Assembly: GCF_000964465.1 (NCBI RefSeq)
Contig: NZ_BANH01000074.1
Span: forward strand, 1 to 53,709
Direction: 5' to 3'
DNA length: 53,709 nt
DNA from: Gluconobacter thailandicus F149-1 = NBRC 100600
Lineage (GTDB): Bacteria; Pseudomonadota; Alphaproteobacteria; Acetobacterales; Acetobacteraceae
Shown here: in pieces, positions 1 through 53,709 of the stretch
Layout of the letters: every line of letters starts with the position of its first letter
Numbering within the stretch: the first letter of the stretch is position 1
The notes under the pieces: model-generated
Databases searched by the model: none
Told to the model about the DNA's origin: nothing
The model's input: the letters and a program-made list of their open reading frames with translations, nothing else
Position numbers and translations under genes: made by a program

Positions 1-42
1 ATAACCTGAAGGCCGCAGGTTCAAATCCTGCCCCCGCAACCA
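1..42 (+). tRNA. tRNA-fMet (CAT), 3' portion only
   Basis: The window opens inside the anticodon loop: the first two bases are the A and T of CAT. The anticodon 3' strand and variable loop follow, then the T-arm with 5-bp stem GCAGG/CCTGC around TTCAAAT. The acceptor strand CCCCGCA, discriminator A and encoded CCA end at 42. The implied 5' acceptor TGCGGGG and the loop CATAA match bacterial initiator tRNA-fMet. Its 3' end is the integration target of the ICE. The ICE keeps an identical core, so the tRNA stays intact after insertion. The 5' half lies outside the window. Confidence 0.85.
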
Positions 43-1696
43 CTGATACCGACACTCCCGTGAGCAAAGCTCCGGGAGTGTTTCTTTTTTCAGCCTTTCC
101 AATGGCTTGCCGCTCGATCCAGTTCAGGATCGTCCCCACTTCCCCATACAGCATCGCGTCGATCTCGCCCCGGTTTGGGTCAGGAGTGAGCACGATCTTC
201 TCGATCAATGCCCGCAATGCCTCGGCGGCTTCCAGCCGTTCTTCGGGGCGGTTGAGGGCGTCGGTCAGGCGGCCGACCTTGCGGGCATAGATTGCCGAGG
301 CACTCGGCAGCAGGTCCGGCACATCGTCGGGGACGTCGGACAGGAGGGTCGTCAACTCTGCTTTGCGGGCTTCGAGCGTATCCATCTCCGCCTTCATGGA
401 GGGATGGAACATGCCCTCCTTGATGGCCTCGATGATGCCCCGGATCTGCTTCTCGACTTTCACCTGTTCAACCTGCCAGACATCGGCGTTGGAGCGGCGC
501 TCGCGGTTGAGCCGGTTGGTCTCCTCGGCATAGGCGCGCATCGCCTCGGCAGCGATCTCCGGCGCCATCATCCGGTCCTTCAGCCCGGAGAGCACCCGGC
601 GTTCCAGATCAGGGCGGGGGATCGTCCGGCTGTTGGTGCAGGAACCATTGGTGACGTGGGATGAGCAGGCGAAGCGGTCGGAACCTCGCAGCGTGTAAGG
701 GCCGCCGCACAGGCCGCAGAACAGCAGGCCAGACAGCAGGGATTTCGGCCGGCGTGTGCCGTTGAGCCGGTTCCGTTTGTGATGAGCTCGCACGGCCTCG
801 GTGACGTTGACGTATTTCTCGGCGATGATGCTTTGGCGGGCCTTGGTTGCCTGCCAGAGCGCGTCATCGACGATCCGCAGGTCGGGAACTTCCGTGATGA
901 CCCATTCTGATTCTGGGTTCAGGCGCGAGACGCGCTTGCCGGTGGACGGATCTTTGATATAGCGCTGTCGGTTCCAGACCAGGCGGCCGATATACAGTTC
1001 GTTGTTGATGATGCCGGTGCCGCGCTTCACATGACCCCGGATGGTGGTATCGCTCCACAGCTTGCCCTCGGGGCCGGCGATGCCCTGATCGTTCAGGGCT
1101 TTGGCGATGGTGCGGGGGCCGATGCCGGCGGCGAAGTCGCCGAAGATGCGGCGGATGATTTCTGCCTGGTGGGCGTCGATCTCGCGGTCGCCCCGGATCT
1201 GTTCGCCTTTGGCGTCGAACTGGCGGACGACGCGATAGCCGTAGCACAGCCCGCCGCCGGATTTGCCGTCCTCGACCCGACCGCGCAGGCCACGATGGGT
1301 CTTGGCTGCCAGGTCTTTGAGGAACAGGGCGTTCATCGTCCCCTTGAGGCCGACATGCAATTCTGAGATTTCGCCCTCGGCGAGGGTGACGATCGGCACA
1401 CCGGCGAATTTCAGGTGCTTGAACAGGGTGGCGACGTCGGCCTGGTCGCGGGAGATGCGATCCAGCGCTTCGGCCAGAACGATATCGAACCGTCCGGCCT
1501 GGGCATCCTGCAACAAGGTCTGGATGCCGGGGCGCAGGATCATGCTGGCGCCGGAGATGCCCGCGTCCTTGTAGGCGCCGATCACCTTCCACTTCTCGCG
1601 CTTAGCATGTTCGCGGCAGATGCGGAACTGGTCCTCGATCGAGGCGTCGCGCTGGTTGTCGGACGAGTAGCGGGCATACAGGGCGACGCGGGTCAT
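1..1696 (-). CDS. Large serine recombinase (ICE integrase), open at the window edge
   Basis: This recombinase probably integrates and excises the ICE. The start ATG (1696) follows AAGGAAC. The N-terminal resolvase domain opens with YARYSSDNQ, where Ser11 aligns with the catalytic serine. A recombinase domain follows, then a zinc-ribbon motif FCGLCGG with a later C-x(6)-C, a coiled-coil region, and a C-terminus that depends on the integration state. No stop occurs in the 565 codons seen. The frame passes through the terminator and attL into antisense tRNA-fMet, giving a GAGFEPAAFRL tail. The next codon would be TGA if the base before the anticodon is the universal T, giving 565 residues. It is last in a minus-strand series after higB and higA. 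Confidence 0.92.
   Translation of the reverse strand, partial: MTRVALYARYSSDNQRDASIEDQFRICREHAKREKWKVIGAYKDAGISGASMILRPGIQTLLQDAQAGRFDIVLAEALDRISRDQADVATLFKHLKFAGVPIVTLAEGEISELHVGLKGTMNALFLKDLAAKTHRGLRGRVEDGKSGGGLCYGYRVVRQFDAKGEQIRGDREIDAHQAEIIRRIFGDFAAGIGPRTIAKALNDQGIAGPEGKLWSDTTIRGHVKRGTGIINNELYIGRLVWNRQRYIKDPSTGKRVSRLNPESEWVITEVPDLRIVDDALWQATKARQSIIAEKYVNVTEAVRAHHKRNRLNGTRRPKSLLSGLLFCGLCGGPYTLRGSDRFACSSHVTNGSCTNSRTIPRPDLERRVLSGLKDRMMAPEIAAEAMRAYAEETNRLNRERRSNADVWQVEQVKVEKQIRGIIEAIKEGMFHPSMKAEMDTLEARKAELTTLLSDVPDDVPDLLPSASAIYARKVGRLTDALNRPEERLEAAEALRALIEKIVLTPDPNRGEIDAMLYGEVGTILNWIERQAIGKAEKRNTPGALLTGVSVSVVAGAGFEPAAFRL
29..42. other. attL core
   Basis: This 14-bp sequence TGCCCCCGCAACCA is the tRNA-fMet acceptor and CCA end and is repeated exactly at 35845-35858. 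The flanking base differs on both sides of the two copies, so the identity is exactly 14 bp. The crossover position within the core cannot be read from sequence. Confidence 0.8.
53..90 (+). terminator. Intrinsic terminator just inside the left ICE end
   Basis: The stem is CACTCCCG (53-60) with CGGGAGTG (73-80), followed by TTTCTTTTTT. It lies 10 nt after tRNA-fMet and belongs to the ICE, so it would end tRNA transcription in place of the native terminator displaced to 35887-35916. On the other strand it is part of the recombinase coding sequence. Confidence 0.8.
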
Positions 1697-1724
1697 GGGG
1701 ATGTTCCTTGGGTAATGTTTCCTA

Positions 1725-2105
1725 TCAGGCGACCTTGTCCATCCGGCTGGGCCGGATCAGCACCTCGGCCGAGATGCCGAGGCCGTCATGCAACTGGCGA
1801 ATCATGTCGATCGACAGACCGCGCTTGCGATTCAGTACGTCGGCCACCCGGTTGCGTGGACCGATCATCGGCTCCAGATCCTTGCGGGTGAGGCCCTGCT
1901 GCTCCATCCGGAAGCGGATCGCCTCGACCGGATCGGGCGGATCGATCGGATGGTGTTTCGCCTCATAGGCGTCGATCAGGGTTGCCAGCACATCGAGGCG
2001 GTCGCCGTCCGGCGTGCCGCTCTTCGCCCCCCACAGGCGCCCGACTTCTTCCAGCGCTGCGTCATAATCCGCTTCGCTGCGGATGGGTTTCAGGTCAGCC
2101 GTCAT
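1725..2105 (-). CDS. higA: HigA-type antitoxin, XRE helix-turn-helix
   Basis: This 126-residue protein is the likely antitoxin for the adjacent HigB. The N-terminal half resembles the HigA acidic region (motif RLWGAKSGTPDGDRLDVL). The C-terminal half is an XRE-type helix-turn-helix around residues 70-115 (GLTRKDLEPMIG then RNRVADVLNRKRGLS). The gene overlaps the end of higB by 11 bp, so the pair is translationally coupled in the order toxin then antitoxin, usual for HigBA. The antitoxin normally binds the toxin and represses the shared promoter; a matching operator is at 2439-2451. The likely role is stabilising the ICE in the host population. Confidence 0.85.
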   Translation of the reverse strand: MTADLKPIRSEADYDAALEEVGRLWGAKSGTPDGDRLDVLATLIDAYEAKHHPIDPPDPVEAIRFRMEQQGLTRKDLEPMIGPRNRVADVLNRKRGLSIDMIRQLHDGLGISAEVLIRPSRMDKVA

Positions 2106-2418
2106 GCTCCACCTCCGTCACGTCGATCCTGTCATACGCCTTGTGCGTGCCGATCCATTTGATCCAGACGATGCTTTTCTCGAAATCGACCGCCACGACC
2201 AGGCGATAGGCGTTGCCCTTGATGTTGAAGACGATCCGCTCGGCGCTGACGATACTGGCCGTCGCATAGAGCCGCTTCACATCGGCGGTGCTCGTCCACG
2301 CAGCCCTGCCGACTTCGGCGAACCAGGCGTCCAGCGCCGCTTTCACGGCCGGCTGGTCCTTCTGACCCACCAGACTGTCGACGAACTCTCTCAGCGTGCG
2401 ACGGGCGATGATCCTCAT
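2095..2418 (-). CDS. higB: HigB-type toxin, mRNA interferase family
   Basis: This 107-residue protein opens with MRIIARRTLREFV and carries the HigB family signature RIVFNIKGNAYRLV, followed by IVWIKWIGTHKAYDRID. HigB toxins are RelE-fold, ribosome-dependent endoribonucleases that cleave mRNA during translation. The length is normal for the family. It is the first gene of the pair, directly behind the promoter at 2427-2455, and overlaps higA by 11 bp. Family assignment is from motif recognition; activity is inferred. Confidence 0.87.
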   Translation of the reverse strand: MRIIARRTLREFVDSLVGQKDQPAVKAALDAWFAEVGRAAWTSTADVKRLYATASIVSAERIVFNIKGNAYRLVVAVDFEKSIVWIKWIGTHKAYDRIDVTEVEHDG

Positions 2419-2426
2419 TGACTGAC

Positions 2427-2455
2427 CTTATATCACGGGACCATAATGGTCACAA
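2427..2455 (-). promoter_or_regulatory. higBA promoter with operator between -35 and -10
   Basis: On the minus strand TTGTGA (2455-2450) and TATAAG (2432-2427) are separated by 17 bp. A perfect 13-bp palindrome GACCATAATGGTC (2439-2451) fills most of the spacer and touches the -35. HigA bound here would block RNA polymerase. The higB start is 9 bp downstream of the -10. This is read directly from the sequence; HigA binding is inferred. Confidence 0.7.
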
Positions 2456-2519
2456 GAAAAATGCACGACTGCCCGGCGAGGGGGCGTTCGCCGGGGGAAA
2501 CGCAGCCGGGAAGAGGAAG

Positions 2520-2726
2520 CTACCGCATGGGGCCGGATCGGTTCTGGCGGGTCTGTTTCCGCTCCAGCGCGCGGGCACGCTCAAACTGCTCGCGGGCGAT
2601 CTGACGCCCGATCAGGCGGGCGAGGGATCGGACGGCTTCATTGGAGGGGCGAAACGCCTCTTCGGCTGTTTCCGCCTCAGTGGGGCCGAACACCTCGATC
2701 CTGATCCTGTCGGGTTTGCGTGCCAT
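2520..2726 (-). CDS. Small conserved-type protein upstream of higBA, function unknown
   Basis: This is a 68-residue charged protein beginning MARKPDRIRIEVF. Its C-terminal half is rich in Arg, Glu and Ala (residues 35-60) and is probably helical. An upstream in-frame ATG at 2747 would add seven residues. I recognise no domain. It lies on the same strand as higBA and the recombinase, about 100 bp before the higBA promoter, so it may be its own transcript. It could be an accessory ICE protein. Confidence 0.5.
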   Translation of the reverse strand: MARKPDRIRIEVFGPTEAETAEEAFRPSNEAVRSLARLIGRQIAREQFERARALERKQTRQNRSGPMR

Positions 2727-2848
2727 CCTGTCCACTTTCCCGGTCATGGGGCGACAGGAACGATGAAGGACAGGACAAGGGGATTTGAGAAGACTGTGCG
2801 GCGGCCCATGCGGTAATCGGCGGTGATCGCGCAGAAAAGGGAGGCTTA

Positions 2849-3580
2849 TTGGTCGTGGAAAAGGTGATCATTCTTCTGGCGATCGGATATGCGATCGGAT
2901 TCTATATTCGAGGGCGTCGTGCAGCGGCCGATCTGGCGCAGGCAGGGCAGCAGATTGCCGAGAGGAATGCCCGACTTCAGAGTCTGGATCGTCAGATCTC
3001 TGGACGTGATGCAGAACTATCGTCTTTGCGCCGCCGGATTGCCACGCTGGAAACACAGGCCGCCGACCAGAAGAAGGACGCAGAGCGTCGGCGGCAATAT
3101 TTTCAGGACAACGACCTCTCCAATACGCAAAACCAGTTACATTTTATCAGTCAGTGCAGTCTGCGGGCCGTCCGTCCCGTTAATAAGGAGGCTGTGCAGG
3201 TGCTCTACGCGCTCGACGAATGGATCAGGACATATCAGCCCGACTGGCGTTTCGCTTTCGAGGTCTCGATGGGTGGGTTCATCAGAACGACTTACGACCC
3301 GGAAGATCCACGTCAGAAGCAGGCTTTCAGCTCCTATAGCGGCAAGCGTGTCGATTTTCTGCTGATTGATCGCTATGGGCTGCCAGTTCTGGTGATTGAA
3401 TATCATGGCACAGGCCACGACCTGTCCGGCGATGCTGATGACCGCATGGCGGTGAAGCGTCTGGCTTTGCAGAAGGCCGGTATTCCGCTGCTCGAAATCC
3501 CCGAAAAGATGGCCAGGGCGCAAATCATGGCTGCCATTTCCGAGGCCGCCGGGGCGGCTCTCAAGGTAAAAACAGGCTAA
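2849..3580 (+). CDS. DUF2726-family membrane-anchored protein
   Basis: This protein of about 243 residues has an N-terminal membrane helix (residues about 5-21, IILLAIGYAIGFYI) and a coiled coil (about 25-80). The C-terminal DUF2726 domain has the signature KRVDFLLID, VLVIEYHGTGHD and DRMAVKR. DUF2726 resembles PD-(D/E)XK-type nuclease folds, with the D in VDFLLID and E-Y-H suggestive of an active site; this is inference. The start is TTG 2849 or GTG 2855, both near GGGAGG; the longer form is given. Its last 150 bp recur in decayed form at 5486-5638, so the downstream redox cargo sits between two copies of its 3' end. Confidence 0.75.
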   Translation: MVVEKVIILLAIGYAIGFYIRGRRAAADLAQAGQQIAERNARLQSLDRQISGRDAELSSLRRRIATLETQAADQKKDAERRRQYFQDNDLSNTQNQLHFISQCSLRAVRPVNKEAVQVLYALDEWIRTYQPDWRFAFEVSMGGFIRTTYDPEDPRQKQAFSSYSGKRVDFLLIDRYGLPVLVIEYHGTGHDLSGDADDRMAVKRLALQKAGIPLLEIPEKMARAQIMAAISEAAGAALKVKTG

Positions 3581-3583
3581 GGG
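3434..3583 (+). repeat. Direct repeat, left copy (3' end of DUF2726 gene)
   Basis: The segment from GCTGATGACCG to AACAGGCTAAGGG is matched, with many substitutions and small indels, by 5486-5638. The two copies flank the quinone-reductase/LysR cargo. The last 13 bp (AACAGGCTAAGGG) and the first 11 bp are identical in both. Confidence 0.75.
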
Positions 3584-3679
3584 AGTGCCAGGACGCGTGT
3601 CAGAAGACTTCGTCCCGGACCGCCCCTATGACCATAGTCATGGTTATGGCTACGCAAAGCATCACAGGCTTTCACGCGG

Positions 3680-4474
3680 TTATTTCTGCGTCGTCATTGC
3701 CGCATGCAGGGCAAAGCCGACGGTACCGGGTGCTTCCAGACCGGCCTTCAGCTCCATGGTGGGGATCTGATAGTCGCCACCATTCTGTTGCCGGTACGGG
3801 ATTGGCGCCGCCGTTGCCAGTGTAAGCATCCGTTCGCGGAGTTGCTCCGCCAGGATGTCAAAACCCGTGTCATCCAGTCGATCCACCTTGTAGGCCACGA
3901 ACGGCGGCAGGACGGTGAAGCCCGGATAGAACAGGACGCCGTGATTGATGGGAAACAGCAGATCGTCGATCGGACCGTTGATCCCGCGCGCGGAATAATG
4001 TTCCGGCCAGCCTCCGGCTGTGACGACCAGCATGGCGCGCTTGCCCGCCATCGTCCCCTCGCCGTAGCGGTCGCCCCAGCGGCGGTCGCTGTGTTTGCCA
4101 ACACCATAGGCGAACCCGCAGGCATAGACGCGATCCACCCAGCCCTTGAGGATCGCGGGCATGGCGAACCACCAGAGCGGGAACTGGAGAATGACAGTGT
4201 CGGCCCAGCGCAGCTTGTCCTGTTCGGCTTTCACGTCATCCGTCAGGCCGCCCTCGGCGAATTCGCGCGAGGACGCGGAAGCCACTTTCAGGCGCTCGTC
4301 CGCGGGGATGTCCGGGAAGTCAGACCGGTCAACCGTCGCTTTCCAGCACATGGCGTAGAGGTCGGATACCCTGACCTCGTGGCCCTGCGCCTGCAACGCG
4401 CTGATGGCGACATCGAGCAGGGCGCCGTTGAGAGAGTGCCGTTCGGGATGGGCGAAGACGATCAGGATGTTCAT
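3680..4474 (-). CDS. Flavodoxin-fold NAD(P)H:quinone oxidoreductase family protein
   Basis: This 264-residue protein belongs to the NQO/Kef-ancillary flavodoxin-like family, FMN- or FAD-dependent two-electron reductases of quinones and other electrophiles. The N-terminus MNILIVFAHPERHSLNGALL is the family opening. LQFPLWWFAMPAILKGWVDRV (split over about residues 97-118) and AGGWPEHYSARGINGP are further family motifs. The ATG at 4474 starts directly with this domain. Longer upstream frames lack homology and overlap the promoter shared with the divergent LysR gene, which probably controls it. The pair looks like a detoxification cargo inserted in the ICE. Confidence 0.85.
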   Translation of the reverse strand: MNILIVFAHPERHSLNGALLDVAISALQAQGHEVRVSDLYAMCWKATVDRSDFPDIPADERLKVASASSREFAEGGLTDDVKAEQDKLRWADTVILQFPLWWFAMPAILKGWVDRVYACGFAYGVGKHSDRRWGDRYGEGTMAGKRAMLVVTAGGWPEHYSARGINGPIDDLLFPINHGVLFYPGFTVLPPFVAYKVDRLDDTGFDILAEQLRERMLTLATAAPIPYRQQNGGDYQIPTMELKAGLEAPGTVGFALHAAMTTQK

Positions 4475-4575
4475 GAGCGTGTCTTTCCACGGAAAGAAAT
4501 TTCGTGTTCGGCCCAGGCTAGCCGATAGGCTACTGTTCTCCCATACGGTGAGAACGAAAGGCATAATGCCGGAAA

Positions 4576-5490
4576 ATGGAACAATCTCTGATCTCGCTGG
4601 AACGCATGCGGACGTTCGTGCGTGTGGCTGAACGCGGCAATCTGGCGGCCGTCGCGCGGGAAACCGGCACGGGGTCATCCACCGTCACGCGGCACCTGCG
4701 TGAACTCGAAGAGGCTCTGGGCGTGTCACTGCTGACGCGGACAACGCGGCGTACCGCGCTGACCGACGAAGGAACGCGCTATTACGCCCATTGCGTACAG
4801 ATCCTCTCCCTCGTCGAGCAGGCGAGCCAGGAAATACGCGATACGCGGCAGGCGACGGCCGGGACGGTGCGCATCTCCTGCACCGGCGCGCTGGGCGTGC
4901 TGCATGTCGGCCGCCTTATCTACGAGTTTCAGGACCGGAACCCCGGTATACGGGTCGAGTTCGGACTGACGGACGAGCGCATCGATCTGGTGCGCGAGGG
5001 GGTCGATATCGCCATCCGCCTTGGCCCCCTGACTGATTGCGCGATGAAACTGCGGTCCCTGGGCAAGAGCGGGCGCCTTCTGGTCGCGTCGCCCGAATGG
5101 CTGCGCCGTTACGGCCCGGTGCGGCGGCCGGAGGATCTGCACAACCGGGAGGGCGTGCGGATGTCACGCGTGCAGGGCTCGGAGCGGCTGGTTCTGCAGA
5201 GCGCGGAAGGTAGAAACCATGTCGTGCCGTTTCATGGCCGTCTGGTCGTCGATCATGGTCTGGCTGCGCGCGACGCGTTTCTGGCCGGGCGAGGTTACGG
5301 GCCGGCCCATCGCTGGCTGGTGGAGGATTGCCTGCAGGATGGTCGCCTCGTACCCGTGCTGCCTGACTACACCTTGTCGTCCGTGCCGCTGAGCATGCTG
5401 ATTGCGCCGGAGCGGACGAATTTGACGCGGGTTCGGCTCTGCGTTGAATTCCTCACGTCAGGGGCCAGAGAAATTCCGGGTATTCGCTGA
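4576..5490 (+). CDS. LysR-family regulator divergent from the quinone reductase
   Basis: This 304-residue protein has an N-terminal LysR winged helix (about residues 5-65: RMRTFVRVAERGNLAAVAR, then STVTRHLRELEEALGV) and a LysR substrate-binding domain. It is transcribed away from the quinone-reductase gene across about 100 bp, the classic layout for a LysR protein that controls its neighbour in response to the substrate. The stop codon TGA (5488-5490) lies inside the decayed DUF2726 repeat, so the cargo boundary coincides with the end of this gene. Confidence 0.88.
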   Translation: MEQSLISLERMRTFVRVAERGNLAAVARETGTGSSTVTRHLRELEEALGVSLLTRTTRRTALTDEGTRYYAHCVQILSLVEQASQEIRDTRQATAGTVRISCTGALGVLHVGRLIYEFQDRNPGIRVEFGLTDERIDLVREGVDIAIRLGPLTDCAMKLRSLGKSGRLLVASPEWLRRYGPVRRPEDLHNREGVRMSRVQGSERLVLQSAEGRNHVVPFHGRLVVDHGLAARDAFLAGRGYGPAHRWLVEDCLQDGRLVPVLPDYTLSSVPLSMLIAPERTNLTRVRLCVEFLTSGAREIPGIR

Positions 5491-5638
5491 TGACCGGATG
5501 GCCGTGAAATCTCAAGCATCGCAAAAATCAGGCTGTTCTATTTTCCATACCGTGTCTGGAAAAATGATTCGGTCGCAACGTATGGGTGCCATTTCCGAGA
5601 CTGTGAGGAGGGGCGAAAAGATAGGAACAGGCTAAGGG
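5486..5638 (+). pseudogene. Decayed 3' fragment of a second DUF2726 gene
   Basis: Reading in the frame ADDRMAVK, then QKSG, then GKMIRSQRMGAISE, and ending KIGTG before TAA, this fragment aligns with the last 49 residues of the DUF2726 protein at 2849-3580 (ADDRMAVK, QKAG, EKMARAQIMAAISE, KVKTG). It has no start or N-terminal domain. It marks the right edge of the quinone-reductase/LysR cargo and indicates that the cargo came with, or was placed by recombination between, two DUF2726 alleles. Confidence 0.75.
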
Positions 5639-5664
5639 CTCCGCCCTCGCGCCGGCAAGGGTTC

Positions 5665-5817
5665 GCGTCAGCGCGCTGACGCCGCCCGATAGGGTTTCCC
5701 CGATCTTCCTGCGCTGCGCTCCGTGCAGACCGGGAGAGACCCCTCCCCATCGGCCGCCCTTGCCGTTGCTACCCCGCTGCTCGCCGCGAGGCAGAGGAAC
5801 AGCGGGGGCTGTTCCTC
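5665..5817 (+). promoter_or_regulatory. Leader of the methylase gene with two strong inverted repeats
   Basis: A perfect 18-bp palindrome GCGTCAGCGCGCTGACGC lies at 5665-5682. A perfect hairpin GAGGAACAGC/GCTGTTCCTC with a GGGG loop lies at 5794-5817, ending 21 bp before the methylase ATG. The first may be a protein-binding site. The second would sit in the mRNA leader, near the ribosome binding site AAAGGG at 5825-5830. No gene is seen between 5639 and 5838. Confidence 0.45.
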
Positions 5818-5838
5818 GCGGAACAAAGGGTAGAGACC

Positions 5839-6519
5839 ATGACCGGCAACACCATCACGGCAACCGATTTCCGCAATACCATTCTCAACGGCGACAGCGT
5901 GGGGCTGATGCGGGCAATGCCGCGCAATACAGTGGATTTCATCCTGACTGATCCGCCTTACCTGGTGAACTATCAGGGCCGGGACGGGCGGAAGGTCCGC
6001 AACGACGACAACGCGCGTTGGCTCCGTCCGGCGGTCAACCAGATGCACCGTGTTCTGAAATATGGCGGTTTCGCCGTCAATTTTTACGGATGGAACAAGA
6101 TCGACCTGTTTGCCGAAGCCTGGAAGGCCGCCGGGTTCCGCATGGTCGGGCATATTGTGTTTCGCAAATCCTATGCGTCATCTTCGGGGTTCCTGCGCTA
6201 CGAGCATGAAAGCGCCTACCTTCTGGCGAAAGGGAACGTAAAGCGGTCCGGTCAGCCGGTACCGGACGTGATCGACATGCCGTATTCGGGCAATAAACTG
6301 CATCCGACGCAAAAGCCGGTGGCGGCGTTGCTGCCCCTGGTGGAAGCGTTCTGCCCGGTGGGCGGTCTGGTTCTGGACCCGTTCGCCGGTTCAGGGTCGT
6401 CGCTGGTGGCGGCGCAGCATTTTGGCCGCGACTGGCTGGGGATGGAACTGGACGCCGAACACGCGGCAACGGCGACCCGGCGCCTGGCCTGGCACGCGGC
6501 GAAGAAGGTGGCGGCATAG
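5839..6519 (+). CDS. Orphan DNA adenine methyltransferase (beta-type, DPPY)
   Basis: This 226-residue protein transfers a methyl group from S-adenosylmethionine to adenine in DNA. The catalytic motif TDPPY is at residues 37-41. NKLHPTQKP (152-160) and the SAM-binding motif DPFAGSGSS (180-188) follow, the order typical of beta-class N6-adenine enzymes. The recognition domain is short and no restriction endonuclease is adjacent, so it is an orphan. Such enzymes are common in this ICE family and may protect the element from host restriction or mark its DNA. AAAGGG lies about 8 nt before the ATG. Confidence 0.9.
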   Translation: MTGNTITATDFRNTILNGDSVGLMRAMPRNTVDFILTDPPYLVNYQGRDGRKVRNDDNARWLRPAVNQMHRVLKYGGFAVNFYGWNKIDLFAEAWKAAGFRMVGHIVFRKSYASSSGFLRYEHESAYLLAKGNVKRSGQPVPDVIDMPYSGNKLHPTQKPVAALLPLVEAFCPVGGLVLDPFAGSGSSLVAAQHFGRDWLGMELDAEHAATATRRLAWHAAKKVAA

Positions 6520-6583
6520 GGATCGAACGCCGCAGGGCCGACAATTCGGTTCTGCGGTGCCCCCTTCCTTGGCCTGTCTGTCC

Positions 6584-6730
6584 GCGCAAATTTGCGCCGA
6601 TCCGACTTCGCGGATCGGCGACGGGAAGATGGGAAATAAGCGTCGCTCGCCGGGCGAGTGCCCGGCTCGCGGACTATTCTTGCACGCGCGGATGAACGCC
6701 ATAACGTCCTGCGATCTCGTTACGAGATCG
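6584..6730. promoter_or_regulatory. Cluster of four perfect inverted repeats upstream of the FseA-like gene
   Basis: The 304-bp gap after the methylase has no gene but four perfect dyads. They are GCGCAAATTTGCGC (6584-6597); CGCCGATCCG/CGGATCGGCG around ACTTCG (6595-6620); GCCGGGC/GCCCGGC around GAGT (6649-6666); and CGATCTCGT/ACGAGATCG around a single T (6712-6730). The second or third could terminate methylase transcription although no T-run follows. The fourth, with arms centred 10 bp apart and lying 94 bp before the next ATG, is the best operator candidate. Confidence 0.55.
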
Positions 6731-6823
6731 ACATATCTCCAAATGCAGTCTGCACAAAATCTTCCCATTGCGCATCCTGATGTTCCTGCTGCCAGAAGCA
6801 GGCGCCAGAGGAAGGGTAACGCG

Positions 6824-7613
6824 ATGCCGATGTCAAATTGGCAGTCGCCGGCCGCTTACGAACACGCACAAGACATTGCAGCCGCCGGCATGGCCTGGGA
6901 ATATCTTCGACGTGACGACGAATACCGTCGCGCGTTCCAGCGAATGAAAAGGCTTGCGGCTCCAAAGCCAGGGGGCAGCAAAGCCCTTTCTGAACGATGG
7001 GGGTTGCGATTTCCCTGTCGATCCGGCGCAGCCTGCTGGCCGCACGCCTGTCTTCTGGATACCGGAACTTTCGCCTGACGTCATTGAACTGCACGCAGCA
7101 TTTGCGGACGCGGATGATCCGGCCGTCATGCTGATCAACCTGACGGAATTACCTGATCTCGTTGCGCGGATGGATGGAGAGGAAGCGTGGCATGGTTTCT
7201 GGCGGCCCGGCGCGTCGGCGCATCAATTCTGGCTCCCGACACATCCACCGGATGGACGCGCCACCTATGCCGTGATCCTGCCGTTCGATAAGCTGCTGGA
7301 GCTTCGCGTGGAGGCCGTGCTGCGTCTATGGCGCGCGCTGGTTGGCCGATCTGAGGGCAAGTGGGCTCATGATTTTCCGCAGCAAACGCGGGACCGGCAT
7401 ATCCTGATATTGCGAGCGGTTGATGGTCGGGCGGCTGGTGCGAGTTATCGCAAGCTCGCAGAGGTCTTACTCGGGTTTCGCGGAAGAAAAGCCGACTGGG
7501 AAAACAATCCTCGCAAGAACCAGGTCCGCCGCCTTGTTGCTGATGGGCGGTATTATGTTCGGGGTGGCTATCGTGACCTATTGCGCTATCCGATCCGGCT
7601 ATCTGAGCGCTGA
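6824..7613 (+). CDS. fseA-like: FseA-like excision activator made by +1 frameshifting (DUF6499 + DUF2285)
   Basis: Two overlapping frames make one family protein. Frame 1 (6824-7012, 63 residues) is a DUF6499 domain, NWQSPAAYEHAQDIAAAGMA through ERWGLRF. Read on, it ends at 7078 in unrelated sequence. Frame 2 (7014-7613, 199 residues) continues as PVDPAQPAGRTPVFWIPELS and ends in a DUF2285 domain (RHILILRAVDGRAAGASYRKLAE). The junction is UUU-C (7010-7013) in the motif WGLRF. In ICEMlSymR7A, msi172 and msi171 are fused by tRNA-Phe slipping +1 from UUU to UUC to make FseA, the activator of rdfS. The same site and domain order are seen here. AGGAAGG precedes the ATG. Confidence 0.8.
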
Positions 7614-7659
7614 GGTCAGATCAAGAAATGGATCGCTTCCATTTTCTGGTCTTGTATCT

Positions 7660-8226
7660 TTAACGTTCATCATAAGGCCGGGCATCATGCATTAATTTCT
7701 TAAAATAGGTGACGAGCTTCTCATGGAGATAATCGGCTGTGATGTCGTCTAATTTGGCAGAACCCGCACCGCCTGCCTGGCTGGGCGTCGCCTCGTGAAA
7801 GGTTACTAGACGCTTGGCCTTTTCGCATATCACCGTGAAGTGAGATTCGTTAGTGTTATGAATGCCTTTAATGTTACGCGAGGCATGAGTAAACGCCAAA
7901 GAGACACGTTCCAATGAACTGGAAGTAGAGGTAACGCCACGTCCATAGTTATTGCCTGTCGGCGTTTCAGATTTACGTTGGACCGAACCATTCCAGCCGT
8001 TTGGACGAAGATATAAGATAAAATCTTCAAACGCAGGTGCAATCACCTCATCGGTTTTCGCGCGGAATTGCTCAATAAACGCTGCTTGCTGCTCGGCTTC
8101 AATATTTCGCTTTTGTTCGGATTTTATCTTGCGGTTAGCATCGTCAACAAACAGCGCATCGAGTTTGTTTTTGATTTCGTCCTTCATTGTGCGTTCTGTA
8201 TCCTGTGTTTTTGGCTTTTCTGACAT
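7660..8226 (-). CDS. Third gene of nuclease operon, function unknown
   Basis: This 188-residue hydrophilic protein has an N-terminal Lys/Glu/Gln-rich region (residues 10-50) likely to form a long helix, followed by a globular part with FEDFILYLRPNGWNG and a Ser/Thr-rich stretch. I recognise no family. It starts 2 nt after the stop of the nuclease gene, so it is co-transcribed and probably translationally coupled. It could be a partner or immunity protein of the nuclease. Codon use is less G+C-rich than in the conjugation genes, consistent with cargo. Confidence 0.6.
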   Translation of the reverse strand: MSEKPKTQDTERTMKDEIKNKLDALFVDDANRKIKSEQKRNIEAEQQAAFIEQFRAKTDEVIAPAFEDFILYLRPNGWNGSVQRKSETPTGNNYGRGVTSTSSSLERVSLAFTHASRNIKGIHNTNESHFTVICEKAKRLVTFHEATPSQAGGAGSAKLDDITADYLHEKLVTYFKKLMHDARPYDER

Positions 8227-8228
8227 CT

Positions 8229-9407
8229 TTATAAAAGTTTGCCATCATCGATTGGAGGTACAACTACCTCCGATGATGGCGATGTAGAATCGGAATCAGC
8301 GTCTTCCTTGGCGGCAGGAATAGGATTGTCCAGATTCCAGCTTTGAGAGAAAACAACACGATTGATTGCGATAAAATCTAGTACGGCACCCAAGAAGGAT
8401 TTGGCATCGATTGGAAGATCATCGAATGACGGACAGTCGGTCAAGAATGCCGCTTGCTCAAGATCTCGTGCCGCATTGAAAAGACGCTCAGAGTTTGTCA
8501 TCTTCACGACAATCTCTGCTAGACTTTCTGCGGGCACGGATTTAAGCGCGTCATTGAACCGAGTGTGAATAATCTCGGCGAGACCAGCACCGTTGGGGGC
8601 ATAATCTCTTATAGCAGCTTCCGCCCAGCGCAGCTTTTCTACGGTGCCCTTCGGATCATCCCCAAAACGGATTGCGTCTGTTAAGTTGGCCAGTCGGTCA
8701 TGATGGGGACGCAAGGCCGATTCCCCAGAAGTGAAATCAAGTGCTGCGGCCGCGATGGCAGCACTGAAATATGTGAGCCGAGTGAAGACCTGTGCGGGCA
8801 ACGAACCAGGATGCGCTTCGACACACATCTTGGCAAAGTATTGTGCCCCGTCAATAGCTGTATTCGCACAGGATGGTCCGAAACGATCAGCAACTGCGGA
8901 TTTTACAGATGCGAAGATATCACGGACATTCTTTGAAGATCGCGATGTATCGACTTTAGCAATTAATTCCCCGAGATCTTCATCTGACAAGCGAGATGAA
9001 ACGGTCAGCCTTTGGCTTGATTTCAGCCTTTGCAAATCAGCATTGTCGATCCACAATACATTGTGTTTTCGCGCCAATTCTCTTAGCGAGCGGCGTGTGT
9101 CGCTTGTGGCGATGCCGGTCGCTTCGACCTGAATTAACTCGGCCAGCCCTTTCACAAAAAATAGGCGTTCGGCGGCTTTAGGCTGGGCATTATCCTTGAT
9201 ATCGATAATGATCCGGCGACGAGCAAGCGTCGCTGATCGTTCATAAAGCCAGAGATCAATATCCGTCAGTTCGTCGCCGCCATGTCGCAACTTCACGCCA
9301 CGCACAACGAAAAATCCAGCGCCCAAAAAATATGAACGGACGATTTCTTCGGTCTCGAAGCCTTTTTTTCCAGTTTTCTTGGATACGTTGGCTGGTTTGC
9401 TGCTCAT
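8229..9407 (-). CDS. PD-(D/E)XK nuclease-like protein in three-gene operon
   Basis: This 392-residue protein has an N-terminal restriction-endonuclease-like domain: GFETEEIVRSYF (Glu20 or Glu21), then ELTDIDLWLYE (Asp51 likely catalytic), then RIIIDIKDN (Asp69-x-Lys71), the order of the PD-(D/E)XK fold. A following segment, RRSLRELARKHNVLWID, resembles Mrr/YraN-like nuclease cores. Residues beyond about 130 are helical with no recognised domain. The start ATG overlaps the end of the upstream gene by 4 bp and the next gene follows after 2 nt. With no methyltransferase partner it may be a modification-independent antiphage or anti-plasmid nuclease. Confidence 0.7.
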   Translation of the reverse strand: MSSKPANVSKKTGKKGFETEEIVRSYFLGAGFFVVRGVKLRHGGDELTDIDLWLYERSATLARRRIIIDIKDNAQPKAAERLFFVKGLAELIQVEATGIATSDTRRSLRELARKHNVLWIDNADLQRLKSSQRLTVSSRLSDEDLGELIAKVDTSRSSKNVRDIFASVKSAVADRFGPSCANTAIDGAQYFAKMCVEAHPGSLPAQVFTRLTYFSAAIAAAALDFTSGESALRPHHDRLANLTDAIRFGDDPKGTVEKLRWAEAAIRDYAPNGAGLAEIIHTRFNDALKSVPAESLAEIVVKMTNSERLFNAARDLEQAAFLTDCPSFDDLPIDAKSFLGAVLDFIAINRVVFSQSWNLDNPIPAAKEDADSDSTSPSSEVVVPPIDDGKLL

Positions 9408-10657
9408 AGGCCGCCTCCGCCACGAATTGCACTCAAAAGAGATCTGGTTTGCGCTCGGCTCGTGGGTGACTGTCCTTTGCGCAAGCGGACGCGTGCTGCC
9501 TCTGGGGCAGTATAACTTCGCATCCCAGCGCTCGGTAATGTTTCTAAAGCCGCCGCTGCCGCGTTTCTGCCTTTCAATACCTCTAAGGCAATGACTCCCA
9601 CTTCGCGTTTGAGTAGCCGCATCTTGAACCCGTAGCCCGAGCGTTCGGTCTGGACAACACGTTCAATTTCAAGTGCGCGATAATCGTTGCCAATAGCAGT
9701 GGCTGGCCCCACAGTGCCGCCTCGGATAAGTTTTCCTAGAAGAAGGTTAATTCCCCAAATCTGGCCGCGAGCGGCTGAACTGTGCGTCATGCCATAGGTC
9801 AAGGCTGCTACAAGAGCTTTTGCATGGTCAAAAGCGTCTTCTGTAAGCGGATTGCTGAATTTATGGAATGATCCTGGAGACGTTATGAAAACATGCTCAC
9901 CCGCCTCATTGGATACGATATTCATGTCGTAAAGAGCTGCAGCCCTTACTTTTGAAAATAATGGCTCTCCGAGTATTTTTATTGCACTCGCCGCTGTTAC
10001 AGCGCCTGCCGCTTTCAATTCAGCATCGAAAACAACGATTTTATTCTGTTCAGCGGAACTAAGAGAGTCGATGACTTTTTTTGCCTTGGCAGCTGTATCA
10101 CGACGGAAAAGGTTGCCGTTGAACAGAAGTCTATCTGTACCTTCACCTTCCGCGTCGACAAACCCGATCTGTGATGCCTGCTGGACGAAATCAGTAGCAT
10201 CTGCCTTGGTGAGTTTATGAGTGTCGCCAAGAAACTCAATCGCACCAATTGCGGTGATCGGAGCCTGCGAGGATAGTTCTGCTAAAGTGATGGCAGCCCG
10301 TTCGGTGCTGTCAGGCTCGTTGTCTTCAAAAAGATCAGCAGCGTGCATTAGCGCGGAGGAACCGCTCACGCCTAATACGGACACGGCGCCAGTAGAGGAA
10401 CGGTCAATGAGCTTGCGCTTTTGAAGGTGCTCCAAGCAGGCTGAAAGCTCTGTTTTTGGGTTGAGATTACCAACTTTCGCAGCCGCGATAACCTGCTCTG
10501 GAGTCAAAGTGGCTTCGTCACTTTCCCCAAGACGAGCAAGAAGCCCCGCTGATTTCGCGGCCAAGTCGATTGCGCTGAATTCGGCAGCCCCTCGCATGTC
10601 CGCAGCGACCTTACGGCCGTGATGAACAACCCAAGCGCCAGTAGTCTGTTTTTCCAC
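9404..10657 (-). CDS. First gene of nuclease operon, unknown with possible winged helix
   Basis: This 417-residue protein has a GTG start at 10657. Residues about 50-95 (LTPEQVIAAAKVG then LEHLQKRKLIDRSSTGAVSVLG) look like a winged helix, which is inference. The C-terminal part is rich in Ala, Arg and Gly, ending with several Gly residues. The gene overlaps the nuclease gene by ATGA, so the two are coupled. I do not recognise the family. In this context it could be the sensor or specificity subunit of a defence system. The operon sits between the FseA-like activator and rdfS-like genes, a place where cargo is tolerated. Confidence 0.6.
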   Translation of the reverse strand: MEKQTTGAWVVHHGRKVAADMRGAAEFSAIDLAAKSAGLLARLGESDEATLTPEQVIAAAKVGNLNPKTELSACLEHLQKRKLIDRSSTGAVSVLGVSGSSALMHAADLFEDNEPDSTERAAITLAELSSQAPITAIGAIEFLGDTHKLTKADATDFVQQASQIGFVDAEGEGTDRLLFNGNLFRRDTAAKAKKVIDSLSSAEQNKIVVFDAELKAAGAVTAASAIKILGEPLFSKVRAAALYDMNIVSNEAGEHVFITSPGSFHKFSNPLTEDAFDHAKALVAALTYGMTHSSAARGQIWGINLLLGKLIRGGTVGPATAIGNDYRALEIERVVQTERSGYGFKMRLLKREVGVIALEVLKGRNAAAAALETLPSAGMRSYTAPEAARVRLRKGQSPTSRAQTRSLLSAIRGGGGL

Positions 10658-10999
10658 CCCACGCCCTCTACCTGTGAGAGGTCAAATGTTACAGGATTAC
10701 CAACATAAAGGGAATGCATGATCAATAAGCTTGCGGAGCGATGGCATAGAGTGTGCCGTCACCCGTTTCTCAATCTTCTAGGGAGGCGGTAAAGTTGGAA
10801 ACCGCAACTATTCCAGCTCTCCAAAGCCCATGGGTCAATTAGCTTGCACAGTGGCTCTTCTCGATAAGAAGTCCCAATCGGGGTGCCGGAATCAACCCCT
10901 CTAATTCCGGCACTCTCCAGACCGCCGATCCTCCGCCACGGTTCGCCATGGCCCGCTGTTGTCACCGACAGCCGCCGAACCCCAACCGGAGGCCCGATC
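10658..10999. promoter_or_regulatory. Intergenic region with 10-bp dyad upstream of rdfS-like gene
   Basis: This 342-bp stretch separates the leftward nuclease operon from the rightward excisionase/repA operon and must hold both promoters. I see no gene in it. A perfect inverted repeat GTGCCGGAAT/ATTCCGGCAC (10883-10892 and 10904-10913, 11-bp spacer) has arms centred 21 bp apart, two helical turns, 87 bp before the excisionase ATG. No T-run follows, so it is more likely an operator than a terminator. FseA or another regulator may act here; this is inferred. Confidence 0.5.
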
Positions 11000-11269
11000 A
11001 TGCTCGATCCCAAGACGGGGTTGCCGCCCCGTTTCCTGCGCACGCCCGATGCGGCGCGCTTCCTCGGCATTTCCATCCGCACGCTGGAAAAGCATCGCAC
11101 CTATGGCACCGGTCCGACCTATCGGAAGATCGGTGGCCGCATCGTCTATACTCTCGACGACCTCCAGGGATGGACTGAGAACGGTGTCCGCAGGTCCACA
11201 AGCGACGAGACACCCTGCCGCGTCTTTCCGGCCCGCCCGCTGACCCCGGCCGAGAAGGCGACACTCTGA
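11000..11269 (+). CDS. rdfS-like: RdfS-like excisionase / MerR-type helix-turn-helix protein
   Basis: This 89-residue DNA-binding protein has an excisionase-type winged helix: FLRTPDAARFLGISIRTLEKHR (split over about residues 12-33), then GPTYRKIGGRIVYTLDDLQGW. Recombination directionality factors of this fold bind att DNA and drive excision. In ICEMlSymR7A, RdfS is this kind of protein, is activated by FseA and heads a transfer operon. Here the gene likewise heads the operon repA-DUF2840-traF and beyond. GGAGG lies 7 nt before the ATG. The gene abuts repA with no gap. Its pairing with a serine recombinase instead of a tyrosine integrase is unusual, so it may act only as a regulator. Confidence 0.7.
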   Translation: MLDPKTGLPPRFLRTPDAARFLGISIRTLEKHRTYGTGPTYRKIGGRIVYTLDDLQGWTENGVRRSTSDETPCRVFPARPLTPAEKATL

Positions 11270-12388
11270 ATGGCTGACGTCATGCCGCAACGCGGCCAGC
11301 ACGGGCGGGAGAGTGAGCGGCTGCGCCTCGACCCCTTCGTGATCGCGGGCGGCGATGCCAGTCCCCGCGACCAGCGTGACCTGATGGAGCGGCCGTTCTT
11401 CTCGCTTTCCAAGGCAAAGCGCATTGCCCCGATCCTCTACGAGGCCGGTGGCCAGCGGGTCGAGATTCACGGCCTGGCCGAGCACGGCATGGCGACCATC
11501 TGGGACGCCGATGTGCTGATCTGGGCCGCCTCGCAGATCGTCGAGGCGGAGAATGGCGGCCTCAGGACGTCCCGCTTCCTGCGCTTCACCCCGTACCAGC
11601 TTCTGACGGCCGTCGGCCGTGCCACGGGCGCTCGGGATTATCGCCTGCTCAAGGCCGCATTCGCCCGGCTGCAATCGACCGTGATCCGCACCACGATCCG
11701 TAATGGCGAGCACTGGCGCCGGCACCAGTTCTCCTGGATCAACGAATGGGAGGAACGGACGACCCGCGACGGCCGTGTCGAAGGCATGGAGTGCGTCCTG
11801 CCGGACTGGTTCTATCGCGGCGTCATCGACCGTTCGCTGGTCCTCACCATCGACCCGGCCTATTTCCGCCTGACCGGGGGTATCGAACGCTGGCTCTACC
11901 GCGTCGCCCGCAAACATGCCGGGCACCAGCCGCACGGCTGGCTGTTCGAGATCACGCACCTCCATGAGAAATCCGGCAGCCTAGCGCGTGTCTCCGATTT
12001 CGCGCTCGATTTGCGGCGCATTGTTGGCCGCCAGTCGCTCCCCGGTTATCGCCTCACGATCCGACGCGAAGGACGGCGGAAATTGCTGCATATTCGTCCC
12101 GTCACCTTATCCACAGTGCCTGTGGATGACGGTGTGGATGGACACGGGATTTCGGGCGCAGGGACTATCGGGACTTCGGGCGCATCACTATCGGGATTTC
12201 AGGCGCACGAACTCCAGTTAAGTCTTTGGCCTGAAACGCGGAATCGCGCTCCTAACTTAGAATCTAACTTAGAGTCTAACTTTTTGATGTTGGGGCGACC
12301 GGATACCGACCGTGGTGCCGGTGCCGTCGACAGGCCGGGCGATCCGCGCGCGCGTGGTCTTTCTCCCATGCTGGGAGACGGGTCATGA
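11270..12388 (+). CDS. repA: RepA, replication initiator protein A
   Basis: This 372-residue member of the replication initiator protein A family is found in alphaproteobacterial plasmids and ICEs. The signature begins ERPFFSLSKAKR (about residue 40) and continues with RFLRFTPYQLL, RLKAAFARL-type and WINEWEE segments and ECVLPDWFYRGVID. The C-terminal 80 residues are low-complexity because the DNA there holds repeats: a DnaA box, three 15-bp iterons and AT-rich 12-mers (12107-12285). RepA probably initiates replication of the excised circle. It lies directly after the excisionase gene and overlaps the next gene by ATGA. Confidence 0.88.
   Translation: MADVMPQRGQHGRESERLRLDPFVIAGGDASPRDQRDLMERPFFSLSKAKRIAPILYEAGGQRVEIHGLAEHGMATIWDADVLIWAASQIVEAENGGLRTSRFLRFTPYQLLTAVGRATGARDYRLLKAAFARLQSTVIRTTIRNGEHWRRHQFSWINEWEERTTRDGRVEGMECVLPDWFYRGVIDRSLVLTIDPAYFRLTGGIERWLYRVARKHAGHQPHGWLFEITHLHEKSGSLARVSDFALDLRRIVGRQSLPGYRLTIRREGRRKLLHIRPVTLSTVPVDDGVDGHGISGAGTIGTSGASLSGFQAHELQLSLWPETRNRAPNLESNLESNFLMLGRPDTDRGAGAVDRPGDPRARGLSPMLGDGS
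12107..12285 (+). other. Candidate replication origin (oriV) inside repA: DnaA box, iterons, AT-rich repeats
   Basis: In order there is a perfect DnaA box TTATCCACA (12107-12115) and a near-match on the other strand, TGTGGATGA (12121-12129), with a further TGTGGATGG (12132-12140). Three 15-bp iterons GGGAYTTCRGGCGCA follow at 12146-12160, 12170-12184 and 12193-12207, spaced 24 and 23 bp. Then come AT-rich 12-mers TAACTTAGARTC at 12253-12264 and 12265-12276, and a partial third. This is the layout of an iteron origin with an unwinding element, placed in the 3' coding part of its own initiator gene. Confidence 0.65.
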
Positions 12389-12900
12389 CCAGCGCCACAA
12401 CGTTCCGTGCGCGGGGCCACGCCCTGCCGTTCGCACACGAAGCCTTAACCCATGTCGAATTGACCCACATTGAGAAGCGGGTCGAGAACTGGGTCAGGTT
12501 CGGCCATGAGGCTCAGGAACAGATCCTCGACCGGCGCCGTCGTATCTTCTCCTTCCGGCCTGGCAGCGTTTTCGCCTTCGTCCGCTGGGCCGCCAACGAT
12601 TTCGGCACGATCGCGTCACGCATCGACATCCTGCGCGCCGTGGCACCGGGAGACCCCTGCCAGACGGTGCCTTTCGTCCGACCGGGTGGTGAAATCCTGC
12701 TGCGGGTTGCAGGCTGGCCGAAGGTCGAACAGGTGCTCCGTCATATCGATGCGGTGGAAGAGGCCGGCATCGACGCCTGCGCGGTTTCGCCGGATCACTG
12801 GCGGCATGTCGGCAACCGGCTGAACGCGGGTGAGCAACCGCGCCCCTACATGATGGCACGTCATCGGGCCTGGCTCAGACGGCGGGAGATCGCGCCATGA
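12385..12900 (+). CDS. DUF2840 protein, conserved ICE accessory
   Basis: This 171-residue DUF2840-family protein has the signatures THVELTHIEKRVENWVRFG and FAFVRWAANDFGT. Function is unknown. The family is found almost only between repA and the TraF peptidase in this ICE type, as here, with ATGA overlaps on both sides. The strict context suggests a role in conjugation or in control of its operon. There is no signal peptide or membrane helix, so it is cytosolic. Confidence 0.85.
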   Translation: MTSATTFRARGHALPFAHEALTHVELTHIEKRVENWVRFGHEAQEQILDRRRRIFSFRPGSVFAFVRWAANDFGTIASRIDILRAVAPGDPCQTVPFVRPGGEILLRVAGWPKVEQVLRHIDAVEEAGIDACAVSPDHWRHVGNRLNAGEQPRPYMMARHRAWLRRREIAP

Positions 12901-13502
12901 CCCGCTTCGGTTATGTCATGGCGACGTATTTTGCCGCGATGGGTGTGGCCGTTGCTGCCATCGTCCCCGTGCCGGTGAAGCTGCTCTGGAACGCCTCCGC
13001 CAGCACGCCCCTCGGCCTCTACGATCTGACAGCGCCGAACGGGCTGAAGACCGGCGATCTTGTCGCCGTCTGGCCGCCGAAACCACTGGCCGATTTCATG
13101 GTCGGGCGCGGCTATATCGGGCGGAACGTGCCGCTGCTCAAGTCTGTGGCGGCATTGCCGGGGCAACAGGTGTGCCGTGTTGGGCGCACTGTCACGGTTG
13201 ATGGCGTAAAGCTCGGCGAAGCGCAGGACCGCGATCGGCGCAGGCGTATGTTGCCGGTCTGGCAGGGCTGCCGCCGCATCGCACCGGATCAGATTTTCCT
13301 CATGAATCCGTCCGTTCGCGACAGTCTGGACGGCCGCTATTTCGGCCCGCTTCCGCGCACCACCGTGATCGGCCGGGCGACGCCGCTCTACACCGACGCG
13401 CGCGGCGACGGTCATTTCGTCTGGCACGGCCTGTTCGCTGACAGGCCGATGCCGCTCCTTCCCAATATCGCAATGGAGACTTCCCATGCCGCAGATCGGT
13501 AG
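12897..13502 (+). CDS. traF: TraF-type S26 conjugal transfer peptidase
   Basis: This 201-residue membrane peptidase of the S26 signal-peptidase family has one N-terminal transmembrane helix (about residues 8-28). The catalytic serine motif is WNASASTPLGLY (Ser about 38) and the catalytic lysine lies in PLLKSVAALPG (about residue 82). TraF of RP4 processes and cyclises the pilin TrbC; a matching trbC is at 24311. Start and stop overlap neighbours (ATGA with DUF2840; 17 bp with DUF736). Confidence 0.88.
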   Translation: MTRFGYVMATYFAAMGVAVAAIVPVPVKLLWNASASTPLGLYDLTAPNGLKTGDLVAVWPPKPLADFMVGRGYIGRNVPLLKSVAALPGQQVCRVGRTVTVDGVKLGEAQDRDRRRRMLPVWQGCRRIAPDQIFLMNPSVRDSLDGRYFGPLPRTTVIGRATPLYTDARGDGHFVWHGLFADRPMPLLPNIAMETSHAADR

Positions 13503-13821
13503 CTTCACGCGCGACAAAACCGGCTTTGCCGGACGCATCCAGACCTTCCTGGGTTCCCATGAGATCGTCATCGTGTCGACCGAGAAATCGGACTCCGACA
13601 ACGCACCGGATTATCGCATCCATCGCGATGACGAGGATGGTCCGGAGATCGGTGCCGGTTGGAAACGCACGGGCGAGCGTGCTGGCGATTACGTTGCCCT
13701 GCTGATTGACGATCCGTTCCTGCCGCAGCCGTTGCGCGCCAATCTGTTTCGTGACGGCAGCAATGGCGCTATCTGGTCGCTGCACTGGAGCCGCCCCCAG
13801 AGGCGCGATGCGCGGGACTGA
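13486..13821 (+). CDS. DUF736 protein
   Basis: This 111-residue protein starts MPQIGSFTRDKTGFAGRIQT, the DUF736 opening, and contains DNAPDYRIHR and GPEIGAGWKRTGERAGDYV. Function is unknown. The family is small, cytosolic and ubiquitous in alphaproteobacterial conjugative elements, normally beside traF or virD2-type genes as here. It overlaps traF by 17 bp, so it is in the same operon. Confidence 0.88.
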   Translation: MPQIGSFTRDKTGFAGRIQTFLGSHEIVIVSTEKSDSDNAPDYRIHRDDEDGPEIGAGWKRTGERAGDYVALLIDDPFLPQPLRANLFRDGSNGAIWSLHWSRPQRRDARD

Positions 13822-13824
13822 CCC

Positions 13825-14478
13825 ATGCGCAATCAGATCCGGAATGCGTGTCTGCTGGCGGCGGGGTGTCTCGTGTCCATGGTGCCGGTTGCTGTATCGG
13901 CGCAGACAATCGACGTCCCGTATGCCGCCCAGATTGCCGAGGCTGCACAGCGCTTCGATATTCCGGCGACCTGGATCAGGGCCGTGATGGGCGCTGAGAG
14001 TGCAGGCGATCCGGGCGTGGTTTCATCGGCAGGCGCGATGGGGCTGATGCAGATCATGCCCGGCACATGGGCAGAACTGCGCGTCCGTCATCATCTCGGC
14101 CGTGATCCTTATGATCCGCGCGACAACATTCTGGCGGGCGCGGCGTATCTCCGCGAACTGCATGACCGCTACGGTTCGCCGGGTTTTCTCGCCGCGTATA
14201 ATGCCGGTCCCGAACGCTATGAGGCGTCTCTGGCAGGGCGTCCGCTGCCGCTGGAAACACGCGCTTATGTTGCCGCCGTTGGGCCGATCATCGCAGGTGG
14301 TGGCGATGATTCCGTCATGATCGCGGCGGCTGATCGGTTTGCCTGGACCCGTACGCCGCTCTTTATCGTGCAGCCGGATCGCAGCACGGCGGTCGCGTCT
14401 GTGCGCGATATGTCGGGGATCATGCCGCGCTCGGATGGCCTGTTCATGATGCGTGGCGGCGTGGGATCGCGGCCATGA
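13825..14478 (+). CDS. Lytic transglycosylase (VirB1-like), secreted
   Basis: This 217-residue protein has a signal peptide (residues 1-26, ending AVSAQ) and an SLT domain. The catalytic glutamate is in WIRAVMGAESAG (about residue 58). SSAGAMGLMQIMPGTW and AAYNAGP are the other SLT motifs. It cuts peptidoglycan to let the type IV secretion channel through the cell wall. The gene follows DUF736 by 3 nt. The tail of about 60 residues after the SLT domain is not a known domain. Confidence 0.88.
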   Translation: MRNQIRNACLLAAGCLVSMVPVAVSAQTIDVPYAAQIAEAAQRFDIPATWIRAVMGAESAGDPGVVSSAGAMGLMQIMPGTWAELRVRHHLGRDPYDPRDNILAGAAYLRELHDRYGSPGFLAAYNAGPERYEASLAGRPLPLETRAYVAAVGPIIAGGGDDSVMIAAADRFAWTRTPLFIVQPDRSTAVASVRDMSGIMPRSDGLFMMRGGVGSRP

Positions 14479-14605
14479 TGACAATGTGCAGGGCAGGAGG
14501 TGGAGAGGCGGAAAGAGGGCAGAAGAGGGAGCGCAAGATTAAAGCGGACGGCACCCCATGGGTCCGATCCGCAGGGCAAGCCCTTGTCTGCACATTGTTT
14601 TGGGT

Positions 14606-14633
14606 GGCACCCCCTTTGAGGGGGTATGGTGCC
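14606..14633. other. Candidate oriT hairpin upstream of the relaxase
   Basis: GGCACC (14606-14611) pairs with GGTGCC (14628-14633), with an inner CCC/GGG stem around TTTGA and a small bulge. It is the strongest dyad in the 238-bp non-coding gap between the transglycosylase and relaxase genes. Relaxases of this type usually nick beside an inverted repeat just upstream of their own gene. The assignment rests on position and symmetry only. Confidence 0.35.
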
Positions 14634-14716
14634 GCGACAGGCGGCGAAGTCAGTTTCCGCCCTATTTTTCGCGGCACTCCTGTCTGTTTGTGGCAGTTTC
14701 GGATGGATCGGCGGCC

Positions 14717-16768
14717 ATGAGCGCGGGCGACGACAACCGGTTTCGCCCGAGGCCGGGTCGCATCCGCGCCAACACGCCGAAGGTCGGTCGTGCCAGGAGT
14801 TTCCTGACCAGAGTGCGGACGGTTACGCGCCAGCAACAGGCGGCGACCGGCGCGAGCGGACGCCCTCGAGGTGGCGGTCCTAGCCATGCGCCGAGGGGGG
14901 AGGGAAGCATCGCGTCCGGACGTGGTGTGCGGCGTGGACGCGGGGCGACGTTCGTGCGCGCCCGGAACCTCTCGAATGGCTGGAGCCATCGTCGACCGGG
15001 TAGCCGCCGCGTCGTCGTCAAATCCCGCTCCGTCCGTGCCGCCGGGCGGAATGGCAAGGCCGCTGCCCATCTCCGTTACATCCAGCGCGACGGCACCGCC
15101 CGCGACGGTGAGCGGGGCCGGCTCTATTCGGGGATCGAAGACCGTGCCGATGGTGATGCGTTTCTCGATCGTGGGCGCGACGACCGCCATCAGTTCCGGT
15201 TCATCGTCTCGCCGGAGGATGCCGGGGATCTTGCCGACCTGACGGGCTATACCCGCGATCTGATGGCGCACGTTGAGGCCGATCTCGGCACGAAGCTCGA
15301 TTGGGTTGCCGTTAATCATCATAACACCGGCCATCCGCATGTGCATGTCGTCGTCAACGGCCGCGATGACCTGGGCGAGGATCTGGTCATCAATGGCGAT
15401 TATCTTGCCAACGGCATCCGCGAACGGGCGAGCGAACTGGTGACCTTGGAACTCGGCCCCGTCACGGAGATCGAGCAACGCCGCAAGCTGGTCGCCGAAA
15501 TCGACCAGGATCGTTTTACCCGTATCGACCGGGCGATGCTCGCGGAGGCCGAGGGCTGGTTTCTCGATTTGCGGCATGAACCTGATGATCCGCGTGGCCA
15601 GGCGGACCGGACGCTCCGCCTGCGCCGTCTTGGCAAGCTGGGCGATATGGGCCTCGCCACAGAGCATGCGCCCGGTGTGTGGGAACTGAGCGAGCGGCTG
15701 GAGCCGACGCTGCGCGAGATGGGCGAGCGCGGCGACATCATCCGCACGATGCAGAAGGCGCTCCGGGCGGAGGGCACCGAGCGCGACCCGATGAGCTTTG
15801 CGATCCATGATACCACACTGGCGGTACCGATCGTCGGTCGCGTCATCGACAAGCATCTGTCCGACGAGCTGGGCGAAGAACTGACGCTGGTGGTCGATGG
15901 GATCGATGGCCGCACACACCATGTTTCCGGCATTGACCCAGCTCGTGTCGCGGAGGCGCGGATTGGTAGCATCGTCGAGATTGGGCCGCCTGACAGCGCT
16001 GGACGTCCCTCCGATCGCGCGATTGCCGGCATGGCCGAGGGAGGTATTTATCGGCCGAGCCGTCATCTGGAACAGGCCCGGTTCGAGGGGCGCGTGCCGA
16101 GCGGCGACTATGACGGTTTTGTCGCCTCCCATGTCCGGCGGCTGGAGGCCCTGAGCCGGGCCGGTATCGTCGAACGGATCGACGTCGACCAGTGGCGTAT
16201 TCCCGAGGATTTCGCCACCCGTGCTGCTGCCCATGATGCGGGGAGGGGTGGACGGGCCAATGTTCGCATCCTGTCGACTTTCGATCTCGACAGGCAGATC
16301 GGCGCAGATGGTGCGACCTGGCTCGATCGGCGGCTGGTCGGAGGTGCTGTGTCCGATCTGGTGCCTGCCGGCTTCGGGGAACAGGTGGGCGAGGCGATGG
16401 AGCAGCGGCGGGAGAGGTTGATCGAGCAGGGGGATGCGGTCCGCCGGCCGGATGGGCGCGTCAGCTACCGGCGCAACCTGCTCGCCACGCTTCGGGAGCG
16501 GGAGGTCGCCCGTGTCGGGGTAGAGCTGGCGGCGACGAAATCCGTGCCGTTTCGGGTCGCTGCTGACGGCGAGACGGTCAGTGGCACGTTCACCGGTACC
16601 GCCCAGCTATCCAGCGGGAGCTTCGCTATCGTCGAGAAATCCCATGAGTTCACGCTGCTCCCGTGGCGGCCTGTGATTGAGCGTCCTCTCGGTCAGGAGG
16701 TGACAGGCATAGTGCAGGGTGGATCGGTATCGTGGCAGTTAGGACGGGCTAGGGGAGTGGGGCGCTGA
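14717..16768 (+). CDS. rlxS-like: Relaxase, VirD2/DUF3363 family
   Basis: This relaxase of about 683 residues nicks oriT and stays covalently bound to the strand that is transferred. After a basic N-terminal region come KAAAHLRYIQRDG and the metal-binding histidine motif NHHNTGHPHVHVVVNG (about residues 196-211), typical of this MOBP-like relaxase group. The C-terminal half matches DUF3363. ATG 14717 is chosen because the upstream in-frame extension overlaps the likely oriT and has no relaxase-like sequence. It is the last gene of the rdfS-like operon. Confidence 0.88.
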   Translation: MSAGDDNRFRPRPGRIRANTPKVGRARSFLTRVRTVTRQQQAATGASGRPRGGGPSHAPRGEGSIASGRGVRRGRGATFVRARNLSNGWSHRRPGSRRVVVKSRSVRAAGRNGKAAAHLRYIQRDGTARDGERGRLYSGIEDRADGDAFLDRGRDDRHQFRFIVSPEDAGDLADLTGYTRDLMAHVEADLGTKLDWVAVNHHNTGHPHVHVVVNGRDDLGEDLVINGDYLANGIRERASELVTLELGPVTEIEQRRKLVAEIDQDRFTRIDRAMLAEAEGWFLDLRHEPDDPRGQADRTLRLRRLGKLGDMGLATEHAPGVWELSERLEPTLREMGERGDIIRTMQKALRAEGTERDPMSFAIHDTTLAVPIVGRVIDKHLSDELGEELTLVVDGIDGRTHHVSGIDPARVAEARIGSIVEIGPPDSAGRPSDRAIAGMAEGGIYRPSRHLEQARFEGRVPSGDYDGFVASHVRRLEALSRAGIVERIDVDQWRIPEDFATRAAAHDAGRGGRANVRILSTFDLDRQIGADGATWLDRRLVGGAVSDLVPAGFGEQVGEAMEQRRERLIEQGDAVRRPDGRVSYRRNLLATLREREVARVGVELAATKSVPFRVAADGETVSGTFTGTAQLSSGSFAIVEKSHEFTLLPWRPVIERPLGQEVTGIVQGGSVSWQLGRARGVGR

Positions 16769-17043
16769 ATTGTAAGGTCTGGAGAGACTCTCTCGCTGCT
16801 GGGAGAGCCTGATTGCAAATTTTTTTAACACGCCTCGCATCGTCACAATGCGCGTAGAGTTTGATACACCCAAGGAGTGCTTTCAATAAGTTAAATTCAT
16901 TTTCCCGTTCGGCTGGATATCTTATGGACTGCGCGTTCGTATTAATCCCAGCTCCAATAGCGTGCCTTATTAGTGGAAAACTAGACTAGGGAAATCGAAA
17001 TAGTGTTATCGGATATCGCAGGATAAAAAGTTCTGAAAAAGCC

Positions 17044-17949
17044 CTACACGCTCCCAAACAACCGTAAACAAAAGTCAGTAAACGCCTGGACTTTTGCGGC
17101 ACGATGGCGGCGTGATGGGTAGATCGCGAAAAGGGGGAATGTTTCGTCCGGCCAGTCGGTGAAAATGTCGATGAGGCGGCTACTTTGAAGTAACTTCTCT
17201 GTTCCGAGTGCCATCACCTGTGCTATCCCGACACCTGCTAGACAAGCCTCTAGCATGGACTCCACATCGGAAACCATAAGCCGAGCGGGCGGGCTGATCG
17301 GAAAGACCTCCCCCCCTCGACGAAATTCCCAGTTGAATGGACGCCCCGTGATCGGATCGCGATAATCAATGCATTCATGACTCATTAAGTCCCGCGGGTG
17401 TTCCAGCTTTCCATGTTTCTTAAGATAGCTCGGAGCGGCAACAGTCAGGATCCGTGTTTCAAGCATTTTCCGCGCCGTGAAATTTCCACCCGGAGGCGGA
17501 CCAAAGCGTAGAGCCATGTCGAAGCCGTCAGCGATGAGATCACCGACATGGTCACGCATCACGAGTTCAAGCCGAAGAGCGTGATAGTCTGCCAGAAAAT
17601 CTGCTAGACCGCGTGCCAATATAAGACGTGAGATAAACGGATCGACATTGACCCGAAGTCGACCGGACACACATTGCCTCGCGCACGCAACATCCAGAGC
17701 AGCCTCCTCAATGCCAGCGAGGTGCGGTCCAACACGTTCGCAGAACCGGCGCCCCTCGTCGCTCATTCGTAGCGTCCGGGTGGTCCGGTCAAGAAGCCGA
17801 ACACCTAGTCGGGTCTCCAGCCGAGCAATAGCACGCCCGACGCCGGATGGGGTCATGTGGAGCGTCTCGGCCGCCCGAGACATGGACCCTGCCTCGATCA
17901 CCGCCATAAAAACGGTCAAACCCGCCAGAAGTCGTCCATCGTAAGCCAT
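17044..17949 (-). CDS. LysR-family regulator divergent from SDR gene
   Basis: This 301-residue protein has an N-terminal LysR winged helix (residues 7-65, LTVFMAVIEAGSMSRAAETL and GVGRAIARLETRLGVRLLDR) and the LysR effector domain. It is divergent from the SDR gene with a 99-bp promoter gap and probably controls it. Together they form an oxidoreductase/LysR cargo pair like the one at 3680-5490. Codon use is less G+C-rich than in the relaxase gene, so it was probably acquired separately. Confidence 0.88.
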   Translation of the reverse strand: MAYDGRLLAGLTVFMAVIEAGSMSRAAETLHMTPSGVGRAIARLETRLGVRLLDRTTRTLRMSDEGRRFCERVGPHLAGIEEAALDVACARQCVSGRLRVNVDPFISRLILARGLADFLADYHALRLELVMRDHVGDLIADGFDMALRFGPPPGGNFTARKMLETRILTVAAPSYLKKHGKLEHPRDLMSHECIDYRDPITGRPFNWEFRRGGEVFPISPPARLMVSDVESMLEACLAGVGIAQVMALGTEKLLQSSRLIDIFTDWPDETFPLFAIYPSRRHRAAKVQAFTDFCLRLFGSV

Positions 17950-18048
17950 CTATCTGTGACTTCTAGTCCATAATGTTGTGACAGATCGACATTACTATCA
18001 AAAATAGCGGACGCGTAAAAGATAAGGCAGACTCAACCCGATAAGGAT

Positions 18049-18744
18049 ATGAACGTGACACAGCGGCAGACCGCCCTGATTGTGGGGGCCTCTCGCGGGC
18101 TTGGCCTCGCACTGGTCAAAGAGTTTTTAGAACGTGACTGGAGCGTCATTGCGACACAGCGCACGCCCTCTCAAGAGCTCGATAAGTTGACAGAGCGCTT
18201 TTCTGGAACTCTGCGCATCGAGACCGTCGACATCGCCTATGCCGGTGAGGTTCGTCTCCTCCGAGATCGGCTCGACGGGCAACAGCTTGATCTTCTTTTC
18301 ATCAACGCTGGGATTGCGCGGTCGATTGAGGCAACACCCGCTACGATCGACGAAGTTGACTTTCTATCCATGATGCTGGTGAACAGCCTCTCGCCTGTCC
18401 GAGCAGCAGAAATTCTGCGAGATCTAGTCCCGAGAGGCAATGTTATCGCGATCATGACATCAGAACTCGGTAGCATCACCAATGCAGAAGATGGTTGGCA
18501 ATGCTATTCAGCTAGTAAAGCCGCTCTCAACATGCTGATGAAGAAATTTGCGAGCCGCTATGCAGAAGACGCATATGCTCTCCTACTTATTGCTCCAGGC
18601 TGGGTTCGCACAGAGATGGGCGGAAACGAGGCAACGCTCTCAATTGAAGAAAGTATCCCACTCGTCGTGGACACGATCAACGCCAATCTGGGCCTACCTG
18701 GGTTGCGTTACCTTGATCGCTTCAACAGGATTATTCCTTGGTAA
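18049..18744 (+). CDS. Short-chain dehydrogenase/reductase (SDR)
   Basis: This 231-residue classical SDR has the NAD(P)-binding motif GASRGLGLAL (about residues 13-22), FINAGIA (about 84-90) and the catalytic region TSELGSI with YSASKAA (Ser about 141, Tyr and Lys about 155-159). It would oxidise or reduce a hydroxyl/carbonyl substrate, which cannot be named. It is cytosolic. The divergent LysR gene is the likely regulator. The 264 bp after it hold no recognisable gene; a 61-codon frame at 18756-18941 has no visible domain. Confidence 0.88.
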   Translation: MNVTQRQTALIVGASRGLGLALVKEFLERDWSVIATQRTPSQELDKLTERFSGTLRIETVDIAYAGEVRLLRDRLDGQQLDLLFINAGIARSIEATPATIDEVDFLSMMLVNSLSPVRAAEILRDLVPRGNVIAIMTSELGSITNAEDGWQCYSASKAALNMLMKKFASRYAEDAYALLLIAPGWVRTEMGGNEATLSIEESIPLVVDTINANLGLPGLRYLDRFNRIIPW

Positions 18745-19023
18745 GAAGATGTTGAGTGCAACAATTAACAAGTTATTGCGGCACGCTATATACCTCGAAG
18801 ACCTTACCAAAAGGCATGACCATATACCCTATTGGAGATGCTTTTGCACGTCCGATGGATGACATTGCTCATTTTGGCTGGTTTTTGTGGCGTGAGTTCG
18901 CAGAGATTAATCGGGAGAATGTTCTCAATGTAGCCTGCTGATAAGCTGAAACTGCGATGTATCAGCCCAGCGTTTTATCGCTCAGGTTAACGATGTTGCG
19001 CCTGCTACGTGAAAGAATTTCTA

Positions 19024-19962
19024 ATGCGGTGGGGTAGGACGAAAATACGACGGAATGTGCCAAGCGAACATCTCAATGTTATCCGCAATATTTCCTTAAT
19101 TTCGCTTCGACACGCGGTTATCGTTGCTGAGGTATTGAATTTTCGTCAAGCAGCGACTGTACTTGGTACGACACAATCAAGTGTCAGCGCCCGGATCAAG
19201 GGATTGGAAGATGCTCTCGGTGTCATGCTTTTCGAACGACGACATCGTGGTGTCCGGCTAACCAATGCTGGGCGTTGCTTCGTTGCCGAGGTATCGACTG
19301 GCATTGCAAAAATCGATCATGCTGTGCGCAGGGTAGGCGCATTGATGGACGGTGCAGAAGGACATCTGTCGATTGGACTATATAGTCCAATTTCTACCGG
19401 CTTTCTTGCCGATCTGCGCCGTAAATTCCGCACGAACTACCCGATGATTAGACAGTCTGTGTTGGAGGGAAATGAGTCAGAAATAATCGCTCTAGTCCGG
19501 GAAGGTACGCTCGACATGGCTTTCATCCTTGGCGCAGTGAATTCCCCCGACTGTCATTCCCGTGAACTTTGGTCTGAGCCGGTCATGGTGGTTCTGCCGA
19601 CAGATCATCCATTGGCAGAACAGGAAATTATCACATGGATCGAACTCGCCGACGAAACCTTCCTCGTCCGTCATGGCGGGGCTGGGCCGAAAATATTCGA
19701 ACACGTCGTACGTCGCATAAGTGAACGGAAGCGCAGTTCGCGTATTCACCGTTGCAATGTCGCACGAGATACGCTGATGGCTATGGTTGCTGCTGGTGAG
19801 GGCATTACGCTCGTCAGTAAGGCGGCAACATATATACCATTTCCTGGTGTTGTGTTCCGGACGATTGTTGATGAGCCTGAAGAGGCACATTTTAATGTTA
19901 TATGGTCGCCACATAATCGTAACCCAGCATTGTTGCACATGCTCAATCTAGCCACAAAATGA
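19024..19962 (+). CDS. LysR-family regulator before the QseC/QseM-like pair
   Basis: This LysR protein of about 312 residues has its winged helix at about residues 25-85 (ISLRHAVIVAEVLNFRQAA, TTQSSVSARIKGLEDALGV) and a full effector domain (MVVLPTDHPLAEQE, AGEGITLVSKAATYIP). The exact start is uncertain: ATG 19024 is used, and GTG 19009 or a later start is possible. It has no divergent enzyme gene. It ends 15 bp inside the convergent decayed XRE gene. It may regulate transfer genes, but nothing in the sequence proves this. Confidence 0.82.
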   Translation: MRWGRTKIRRNVPSEHLNVIRNISLISLRHAVIVAEVLNFRQAATVLGTTQSSVSARIKGLEDALGVMLFERRHRGVRLTNAGRCFVAEVSTGIAKIDHAVRRVGALMDGAEGHLSIGLYSPISTGFLADLRRKFRTNYPMIRQSVLEGNESEIIALVREGTLDMAFILGAVNSPDCHSRELWSEPVMVVLPTDHPLAEQEIITWIELADETFLVRHGGAGPKIFEHVVRRISERKRSSRIHRCNVARDTLMAMVAAGEGITLVSKAATYIPFPGVVFRTIVDEPEEAHFNVIWSPHNRNPALLHMLNLATK

Positions 19963-20208
19963 TCCTTTTAATGCAAGCAGGACGGGACAGTTTTCAATAA
20001 GCCCCCGGTTCCACGTCGAGTGCCTATGCAATCTTTTCCAGGATCGTAACGCTTGCCGATATGTCCGTGCGTTCGAGCGTCGGAGATAGCTGGTGCTCAG
20101 GCCAGTGCAATCGGCCAGTTCCACCTGCGTCATGTCCCAAGTCTTGCGCGCTTCTGTAAGAAGTGATTGCAGCAAAAGCTGCCGGGGTGTGCGCAAGGAT
20201 TTCTTCAT
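19948..20208 (-). pseudogene. Decayed QseC-like XRE regulator
   Basis: The first 40 residues are a good XRE start (MKKSLRTPRQLLLQSLL, then MTQVELADCTGLSTSYL). The frame then breaks. The following helix reads in another frame (LERTDISASVTILEK) and the end again in the first (LIENC where LIEKL is expected). At least two indels have destroyed the helix-turn-helix. The gene is divergent from the DUF2285 gene at 20313, the arrangement of qseC and qseM in ICEMlSymR7A, where QseC represses and times qseM. Loss would leave qseM without this control. Confidence 0.7.
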
Positions 20209-20244
20209 GCGGAACGCTCTCCGACGGGTTGCGGAGCTGTTCCA

Positions 20245-20265
20245 ATAATCCTGATTTGGGATTAT
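20245..20265. promoter_or_regulatory. Operator-like dyad between the QseC-like and QseM-like genes
   Basis: ATAATCC (20245-20251) and GGATTAT (20259-20265) form a perfect 7-bp dyad with a 7-bp spacer, followed at once by overlapping GGGATTATCCC symmetry (20258-20268). It lies in the divergent promoter region, 48 bp before the DUF2285 start. QseC-type proteins bind paired operators in this position. Here the regulator gene is broken but the site survives. Confidence 0.5.
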
Positions 20266-20312
20266 CCCATTTTAGGACATGGTTGGCTGCAATCCTGCTG
20301 GAGCGCTGTCGG

Positions 20313-20609
20313 ATGACAGCAAGGCCCGAACTAGACCCCGATGTCGATGACCTGGCCCCGACCATGCCGGAGATCACGACTTATGACGAAGTGCATTTCA
20401 TCACCTATCTCCGCCTGCTCGATGCCGAGGCGGATCGGGCCGATTGGGCGGAGGTGGCGCGGATCGTGCTGCATCGCGATCCGGCGGACGCAGAGCGCAC
20501 GCGCATCTGCTGGAAAAGCCATCTCGCCCGTGCGCAATGGATGACGAAAATCGGTTATCGGAAGATTCTCGAACAGGCCGTGATCGACGCCCGCGCAACG
20601 CGGCACTGA
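20313..20609 (+). CDS. qseM-like: QseM-like DUF2285 antiactivator
   Basis: This 98-residue protein is a single DUF2285 domain: TYDEVHFITYLRLLDAEAD, WAEVARIVLHRDP and HLARAQWMTKIGYRKILEQ. ATG 20313 is chosen because the upstream extension is not domain-like and runs into the divergent promoter. In ICEMlSymR7A, QseM is a small DUF2285 protein that binds TraR and FseA and blocks transfer. The FseA-like protein here also ends in a DUF2285 domain, so a similar interaction is plausible. No TraR/LuxR gene is seen in the window. Confidence 0.72.
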   Translation: MTARPELDPDVDDLAPTMPEITTYDEVHFITYLRLLDAEADRADWAEVARIVLHRDPADAERTRICWKSHLARAQWMTKIGYRKILEQAVIDARATRH

Positions 20610-20726
20610 CCGTCCTTTTTCTTCGCCATGGTATCCGGTGGTACGATCGCGACTCATTATATATTGTCTGCCGCTGGGTCGCCCCTTCTCTGATCGGTTT
20701 CATTCCCCAAGCTGATTGGAGCCCCG

Positions 20727-22715
20727 ATGTCTGGAAGCCGTGTCCTGTGGGGGCAGGTCGCCCTCGTTCTGCTGATCGTCTTCGTCGCCATCTGGAGTGC
20801 GACGGAATGGACGGCCTGGCGTCTCAGTTTTCAGTCCCAGCTTGGTGTCCCCTGGTTCATGGTGGCGGGCTGGCCGTTCTACTATCCGCCGGCCTTCTTC
20901 TGGTGGTGGTATTTCTACGACGCCTACGCGCCGTCGATCTTCGTGACGGGCGGATATATCGCCTCGTCCGGCGGCCTCATCGCCATCGTGGTGGCCATCG
21001 GCTTGTCCATACTTCGGGCGCGGGAGGCCCGCAACGTCGCCACATACGGCTCGGCCCGCTGGGCGGAGGTCGGCGAAGTGAAGGAAGCCGGGCTGCTCGC
21101 CCCCGACGGCGTGGTGCTGGGCCGGTGGGATCGGGACTATCTTCGGCATAATGGTCCCGAGCATGTCCTGTGCTTCGCCCCGACCCGCTCGGGCAAAGGC
21201 GTCGGGCTGGTCGTGCCCACGCTGCTGACCTGGCCGGGCTCGGCCATCGTTCATGACATCAAGGGCGAGAACTGGGGGCTGACCGCCGGGTTTCGTGCGC
21301 GGCACGGGCGTGTGTTGCTGTTCGACCCGACCGATCCGGCTTCATCGCCCTACAACCCGCTGCTGGAGGTCCGGCGTGGCGACAGGGAGGTGCGCGACGT
21401 CCAGAACATCGCCGATATCCTCGTCGACCCCGAAGGTGCTTTGGATCGACGCAACCATTGGGAGAAGACCTCGCACTCCCTGCTGGTGGGTGCGATCCTG
21501 CATGTCCTTTACGCCGAGCCGGACAAGACGCTGGCCGGTGTCGCGAATTTTCTTTCCGATCCGAAGCGGCCGATGGAGGCGACGCTGCGTGCCATGATGT
21601 CCACGTCGCATCTCGGCAAGGCGGGCGTGCATCCCGTCATTGCCTCTTCGGCGCGCGAGCTGCTGAACAAGAGCGACAACGAGCGCTCAGGTGTATTGTC
21701 CACCGCCATGTCGTTCCTGGGCCTCTATCGCGACCCCGTGGTGGCAAAGGTGACGGCACGATGCGACTGGCGCATCGCGGATCTCGTGTCCGGCCGCCAG
21801 TCCGCGAGCCTCTATCTCGTCGTACCGCCATCCGACATTGCCCGCACCAAGCCGCTGATCCGCCTGATCCTGAACCAGATTGGCCGGCGGCTGACGGAGG
21901 ATCTGCATGTCTCCGCCCATCGGCACCGGTTGCTGCTGATGCTCGATGAGTTTCCCGCCCTTGGTCGGCTGGATTTCTTCGAGAGTGCGCTGGCCTTCAT
22001 GGCGGGGTATGGGATCAAATCTTTCCTGATCGCGCAGAGTCTCAACCAGATCGAAAAAGCTTACGGCGCGAACAACAGCATTCTCGACAACTGTCATGTC
22101 CGCGTCGCGTTTGCCACCAACGACGAGCGTACCGCCCGGCGTGTGTCGGACGCGCTCGGCACCGCGACCGAGATGCGTGATTCCACCAATTATGCCGGCC
22201 ATCGCCTGTCACCCTGGCTCGGGCATCTCATGGTGTCGCGGCAGGAGACGGCACGACCTCTACTCACGCCCGGCGAGGTGATGCAGCTTCCGCCGACCGA
22301 TGAACTGTTGCTGGTCGCGGGCGTCGCCCCCGTGCGTGCGAAGAAGGCGCGCTATTACGAGGACGCGCGGTTCATGGAGCGTGTCCTCCCGCCCCCGGCC
22401 ACCGGAACGAAACGCCCGTCCGCGCCTCCGTCCGACGACTGGTCGGCGCTGGAGACAATGGCGCCATCAGGAGGATCAGCACCGGGTGGGAACACGGGCG
22501 CTGATGGTGATCCCGCCAATGCCGGCATCCGCCGCGAACCGGAATTGCCGGAGTATGAGGACGTCGTGCCGCCCGAGCATCCGGGCGTGCAGGAGTTCGA
22601 TGTGCTCGACGACGAGCCGGATGTCGATGCTGCCAAAGCGCGCGCCATACGCCAGCAGGCTCGTTTCGTTGCGCGGCAGGCGACGATGGACCCGGCCGAT
22701 GGCCTCGATCTGTGA
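20727..22715 (+). CDS. traG: TraG/VirD4 type IV coupling protein
   Basis: This 662-residue inner-membrane ATPase brings the relaxosome to the secretion channel. It has N-terminal transmembrane helices (about residues 8-25 and 45-95), a Walker A motif in CFAPTRSGKGVGL (about 149-161) and Walker B LLLMLDEFPALG (about 401-412). The C-terminal tail of about 100 residues is acidic and Pro/Asp-rich, typical of the family. The stop overlaps the start region of the ribbon-helix-helix gene. It opens the traG-trb operon. Confidence 0.93.
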   Translation: MSGSRVLWGQVALVLLIVFVAIWSATEWTAWRLSFQSQLGVPWFMVAGWPFYYPPAFFWWWYFYDAYAPSIFVTGGYIASSGGLIAIVVAIGLSILRAREARNVATYGSARWAEVGEVKEAGLLAPDGVVLGRWDRDYLRHNGPEHVLCFAPTRSGKGVGLVVPTLLTWPGSAIVHDIKGENWGLTAGFRARHGRVLLFDPTDPASSPYNPLLEVRRGDREVRDVQNIADILVDPEGALDRRNHWEKTSHSLLVGAILHVLYAEPDKTLAGVANFLSDPKRPMEATLRAMMSTSHLGKAGVHPVIASSARELLNKSDNERSGVLSTAMSFLGLYRDPVVAKVTARCDWRIADLVSGRQSASLYLVVPPSDIARTKPLIRLILNQIGRRLTEDLHVSAHRHRLLLMLDEFPALGRLDFFESALAFMAGYGIKSFLIAQSLNQIEKAYGANNSILDNCHVRVAFATNDERTARRVSDALGTATEMRDSTNYAGHRLSPWLGHLMVSRQETARPLLTPGEVMQLPPTDELLLVAGVAPVRAKKARYYEDARFMERVLPPPATGTKRPSAPPSDDWSALETMAPSGGSAPGGNTGADGDPANAGIRREPELPEYEDVVPPEHPGVQEFDVLDDEPDVDAAKARAIRQQARFVARQATMDPADGLDL

Positions 22716-22717
22716 GG

Positions 22718-23161
22718 ATGCCCATGCCGAGCAAGACCCGCATGAATGTGTATTTCGAGCCGGAGCTTCTGAAGCAGGTCGAAGCGCTGGCGTTGCGGCG
22801 CAACGTCTCGAAATCGGCGGTGATCGAAGCGGCCGTCGCGTCCTTTCTCTCGGCCGACGCCTCGGAGCGGCTGGAAGCGGTGTTCGCCCGCCGCATGGAC
22901 AGGATCGACCGCCAGGTCGCCGGGATGGACGAGGATATCGCCATTATGGGCGAGACGCTGGCACTGTTCATCCGTTTCTGGCTGACTGTCACCCCGCCAC
23001 TGCCTGACAGTGCCCAGGCATCCGCCAGGGCGAAAGGCGTCGAGCGGTTCGAGGGTTTCTTGCAATCGCTCGGACGGAAACTGGCGACCGGAGATCGGTT
23101 TCTCAGGGAGCTGTCGCGAGACATCGACACGCGGCGCAATGGTGGTGAAGACCCCCAGTAA
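22718..23161 (+). CDS. Ribbon-helix-helix (CopG-type) accessory protein
   Basis: This protein of about 147 residues has a ribbon-helix-helix domain at its N-terminus (RMNVYFEPELLKQVEALA, then VSKSAVIEAAVASFL), followed by a helical region. Proteins of this type lie between traG and trbB in many alphaproteobacterial elements and may bind oriT or autoregulate the operon. ATG 22718 or 22724 could be the start. The stop lies 172 bp before trbB. Confidence 0.8.
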   Translation: MPMPSKTRMNVYFEPELLKQVEALALRRNVSKSAVIEAAVASFLSADASERLEAVFARRMDRIDRQVAGMDEDIAIMGETLALFIRFWLTVTPPLPDSAQASARAKGVERFEGFLQSLGRKLATGDRFLRELSRDIDTRRNGGEDPQ

Positions 23162-23284
23162 TCGTCAGATTGCGTGGGGTTGGCGCAAGGATTCGTCAAT
23201 CCCGCCGATCGCCGCCGTTTCCACGCGATGACCGCACGGTATGCGATAGTTGTTGAATCGAGCCGAAATGGGCCTCTTTTAATT

Positions 23285-23330
23285 ATCCCCGTGTGGGGAC
23301 CATCTGTTCTGGTCCCGTTCGAGCGGGGAT
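23285..23330 (+). promoter_or_regulatory. Two-tier RNA hairpin in the trbB leader
   Basis: ATCCCCG (23285-23291) pairs with CGGGGAT (23324-23330) and encloses a second stem GGGACCA/TGGTCCC (23296-23302 and 23310-23316). The trbB start codon is 3 nt after the outer stem. Its only G-rich ribosome-binding-like sequence, GCGGGGA, is inside the 3' arm. The structure could hide the ribosome binding site or terminate upstream transcription; no T-run is present, so the first is favoured. Confidence 0.45.
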
Positions 23331-23333
23331 CAG

Positions 23334-24314
23334 ATGGTGGTTTCGCATCATAATTCAGAGAGTCAAGCACGCGGCGTCTCGATGCTGCGCACTGCGATGG
23401 GGCCGGCGATTGCGGGTCACCTTGCCGATCCCGGCGTGGTCGAGGTCATGCTCAATCCGGACGGGCGGTTGTGGATCGACCGGCTGTCCGAAGGACTGTC
23501 CGACACGGGCGACAGGATTACGCCAGCCGATGTCGAGCGCATCGTGCGCCTGGTCGCACACCATGTCGGGGCGGAGGTGCATGAAGCGGCACCGCGCGTA
23601 TCGGCGGAATTGCCGACTGGCGAACGGTTTGAGGGATTACTGCCGCCCGTTGTGACGGCCCCGAGTTTCGCGATCCGTAAACCCGCTGCCGCTGTCTTTA
23701 CCCTTGATGATTATGTTGCTGCCGGGATCATGACTGCGGGTCAGGCCCGTTTTCTGCGCTGTGCTGTTGCGGAACGGAAAAACATCCTGGTCGCGGGCGG
23801 GACATCCACGGGCAAGACCACGCTGGTCAACGCCCTGCTGGCCGAGGTCGCGAAAACTGACGAGCGGGTCGTGCTGATCGAGGATACGCGCGAACTGCAA
23901 TGTGCTGCGCCGAACCTCGTGTCTATGCGCACAAGGGACGGCATCGTCACCCTGTCCGAGCTGGTGCGCTCGGCCCTGCGCCTGAGGCCCGATCGCATCC
24001 CGATCGGCGAGGTGCGTGGTCCCGAGACACTGGATCTGCTCAAGGCGTGGGGCACGGGTCATCCCGGTGGCATCGGCACGCTGCATGCCGGCACTGCCAT
24101 CGGCGCCCTGCACCGCATGGAGCAACTGATCCAGGAGATCGTCGTCACCGTGCCGCGCGCGCTGATCGCCGAGACGATCGATGTGATCACGGTGCTGTCC
24201 GGCCGGGGCACGCAGCGCCGGCTGTCCGAACTCGCCACTGTGGATGGGCTCGATCCCGCCACAGGCGCCTATCGCATTCATTCAATCCATAATACCGATG
24301 GAGAACCCCAATGA
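23334..24314 (+). CDS. trbB: TrbB, VirB11-type secretion ATPase
   Basis: This 326-residue hexameric ATPase belongs to the Trb type IV secretion system. The N-terminal domain includes [16 protein letters not shown]. Walker A is [10 protein letters not shown] (about residues 155-164), followed by the Asp box LIEDTREL and IGEVRGPE, and the His-box region [13 protein letters not shown] 23334 gives the usual N-terminus; ATG 23382 is an alternative. It overlaps trbC by ATGA. It is the cytoplasmic motor for pilus assembly and DNA export. Confidence 0.93.
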
Positions 24315-24643
24315 CCCCCACGCTGTTGCGCGTGCGTCGGCACGCGCCTGTCCTTTCCGCCATGCTGCTGCTGTCCATCGCATGGTGCTCCTCGGCTCTA
24401 GCCTCGGGCTCCGACATGCCGTGGGAAACGCCCCTGAACGAGATCCTGGAATCCGTCCAGGGACCGGTGGCGAAGATCATCTCGGTGATCATCATCACGG
24501 TCACGGGTCTGACTCTGGCCTTCGGGGAAACCTCGGGTGGGTTTCGCCGCCTGATCCAGATTGTCTTTGGACTCAGCATCGCTTTTGCAGCATCCAGCTT
24601 CTTCCTGTCGTTCTTCTCCTTCTCCGGCGGAGCACTGATCTGA
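24311..24643 (+). CDS. trbC: TrbC, pilin precursor
   Basis: This 110-residue VirB2-type pilin precursor has a signal sequence (residues about 10-32, ending SSALAS) and two hydrophobic helices (about 53-70 and 82-102) with a short basic loop. It ends GGALI. In RP4 the TraF peptidase cyclises TrbC; traF is at 12897. It overlaps trbB by 4 bp and trbD by 1 bp. Confidence 0.9.
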   Translation: MTPTLLRVRRHAPVLSAMLLLSIAWCSSALASGSDMPWETPLNEILESVQGPVAKIISVIIITVTGLTLAFGETSGGFRRLIQIVFGLSIAFAASSFFLSFFSFSGGALI

Positions 24644-24918
24644 TGGCGGGGTATGACGATGACGCGGTGGCGGGATTTCATGTCCCGGTGCATCGCTCGC
24701 TGACCGACCCGATCCTGCTGGGCGGCGCTCCGCGCGCCGTGGCCATCGCCAACGGCACGCTGGCAGCGGCGATCGCGCTGGGCCTGCGGCTGTGGCTGAT
24801 CGGGGCCGCATTCTGGATCGTGGGGCATGGGCTCGCGGTCTGGGGTGCCAGGCGCGACCCTTTCTTCATTGAGGTGGGGCGGCGGCATCTGCGTTATCCC
24901 GCCTGGCTCCGGGCGTAG
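24643..24918 (+). CDS. trbD: TrbD, VirB3-type inner-membrane protein
   Basis: This 91-residue small membrane protein has the TrbD motif GFHVPVHRSLTDPILLGGAPR and a hydrophobic segment (about residues 34-68). It ends with a conserved RRDPFFIEVGRRHLRYP-type tail. VirB3/TrbD proteins sit in the inner membrane beside the TrbE ATPase. TGATG couples it to trbC. Confidence 0.9.
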   Translation: MAGYDDDAVAGFHVPVHRSLTDPILLGGAPRAVAIANGTLAAAIALGLRLWLIGAAFWIVGHGLAVWGARRDPFFIEVGRRHLRYPAWLRA

Positions 24919-24931
24919 GGAGGGCAGAGCC

Positions 24932-27385
24932 ATGATGTCGCTTGGCGAATATCGTCACCGTGCCGCGCTCCTGTCTGATTTCCTGCCCTGGGCCGCGCTC
25001 GTGGAGAAAGGCGTCGTCCTGAACAAGGACGGTTCCTTCCAGCGTACGGCGAAAATTCGAGGCCCTGATCTGGATAGCGCCACGCCAGCCGAACTGGTCG
25101 GCGTGACCGGACGGCTGAACAATGCCCTGCGCCGTCTGGGTTCCGGCTGGGGCGTGTTCGTGGAAGCGCAGCGCGTGCCGGCGACAGTGTATCCCGAGAG
25201 TGATTTTCCTGATGCCGCCAGCCAGATGGTCGATCTGGAACGCCGGGAGCAGTTCGAGGATAAGGGCGCGCATTTCGAGAGCCGGTATTTCCTGACCCTG
25301 GTCTGGTTGCCGCCGGCGGAATCATCAGGCCGTGCAGAGCGTTTTCTGTATGAGGGCAGGGAACGGGACGGCCCTGATCCCCATGGCATGCTCCATACGT
25401 TTGTGGACCGCAGCGATCGGCTTCTGGCCCTGCTGGACGGGTTCATGCCCGAGGCCGTCTGGCTGGATGACGGCGAGACGCTGACCTACCTGCATTCGAC
25501 GATTTCCACTCGGAACCAGCGCGTCAGGGTGCCCGAGATCCCGATGCATCTGGATGCGCTGCTGGTGGACCAACCGCTGTCGGGCAGTCTGGAGCCGAAA
25601 CTCGGTGACGCGTATCTGAAAACCCTGACGATTACCGGTTTCCCGTCACGGACTTTTCCCGGAATTCTGGACGATCTGAACCGACTGGCCATGCCCTATC
25701 GCTGGTCCACCCGCGCGATCCTGCTCGACAAGACCGACGCCACCAAGGTTCTGACGAAGATCCGACGGCAGTGGTTTGCAAAGCGCAAGAGTATTGCGGC
25801 CATTGTCCGGGAAGTCATGACCAACGAGGCCTCGGTGCTGGTGGATAACGATGCCGCCAACAAGGCAGCCGATGCCGATCTGGCTTTGCAGTCGCTGGGC
25901 GCGGACGATGTCGGGCAGGCCTATATCACCGCGACCGTCACGGTCTGGGATGGTAGCGCCAGCATCGCGACTGAGAAGCTGCGTCTGGTGGAAAAGATCA
26001 TTCAGGGTCGGGACTTCACCTGCATGACGGAAAGCCTCAACGCGGTGGAAGCGTGGCTTGGAAGCCTGCCCGGTCATGTCTACGCCAATGTCCGCCAGCC
26101 CCCGGTCTCGACGCTGAATCTTGCCCATATGATTCCGCTCTCCGCCGTATGGGCCGGTTCTGAGAGGGACGGTCATTTCAACGCAGCGCCGCTTTTCTAC
26201 GGCAGGACGGCCGGAGCCACGCCCTTCCGGTTTTCCCTGCATGTCGGCGATGTGGGTCATACGCTGATCGCAGGACCGACAGGCGCGGGCAAATCTGTCC
26301 TGCTGGCGCTGATGGCGCTCCAGTTTCGTCGCTACGCGGGATCGCAGATTTTTGCCTTTGATTTTGGCGGCTCCATGCGGGTCGCGACGCTGGCAATGGG
26401 AGGCGACTGGCACGATCTCGGTGGCGGTTTAACCGAGGATGATCTGTCGGGAGAACAGGGTGGCAGTGTCTCGCTCCAGCCTCTGGCGCAGATTGATGAT
26501 CCCGATGAGCGCAAATGGGCCAGTGAATGGCTCGGCCAGATCCTTGGCGGTGAAGGGGTAGCGCTGACGCCGGAGGTGAAGTCTCACCTCTGGTCGGCGC
26601 TGAATTCCCTGGCGTCATCGCCTAGCCATGAACGCACGATCTCAGGGCTGGTCGCACTCCTCCAGTCCAACGCCCTGAAGCAGGCTCTGGCGCCATATTG
26701 CCTGGGTGGTCCCTATGGCCGCCTGCTCGACGCTGATAGCGAGCGCGTAGGTGACGCCGATGTGGTGGTGTTCGAGACGGAGGGGCTGATCGGTTCTGGC
26801 GCAGCCTCTTCCGTACTGTCCTATCTGTTCCATCGCATCGAAGGCCGACTGGATGGTCGCCCGACGCTGCTGGTCATCGATGAGGGCTGGCTGGTCCTGG
26901 ATGACGGAGACTTCGCCGGCCAGCTCCGGGAATGGCTGAAAACCCTGCGCAAGAAGAATGCCTCGGTGGTGTTTGCCACACAGAGCCTGTCCGATATCGC
27001 TAATTCCCCGATCGCCCCGGCGGTGGTGGAAAGCTGCCCGACACGGATCTTCCTGCCGAACGAGCGGGCGATCGAACCGCAGATCATGGCGCTCTATCGG
27101 GATTTCGGCCTCAACGATAGGCAGATCGCGATCATCGCCCGTGCGGCCTCGAAGCGGGAATATTACTGCCAGACCCAGCGGGGCAACCGCCTGTTCGAAC
27201 TGGGGCTCGGTCCTGTTGCCCTGGCGCTGTGCGCGGCCTCCGGCAAGGACGATCACCGGCTGATCGACAGTGTGCTGGCGGAACACGGGCCAGACGGCTT
27301 TCTCCCGGTCTGGTTCGAAGCACGCGGCGTTGCGTGGGCGGCCGACCTTCTGCGTGACGATCGCCGATCGGAGGGCGTGCCATGA
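24932..27385 (+). CDS. trbE: TrbE, VirB4-type secretion ATPase
   Basis: This 817-residue ATPase has a CagE/VirB4 N-terminal domain and a C-terminal RecA-like core: Walker A LIAGPTGAGKSVLLA (about residues 446-460) and Walker B LLVIDEGWLVLDD (about 647). The start is ATG 24932, 14 nt after trbD, behind GGGAGGGCAGAG. An upstream in-frame extension overlaps trbD and is not TrbE-like. It energises pilus biogenesis and substrate transfer and is normally the most conserved gene of the module. It overlaps trbJ by ATGA. Confidence 0.94.
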   Translation: MMSLGEYRHRAALLSDFLPWAALVEKGVVLNKDGSFQRTAKIRGPDLDSATPAELVGVTGRLNNALRRLGSGWGVFVEAQRVPATVYPESDFPDAASQMVDLERREQFEDKGAHFESRYFLTLVWLPPAESSGRAERFLYEGRERDGPDPHGMLHTFVDRSDRLLALLDGFMPEAVWLDDGETLTYLHSTISTRNQRVRVPEIPMHLDALLVDQPLSGSLEPKLGDAYLKTLTITGFPSRTFPGILDDLNRLAMPYRWSTRAILLDKTDATKVLTKIRRQWFAKRKSIAAIVREVMTNEASVLVDNDAANKAADADLALQSLGADDVGQAYITATVTVWDGSASIATEKLRLVEKIIQGRDFTCMTESLNAVEAWLGSLPGHVYANVRQPPVSTLNLAHMIPLSAVWAGSERDGHFNAAPLFYGRTAGATPFRFSLHVGDVGHTLIAGPTGAGKSVLLALMALQFRRYAGSQIFAFDFGGSMRVATLAMGGDWHDLGGGLTEDDLSGEQGGSVSLQPLAQIDDPDERKWASEWLGQILGGEGVALTPEVKSHLWSALNSLASSPSHERTISGLVALLQSNALKQALAPYCLGGPYGRLLDADSERVGDADVVVFETEGLIGSGAASSVLSYLFHRIEGRLDGRPTLLVIDEGWLVLDDGDFAGQLREWLKTLRKKNASVVFATQSLSDIANSPIAPAVVESCPTRIFLPNERAIEPQIMALYRDFGLNDRQIAIIARAASKREYYCQTQRGNRLFELGLGPVALALCAASGKDDHRLIDSVLAEHGPDGFLPVWFEARGVAWAADLLRDDRRSEGVP

Positions 27386-28164
27386 CGGAAAAACTTTTCC
27401 GCATCCGGGCAAAACTTTTCCGTCGTATGGGACTGTTCGCATCCGTCACGGCGCTGGCCGTTGGTGCCGGCGTCAGTTCGGTGCAATCCGCCCATGCGCA
27501 ATGGGCGGTCTATGACGGGGCCGCGCATGTCCAGACCGTGCTGATCGCGGCGCGGGAATTGCAGCAGATCGACAACCAGATCACGTCCCTCGCCAATCAG
27601 GCGCAGATGCTGGGCAACCAGGCAAAGAACCTCGCCCTGTTGCCGCTCTCGACATTGTCGACGCTGCAATCGACAATTTCCCAGACGACAGCACTGCTCG
27701 CGCAGGCGCAGAACATCGCCTACAGCGTCACCTCGGTCGAGCAGCAGTACCAGCAGGCCTATACGTCAATTTCGTCGGGGATGTCCGACAGCGCCCTGTT
27801 CAGCCAGGCACAGACACGGTGGCAGAATTCCGTCGACGGGTTCGAGGATGCCCTGAAACTTCAGGCGCGTGTGGTGGGAAACATTCCCTCTGACAGTAGC
27901 GCCATGACCCAACTGGTTTCAGCCAGCCAGACGTCAACCGGGGCGTTGCAGGCGGCACAGGCCGGAAACCAGCTTCTTGCCCTGCAATCCCGCCAGCTTT
28001 CGGACGTGGTCGCGGTCCTGTCCGCCAATGGCCGGGCCGCCGATCTGGAGCGGGCGCGGCAGGCTGCGGTCGAGGCGGAAAGTGCAGCGCAATACGAGCA
28101 TTTTTCCCAATATGATGCCTATAGCCCGACTTCGGTCTCCATGTTCGGCAGCAGCGGGAACTGA
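27382..28164 (+). CDS. trbJ: TrbJ, VirB5-like periplasmic protein
   Basis: This 260-residue protein has a basic N-terminus, a signal peptide ending at SVQSAHAQ (about residue 40) and a long Gln/Ala/Ser-rich helical body, as in TrbJ. It is a minor pilus or periplasmic component needed for mating-pair formation. It overlaps trbE by 4 bp and is followed by trbL after 5 nt, with no trbK-like lipoprotein gene between them. Confidence 0.9.
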   Translation: MTEKLFRIRAKLFRRMGLFASVTALAVGAGVSSVQSAHAQWAVYDGAAHVQTVLIAARELQQIDNQITSLANQAQMLGNQAKNLALLPLSTLSTLQSTISQTTALLAQAQNIAYSVTSVEQQYQQAYTSISSGMSDSALFSQAQTRWQNSVDGFEDALKLQARVVGNIPSDSSAMTQLVSASQTSTGALQAAQAGNQLLALQSRQLSDVVAVLSANGRAADLERARQAAVEAESAAQYEHFSQYDAYSPTSVSMFGSSGN

Positions 28165-28169
28165 CCGCC

Positions 28170-29576
28170 ATGGCCATGAACGATGTCGGCGTTATCGATA
28201 GCTTCCTGAACACCTTTACCACCACCATCGATACGGGGTTCGGTCTGGTGAAGGGGAATGTGATCTCGCTGGCGGGCACTCTGTCGGTGCTGGACATCGC
28301 CCTTGCCGGCCTGTTTTGGGCATGGGCGGCGGACGAGGACATCATCCAGCGTCTGGTGAAGAAGACGCTGTATATCGGGTTCTTCGCCTGGGTCATCAAC
28401 GATTTCGATGCGCTCTCGAAGATCGTCTTCGACAGTTTTGCTGCTCTCGGACTGAAGGTCGGCGGTGGCAGTCTGGCACTCGGAGACTTCCTGCGGCCCG
28501 GTCGACTGGCATCCACGGGCTTCGATGCGGCGCAGCCGCTTCTGGACTCTGTCCACAATCTCCTTGGTCCCGTCGCCTTCTTTACGAATTTCATCCAGAT
28601 CTTCGTGCTCTGTCTGTCCTGGCTGATCGTGCTGGCGGCGTTCTTCATTCTCGCCGTGCAGCTTTTCGTGGCGCTGATCGAGTTCAAGTTGACCACGCTG
28701 GCGGGTTTCATCCTGATTCCGTTCGCCCTGTTCAATCGCACGGCCTTTCTGGCCGAAAAGGTGCTGGGCAATGTTGTTTCATCCGGTGTGAAGATCATGG
28801 TGCTGGCGGTCATTTCCGCCATTGCCTCCGTCCTGTTCCAGCAGTTCTCAACCTCCTACGGCAGCGACGTTCCCACGATCGGACAGGCTGTCTCGGTGGT
28901 GTTGGCCTCATTGGCGATTGTCGGTCTGTCCATTTATGGCGGCAGCATCGCCAATGGTCTGATTTCCGGTGCCCCCCAGCTTGGGACGGGTGCTGCTGTC
29001 GGGACTGGTATGGCCCTCGGTGCCATGGGCGCTGCTGCTGCGGCCGGTGTCGGGGCGGCTGCTTCCGGTGGCGCGGCGGCATTGGGCGCCACGGCGGCTG
29101 CCGCGCGGGGAGGGGCCGCGATCGCGGGTGCAGCCAATACGGCTTATTCCATGGGAGCCATAAATGCTGCCGGTGGCAGTGCCGGTGCCCGTATGGCGGC
29201 TGGTCTGGGCGGTGTCGCCCGGGCGCCGGGCAGTGCTGCCGCAAATGCCGTGAAGAGTAAAATGTCTTCCGCAGCAACCGCCATGAAGCAGAGCTACGGC
29301 GAAGGCGCGCGAGGCGCTTTCACCGCGACGGGCGGACGTTTCACGGGTGGGTTATCGTCCGATGCGAACGGCGGGCGGTCCGGTGATCCGTCAGGTAACG
29401 GCGGCGGGCCAACGGGTGGTGGTGAAGGCGGCAGTCCCGACGGTCAGTCACCCCGCTGGGCGCAAAAGATGAAGCGCCGCAATGCCGCCGCCCATGCTGC
29501 TGAGGCCGCGCATGTCATCCGCTCCGCCGACGGCGGGGGCGGATCTTCCTCCATCGATCTGTCGGAAAAGGAATGA
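28170..29576 (+). CDS. trbL: TrbL, VirB6-type polytopic membrane protein
   Basis: This 468-residue protein has several transmembrane helices from about residue 25 to 265. The Ala/Gly/Ser-rich tail (about 270-468) contains long Ala-Ala-Gly stretches and ends with a hydrophilic segment. This is the TrbL/VirB6 architecture, forming part of the inner-membrane channel. Start ATG 28170 or 28176. It overlaps trbF by 4 bp. Confidence 0.92.
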   Translation: MAMNDVGVIDSFLNTFTTTIDTGFGLVKGNVISLAGTLSVLDIALAGLFWAWAADEDIIQRLVKKTLYIGFFAWVINDFDALSKIVFDSFAALGLKVGGGSLALGDFLRPGRLASTGFDAAQPLLDSVHNLLGPVAFFTNFIQIFVLCLSWLIVLAAFFILAVQLFVALIEFKLTTLAGFILIPFALFNRTAFLAEKVLGNVVSSGVKIMVLAVISAIASVLFQQFSTSYGSDVPTIGQAVSVVLASLAIVGLSIYGGSIANGLISGAPQLGTGAAVGTGMALGAMGAAAAAGVGAAASGGAAALGATAAAARGGAAIAGAANTAYSMGAINAAGGSAGARMAAGLGGVARAPGSAAANAVKSKMSSAATAMKQSYGEGARGAFTATGGRFTGGLSSDANGGRSGDPSGNGGGPTGGGEGGSPDGQSPRWAQKMKRRNAAAHAAEAAHVIRSADGGGGSSSIDLSEKE

Positions 29577-30265
29577 GGACGATGTTCCGTCGCTCCACGG
29601 TGCGCTACGGCACGACGCCGGAGCCGGTTACCCCCTATCAGAAAGCCGCCCAGATCTGGGATGAACGCATCGGTTCCGCCCGCGTGCAGGCCCGCAACTG
29701 GCGGCTGATGGCCTTTGGTAGCCTGTTCCTGTCCACAGGCCTCGGGGCCGGGCTGGTCTGGCAGTCTGCGCGTGGCACCATCACCCCGTGGGTGGTGCAG
29801 GTGGACCGTCTGGGGCAGGCGCAGGTCGTGGCCCCCGCGACAGCGGGCTATATGCCCGCCGATCCGCAGATCGCCTGGTATTTGGCGCAGTTCGTCCACG
29901 ACGTGCGCGCCCTGTCGTCGGACCCCGTTGTGGTCCGGCAGAACTGGCTCCGCGCCTATGATTTCACCACCACGTCGGGCGCGCAGGCGCTTAACGATTA
30001 TGCCCGCCTCAACGATCCGTTCTCGCGGATCGGGCACGAGCAGGTCGAGGTGGACATCGCCTCGGTCATCCGGGCCTCGCCCGGCAGCTTCCGGGTCGCC
30101 TGGACCGAACGCCATTACCGCGACGGCGCGTTCACCGGCACCGAGCGCTGGACCGCCATCGTCTCGGTCGTTCTGCGCACGCCGCGCGACGCCGATCATC
30201 TGCGGAAAAATCCCCTTGGTGTTTTTGTCTCTGCCATCAACTGGTCGAAGGAGCTGGGCCAATGA
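29573..30265 (+). CDS. trbF: TrbF, VirB8-type inner-membrane protein
   Basis: This 230-residue protein has a short cytoplasmic N-terminus with the TrbF motif TPYQKAAQIWDERIGSARVQ, one transmembrane helix (about residues 45-62) and a periplasmic VirB8-like domain with RVAWTERHYRDG. VirB8 proteins nucleate channel assembly. The alternative start ATG 29582 would remove three residues. It overlaps trbL and trbG by ATGA. Confidence 0.92.
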   Translation: MRTMFRRSTVRYGTTPEPVTPYQKAAQIWDERIGSARVQARNWRLMAFGSLFLSTGLGAGLVWQSARGTITPWVVQVDRLGQAQVVAPATAGYMPADPQIAWYLAQFVHDVRALSSDPVVVRQNWLRAYDFTTTSGAQALNDYARLNDPFSRIGHEQVEVDIASVIRASPGSFRVAWTERHYRDGAFTGTERWTAIVSVVLRTPRDADHLRKNPLGVFVSAINWSKELGQ

Positions 30266-31264
30266 TTCGTCGCGCTCTTCGTGTCTTGCCGCTGCTGATT
30301 CTGCCCCTGGCCGGATGCGCGCAGCATTACCATCCGCCGGTCATCCGCTACGATGACGCCGTGCAGGCCACGCGTCTGCCGGACCCGCCGAAACCGGTGC
30401 AGGTGGTGGAGGTGCCACAGCTACTTCCCCTGCCGGGACAGCTCAAGCCGCTGCCCTCACGACGCATCACAACACATCCGGCCCCCGAAGTTGCCGATCC
30501 GACCGCGCGCGTGACGCAGGCCAATCTGGCGGCGCATCCAGCCCACGCGGGCCGGGTTCATCAATGCGGTGCAGGTCTATCCCTATTCTCCGGGCGCTCT
30601 CTATCAGGTTTACACCTCGCCCGGCGAAATCACCGACATCATGCTCCAGCAGGGTGAAAAGCTGGTCGGCACGGGGCCGGTTGCCGCCGGTGACACTGTG
30701 CGCTGGATTATCGGCGATACCGAGAGCGGGGCAGGCGCAACAAAACGCATCCATATTCTGGTCAAGCCGACGCGGCCGGACCTCACTACCAACCTGATCG
30801 TCAACACTGATCGACGGACTTATCTGGCGGAACTGCGCTCCACGTCGGCGACGTACATGGCGTCGGTATCGTGGGATTATCCCGAAGATGATCTCATTGC
30901 CCTGCACCGACAGGACAGGGACGCCGACGAAGCGGCACCGGTGGATGCAGGGCTGGATCTGAACGCGCTGAATTTCCGCTATGCTATCCAGCCGGTGAAA
31001 GGGGGCACGCCGCCCTGGCTGCCCGGCCGGGCCTTCGATGACGGCCACAAGGTCTATATCGCTTTCCCGACCGGGATCGGGCAGGGCGAGCTACCGCCCC
31101 TGTTCGTGCTGGGGGCCGACGGCGGGCCGGAACTGGTCAATTACCGGGTGCGGCAGAACTGGATGATCGTGGACCGGCTGTTCGCTGCCGCCGAACTGCG
31201 GCTGGGCGACAAGCATTCCGAGCAGCGGGTGCGGATCGTACGCACCGATGGCAGGAAGTCATGA
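30262..31264 (+). pseudogene. trbG: TrbG (VirB9-like), frameshifted by 2-bp deletion
   Basis: The first frame (from ATG 30262) has a lipoprotein signal (LILPLAGCAQ) and the TrbG N-terminal region up to ARVTQANLAA. It then turns into unrelated sequence and stops at 30657. The second frame resumes with AGFINAVQVYPYSPGALYQV and is a full VirB9/CagX domain to 31264. Restoring two bases (GC or CG) in GCGGCGCATCC at about 30529-30539 would rejoin the frames. TrbG is an outer-membrane-complex protein essential for transfer, so as read the ICE would be transfer-defective. An assembly error in this GC-rich run must be excluded. Confidence 0.8.
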
Positions 31265-32460
31265 CCGACACGCAGGATCGTCAGGATGGGGGTGAGGACG
31301 TGTCCGGCAACGGAAGCGGATCGGGACCATTATCCCTGCCTTCTCCTCCTGATTTGCGGCTGCGCGCCCAGCGCCCGTCAGTGGTTCGGCTGTCGCGTCC
31401 CGTCATCTGGACATTGGGGGCTACCGGGATGCTCGCGATCGGCCTTGCTCTTGGATACGCGCTGCAAAACAGCACACAGAAAGGGGCGGTCCAGACGGCG
31501 CAGGATACGGACACACGTCCGTCGGCTGACGGGTTGGCCGCATTGCCCAGCGACTACAGTGCCGTCCCGAAGCTCGGACCGCCCTTGCCTGGCGATCTTG
31601 GTAAGCCGATCCTCGACGCTCAGAAGGAAGGCCGCGCGGGACCAGTTTCGGGCATTGGAGATCGTCGGGGCGATCAGGAGATTGAGGCGGCCCGCACCAG
31701 TAAGCTCTTTGCCCAGGTCGAGGGGCACGATGGCCAGACCGCGCAGACAATGCCGGGGCAAGCAGCGTCCGGAACACGGGCATCACCGACCGCCACGGAC
31801 CAGCAGGCCGGCAATCGCGCTTTTCTGGCGGGTCAGCCTGACCGCGCGACGCTCAGCCCCGATCGGATCGCGCTCCCTGCTTCGCCCTATCTTCTGCAGG
31901 CCGGGACCGTCGTCGCCGGAGCGCTAAATACGAAGATCAGCTCTGATCTGCCGGGCCAGATTACCGGCCATGTGACCCAGAACGTCTATGACAGCCCGAC
32001 CGGCCGTTATCTGCTGATCCCGCAGGGCAGCACGCTGTTCGGAGCCTATAACAGCGGGATTTCTTTCGGGCAGCAGCGCACCCAGATCATCTGGACGCGG
32101 CTGATCTATCCGAACGGCGAAAGCCTCGTTCTGGAAAAGCTGCCCGGTGGCGACGCCATCGGCCAGTCCGGTCTGTCTGACGAGGTGAACAACCACTGGG
32201 GCCAACTCTTCAGGGCTGCCCTTGTTACCACCCTCCTCAGCGTGGGTTCCGAAGCCGGGACGGCATGGAACGAGAATAACCTGATGCAGGCGATCCGCAG
32301 CGGGGCATCGAACGGTTTTTCAATGGTCGGCAACCGCCTGATTGATCGCAGCCTCAATGTCCAGCCGACGCTGACAGACCGGCCCGGTCTGCCGTTCACG
32401 CTCATTCTGAATCGCGACCTCGTCCTCCAGCCTTGGAAAGAGGACAAATCTCGCCCATGA
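31261..32460 (+). CDS. trbI: TrbI, VirB10-type channel protein
   Basis: This 399-residue protein has one transmembrane helix (about residues 47-63), a Gly/Pro/Gln-rich linker and a C-terminal TrbI/VirB10 beta-barrel domain (YLLQAGTVVAGALNTKISSD, LIPQGSTLFGAYNSG, WTRLIYPNGESLVL). It spans the envelope and links the ATPases to the outer-membrane pore. It overlaps trbG and the DUF2274 remnant by ATGA. Confidence 0.93.
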   Translation: MTDTQDRQDGGEDVSGNGSGSGPLSLPSPPDLRLRAQRPSVVRLSRPVIWTLGATGMLAIGLALGYALQNSTQKGAVQTAQDTDTRPSADGLAALPSDYSAVPKLGPPLPGDLGKPILDAQKEGRAGPVSGIGDRRGDQEIEAARTSKLFAQVEGHDGQTAQTMPGQAASGTRASPTATDQQAGNRAFLAGQPDRATLSPDRIALPASPYLLQAGTVVAGALNTKISSDLPGQITGHVTQNVYDSPTGRYLLIPQGSTLFGAYNSGISFGQQRTQIIWTRLIYPNGESLVLEKLPGGDAIGQSGLSDEVNNHWGQLFRAALVTTLLSVGSEAGTAWNENNLMQAIRSGASNGFSMVGNRLIDRSLNVQPTLTDRPGLPFTLILNRDLVLQPWKEDKSRP

Positions 32461-32558
32461 CGAAGCTGAAGCTCGGTCCGATCGAGGATGACAAACCCCT
32501 GAAATCACGTTGGAGTCGCCTGGCGTGCGTCACCGTGATCTTGCGCGCCTATACCTAG
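32457..32558 (+). pseudogene. Broken DUF2274 gene, last of the trb operon
   Basis: The start MTKLKLGPIEDDKPLK is the standard opening of the DUF2274 protein that follows trbI in this ICE family. After codon 16 the family sequence continues in another frame (ITLESPGVRHRDLARLY). The gene then ends where the 19-bp palindrome at 32556 begins, about 50 residues short. A frameshift and a truncation are both present. Confidence 0.7.
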
Positions 32559-32597
32559 AGCATTTCAATCGAACACAGGTTCGATTGAAATGCTCTA
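32556..32597. terminator. Perfect 19-bp palindromic hairpin at the end of the trb operon
   Basis: TAGAGCATTTCAATCGAAC (32556-32574) pairs perfectly with its complement at 32579-32597 around ACAG. ATTTGTTATTTTT follows. It can act as an intrinsic terminator, in both directions in part. It starts exactly at the stop codon of the DUF2274 remnant and marks the edge of the A+T-rich cargo, so it may also be a mobile palindromic repeat or fused insertion-element ends. Confidence 0.65.
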
Positions 32598-32698
32598 ATT
32601 TGTTATTTTTACGAGCATCTTCACCTGTTCGCACGCACACATTTAAACAGGATCTGCCCTAGCGGCTAACTCACGTCCGTTTATTGTTAATGCAGAAT

Positions 32699-33229
32699 CT
32701 AAAAGGAGCGTTGGTAAGAATATTCGTTCGCCAAACGAAGTGACATGGCATGCACACTAACATCAAAAATTTCGGCGAGCCGGTTCACTTGGTCGTCATC
32801 AGTTAGAGCTTCAAAAGCGTTCATTCGGTCTAGAAATGGCCTAGGCATAAGAATTGATGCAGCAAAAAAATTCGCTTCTATTTCCTCGATATCGGTCGCT
32901 TCGGATGATTTGCGATCTCGGTAATTTACCCGAAATCCAACATCAGTATGTGACTGAAGATCGTGATGAAGCAAAAAATGACCAAATTCGTGCGCCAATG
33001 TGAATCTTTGGCGCGTATGTGCCTGTATTGAGTTCACACCGACGATAGTATGCCGACCCTGCCTAGCGATAAGTCCGGACACTTCGCCTAAATCACCAAA
33101 TTTAATATCGATACCGCTGGCAGAAAGCAGATCCTGAATGGGAACTGGTGCTACTTTTACATTAAATCGGTCCAACAACGAAATTGTTAGATGCCGTATC
33201 TTGGTATAGCGCGCACGTTGAATGCTCAT
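32699..33229 (-). CDS. ImmA/IrrE-family zinc metallopeptidase
   Basis: This 176-residue protein has the zinc-binding motif HEFGHFLLH at about residues 80-88 and a downstream helix DIEEIEANFFAASILMP that supplies the third ligand. ImmA-type peptidases cleave a partner XRE repressor. The partner gene lies directly upstream with a 4-bp overlap. In ICEBs1 such a pair controls excision and transfer. Here the pair is divergent from the ubiquitin-like cassette and may regulate it instead. A+T-rich codon use differs from the trb genes. Confidence 0.85.
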   Translation of the reverse strand: MSIQRARYTKIRHLTISLLDRFNVKVAPVPIQDLLSASGIDIKFGDLGEVSGLIARQGRHTIVGVNSIQAHTRQRFTLAHEFGHFLLHHDLQSHTDVGFRVNYRDRKSSEATDIEEIEANFFAASILMPRPFLDRMNAFEALTDDDQVNRLAEIFDVSVHAMSLRLANEYSYQRSF

Positions 33230-33531
33230 GACGAAGTTATGCTTGAAGTTGTTTCAAGTTTTTCTAACAAAGCAGTCACCTCAGTTGACCGCCTGCGGTA
33301 GCGAGGTTCTGGAGCTAGCATATCAGGAAGAAGATCTTTTGCTGACAAACCTAAAGCCGCTGCCGCCAGATATAAATGATATAGTGAGATAGGTTGTTTG
33401 CCTTTTTCAATGTTCGTGACCGAAGTGCGAGACAGGCCTAACGCTGCCGCCAACACGGATTGCGACATGCCTAATGCTTCGCGGTTAGTTCTTATAGCCG
33501 CGCCGACGAGAGCATTGGTTTGATCGATCAT
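33226..33531 (-). CDS. XRE-family repressor paired with ImmA-like peptidase
   Basis: This protein of about 101 residues has an XRE helix-turn-helix (about residues 10-65: IRTNREALGMSQSVLAAALGLSRTSVTNIEKGKQPIS, given here as one continuous helix pair). ATG 33531 follows GGAGGT by 3 nt and is preferred to the longer frame from 33561. The C-terminal tail is Leu/Thr/Ser-rich and may be the cleavage region. A 15-bp palindrome overlaps its ribosome binding site, suggesting autoregulation. Confidence 0.82.
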   Translation of the reverse strand: MIDQTNALVGAAIRTNREALGMSQSVLAAALGLSRTSVTNIEKGKQPISLYHLYLAAAALGLSAKDLLPDMLAPEPRYRRRSTEVTALLEKLETTSSITSS

Positions 33532-33535
33532 GGCA

Positions 33536-33550
33536 CCTCCAAGTTGGAGG
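33536..33550. promoter_or_regulatory. 15-bp palindrome over the XRE ribosome binding site
   Basis: CCTCCAA (33536-33542) and TTGGAGG (33544-33550) are perfect arms around one G. On the minus strand the GGAGGT ribosome binding site of the XRE gene is within the proximal arm. It may serve as an operator or as a small hairpin that hides the site. It is 143 bp from the start of the divergent Ubl gene. Confidence 0.5.
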
Positions 33551-33692
33551 CATTTGTACATTAAAATGACTCACGGTGTCAATAAGGCTGACATGTTGGT
33601 GTGGCAAACATTTAAATTAAATGATTACAAGATTGACAGTTCACCGTCTCCCAGTTTATCCAACGACTCAATGATACACGGGAGCTTAAAGT

Positions 33693-34229
33693 ATGAATGA
33701 CGAACCTAAGCCGGAGAAAAGCGATCGTATTGAGCGAGACGCTGAGGACATTGTGGAAGCGGGTCGCGAGCTAGCAGAAGCTCGTGAGCGTGAACTGAAG
33801 ATTTCTGAAGAAGAAGCGTTGATAGATGCTGAACTCGTGGAGCTTCAGCGTAGAAAAGCTGAACTGGAGCAGAAGAAGCGTGAAGCACAGGAAACTGAGG
33901 TAAAGGAGGAGCAGCGTATTGCTGAAGACCTTTGCGATATCCAGAATAATCATGGCCAGAATGGAAATGGCGGAAGTCCCGGTCCCTTTAAGGGTGAGGT
34001 AACTATTACCATTAACACTGTAGATTTCGAGGAGCCGAAGGGCACGATTTCTTATCAGCGTGTGGTTGAGCTAGCTTACCCTGACTTCGCGTCCTTTCCC
34101 AAGGCAACATATAGCATTATGTATGAACGCGGCCCGAAAGCCAATCTGCAGGGAGTGCTGAGTAAGGGCGGTTCTGTCAAAATTGACGAAGGGATGCGGT
34201 TTCGTGTCAAACGCACCGGCGAATCTTAA
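33693..34229 (+). CDS. Ubiquitin-like (multiubiquitin-type) domain protein with coiled coil
   Basis: This 178-residue protein has a charged coiled coil (about residues 10-85, rich in Glu/Lys/Arg) and a Gly/Asn linker (about 86-98). It ends in a C-terminal domain of about 75 residues starting VTITINTVDFEEPKG. That domain resembles the prokaryotic multiubiquitin fold in its opening beta hairpin, GxxxYxxMYERGP-like centre and closing FRVKR strand. The chain ends in RTGES, without the diglycine used for conjugation. GGGAG lies 8 nt before the ATG. It is first in an operon with an E1-like and a DUF6527 gene, which is the main support for the ubiquitin-like reading. Confidence 0.68.
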   Translation: MNDEPKPEKSDRIERDAEDIVEAGRELAEARERELKISEEEALIDAELVELQRRKAELEQKKREAQETEVKEEQRIAEDLCDIQNNHGQNGNGGSPGPFKGEVTITINTVDFEEPKGTISYQRVVELAYPDFASFPKATYSIMYERGPKANLQGVLSKGGSVKIDEGMRFRVKRTGES

Positions 34230-35364
34230 GGGCTTGGAAGGCCTGCTTGCTCGCAGGTATTCCTTGTCGGTGATAAGTGAACATCTTGTCGTCAACGATG
34301 TTTGGTATGTTGATACCAATGGCGAGTTGCAGCAGGGGCATCTCGCCGCCCCGCTGACTAAAATTGATCAATCGACGATCGGTGCACCAAAAAACCACCA
34401 GATGTATTGGAGTGGAACTGCGCCCTGCAATGCTGATCGATCGTTAATTCCTTTTGGATCTCATTCGGCCAATATATCTATTGGTGAGGTTAATTATTCT
34501 TCAAATCTTTCTAATAAGCCTCCATATCCTGAAGTGTTCTCTACCTATGAAGATTTGGTGATGCATTATGTCACGCTAGTCTCGGGTCCCGCAGAGCAGT
34601 TATTTGGAGCCTCATCTCAAACCGGGGCCGAATATGATGTACCGGAAGAAACTTCACCATTTAAGGTGGCGGATACTTTTTCTGCTTGTGCGCAAATAAA
34701 CGATCTTAATCAGCGTGTCGCGGACGATCGAATTGCAATTATCGGTTTAGGAGGCACCGGGGCGTTCGTATTGGATTTTATGGTTAAGACGCCGGTTTAT
34801 TCAATTGACGCTTATGACTTCGATGTATTCCAAGTTCATAACGGCTTTCGGGCTCCCGGAGAGGTGCCGTTTGAATTCTTCGGGCAGCCAAAGATTGCTC
34901 TATATAAAAAGAAATATGATAACTTTAGACATCATTTACGTTTTCATAACAAGCGTATCGAAGCGGGAGATGACGCTCTATTTTCTGATATCACATTCGC
35001 ATTTGTCTGTATTGATGATGGGGAAAGTAGAAGAAATATTTGCGAAATGCTCATGGCGCAAAAAATACCTTTCATCGATGTTGGTATGGGGGTTGAAAAA
35101 GAACAAGGTCGTCTCGATGGGCTTCTCCGAACGACACTTTTTACAGAAAAAACATATGAGCGAGCGAAAGAGGCTGTGCCTTTCGACAGGGCCGATGAGG
35201 CGGGAGCATACCGCGTCTTTGTACAAATTGCGGAACTTAATGCACTTAACGCCGCTATGGCAGTTGTAAAATATAAGCAAATCAAAGGTTTCTATGCCGA
35301 TGATCCTAATTATTTTAACTCTCTTCTGTCAATTGGATCATCAAATTGGGTAGGAGAGAGTTGA
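34204..35364 (+). CDS. ThiF/E1-like adenylyltransferase with N-terminal DUF6791-type domain
   Basis: This protein of about 386 residues has an N-terminal domain (about residues 1-150: LEGLLARRYSLSVISEHLV, VWYVDTNGELQQG, LSNKPPYPEVFSTYEDLV) like the DUF6791 region of bacterial E1 proteins. The ThiF fold follows, with the nucleotide loop IAIIGLGGTGAFVLD (about residues 179-193), DAYDFDVFQVHNGFRAPG and FVCIDDGESRRNICEML. E1 enzymes adenylate the C-terminus of a ubiquitin-like protein. GTG 34204 is chosen; TTG 34183 or 34234 are possible. It overlaps the Ubl gene, and TGATG couples it to the next gene. Confidence 0.8.
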   Translation: MSNAPANLKGLEGLLARRYSLSVISEHLVVNDVWYVDTNGELQQGHLAAPLTKIDQSTIGAPKNHQMYWSGTAPCNADRSLIPFGSHSANISIGEVNYSSNLSNKPPYPEVFSTYEDLVMHYVTLVSGPAEQLFGASSQTGAEYDVPEETSPFKVADTFSACAQINDLNQRVADDRIAIIGLGGTGAFVLDFMVKTPVYSIDAYDFDVFQVHNGFRAPGEVPFEFFGQPKIALYKKKYDNFRHHLRFHNKRIEAGDDALFSDITFAFVCIDDGESRRNICEMLMAQKIPFIDVGMGVEKEQGRLDGLLRTTLFTEKTYERAKEAVPFDRADEAGAYRVFVQIAELNALNAAMAVVKYKQIKGFYADDPNYFNSLLSIGSSNWVGES

Positions 35365-35756
35365 TGTATAGGCTTGCCAACGTTGAACGCTTTCCGAAAG
35401 TGATCGAGTCAGGGATATTGTATTGGTCACAGGAATATGAAATGAGCGCTCACCGTTGCGCATGCGGTTGCGGTGATGTCATTCAATTGCCCGTGGATGA
35501 ATTGAATTTTCGGATTACGCAAGACTCCCAAGGCGTTACTCTTCGCCCTTCTGTAGGAAACTGGGGAGTATGTGATGCGCATTATTACATCACTAATGGT
35601 CGAGTCGAATGGCTAGAGCAGATGTCGCCAGCTGCGATTGCCGCTGGACGTCAGGCAGAGGATGATCGGCGTAAGAATTATTACTCGCGTCAACAGTCTT
35701 GGGTAAAGCGTGTACGTAATTGGTTTGGTAATCTTAAGAAGCGTATTTTTGGATAA
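35364..35756 (+). CDS. DUF6527 zinc-binding protein
   Basis: This 130-residue protein has a cysteine cluster HRCACGCGD (about residues 29-37) and a later WGVCDAHYYI with Cys and His, consistent with a treble-clef or similar zinc site. The basic C-terminal tail has YYSRQQSWVKRVRNWFG and KKRIF. DUF6527 genes are found beside bacterial multiubiquitin/E1 genes; the role is unknown. The start ATG 35364 overlaps the E1 stop. It is the last gene before the right ICE end. Confidence 0.78.
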   Translation: MYRLANVERFPKVIESGILYWSQEYEMSAHRCACGCGDVIQLPVDELNFRITQDSQGVTLRPSVGNWGVCDAHYYITNGRVEWLEQMSPAAIAAGRQAEDDRRKNYYSRQQSWVKRVRNWFGNLKKRIFG

Positions 35757-35820
35757 TAATACAGAAAAAAGATAATTTTGTATGCTTTTGACAAATATTT
35801 TTCTATATTATAAATATTAG

Positions 35821-35858
35821 TGGTTGTTGGTATCGGGGGCTGCGTGCCCCCGCAACCA
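35821..35858. repeat. Imperfect inverted repeat ending at attR
   Basis: TGGTTG (35821-35826) pairs with CAACCA (35853-35858), and CGGGGGC (35834-35840) pairs with GCCCCCG (35846-35852). A 7-nt bulge lies between on the left. The arm next to the core is thus an inverted copy of the core itself. This may be part of the recombinase site. A GATACCGAC at 45-53 and GATACCAAC on the minus strand (35834-35826) also recur at the two inner ends in opposite orientation. Confidence 0.55.
35845..35858. other. attR core
   Basis: This is the second exact copy of TGCCCCCGCAACCA, identical to the tRNA-fMet 3' end at 29-42. Chromosomal sequence with its own terminator (35887-35916) follows. Confidence 0.8.
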
Positions 35859-35886
35859 TCTGAACTTGCGATGCGAACGCATCACG

Positions 35887-35916
35887 AACCCCAGCCCGGA
35901 AACAGACTGGGGTTTT
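35887..35916 (+). terminator. Native tRNA-fMet terminator displaced by the ICE
   Basis: AACCCCAG (35887-35894) pairs with CTGGGGTT (35907-35914), followed by TTTTCG from 35913. It lies 29 bp after attR, the distance expected for the original terminator of tRNA-fMet before integration. Confidence 0.7.
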
Positions 35917-36016
35917 CGTTTGTCCGCCGATGTGAGCTTAAAACGCTCAGTCAACCGGTACATAGCCGTAGCAAGTCCACTCTCTGCACACATTTGAGAC
36001 CCGATCCGAAACTGCG

Positions 36017-36181
36017 GGCAGGCTCACCGCGTGGATCGCTCACCATAACGGGCTGCGTCTGCATTCAGCATTTTGGCCGGGCGCCCAACGAAAAGCGTAT
36101 CATTACGCGCCAATGTCACTGGGCCTGGGGTTAACTCCGGACCCAGTGGCCAACAGCAACGCCGTCAAAATGGCAGCATGA
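36017..36181 (+). pseudogene. Possible remnant of an IS3-type transposase C-terminus
   Basis: This frame reads RLTAWIAHHNGLRLHSAF followed by AQRKAYHYAP and a stop at 36181. It resembles the end of IS3-family transposases (W-I-x-x-x-N-x-x-R-L-H-S-A). No start, catalytic region or terminal repeats are visible. The rest of the 523-bp gap 35859-36381 holds the terminator at 35887 and the promoter region of the next gene. Confidence 0.35.
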
Positions 36182-36337
36182 CATCAAACGGGCATAGCCC
36201 GTCAGGCCGGCAATACTGTCCGAAAAAATGGGACAACTTCTTTCTTTGGGGTAAGAGTATATCTTTTCCCCTTCTGAAAAAATTAGGGACAAACTCTGTT
36301 AACAAAGCTACTAAAATTTTTGGTGCATTAAAAATGA

Positions 36338-36353
36338 TATCCTGTTTAGGATA
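36338..36353. promoter_or_regulatory. Dyad upstream of the XRE-cupin regulator
   Basis: TATCCT (36338-36343) and AGGATA (36348-36353) form a perfect 6-bp dyad around GTTT, 28 bp before the start codon of the regulator gene and near its likely -10. It is a candidate autoregulatory operator; no experimental site is known to me. Confidence 0.35.
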
Positions 36354-36381
36354 GTGCACACGAAATAAGCGATGGTACGCA

Positions 36382-36924
36382 ATGGATATTGGTGGAACGC
36401 TCTATGAGCTTCGAACGCGACGCGGGCTTTCCCAGCGCGAGTTGGCCCGGCGTTGTGGTGTTGCAAACGGAACAATTTCTCTCATTGAATCGAATGCAAT
36501 AAACCCATCGGTCGGATTGCTGCGGCAGATCGTCGATGCATTTCCAATGTCACTTTCAGAATTTTTTGCCTTCGAGCAGGCAGAAGAGCGAAAGCTTTTT
36601 TACAAGGCCGTCGAGTTGCGGGACATTGGGGGACGAGGTATTTCGCTGCGGCAGGTTGGAACCTCCATGAACAACCGTGCATTGCAGATTTTAAACGAGA
36701 CCTATGCGCCTCGGACGGACACCGGGAAGACCATGCTCCAGCACAAAGGTGAAGAAGGGGGCGTTATCGTCCGGGGAGAGTTGGAAGTCACGGCGGGAGA
36801 TCAGCGCGCGATCCTCGGGCCAGGAGATGCTTACTATTTTGACAGTAACATTCCCCATCGTTTCCGGAACATAGGTAACGAGCCATGTCATTTAATAAGT
36901 GCGTCTACGCCGCCTAGTTTTTGA
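36382..36924 (+). CDS. PuuR-like XRE regulator with C-terminal cupin
   Basis: This 180-residue protein has an XRE helix-turn-helix (about residues 5-62: LYELRTRRGLSQRELARR, NGTISLIESNAINPS) and a cupin domain (about 105-178: EEGGVIVRGELEV, GDAYYFDSNIPHRFRN). PuuR of E. coli has this layout and responds to putrescine. Here the neighbours oxidise amines and aldehydes, which fits an amine- or aldehyde-sensing role, but the ligand is inferred. It is convergent with the cytochrome gene and overlaps its end by 11 bp. Confidence 0.83.
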   Translation: MDIGGTLYELRTRRGLSQRELARRCGVANGTISLIESNAINPSVGLLRQIVDAFPMSLSEFFAFEQAEERKLFYKAVELRDIGGRGISLRQVGTSMNNRALQILNETYAPRTDTGKTMLQHKGEEGGVIVRGELEVTAGDQRAILGPGDAYYFDSNIPHRFRNIGNEPCHLISASTPPSF

Positions 36925-38104
36925 AGCTCTCGGGTTTGATTGGGGCTTGAATACCTCCGAAGTGGTCAAGCAAGTACTCTGATATTGCCGTCAATTCCTG
37001 GGGTGTATAAGCCTTTGTAAACGAAGGCATTGCCATTTTTCCATGCTCAGTCTTGATTGATGTGCCGGTTCGAAGCACAGCTATGATGTTGGTGGCCGCA
37101 GGATCGCTCAAACTGTGCGCACCTTCCAAAGCTCCCCAGTCAGACTGTCGCCCGGCCCCATTTTCAAGATGGCATCCCATGCACGCCTGTTGAAAAATAT
37201 GCCGGCCCACGTCCTCATTCTCCCCGCTTGCACCTGGCACGCGTTTTCCACGTTGTGGTCCGTTGGAACGGGCAGGGATGCTTCGCAGGTAAACAATCAT
37301 GGCACGGATATCTTCTGCAGGCAGATATCGCAGGCTATTTTTGATTGCTTCGGCCATCGGACCGGAGGCCGGTCCGCGGTGAGGGGCATAACCCGTAGAA
37401 AGATATTCGAAAAGCTCACTGTCGCTCCAACCACCAAGCCCGTGTTCGGTATCTGATGTCAGATTATAGGCTCTCCACCCGACCTGGACTGTTCCGGCAT
37501 AAGCCTTGCCGCTCAGTCCGAACATGAAGTTGCGTGGCGTATGGCATTGATCGCAATGCCCAAGTGCTTCCACAAGATAGGCCCCTCGGTTCCATTCCGG
37601 CGTTCGGTGCGGATCCGTAGTCATCCTTCGGTTTGGATTGTTGAACCAATTCCAGAAAGTCATTACCCAGCGTTGGTTGAAAGGAAAGGGTAAGCGGTTT
37701 TCTGGTGCCTTGGCCTGAACTGGCTTGAGAGTGAAGAGATAGGCCTTGATGGCCAACGTGTCAGCGTCGTTCAGGAATGTATAAGATGTGTAAGGCATGA
37801 CGGGATAGAGATGCCGCTCGTTCCGATCGACACCAGTGCGCATCATTCTAAGCCATTGCTCGTCCGTATAAGCCCCGATGCCTGTCTCGCGATCAGGTGT
37901 AATATTCACGGCATAAACTGTGCCGAAAGGGAGAGAAAAAGCCTTTCCTCCTGACAAGGTCTGACCATCGCTGGAAAGGTGACAGGCCGCACAGTCAGCC
38001 GCCCGGAACAGAGTTTTTCCCTGTTCAATCAGGTCAGTTTGTGCCTGTGCTGATCGAGCGGAGATTGCCATAATGACTGCGAAGAAAAGCAGAAAATACT
38101 TCAT
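36914..38104 (-). CDS. Triheme cytochrome c subunit of membrane dehydrogenase
   Basis: This 396-residue periplasmic protein has a signal peptide (residues 1-22) and three CxxCH heme sites: CAACH (about 38), CDQCH (about 186) and CMGCH (about 312). The last two segments resemble the cytochrome subunits of acetic-acid-bacterial alcohol, aldehyde and gluconate dehydrogenases. It is the third gene of the operon with the [2Fe-2S] and molybdopterin subunits (overlap ATGA), so it takes electrons from them and passes them to ubiquinone or another cytochrome. Confidence 0.9.
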   Translation of the reverse strand: MKYFLLFFAVIMAISARSAQAQTDLIEQGKTLFRAADCAACHLSSDGQTLSGGKAFSLPFGTVYAVNITPDRETGIGAYTDEQWLRMMRTGVDRNERHLYPVMPYTSYTFLNDADTLAIKAYLFTLKPVQAKAPENRLPFPFNQRWVMTFWNWFNNPNRRMTTDPHRTPEWNRGAYLVEALGHCDQCHTPRNFMFGLSGKAYAGTVQVGWRAYNLTSDTEHGLGGWSDSELFEYLSTGYAPHRGPASGPMAEAIKNSLRYLPAEDIRAMIVYLRSIPARSNGPQRGKRVPGASGENEDVGRHIFQQACMGCHLENGAGRQSDWGALEGAHSLSDPAATNIIAVLRTGTSIKTEHGKMAMPSFTKAYTPQELTAISEYLLDHFGGIQAPIKPESFKN

Positions 38105-40272
38105 GTGCTTTTTCCCGCTATCTGAGGAACAAATGGAATCCTACGCAGACGACGGCCTGTAGCAGCAAAAATGGCATTTGCCAGGGCTGGGGCAGCGGCT
38201 ACCGTGCCGACTTCTCCGATGCCTCCAATATCCGCCGAGAGATCTGGCACCAGATGCACTCTGATATCGGGTGCCTCATTAATACGCATCATGCGATAGT
38301 CGTGAAAATTACTTTGGTCTACTCGGCCATTTGTTACAGTAATTTCGTTGTAAAGGGCCATTGTCAGGCCAAAGATCAGTCCACCCTGGATCTGAGCTTT
38401 AATAGCATCCGGGAAAACGATTGGACCACAATCTACGGCAGTATCTGCCCAGATCAGGCGGATGTCATTATCTCTTGTAACGCGGACTTCCAGAACCGTC
38501 GCTGCCCAGGTCTGAAAAGAATAATGGAGGGCGATGCCTCGTCCATGACCAGCAGGAAGCGGCGTTCCCCACCCAGATTTGCTTGCAGCCTCGTTCAGAA
38601 CTTTCAGGCCTCGTGGTGAATGACCCAGCATAGACCGGCGGAAGTCGAGAGGATCGGTTTCAGCAAGATGCGCCAGTTCATCTATCATCCCTTCCACAAC
38701 AAATATGTTATGGGTAGGTCCCACGCCGCGCCACCATAAAGTTGTCAGCCCTTCAGGTTCGCATTGAACGGATTCATTTCTCTGGGCGGGAATGGCGTAG
38801 GGCGTCTCAGTGGCGCCATCGACCGTATCTGTATCTAGGCCGTTTTGAAGTCCCTCCGGTGCCCACCTTGTCGTTACGTATGATCCGGTTGTGCGGTGTT
38901 TCCAGGCTGCAATCCGTCTCTGTTTATTCAGTCCCGCAGAGATCCGGTCATAGTAAAAAGGGCGAAACTGGTCCTGCTGAATATCTTCTTCGCGTGTCCA
39001 GAACAGTTTTACGGGATAGGAAATCTGTTTCGCGAGCCTGGCTGCCTGACCGATCGATCCTGAATCCAGCCTGCGCCCGAACCCTCCACCAATAACGTGG
39101 TTATGAATGGCGATTTTTTCTGGAGGCAAGCCGGTCGCGTTAGCAACTTCCTGCCGTGCCCGAACAGGAACCTGTGTCCCAACCCATACATCTGCGCCGT
39201 CTGGCCGGATATGAAGGGTTGTATTGATAGGTTCCAGTGCCGCATGAGCGAGGAATGGGAGTTCATAGACGGCGTCAATTTGGTGCGAACAGGCTGCTAA
39301 CGCAGCGTCAACGTCTCCGGTATTCTTCGCAACCAGCCCCGTTCTGTCTGAAGCCCTTCGCAGGTCATCCATAAGAATTTTTGTAGAGACCGCAGCGTGC
39401 GGACCGGGATCCCATTGCGGATTTGCCGCTTCCAGCCCTTTGATAGCTGCCCAGCTATGGTCACCAATGACAGCAATAACATCAGGAAGCGTTATAATAT
39501 CCACAACCCCAGCGATGGCTCGTACTGCGACGCTGTCATAACTGATCAGCCGTCCTCCCTGAACCGGGCTGGCCATGATGCGGCCGATCTTCATACCGGG
39601 AACGCGCACGTCCATCCCGAAAATGGCAGTGCCGTTACTTTTTGGCTTGGTATCAAGTCTTTGAGGGCTTGTTCCAATAAGGCGGAATGTTGAAGGATCT
39701 TTCAAAATGATTTTTTCAGGCACCTTCTGAAGGGCGGCTTCCTCCGCCAGATCTCCATAAGATAAGGTCCGGCCGGTTAGTACATGAATGATCTGTCCGT
39801 GCTGCGCGGCACAACTCTTCGGTAGCACGTTCCAGCGTGCCGCAGCCGCTGCCACCAGCATGATCCGTGCGGCGGCACCTGCCTGCCTGAGAGGGAGCCA
39901 GCTATCCCGTGTAGAGGCTGAGCCTCCGGTCACTTCCTCGCCCGCGGCACTATCCGTATAACGGGAAGGGTCAGCAGGGGCGGCTTCAAGTACGACCTGT
40001 TCCAGGTCGACTTCCAGCTCTTCTGCGATCAGCATCGCGATCCCAGTGTAAATGCCCTGTCCCATTTCCGCATGACGCATGATGAGAGTGATCCCGCCAC
40101 TACGATCAATCCGAATGAATGCATTGGGATTGAAAACGCCTCCTGTATCAGCCTGCGCACCAGGCAATCCAGGGATCATGCCCGAAAGAAGCATTCCTCC
40201 ACCCAACGCAAGGCTTCCCTGGAAAAAGGCACGGCGGTTCAATACCGCTCCGATATCGCGTGGCTTAGGCAT
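38101..40272 (-). CDS. Molybdopterin-binding large subunit of IorB/aldehyde dehydrogenase type
   Basis: This 723-residue protein has a twin-arginine signal ([15 protein letters not shown], residues about 12-26), showing export in folded form. It has the xanthine-oxidase-family molybdenum-binding motifs [27 protein letters not shown] and [18 protein letters not shown], whose Glu is the likely catalytic base. The start ATG 40272 overlaps the small subunit by 8 bp. Relatives oxidise aldehydes, isoquinoline or nicotinate with water as oxygen source. With the neighbouring amine dehydrogenase, an aldehyde is the likely substrate (inference). Confidence 0.88.
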
Positions 40273-40720
40273 TGTTGGCGGCCTGATGGATTGCTTCCCG
40301 GATACGGACATAAGTTCCGCAGCGGCAGATATTTCCGGACATAGCGTCGTCAATATCATCGTCTGTAGGGTTCGGATTGTCTCTAAGCAGAGCTGTCGCA
40401 GCCATGATTTGTCCGGACTGGCAATATCCGCACTGGATAACCTGATTCTGTAACCAGGCTGCCTGTATGCGGGCTCCTTCTTTAGTATTGCCAATCGCTT
40501 CAATTGTCGTGATGTGACGATCGCCAATCAGCGAGACGGGAAGCTGGCATGCTCTGGCCGGAATTCCATCGATGTGGATCGTGCACGCTCCGCATTGAGC
40601 GACACCGCATCCATATTTCGTGCCTGTCAGACCGAGGATATCCCGTAGTACCCAGAGAAGGGGCATGTCATCGGTCACATCAAGCTGATGCGATTCGTTG
40701 TTAACACGGATCGTTATCAT
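40265..40720 (-). CDS. [2Fe-2S] small subunit of the molybdenum dehydrogenase
   Basis: This 151-residue protein has two iron-sulfur sites: the plant-type cluster [14 protein letters not shown] with a later Cys (about residues 38-60), and the C-terminal CGYCQSGQI plus CRCGTY (about 97-134). This is the standard small subunit of the IorA/CoxS type. It shuttles electrons from the molybdenum centre to the triheme cytochrome. It is first in the operon, divergent from petA across 181 bp. Confidence 0.9.
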
Positions 40721-40901
40721 TTTGACCCAACCTCCGCTTCGTGAATTTCAATTGATTCTGAACAGATATGACTTTCCTACCATCCCCAGCAAATGATCGG
40801 ATTGCAAGAACATTGCTGGGGAGCGAATAAAACAGTTGTTTAAGATTGACACCATTTCGTTGCCCTTGGATGATCATAACAGCTTATTCGAGTAGGATCC
40901 G

Positions 40902-41558
40902 ATGACCAAGGACGGCGCACCGACTTCTTCCAGTAATCAGTGTTCATCAGGCAGAGGAGGGACCCGACGACGTGACGTACTTGCGACCGTGACAGCAGGA
41001 GTGGGGTGTGCGGGTGCCTGTGCTTTGGCTTATCCCTTTCTGGATAGTTTGAACGGAACGCGGAACAGTCGTGTAGGGGAAGATGACACGGTCGATGTTG
41101 ATCTTTCTGCAATTCCGCCTGGACAGCAGGCCGTCGTGACATGGCGGGGCTGGCCTGTTTTTGTGCAACGCCGAACGGCCGCTATGCTTGCGTCGTTGCA
41201 GGCTCTTGGCGCAGCGCAACGTTTGCGGGACCCAGAGTCTAAAATCCTTCAGCAACCCAAGGATGCAACCAACTGGCATCGCTCTGTCGTGCCTGAAATT
41301 GGTGTGCTGATTGGAATATGTACCCATCTAGGCTGCGTACCATCCTACGATACTCCATCTCCTTCGGACCAGTCCGGGAAATATGCCTGCCCTTGTCATG
41401 GGTCGCAGTTTGATATTGCCGGCCGCGCCTACAAGAATGCGCCTGCACCCTATAATCTGCCGGTTCCGCCTGTCACCATGGTTTCGGCGACCCATCTTCG
41501 TATCGGGCAAAGCAAAGGCGATCCCGACTTCGATATTGCCAACATCCAGCAGATCTGA
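40902..41558 (+). CDS. petA: Rieske iron-sulfur protein of the bc1 complex
   Basis: This 218-residue protein has a Tat-type anchor (RRRDVLATVTAGVG, residues about 22-35) and one transmembrane helix. The [2Fe-2S] ligands are in CTHLGC (about 145-150) and CPCHGS (about 170-175). It oxidises ubiquinol and passes electrons to cytochrome c1. It is first of three bc1 genes; petB follows after 9 nt. The insertion in front of the cluster domain (about residues 95-130) is usual for alphaproteobacteria. Confidence 0.92.
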   Translation: MTKDGAPTSSSNQCSSGRGGTRRRDVLATVTAGVGCAGACALAYPFLDSLNGTRNSRVGEDDTVDVDLSAIPPGQQAVVTWRGWPVFVQRRTAAMLASLQALGAAQRLRDPESKILQQPKDATNWHRSVVPEIGVLIGICTHLGCVPSYDTPSPSDQSGKYACPCHGSQFDIAGRAYKNAPAPYNLPVPPVTMVSATHLRIGQSKGDPDFDIANIQQI

Positions 41559-41567
41559 GCGGCCGCT

Positions 41568-42767
41568 ATGACTGAACGCTCCAATTCTCTGTCAGAATGG
41601 CTTGAAGCCCGGCTACCTGTGATCACGGCTTTCCGGCGGGAATATGTTAATTTCGCTATGCCGCGAAATCTCAATTATCTCTGGAATTTCGGTGCTTTCG
41701 CAACGATTGCCTTGGGGCTTTTGATCCTGAGTGGCATCTTCCTTGCGCTGAACTATACCCCTACCGTGACAGAGGCCTTTGCCAGCATCGAGATGATCGA
41801 TCGTCAGGTTTCCTCGGGATGGCTTGTCCGTGCGATTCACATGGGGGGTGTCTCCATGTTGTTTGTGTCTTTGTACGTGCATATCGGGCGCGGCCTCTAC
41901 TATGGCTCTTACAAAGCCCCCCGGGAACTGCTCTGGTTAACGGGGCTTGGACTGCTCCTGCTCGTCATGACGACAGCTTTTGCAGGCTATATCCTTCCAT
42001 GGGGACAGATGTCCTACTGGGGGGCAACAGTTGTCATCAACGCACTGAACGCCCTTCCAGTGATCGGAAAACCCTTGGCTGCTTGGCTGTTAGGGGGAGA
42101 GGGGCTGGGAAATACAGCGCTTCATCGCATTTACGTCCTGCATTTCGTGACCGCCTTTTCCATTATTGGATTTGTCGTTTTGCATGTTGCGGCCTTGCAT
42201 GTAGCAGGCTCCAACAACCCAACAGGTATTGAGCCAGCCAAGACCGATGATACGGTTCCTTTTCATCCGTATTACACAACCAAGGACGGTCTGGGTCTCT
42301 GCCTTTTTCTGATGGTTTATGCCGGACTGATTTTCTTCGCGCCTGATATCCTGACACTGGCCGATAATTATGCGCAGGCTAATCCTCTTGTAACGCCAAG
42401 GGATATTACGCCCGAGTGGTACTTCGCGCCGTTCTACGCAATTCTGCGCGCCATCCCCTCGAAGGTTGGTGGTCTTCTGCTGGCGGCAGGAAGTCTTGGT
42501 GTTCTCTTCGCCGTACCCTGGCTGGACGCATCGCCAGTGCGCTCAGCCCGTTACAGACCTATTCTGCGGATTGCATTGCCCATTCTCTTTCTGGCGTTCA
42601 TTGCGCTTGGAGCGGCAGGAATGCATCCTCCCACGGGTTTCTGGCTCTGGATCAGCCGGATCGCAGTAGCATACTGGTATCTCTATTTTCTGGTTTTGCT
42701 TCCCTATCTTCCCCTTGTGGAAATTTCGAAATCTCCTCCCTCAAGCCTGCAGGAGCCTAGGGGATGA
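41568..42767 (+). CDS. petB: Cytochrome b of the bc1 complex
   Basis: This 399-residue polytopic protein has eight or so transmembrane helices. The two heme-b histidine pairs are present (HMGGVSMLFVSLYVHIGRG and later HFVTAFSIIGFVVLHVAALH). The Qo-site motif appears as PEWYFAPFYAILRA. It catalyses ubiquinol oxidation in the inner membrane. It overlaps petC by ATGA. Confidence 0.94.
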   Translation: MTERSNSLSEWLEARLPVITAFRREYVNFAMPRNLNYLWNFGAFATIALGLLILSGIFLALNYTPTVTEAFASIEMIDRQVSSGWLVRAIHMGGVSMLFVSLYVHIGRGLYYGSYKAPRELLWLTGLGLLLLVMTTAFAGYILPWGQMSYWGATVVINALNALPVIGKPLAAWLLGGEGLGNTALHRIYVLHFVTAFSIIGFVVLHVAALHVAGSNNPTGIEPAKTDDTVPFHPYYTTKDGLGLCLFLMVYAGLIFFAPDILTLADNYAQANPLVTPRDITPEWYFAPFYAILRAIPSKVGGLLLAAGSLGVLFAVPWLDASPVRSARYRPILRIALPILFLAFIALGAAGMHPPTGFWLWISRIAVAYWYLYFLVLLPYLPLVEISKSPPSSLQEPRG

Positions 42768-43456
42768 AACGTTTTTTCATCGCTACGCTTCTTCTGGCAG
42801 GGGGCTCAGTCCATGCCTCGACGCCGGAGCAGCGCGGGTTTCAGGTTTTTCGACAGATCTGTAGCTCATGCCATAGTCTGAATTACGTGACGTATTCGGA
42901 TCTTACGGGGCTGGGCATATCCGTGCCTGATATCAAGAGCTATGCCAGTCAGCATCAGGTCCCTGATGGTCTGGATGAGGATGGTGATCCAAAGACACGT
43001 CCTGCGCATCCGTCAGATCATATCGGTTCGCCCTATCCTAGCGAGAGCATGGCGCGAATGGCCAATCATGGTGGCCTTCCGCCAGATTTTTCCAGACTGG
43101 CCCTGACACAGGAAGGTGGTTCTCAGAGGATTATTCACATTCTGGAGTCTTACACGTCGGCTCCGGCAGGGGCCACGTTACCGCCGGGCGCGTTCTATAA
43201 TACGGCTATGCCGCACCTTCATATCGCCATGCCACAACCACTGCATGACGGACAGGTGAAGTACACTGACGGCACCACTGCAACGATCCCCCAGATGGCT
43301 AATGATGTCACCGCGTTTATTAACTGGACAGCACGACCGCACCTTCAGGCCAGACATCGGACGGGGATCTTCGTTCTGGCTTATCTTGCTGGGCTTGCGG
43401 CGTTGCTCGGGATACTGAAGCATCGTGTCTGGAAGCGATTGAAGACCCTTGAATAA
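42764..43456 (+). CDS. petC: Cytochrome c1 of the bc1 complex
   Basis: This 230-residue protein has a signal peptide (residues 1-18), a heme site CSSCHS (about 34-39), and RMANHGGLPPDFSR and NDVTAFINW motifs of cytochrome c1. A C-terminal membrane anchor lies at about residues 200-220. It accepts electrons from the Rieske protein. As in other acetic acid bacteria the complex may feed a cytochrome c pool; here the neighbouring amine dehydrogenase cytochromes are possible partners. Confidence 0.92.
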   Translation: MKRFFIATLLLAGGSVHASTPEQRGFQVFRQICSSCHSLNYVTYSDLTGLGISVPDIKSYASQHQVPDGLDEDGDPKTRPAHPSDHIGSPYPSESMARMANHGGLPPDFSRLALTQEGGSQRIIHILESYTSAPAGATLPPGAFYNTAMPHLHIAMPQPLHDGQVKYTDGTTATIPQMANDVTAFINWTARPHLQARHRTGIFVLAYLAGLAALLGILKHRVWKRLKTLE

Positions 43457-43524
43457 TCTTTTCGATCTTAAGCGATCAGATACAAATTTAGTGTTCCAAT
43501 ATTTTCCTGAGCGGGACGAATAAT

Positions 43525-44130
43525 ATGGTTGATTCATCTGCATTATTGGGCACTCAGGCGCTTTTATGGCTCGTGCTGATTGCAACAGTGTGTGTGGTGA
43601 TCGCCTTACTGGGGCAAGTGCGATATTTTTACCGCCGTATTGCCCCTTTAGGGGCCCTCGCGCCCACCATGTCCGCAGTTAATCACCTCGAAGCGATCGA
43701 ATTAGAAACCGTGTCAGGAGATCTCATTTCTATTGGCGGTATGAATTCTAATGGGAAAAGCCAGCTTTTACTCTTCATCTCTGGTTCATGCCCCATCTCA
43801 CGCAAGATGATTCCTATCGCCGTGGACTTCACCCGTCGGGAGAAGCTGGAGCTGCTTTTTTGCGGTGATGACGCTTTGGATGCCCAGAAGAGCGCGATTT
43901 CCATGCTGGGTATTCCAGAACAGGCTTTCGTCAACGAAGGCATGATCGGGCAGCGCCTAGGCGTGGACCGTGTGCCTTTTGCGGTTCTGCTAGGCGCTGA
44001 TGGGCATGTCGTAGCGCGTGGACTGGTCAACAGCCTTGAGCATCTTGAAAGTCTGTTAGGGGTTCAGGAAACAGGGCACGCGTCTTTGCAATCTTTCATG
44101 ACTGCAAATCCGGGCGCCCTTGCACCCTAG
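43525..44130 (+). CDS. MauD-like thioredoxin-fold protein with CPIS motif
   Basis: This 201-residue protein has an N-terminal membrane helix (about residues 12-30) and a thioredoxin-like domain related to MauD. The active-site motif is SGSCPISRKMIP, so the second cysteine of the usual CPxC is replaced by serine. It lies 69 bp after petC and converges with the mau cytochrome gene, overlapping its end by 4 bp. A true MauD with CPVC is at 45577, so this may be a chaperone-like or redox-limited paralog used in dehydrogenase maturation. Confidence 0.75.
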   Translation: MVDSSALLGTQALLWLVLIATVCVVIALLGQVRYFYRRIAPLGALAPTMSAVNHLEAIELETVSGDLISIGGMNSNGKSQLLLFISGSCPISRKMIPIAVDFTRREKLELLFCGDDALDAQKSAISMLGIPEQAFVNEGMIGQRLGVDRVPFAVLLGADGHVVARGLVNSLEHLESLLGVQETGHASLQSFMTANPGALAP

Positions 44131-44573
44131 TGAGGACAACTCGCCTGAGCGCGGCTTAAAACTGCCGCTCTTAGGGATAAAAGATCCGTCGTTGAAATGG
44201 GATGAGCTCTTAATTCATGCACTTCGGACGCTGAATAGTGCGGTGTTCCAGCCGGAGTGCTCTTTCCTCCAAGCTGGAACAGAACAAAATTGAGGACATC
44301 CGCCAGTTCCTGATCATCCCGGATCAAGGACATCGAAATTCCCGGCACGCGTGCGAGATAGGCTCTTCCTTCTGTAGAGCAGCTAAAGACCCCAACCTGA
44401 TCGCGCAGTACCGGGATAAATGTCCGCCCAGAGATGCCTTCAATACCGTGACACCCCCCACAATGAGTCAGGTAATTGGTCACGGTATGAGTCTGTACGG
44501 CCGCCTGGGCCGCTGACGTTCCACACAACGTCAGGACCACGGCAAGGATCTCAGGGAAGGGGATGCGTAGCAT
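44127..44573 (-). CDS. Monoheme cytochrome c of the amine dehydrogenase operon (1)
   Basis: This 148-residue protein has a signal peptide (residues 1-24) and one heme site CGGCHG (about 36-41). The rest is a small cytochrome c domain with a likely axial Met further on. It begins inside the end of the preceding cytochrome gene (23-bp overlap). ATG 44573 is chosen over a longer frame from 44642 because it starts the signal peptide. It is a likely electron carrier from the quinone cofactor. Confidence 0.8.
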   Translation of the reverse strand: MLRIPFPEILAVVLTLCGTSAAQAAVQTHTVTNYLTHCGGCHGIEGISGRTFIPVLRDQVGVFSCSTEGRAYLARVPGISMSLIRDDQELADVLNFVLFQLGGKSTPAGTPHYSASEVHELRAHPISTTDLLSLRAAVLSRAQASCPH

Positions 44574-45006
44574 CAAGGGCTTTCCTTTCAGCAATGAGAT
44601 CCTTTGCTTTTTTGGGCGTTGCCCGGGCAGTCTTGATGTCATCAGCCGTAAAACCCGGTGCTCCCGGCGTGCTCAGGGACGACACATAGCTCAGGACTGC
44701 GGCAATCTGATCGTCGCTGAGTGCTTTGAAAGACGGCATGAACCCCATATAACTCGCGCCGGAAACCTGAATGGCGCCATGCAACCCATTCAATAGAACA
44801 TCCGCAATATAGGTCTTGCCTTCCGGGGAGACTGCAATCTTGCCAACACGTCCAGTAAGGGGTGGAAACTGGCCCGGTGAGCCAATTCCGCCAGCCTGAT
44901 GGCAGACGCTGCAATTGCTATTGTAAACAGACTGGCCATCTTCAGCATAGGCTAAGGGCGTAGCAGCCAGGATGCAGGTGAAAAGAAAAGCTGTACGTTT
45001 GATCAT
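44551..45006 (-). CDS. Monoheme cytochrome c of the amine dehydrogenase operon (2)
   Basis: This 151-residue protein has a signal peptide (residues 1-21) and one heme site CSVCH (about 32-36). GQFPPLTGR and GFMPSFKALSDDQIAAVLSYV carry the probable Met ligand and C-terminal helix. It resembles small cytochromes encoded in aralkylamine dehydrogenase clusters. It overlaps mauA by 4 bp. With no amicyanin or azurin gene in the window it is the best candidate electron acceptor. Confidence 0.83.
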   Translation of the reverse strand: MIKRTAFLFTCILAATPLAYAEDGQSVYNSNCSVCHQAGGIGSPGQFPPLTGRVGKIAVSPEGKTYIADVLLNGLHGAIQVSGASYMGFMPSFKALSDDQIAAVLSYVSSLSTPGAPGFTADDIKTARATPKKAKDLIAERKALDATHPLP

Positions 45007-45590
45007 GAAGCATTTCCAACGATAACGGATGTTGAACAGTTATAGACAAGGGCACCCGTCCCGAAACACCAGATGATGTCGTTATTCGCCTGCGGACGGT
45101 AGCTTGGCTGATCTCCATCAGTTCCAAGACAGGCAGGTTGACTACAGGCGTCCTGACCGCAGCAGTCCCGATAGGCAACAAGATAGGACTGACCATCACC
45201 TGGATTGAAACAGGTCCCAATCCAGGATGTAGGAGAAGGACGTGTTCCCGGGGGGCAGCTATGGATGCCTCCTCCACAGGACGCGCAAAGAAATCCATCA
45301 ATCGCGCAATATCGCCAGTAATTGCATGCTGTGGGATCGGTGGTTTGTGCTTTGGCGGCAAAAGGCGAGGGAGCCTTTGGAGAAGGCGCTGCTTTTGTCG
45401 GCGTTGCGGCAGACACGCGTTCTACGGGCAGAACTGGTACCAGTGCGCCAAATGTTGCCCATGCCCCCAGGCGCCCCAGCAAGCTGCGTCGAGAGCTATG
45501 ACCGGCAACATGTCGGATCAGGCGTTCCGTGACGCGATCCAGCGGATTGGCGCGCATCTCGCGTCCAGATGAGGGATCAGACTGCGTCAT
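45003..45590 (-). CDS. mauA: Light chain of TTQ-dependent amine dehydrogenase
   Basis: This 195-residue protein has a twin-arginine signal (SSRRSLLGRLG, about residues 32-42) and a Pro/Ala linker. The cysteine-rich domain has twelve cysteines, the number that forms six disulfides in methylamine dehydrogenase. Motifs include NYWRYCAIDG, SYLVAYRDCCG and NDIIWCFGTG. Trp123 (in TSWIGTC) and Trp174 (in IIWCFG) align with the two tryptophans joined to form tryptophan tryptophylquinone; Asp142 and Asp98 match conserved acidic residues. It oxidises a primary amine to aldehyde and ammonia in the periplasm. Methylamine and aralkylamine cannot be distinguished from this chain alone. Confidence 0.9.
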   Translation of the reverse strand: MTQSDPSSGREMRANPLDRVTERLIRHVAGHSSRRSLLGRLGAWATFGALVPVLPVERVSAATPTKAAPSPKAPSPFAAKAQTTDPTACNYWRYCAIDGFLCASCGGGIHSCPPGTRPSPTSWIGTCFNPGDGQSYLVAYRDCCGQDACSQPACLGTDGDQPSYRPQANNDIIWCFGTGALVYNCSTSVIVGNAS

Positions 45591-46176
45591 GCAGAAGCTC
45601 CTTGGTTTCAAAGGAAGAAGAAACTGGGACAGGTAGAGTGCCAAGAATGGCTTCGACCTGTGCTCGGGTGCTAGCGACATCCCGCGCCGTAATGACACCG
45701 CGATTGTCGAGTGCAACGAGTGTAGGCAGGCGCCCAATCTGAAGTAGAAGCAAGAGTTCCTGACTGGTCACAAGCGGAGTGTGTTCGAGGTGTGTTCTGG
45801 CAGTCATGGCCCGAAGGGCTGGAACGTCTTCTTCCCCTATCAGAATCAGGTCAATGTCATGAGCTACCGCCAAGGCCTGTACGACAGGGAGTGTTTTTTT
45901 ACAGACGGGGCAATCTGCTGAAATGAACATCAGCACGTTTGATCGGCCGGTCGTATGCATCCCTCCAAGCGGGAAAGGACTATCGTCCAAAAGCCGTGCC
46001 GTAATGCGCGGAAGGGCCTGACCCACCTGCAATCCTGCAAGAACAGGCTGCTGGCCGATTGGAGCGGTTCGCTCATGGAGCACGCCGATCTGACGCGCCA
46101 GTGCAAAGACTATCACAGCCAGTCCCAGCGTAAGACAGGTCAGCAGAACCGTGGAGATCATGAGAAAGAGCATCAT
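45577..46176 (-). CDS. mauD: MauD, thioredoxin-like maturation factor
   Basis: This 199-residue protein has an N-terminal membrane helix (about residues 1-25) and a thioredoxin fold with active site SADCPVCKKTLP. MauD is required for the light chain to form its disulfides and be stable. It overlaps mauE by 4 bp and mauA by 14 bp. Start ATG 46176 or the adjacent ATG 46173. Confidence 0.88.
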   Translation of the reverse strand: MMLFLMISTVLLTCLTLGLAVIVFALARQIGVLHERTAPIGQQPVLAGLQVGQALPRITARLLDDSPFPLGGMHTTGRSNVLMFISADCPVCKKTLPVVQALAVAHDIDLILIGEEDVPALRAMTARTHLEHTPLVTSQELLLLLQIGRLPTLVALDNRGVITARDVASTRAQVEAILGTLPVPVSSSFETKELLHDAV

Positions 46177-46691
46177 ACGTGGTGTTCCGGCTGGCGGAGA
46201 TGGACAGAGGCAAGGGCAATCAGAAGAATGCTGATGCCTGCAAGGAGAGCCTCGCCGTTCAGGAAAATACCAACGGGCCTTGTCAGGAAGCCTGCGAGAA
46301 GCACCAGAAGGGCCAAGCCGATATTTCCTCCTACAGCAGTCCATGAAAGCTGGCTGTTGCTTCCCGGAAGGCATCCGCATGACAGGGTTATACGTCCCCG
46401 AACGACATTAATGCCCATCACGAAGGCAAAGAATAACAGCAGGAGTGATGCTGCAATTCCTGCCGTAGCCGCAAGCCATCCGCTCCATAGCCAACCCCCC
46501 AAAGCGGCCTGAACACCAACCAGCCCATAGGCAACCGGGAAGGCCATATCGAGCGGGATCAACCGATATGCGGCAATGTCAGATGCAAACCGTGAGACAT
46601 CCAGAGCCTTCGAACTTGCAGAGGCCAGAAACAGAGCGCCTATTATGTTGGCAGTCACCGCACCAGCCATTTGCGTAACGAGACACGTCAT
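46173..46691 (-). CDS. mauE: MauE, membrane maturation protein
   Basis: This 172-residue membrane protein has about four transmembrane helices. It carries a Cys pair CGC (about residue 104-106), typical of MauE/DoxX-like redox membrane proteins. It works with MauD in disulfide formation of the light chain. The start abuts the end of mauB and the stop overlaps mauD. The order B-E-D-A equals that of known mau and aau clusters. Confidence 0.86.
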   Translation of the reverse strand: MTCLVTQMAGAVTANIIGALFLASASSKALDVSRFASDIAAYRLIPLDMAFPVAYGLVGVQAALGGWLWSGWLAATAGIAASLLLLFFAFVMGINVVRGRITLSCGCLPGSNSQLSWTAVGGNIGLALLVLLAGFLTRPVGIFLNGEALLAGISILLIALASVHLRQPEHHV

Positions 46692-47893
46692 TACTCCCCC
46701 AGAGCAACTGTAAAATACAGATCATCACCCAGATGAGGCATCTTGCGTAGCATCGTCCCGGTTGTAGCATCCCAGATGAAGAGATCTCCTGCTTCATCCG
46801 AGGTGAACATCAGTGGCTTGGCATCCTGCGTTACCCCCACCATGGAGCTTGGCTTTGGCAGTTTGATACGCCGGATCAGCTTGTGGGTCTCTACATCAAG
46901 CTCCCAGACTTCCGTTCCGGCCGTTTTATGCGTCCAAAACGTGCCCTGATGCATCGTTACGAAGAGATGCCCTGTTGCATAATGCAAGGCTGAGAGTTGC
47001 CAACCGCCGGGACGCCAGGTTACCGTAAAAGGACTGTCAGCCGCTGGAGCAGCTTTCATTCCTGCGGCTTCCTGAATGGACCAGGCTGTGTCGATCTTCG
47101 TTTGCGCAGACAATGCCGTAGGGTAAACGAGGCCACTATAAGAAATGAACCAGGTTTTGCCGTCAGTCCGGCGTGTTGGACTATGCTCGAAGACAGCATC
47201 CTTCTCTGGGTCAAAGAACGGCTTCGTGTGGGTGACCTCGGCTTTTCCAGCGTTGAGACTTACATTTGCGAGGCTTCCGTCGGCACAAATGGACGTGAAA
47301 CCGGCATTGCCCCATGGGTAAGTCAGGGCGCAGCCCGGAAGATCAACATTCAGACTGAGTTTGTGACTTGCAGTATCTATGACATGCACCGCGTTCGTCG
47401 GTACCATGTCATAAATATACAGGCGGCTGCCATCACTGCTGATGGTCAGATCATTTTTCTTGGGTGTAACGAGTGCCCGCCCAGGAAGGACCTGGTCGTT
47501 TACGATCTCAAGGGTCTGTGGATCGTAGGATGCGAGCAGATCAGCGCGGTCCCCACGATTACCGCGGGACCAGACAGTTTCGCCTACATAGAACGCGCGT
47601 CCTTTTGGGTCCTGTACGACGTTCCCATTATAGGCAGCCTGAACCATTCCAAGAAGCTTGCCCCTGTCTGCATCCACAACATAGACACGCCCGTCTTTTG
47701 CGTGATGTCCCACAGCATCCTGAACAAGGATGCGATGATCGGTAACGGGGGAAAGCTTGATGATATCGCTCTCCTCCGTCTGAAGGACAGGATCGTCGGC
47801 ATATGCGCTCCCACACGCTCCTGAAGCGACGGTTGCCAGCAGAAACGCTGTCATGGCCGCTAATTTTGTTGGGAGTTTAAGCATACGATTCAT
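46691..47893 (-). CDS. mauB: Heavy chain of TTQ-dependent amine dehydrogenase
   Basis: This protein of about 400 residues has a signal peptide (ending near SAYA, about residue 33) and a seven-bladed beta-propeller body with VVDADRGKLLGMVQ, LYIYDMVPTNAVHVIDTAS and LFVTMHQGTFWTHKTAGTEVWELD motifs of the methylamine/aralkylamine dehydrogenase heavy chain. It binds the light chain in an alpha2beta2 enzyme. ATG 47893 follows AAGGAT closely; ATG 47884 is an alternative. It is first gene of the operon and lies downstream of the TonB receptor on the same strand. Confidence 0.88.
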   Translation of the reverse strand: MNRMLKLPTKLAAMTAFLLATVASGACGSAYADDPVLQTEESDIIKLSPVTDHRILVQDAVGHHAKDGRVYVVDADRGKLLGMVQAAYNGNVVQDPKGRAFYVGETVWSRGNRGDRADLLASYDPQTLEIVNDQVLPGRALVTPKKNDLTISSDGSRLYIYDMVPTNAVHVIDTASHKLSLNVDLPGCALTYPWGNAGFTSICADGSLANVSLNAGKAEVTHTKPFFDPEKDAVFEHSPTRRTDGKTWFISYSGLVYPTALSAQTKIDTAWSIQEAAGMKAAPAADSPFTVTWRPGGWQLSALHYATGHLFVTMHQGTFWTHKTAGTEVWELDVETHKLIRRIKLPKPSSMVGVTQDAKPLMFTSDEAGDLFIWDATTGTMLRKMPHLGDDLYFTVALGE

Positions 47894-48118
47894 ATCCTTG
47901 CGAGCAATATGGAACACGACGGTGGCATTTTGTTATGATTTTGCAAAGATCCTTTCCCGTTTTGATTGATCCTTGCAGATGCGCGGGGTATCAATTTAAA
48001 GGCAGATGCAAAGGGCGATCATCCTGAATAGTCACGGGACATTGGTGCGGGCAGGAGCGGAAACACCCTCTCTATTGTTCGGCTACAATCCTGCCGTAGG
48101 CTCGATACCAGCATTTTT

Positions 48119-50686
48119 TCAGAATTCCGTGCTGATAGTACCAAAGAACTGACGTGGTGACCCGCGTTCAAGCGATTGGTAGTCCCCAGACATCGGATTG
48201 CCATTTTCACCCATCATGGAAATATATTTTGAATTGAAAAGATTATAGACGTTGAAGTCAAAAGTGATGTTCTTGGCAATTCCCCAGTTCCCGGCATTGT
48301 ATCTCGCCCCTGCGCTGGCTAACCAATAACCTGGAACCGAGGTGTCGTTTGTGTAGCTGAAGTACCGCTTGGAATAATAATGAACATCGAAGTGTGTTTC
48401 GAGGCCTTTCCACCGATACGAAAGGTTCGCCTTGTACATGAACTGAGGATAGTTCACGACTTTCTTTCCTTTGGTATAATAAATACCATCGGCTGTGGTA
48501 ATATTTCCGCCATAAGTCGAGTGGTTGTAACTGACGCTGTTATAGAGTGTCAGTCCTTTGACAGGAGTTAGGGTCAGAGAGGCATCAACTCCGTTCGTGT
48601 GAACGCTTGTTTGGGTTACGCTTGATACCGGGTTCGTAATTGTACCTTCCGTAGCAGACTGGAGGCGGTGGCTGGCGTCTGCATGATAGCCTGCCAGACT
48701 GGCCTGAACATATTTGTCCGTGTAGCGATATCCAACCGCATAAACCCAGTCACGCTCCGGCTTCACAGTATGGCGAAGTTGCTGAAAAGTGTCCTGATCC
48801 TGGACGGACCATACAGAGTTTCCCACACCATTCGGGAGTACCTGATAAGAACGCATGTTCTCGGCAAGATCAAAATAAAGCTCATGATGGCTAAGAAAGT
48901 GCCAGCTTCCTCCCACGTGTGGAAGGAATGCAGCCGAAGCCGTCATACTGCCGTTTGGAAGAGCATCCGCGCCAGTATAATCCGAGTTATTGTAGTTTGC
49001 TCCACCTGCCGTAGTGGAAATCATGGACTTGAAGCCAGCAGAAATGCGGACGTTTTCCAACGGACGCCACGTATCCTCAAGGTGATATGTGAAGTTGTTT
49101 GTGTGCCATACGAAACCATAGCCCTGCATGAAGGCTTTTCCATAAGTGTCGTACGGGCCAACAGTTTTTAGCGGTGCACCTGTCCCAAGAAGTGGCTCAT
49201 TATACCAGAAGAGATCTGCCTGCTGGTTGTTGTTTTCGAACCAGACGCCTGTATCGATTGTATGATGAGCAATATGATAGTTCAGGGACGTCGTGAAACC
49301 ATAGCGCTCCTGGCGGTTCTGCCAGACCTCTTCCGAGAAGGGCGCGCCGGTGTCCGCTGATGGCGTTTCATAATCAGAATAGGTGTAATAACCCGTCTGA
49401 CTTGTTCCATAAATCGTGCTTTTCCAGCGAAGACGATCCGTCAGCGCCAGATCCAGGTTCAGGCCGCCCGTATAATCAACTTCTGCCTGACCGCCATCGT
49501 ACAGGTAAGGTTCATCTCCGTTGGCCTCAATCGCATCTGAGGTTGGAAGGGAGACTTCGCCAGCGGCATAGGCTGTTGCCAAACCATAGTTTGGATAAAG
49601 GTGCGGAACACGCCAGCCAAGTGTCTTGAGCATTGCAAGGGACGTATCCTGATAGCCCCATTCTTGCATGTCGCTCCAGTTAAAAAATGCTTTGATCACG
49701 CTGTCATGACCGATGGGCTGAACGATTTTTGCGTCTACCTGCTGCTGGAACTGGTCCCCGCCGCCCATCCACTTGCCTTCCTGGCTTCGGGAATAGGCGA
49801 CATAAGCTTTGGTGCCCGAGGCATTCAGCTTGCCGGTATCCGCCCGGATATAGGTGCGATAGGAACTATAGCTGCCGAAACCCTGAGAAATCTTTCCGCC
49901 CGCTTTATCCTTGGGATCGGACGTTTCAAACTGAAGAGTGGCGCCCAGCGTAGAGATGGATGGAACGTCTACGCCTCCTGGTCCTTCCGACAGGACAGAG
50001 CGCTCGATATCATCGGAAATAGAGGCCTGAATGACGTTCAGTCCGTTGTTGCTCTCGTAGGTCTGATCATTCAGAGGGATACCATCCAGCGTTACGCCGA
50101 TCTGATCCATGAAAAATCCACGGACGTAGATGCTACTGCCCCATGTATCGATACCTAAGGGGTCTGTGGAACTGAAGCTGACGCCGGGCAGGCGGTCTAC
50201 GGCTTTCAGGACGCTTGTTCCCGGCGTGAACTGCGCCATAACGGCCTTTGAAACAACGTTTTCAGCCCCTCGTGACACTGCTCGGCTTGCGCTGACCCTC
50301 ATCGTTTCGTTGCCGCCAGTAACGGATGTTGGGGTACGATGCGTCGTTCTTTTTACCGGGTTGGATGCTTTTCGCGTTGAGTGAGCGACGGCTTTTTTGG
50401 GAGATGGCAAGCTTTCTGCAGCATAGAGTTGGCCTGGAAGAACGCAGAGAAGGGCGGATAATGAAAGGGTTTTCCGAAAGGAAAGACGTCGAAAAGGACA
50501 CTTCGCATGGACCGAGAGGGGTGTTCTTTTGCTCACGAGTTCTGTTCCATCTCTTTGGGTGTCTGTAACAACCACTGCGGACTCCCCGATCGGTCTCTTA
50601 AAGAGACGCAGGGTGTTGCCGATCGACGCCAGAGCACATTGGCCTTGAGGCATCAGTAAAACGCTTCGAGAGAAGGAATTTCTCAT
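48119..50686 (-). CDS. TonB-dependent outer-membrane receptor
   Basis: This protein of up to 855 residues has a plug domain with TPGTSVLKAVDRLPGVSFS, IYVRGFFMDQIGVTLDGIPL and a beta-barrel ending in a C-terminal aromatic (SPRQFFGTISTEF). The likely signal peptide is at about residues 65-90 (RKTLSLSALLCVLPGQLYA), so a start later than 50686 is possible, for example GTG 50536. It would import a chelate or another large molecule. It lies 225 bp upstream of mauB on the same strand and may be co-expressed; its ligand is unknown. Confidence 0.85.
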   Translation of the reverse strand: MRNSFSRSVLLMPQGQCALASIGNTLRLFKRPIGESAVVVTDTQRDGTELVSKRTPLSVHAKCPFRRLSFRKTLSLSALLCVLPGQLYAAESLPSPKKAVAHSTRKASNPVKRTTHRTPTSVTGGNETMRVSASRAVSRGAENVVSKAVMAQFTPGTSVLKAVDRLPGVSFSSTDPLGIDTWGSSIYVRGFFMDQIGVTLDGIPLNDQTYESNNGLNVIQASISDDIERSVLSEGPGGVDVPSISTLGATLQFETSDPKDKAGGKISQGFGSYSSYRTYIRADTGKLNASGTKAYVAYSRSQEGKWMGGGDQFQQQVDAKIVQPIGHDSVIKAFFNWSDMQEWGYQDTSLAMLKTLGWRVPHLYPNYGLATAYAAGEVSLPTSDAIEANGDEPYLYDGGQAEVDYTGGLNLDLALTDRLRWKSTIYGTSQTGYYTYSDYETPSADTGAPFSEEVWQNRQERYGFTTSLNYHIAHHTIDTGVWFENNNQQADLFWYNEPLLGTGAPLKTVGPYDTYGKAFMQGYGFVWHTNNFTYHLEDTWRPLENVRISAGFKSMISTTAGGANYNNSDYTGADALPNGSMTASAAFLPHVGGSWHFLSHHELYFDLAENMRSYQVLPNGVGNSVWSVQDQDTFQQLRHTVKPERDWVYAVGYRYTDKYVQASLAGYHADASHRLQSATEGTITNPVSSVTQTSVHTNGVDASLTLTPVKGLTLYNSVSYNHSTYGGNITTADGIYYTKGKKVVNYPQFMYKANLSYRWKGLETHFDVHYYSKRYFSYTNDTSVPGYWLASAGARYNAGNWGIAKNITFDFNVYNLFNSKYISMMGENGNPMSGDYQSLERGSPRQFFGTISTEF

Positions 50687-50895
50687 CGGAGAGCTTTAAT
50701 AGCCGTCATTTTGCAAAGTGTATGAAGATAAAATCGAAGTCGCAACGGTTTTGTTCGTTAAATGGAAAGTCCTTGAGTAGGCTGATAAAACGCCCATGGG
50801 TGTTTAGGATTCAAAACACTTCAATTCAATAGACTCGTCGAACCTTCGCTGTCGCTCTGGTTGCGGCTTTTGGTGCGCCTCAAATGGACTACATT

Positions 50896-52296
50896 TTACA
50901 GCTTCTGGAAAACCCTTTGATTTAAAAAGGAAAACAGGCGTGGAGAATTTGTATGAGTGATATTGAAACGTAGCCAGGGAGACGGCGCATTGTCAGGAGA
51001 AAAGTAGCTTCCCGGAGCGAGCATGATGCCAGCGAGAGCAGCCTCTTGGGTTAATGTCAGCAGGTCGATATCGTGAGGAAACCGCATCCAGCAAAACATC
51101 CCACCCTCGGGTTTCCCAAACGGAACAAGGCCACACTTCTGAAATTTTTTCCCGGCGCTTTTTTGTAATTCTGAAAGTGCTTCGCGGAGTCTTGCGAGAT
51201 GAAGCCGGTAGCGACCATCTGCTAGAATGTGATGCACAATTGCCTCTGAAATACCGTTGCTTGTCAGGCTACTAGCCATTTTTAGTTTGAGGATATGGTG
51301 AGCCATGCTCGGTGAGCACGCAACATACCCAACACGCAATCCCGGCGAGATTGTCTTGGAGAAACTGCTGACACGTATGACCTGATCCAGCCGGCCTAGA
51401 TAGGCCAGTGTTGGTGTTTTCTCTGCAGCAAGATCTCCAAAGATGTCATCCTCAATCAGGGTAAATCCATAAAGCTCAGCCAGTTTCAGAACCTGATGAA
51501 GAACAGGTGCACTGCAACTTGTTCCGGTTGGGTTATGGAGTCTGGTGTTGATGATAAAAACTTTGGGAGCTTTCGTCTGAGCCAGTTTCTGCAGGGTTTC
51601 CAGGCATGGGCCATCCTGCAAGCGGGGAATACCAACGATGTTTAGCCTCAACGCCTGAAGCGCCGGGAAAAGGTTGCAATACCCCGGGTCTTCGACAAAT
51701 ATCGTGTCACCACTTTGGGTTAGACAACGAACGGCAAGCTCAAGCGCCTGACTGGCACCATGCGTCATAATGATCGAAGAGGTGTTGCAGGCAATTCCTT
51801 GCCTGGAAAGCATCAGGCAGATCTGTTCCCGCAGGCCCTCATGCCCGTAGGGATTTCCATATCCCAGACCCATCTGTTCTGATTTGCGGCCGAGGCTGCT
51901 GAGAGCCTGCTTTACGCCACTGCCAAATAGATAGCTGTCAGGCAACCAGCCGCAACCCGCCTGAATATGGTTTGGAGCGCTCTCATAAGCGCGTTGCAGA
52001 AGCCATAGGGAATCTACGGATGTCGCCACTGTTCGCTGAGGAAGCATACGACCGCTGTCTTCCTGCCGGGTAACAAAGTAGCCACTTGCTCTTCGAGCCT
52101 CCAGGAGGCCATCCGCAACAAGTCGGTTATAGGCATTGGAAACCGTGAGGGGACTGACACCGGAATCTGCAGAAAGCCGTCGAATAGAAGGGAGTCTCAT
52201 GCCTTCTGGCCAGTCGCCTGTGCGGATCCGCTCTGCAATCTGGGTGACAATCTGGGCAACAAGCGGCTGGGAAGAGGCCGTGGAAAGTTTGAGCAT
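50896..52296 (-). CDS. MocR-type regulator (GntR winged helix + PLP aminotransferase domain)
   Basis: This protein of about 466 residues has a GntR-like winged helix (about residues 12-78: TQIAERIRTGDWPEGMRLPSIR, split) and a fold-type I aminotransferase domain. The PLP lysine is in RVSSFSKTISPGLRVGYVA, and NTRLHNPTGTS is also visible. ATG 52296 is used because the winged helix begins soon after it; a TTG at 52365 is an alternative. It is divergent from the aminotransferase gene and likely activates it using PLP and the amine substrate. A perfect inverted repeat lies between the two. Confidence 0.88.
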   Translation of the reverse strand: MLKLSTASSQPLVAQIVTQIAERIRTGDWPEGMRLPSIRRLSADSGVSPLTVSNAYNRLVADGLLEARRASGYFVTRQEDSGRMLPQRTVATSVDSLWLLQRAYESAPNHIQAGCGWLPDSYLFGSGVKQALSSLGRKSEQMGLGYGNPYGHEGLREQICLMLSRQGIACNTSSIIMTHGASQALELAVRCLTQSGDTIFVEDPGYCNLFPALQALRLNIVGIPRLQDGPCLETLQKLAQTKAPKVFIINTRLHNPTGTSCSAPVLHQVLKLAELYGFTLIEDDIFGDLAAEKTPTLAYLGRLDQVIRVSSFSKTISPGLRVGYVACSPSMAHHILKLKMASSLTSNGISEAIVHHILADGRYRLHLARLREALSELQKSAGKKFQKCGLVPFGKPEGGMFCWMRFPHDIDLLTLTQEAALAGIMLAPGSYFSPDNAPSPWLRFNITHTNSPRLFSFLNQRVFQKL

Positions 52297-52372
52297 ATCG
52301 ATGCGCGAGCCACTGAAAATTTTCAAACCATCGCCCTCAGAAGGGCAGTCATGGCTATTTTCCAAGTCAAAA

Positions 52373-52406
52373 GAACCTGTACTGCTCGATTGACCGGTAC
52401 AGGTTC
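52373..52406. promoter_or_regulatory. Perfect 10-bp inverted repeat between MocR and aminotransferase genes
   Basis: GAACCTGTAC (52373-52382) and GTACAGGTTC (52397-52406) are perfect arms with a 14-bp spacer, centred 24 bp apart. The site lies 76 bp from the MocR start and 55 bp from the aminotransferase start. This spacing and location fit a binding site for a MocR dimer. A weaker TGTAT-like copy is at 52425-52430. Confidence 0.6.
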
Positions 52407-52461
52407 ACTCATAAAACAGGGAACTGTATATAGGCAATCTTGTTCCGAATAAAGAATATTC

Positions 52462-53706
52462 ATGAAACGCCGTATTCCCACCTCTCCGGGCGCGGCAGCG
52501 TTTAATAACAAAGGTTGCGGAATGGCACAGTTGCTCAATGAATTCGATTGTGAACGGACCTTGAGAAACGGCACTTACTGGATGCCATTCACGGCGAACC
52601 GCCGTGTCAAGGAAGATCCGGCATCCCGCATCATCACGTCTGCGAAGGGAGCCTATTACTACACGCCTGAAGGCAAACCGTTGTTTGATACGCTGTCCGG
52701 GTTGTGGTGCACCCCTCTGGGGCATGGTCACCCGCGGATTGTGGAAGCTTTGAAGACGCAAGCTGAGACCCTCGATTATTGCACAGCCTTCCAGATGACC
52801 AATCCTGTGACTGTGCGCCTGGCTGAGCGTATTGCGGGTATGGCTCCCAGCGGATTGGATCATGTTTTCTTTGCCAATTCCGGCTCGGAAGCTGTGGATA
52901 CGGCCCTCAAAATTGCGCTCGGTTATCATCGTCTCAGAGGGGAAGGTGGTCGCTTTCGCATGATAGGCCGGGAGCGTGGATATCACGGTGTTGGCTTTGG
53001 TGGCATGTCGGTTGGCGGCATTGTTCCTAATCGTAAGATGTTTGCTACCGGAATGCTGAATGGCGTTGATCATTTGCGCCACACTTACAATCCAGCGCAC
53101 ATGGCTTTCTCCAAAGGGCAGCCGGACTGGGGTGTCGAGTATGCTGAAGATCTGGAGCGCCTGATCGGCCTGCATGATGCTTCAACAATCGCCGCAGTCA
53201 TCATTGAACCTGTTCAGGGATCAACGGGCGTTCTGGTACCTCCAGTCAGGTATCTTCAGCGGTTACGCGAAATTTGCACTAAGCACGGTATTCTTCTGAT
53301 TTTTGATGAAGTCATTACAGGCTTCGGGCGCATGGGCGAAAATTTTGCATCCCAGCGGTTTGATGTGAAACCGGACATGATTACGTTCGCCAAAGCCGTT
53401 ACCAACGGTATCGTCCCGATGGGGGGTGTCATTGTCAGCTCAGACATTTACGACACGTTCATGACTGGTCCGAAAAATGCCGTTGAATTTGCCCATGGCT
53501 ATACCTATTCGGGCCATCCTTTGGCTGCGGCTGTCGGTCATGCCGTTCTGGACATTATGGAAGAAGAGTCCCTGATTTCTCGGGCTCGTAGTCTAGAACC
53601 CATTCTGGCAGAGGCCATTCATTCCCTTGCTGATCTGAAGGGTATCAAAGATATCCGCAATATCGGTCTAGGCTCAGGACCCATTGATTTTTGTAGGGAA
53701 TTTTGA
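52462..53706 (+). pseudogene. Class III aminotransferase (omega-amino acid:pyruvate type), 3' end lost
   Basis: 414 codons encode a class III PLP aminotransferase. Visible motifs are YWMPFTANRRVKEDPASRI, LWCTPLGHGHPRIVEAL, FFANSGSEAVDTALKIA, RGYHGVGFGGMSVGG, IFDEVITGFGRMG with the PLP Asp, and ITFAKAVTNGIVPMGGV with the PLP Lys. It is most like omega-amino acid/amine:pyruvate transaminases, which have about 440-450 residues. After KDIRNIGL the family sequence stops at about 53669, replaced by GSGPIDFCREF and a TGA. About 70 C-terminal residues are missing, probably replaced by an insertion element whose end begins GGCTCAGGACCC. ATG 52462 or 52522 may be the start. Confidence 0.8.
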
Positions 53707-53709
53707 TTC

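Follow-up and report, generated by a model that had tools for sequence, protein, structure and literature searches.

A compact ubiquitin-like cassette of Gluconobacter thailandicus that fits the non-JAB branch of bacterial class 6e operons

Bacterial conjugation systems built on ubiquitin-like (Ubl) proteins include BilABCD, which has an E2 and a JAB peptidase, and the Bub pathway, which is said to work via oxyester chemistry. Structures of BubA, BubB and BubCD are available as PDB entries 9EA4, 9EA5, 9EA8, 9EAE and 9EAV (Ye 2026, in its accessible part). The accessible text of PMC13373217 places CapW or the CapH+CapP pair at 219 of 544 Bub operons and states that protection against phage by these operons has not so far been demonstrated. 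Class 6e operons were described earlier (Iyer 2006, PMC1779556) and, in the available portion of that account, include a branch in which an unnamed domain takes the place of JAB on the E1.

The locus considered here lies in a 53,709-nucleotide stretch of Gluconobacter thailandicus F149-1 = NBRC 100600 (NZ_BANH01000074.1; contig C118 of the 3.43-Mb genome), which we refer to in its entirety as the window. Three tightly coupled genes make up the cassette, as a first-pass annotation of the DNA had proposed, and the open reading frames bear out their order and coordinates. The features discussed below are as follows.

32699-33229, minus strand: CapP-like ImmA/IrrE peptidase (capP 5.5e-31 in PADLOC; Peptidase_M78 1.1e-19)
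33226-33561, minus strand: CapH-like HTH repressor (capH 1.5e-8 in PADLOC; HTH_3 7e-13)
33693-34229, plus strand: Ubl gene, 178 aa (Multi_ubiq E=1.2e-8; PDB 9cd2 E=1e-4)
33720-33944, plus strand: charged, helical N-terminal part of the Ubl protein, residues 10-84 (from composition and periodicity)
33999-34226, plus strand: C-terminal Ubl domain, residues 103-178 (Multi_ubiq)
34204-35364, plus strand: E1-like gene with a GTG start inside the Ubl gene, 386 aa (DUF6791 and ThiF)
34215-34226, plus strand: Ubl tail T-G-E-S, signature T-x-x-S (from the alignment of family tails)
34234-34677, plus strand: DUF6791 domain, E1 residues 11-158 (PF20590 E=1.2e-22), in the N-terminal place held by JAB in BubCD
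35209-35211, plus strand: codon of E1 Tyr336, candidate oxyester nucleophile (Tyr in 75/75; profile-aligned with BubCD Tyr370)
35364-35756, plus strand: DUF6527 gene, 130 aa (PF20137 E=2.6e-19)

The ubiquitin-like C-terminal domain proposed for the first gene is upheld by the Pfam match of Multi_ubiq to residues 103-175 and by PDB 9CD2, a multi-ubiquitin domain protein, which matches the full-length protein at the value listed above and the domain alone at E=2.7e-5. The assignment of the third gene to DUF6527 holds equally. For the middle gene, the identity stands, with both DUF6791 and ThiF (E=1.3e-9) matched by Pfam, but the start does not: GTG at 34204, rather than TTG at 34183, is probably used, because an E1 start codon with a 26-nt overlap of the Ubl gene—the overlap present in the window—is found in 77 of 93 loci. 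At the other end of this gene, its stop codon and the ATG of the DUF6527 gene have one base in common. The cassette is also A+T-richer than the adjoining conjugation gene, as had been remarked, with a GC content of 0.44-0.50 for cassette and regulators versus 0.63 for the TrbI gene.

The Ubl-E1-DUF6527 arrangement is a widespread module; in genomes the family is rare. A genome scan with the E1 alignment returned at least 557 stretches encoding a relative, and in every one of the best 80 loci, which were kept, a Ubl gene lies upstream and a DUF6527 gene downstream of the E1; the co-occurrence on which the first-pass annotation had staked its reading is thus borne out among them. The same order recurs in all 12 plasmid loci fetched first, the E1 having matched 114 plasmid records by tblastn, and one further plasmid relative, the thirteenth, comes from Acidiphilium multivorum (Acetobacteraceae) and has the same three genes by annotation. 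One or two module genes are in pieces at six of the 80 genome loci, and at L075 the pieces of DUF6527 lie 2.4 kb apart. As to rarity, DUF6791 occurs in one of 299 genomes of the order, that one being the window's own, and in 8 of 398 genomes of the phylum; E1 relatives were found in 7 of 385 genomes of the class. Phage records searched by tblastn held no E1 relative at E<=1e-5, and viral contigs searched with the window E1 gave no match. In two marine alphaproteobacterial plasmid relatives (L005 and L007), the Ubl gene is separated from the regulator pair by a DUF2188 gene (3493-3714 in each).

A conjugative-element setting, also put forward in the earlier reading, is supported by the neighbouring genes, which encode a large serine recombinase, a RepA-type initiator, TraG-like proteins, TrbI and a DUF3363 protein that we take to be a relaxase. 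Placement of the cassette beside attR fared less well. No tRNA was found as evidence of attR, and no exact direct or inverted 16-bp repeat links 32-37.5 kb to the remaining window. What can be seen is only a break in collinearity with one congener (G136) at 36278: rightwards the two are 93% identical to 41425, where the compared stretch ends, and to the left G136 has no match in the window. Because collinearity ends there, a junction lies ~520 bp beyond the cassette; a search of the window's own genome with the G136 flank (~7.9 kb of it past this junction) found no left junction. The sequence at 35984-36240, between cassette and chromosome, resembles multi-copy sequences (~72-76% identity) that several genomes of the genus carry, and is probably a remnant of an IS or other repeat. 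At 11270-12388, inside the conjugative element, lies a replication initiator (PF10134 RPA, E=1.3e-82), which suggests that the element is an integrated plasmid or a replicating ICE.

Upstream of the cassette, the divergent XRE/ImmA pair noticed in the first-pass annotation proved to consist of defence-type regulators. The best PADLOC match of the peptidase is capP, and the HTH protein matches a restriction control-protein model (3.2e-11) better than it does capH. Among relatives, up to two divergent upstream ORFs were taken per locus, giving 119 ORFs at 67 of the 80 loci; 117 of these, from 66 loci, were scanned, and 36 had capP-like and 22 capH-like matches (E<=1e-5).

That the Ubl protein ends in RTGES rather than GG had been read correctly, and the T-x-x-S end is a signature of the whole family. 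Thr occupies position -4 in 93 of 93 loci and Ser is the C-terminal residue in 92, the remaining one having Ala. When 22 representatives with less than 60% identity were drawn from 90, Thr and Ser were each retained in all 22. The 26-nt gene overlap does not account for this tail, since T-x-x-S is kept in 13 of 13 unbroken loci inspected that lack the overlap.

Neither an E2 nor a JAB gene had been seen near the cassette, and this extends, at sequence level, to its relatives. Profiles built from 11 BubB-type E2 sequences and 12 JAB sequences had no match at E<=0.01 in the ORFs of L001-L093, a set that includes the 80 genome and 12 plasmid loci, or of window positions 28001-41000. As a control on independent loci, both profiles match L139 and L140, and the JAB profile matches L177 and L179, where the upstream DNA is too short for E2. 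At L123 and L127, two divergent JAB-type loci, the E2 profile likewise matches nothing, so the lack of a match does not prove that an E2 fold is absent.

The E1 belongs in the company of BubCD. Its AF2 model (pLDDT 91.7) has Citrobacter BubCD structures as nearest PDB neighbours (best 9eav, E=1.4e-13), and the residues of the adenylation-domain motif are invariant in 75 of 75 sequences. The E1 profile also matches MccB (E=9.1e-5), a ThiF-fold enzyme that adenylates a C-terminal Asn and is a precedent for a non-Gly peptide end. No Cys is invariant in the E1, the best column being Cys in 78 of 87. Tyr336 is Tyr throughout the DUF6791-type E1s (75/75), just as Tyr370 is in JAB-type E1s (11/11), and HHalign of the E1 profiles of both branches (probability 98.9, E=2e-17) sets one opposite the other. 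MAFFT, by comparison, puts Tyr336 on a different column, with Tyr in 8 of 12 JAB-type E1s, and leaves Y370 opposite a gap in 75 of 75 DUF6791-type sequences; in the AF2 model, Tyr336 falls within a low-confidence loop, residues 332-337. The window E1 departs from the family at two near-invariant sites, L118 (Lys in 74/75) and F339 (Asn in 72/75). Among JAB-type relatives, the Citrobacter braakii plasmid protein L133 carries a JAB domain on its E1, with Asp at 104 and Tyr at 370, and the adjoining Ubl gene carries a C-terminal Prok-E2_E domain. The title of 9EAV names mutations at residues 104 and 370 of BubCD.

Two domains of less obvious function complete the cassette. In DUF6791, H65, S103 and Y122 are conserved in 75 of 75 sequences and K105 in 72, a pattern which suggests that the domain may be active. 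DUF6527, an eight-stranded protein with a long C-terminal helix in its AF2 model (pLDDT 92.5), has no PDB match at E<=0.001, and HHalign of its profile with JAB and E2 found no match. All 75 sequences share His30, Cys32, Cys34, Cys36, Ser63, Cys70 and His73, of which C32, C36, C70 and H73 form a candidate metal site. Residue 30 is His in 87 of 87 proteins of this branch; in 14 JAB-type DUF6527 proteins, read by eye, its place is never held by His, and that of Cys34 is held by Cys in 7. A branch-fixed His30 together with Cys34 would fit an additional catalytic function of DUF6527. The window protein departs from the family at A72, a near-invariant Ser (71/75). DUF6527 is present in 14 of 19 JAB-type loci, so its presence cannot be explained just as a substitution for JAB. 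The term DUF6527 does not appear in the literature searched.

An unusual chemistry is suggested by the T-x-x-S tail, by the profile-aligned Tyr and by the failure to recognise an E2 or a JAB. We give an even chance to the proposal that the cassette is a Ubl conjugation module that is induced by DNA damage and dispenses with E2 and JAB, representing the DUF6791 branch of Bub and class 6e operons. In such a module, phage or DNA damage would yield ssDNA, upon which the CapP-like peptidase would cleave the CapH-like repressor and turn the operon on, by homology to CapH+CapP (PMC13373217, accessible text). The ThiF domain, judging from its fold and invariant residues, would adenylate the carboxyl end of the Ubl. 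The Ubl may then pass to Tyr336 as an oxyester, a step suggested by the invariant Tyr aligned with BubCD Tyr370, by the want of an invariant Cys and by the reputed oxyesters of Bub. With its strict C-terminal Ser and variable -3 position, the activated end would most likely be Thr-x-x-Ser itself rather than a trimmed Gly. By elimination, DUF6791 and DUF6527 would between them take over substrate choice, transfer and removal from BubB and JAB. The fully specified version of this scheme—a modifier activated at its C-terminal Ser by a Tyr-oxyester E1 and transferred without E2 or JAB, with DUF6527, which has the branch-specific His30 and the branch-invariant Cys34, as the enzyme of transfer or removal—is tentative. 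We count against the scheme the low-confidence loop that holds Tyr336, the MAFFT placement, the Gly at -3 in 72 of 93 tails, the lack of an E2-profile match at L123 and L127, the departures of the window proteins at near-invariant sites, and what PMC13373217 says of Bub operons and phage.

Ordinary Bub chemistry would be retained if DUF6527 or DUF6791 were a peptidase that cut T-G-x-S behind the Gly, leaving a BubA-like Gly end, an alternative that we regard as possible though doubtful. Because position -3 is Gly in 72 of the 93 tails, trimming could apply to most members. Gly is the final residue in five of the six stand-alone JAB-type Ubls that were inspected (L124, L125, L131, L135 and L136), the exception being L127; in Citrobacter L133 a Gly stands at 229, the last residue of the solved BubA(155-229) construct, and Iyer 2006 (PMC1779556), in its available portion, speculated that the domain replacing JAB might act like JAB. 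Yet Gly at -3 is found in only 6 of the 22 diverse representatives, and Ser is the very last residue in nearly every tail, which an endopeptidase site would not require. A different possibility, compatible with the other steps of the Ser-end scheme, makes DUF6791 a strongly diverged BubB-like E2 fused to the E1. By eye, the order of elements is alike and a QR-x-S-like stretch is present; a single untrimmed HHalign run gave a collinear alignment of 70 columns with a score of 16.1, and the AF2 model comprises a helix, six strands and a long helix. The HHalign probability is nevertheless 0.6%, and the trimmed-alignment score is at chance, being reached by 29 of 100 column shuffles and 31 of 37 rotations, with JAB scoring higher; nor is any E2 or JAB family among the 25 Pfam families (of 28) listed for 75 DUF6791 members. 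We consider such an E2 rather unlikely. Profile comparison does not bear out the E2-like pattern seen by eye, and HHalign gave no support for DUF6791 as a JAB either.

It is also conceivable, if improbable, that the cassette encodes a regulated oligomer or scaffold, in which the Ubl and its N-terminal part assemble noncovalently and the E1 and DUF6527 only modify the tail. Bacterial Ubl oligomerization is reported in the title of Gong 2025, and the window Ubl does have a charged N-terminal part: residues 10-84 are 60% D/E/K/R/Q and keep a single heptad register in 6 of 7 sliding windows. The coiled coil seen there by the first-pass annotation is upheld as to charge and register but not statistically, for its periodicity was equalled by 237 of 2000 shuffles. 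Relatives speak against a scaffold, since in 65 of 91 the Ubl domain is preceded by fewer than 25 residues (starts being set by a simple rule), and so does the invariance of the adenylation-domain motif. Several other relatives have longer N-terminal regions, and L085 is the sole genome locus with a comparable charged extension (43 residues; by composition). Being uncommon in relatives, the coiled coil was ruled out as the core mechanism, and the assembly or scaffold role built on it was overstated; a coiled coil here, plausible but not proven, would be an uncommon and weakly supported addition. At L085, the E1 and DUF6527 reading frames are in pieces (4962-6154).

If the Ser-end scheme is true, the cassette would carry out Ubl conjugation with very few parts, three genes without E2 or JAB, and its non-Gly modifier end would widen the range of ends known for E1-like activation. 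The invariant tail, Tyr336, His30 and Cys34 offer direct mutational handles, by which the roles of DUF6791 and DUF6527 become testable.

Compared with BilABCD, likewise a bacterial Ubl conjugation system, the cassette loci stand apart in that neither its E2 nor its JAB peptidase was found in them. Kinship with Bub is closer. Both have a Multi_ubiq Ubl, with Ubl-domain profiles of the branches matching in part (44 columns, probability 65, E=5.9e-5), a homologous E1 domain, in which the place of Tyr370 is taken by Tyr336 in the HHalign alignment and by a gap in that of MAFFT, a DUF6527 gene (HHalign E=1.5e-20 between branches) and DNA-damage regulators. They differ in that the cassette E1 carries DUF6791 where JAB is fused to BubCD, and neither JAB nor, at sequence level, BubB (Prok-E2_E) was found in cassette loci; DUF6527 has His at residue 30 throughout the cassette branch and in none of the 14 JAB-type proteins read; and the cassette Ubl ends in T-x-x-S whereas the Bub Ubl ends in Gly, a difference with which a trimmed Gly end is compatible. 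The ZDHYS365 protein of PDB 9CD2, a solved polyUbl chain, shares the tail type, its C-terminal Ubl ending T-D-K-S, and differs in its length of 222 residues, of which the last 80 align. As far as the available portion of Iyer 2006 extends, the non-JAB branch of class 6e has a Ubl, an E1 with an N-terminal non-JAB domain and a small C-x3-C metal-binding protein, as does the cassette, which differs in its single Ubl with a charged N-terminal extension; DUF6791-E1 loci also occur in Mesorhizobium, a genus that PMC1779556 names. We infer that the JAB-replacing domain of that account is DUF6791. The layout fits the non-JAB branch of the 2006 class 6e operons, and the cassette is a sister of the Bub pathway: as a kind it is not new, and as a variant it is.
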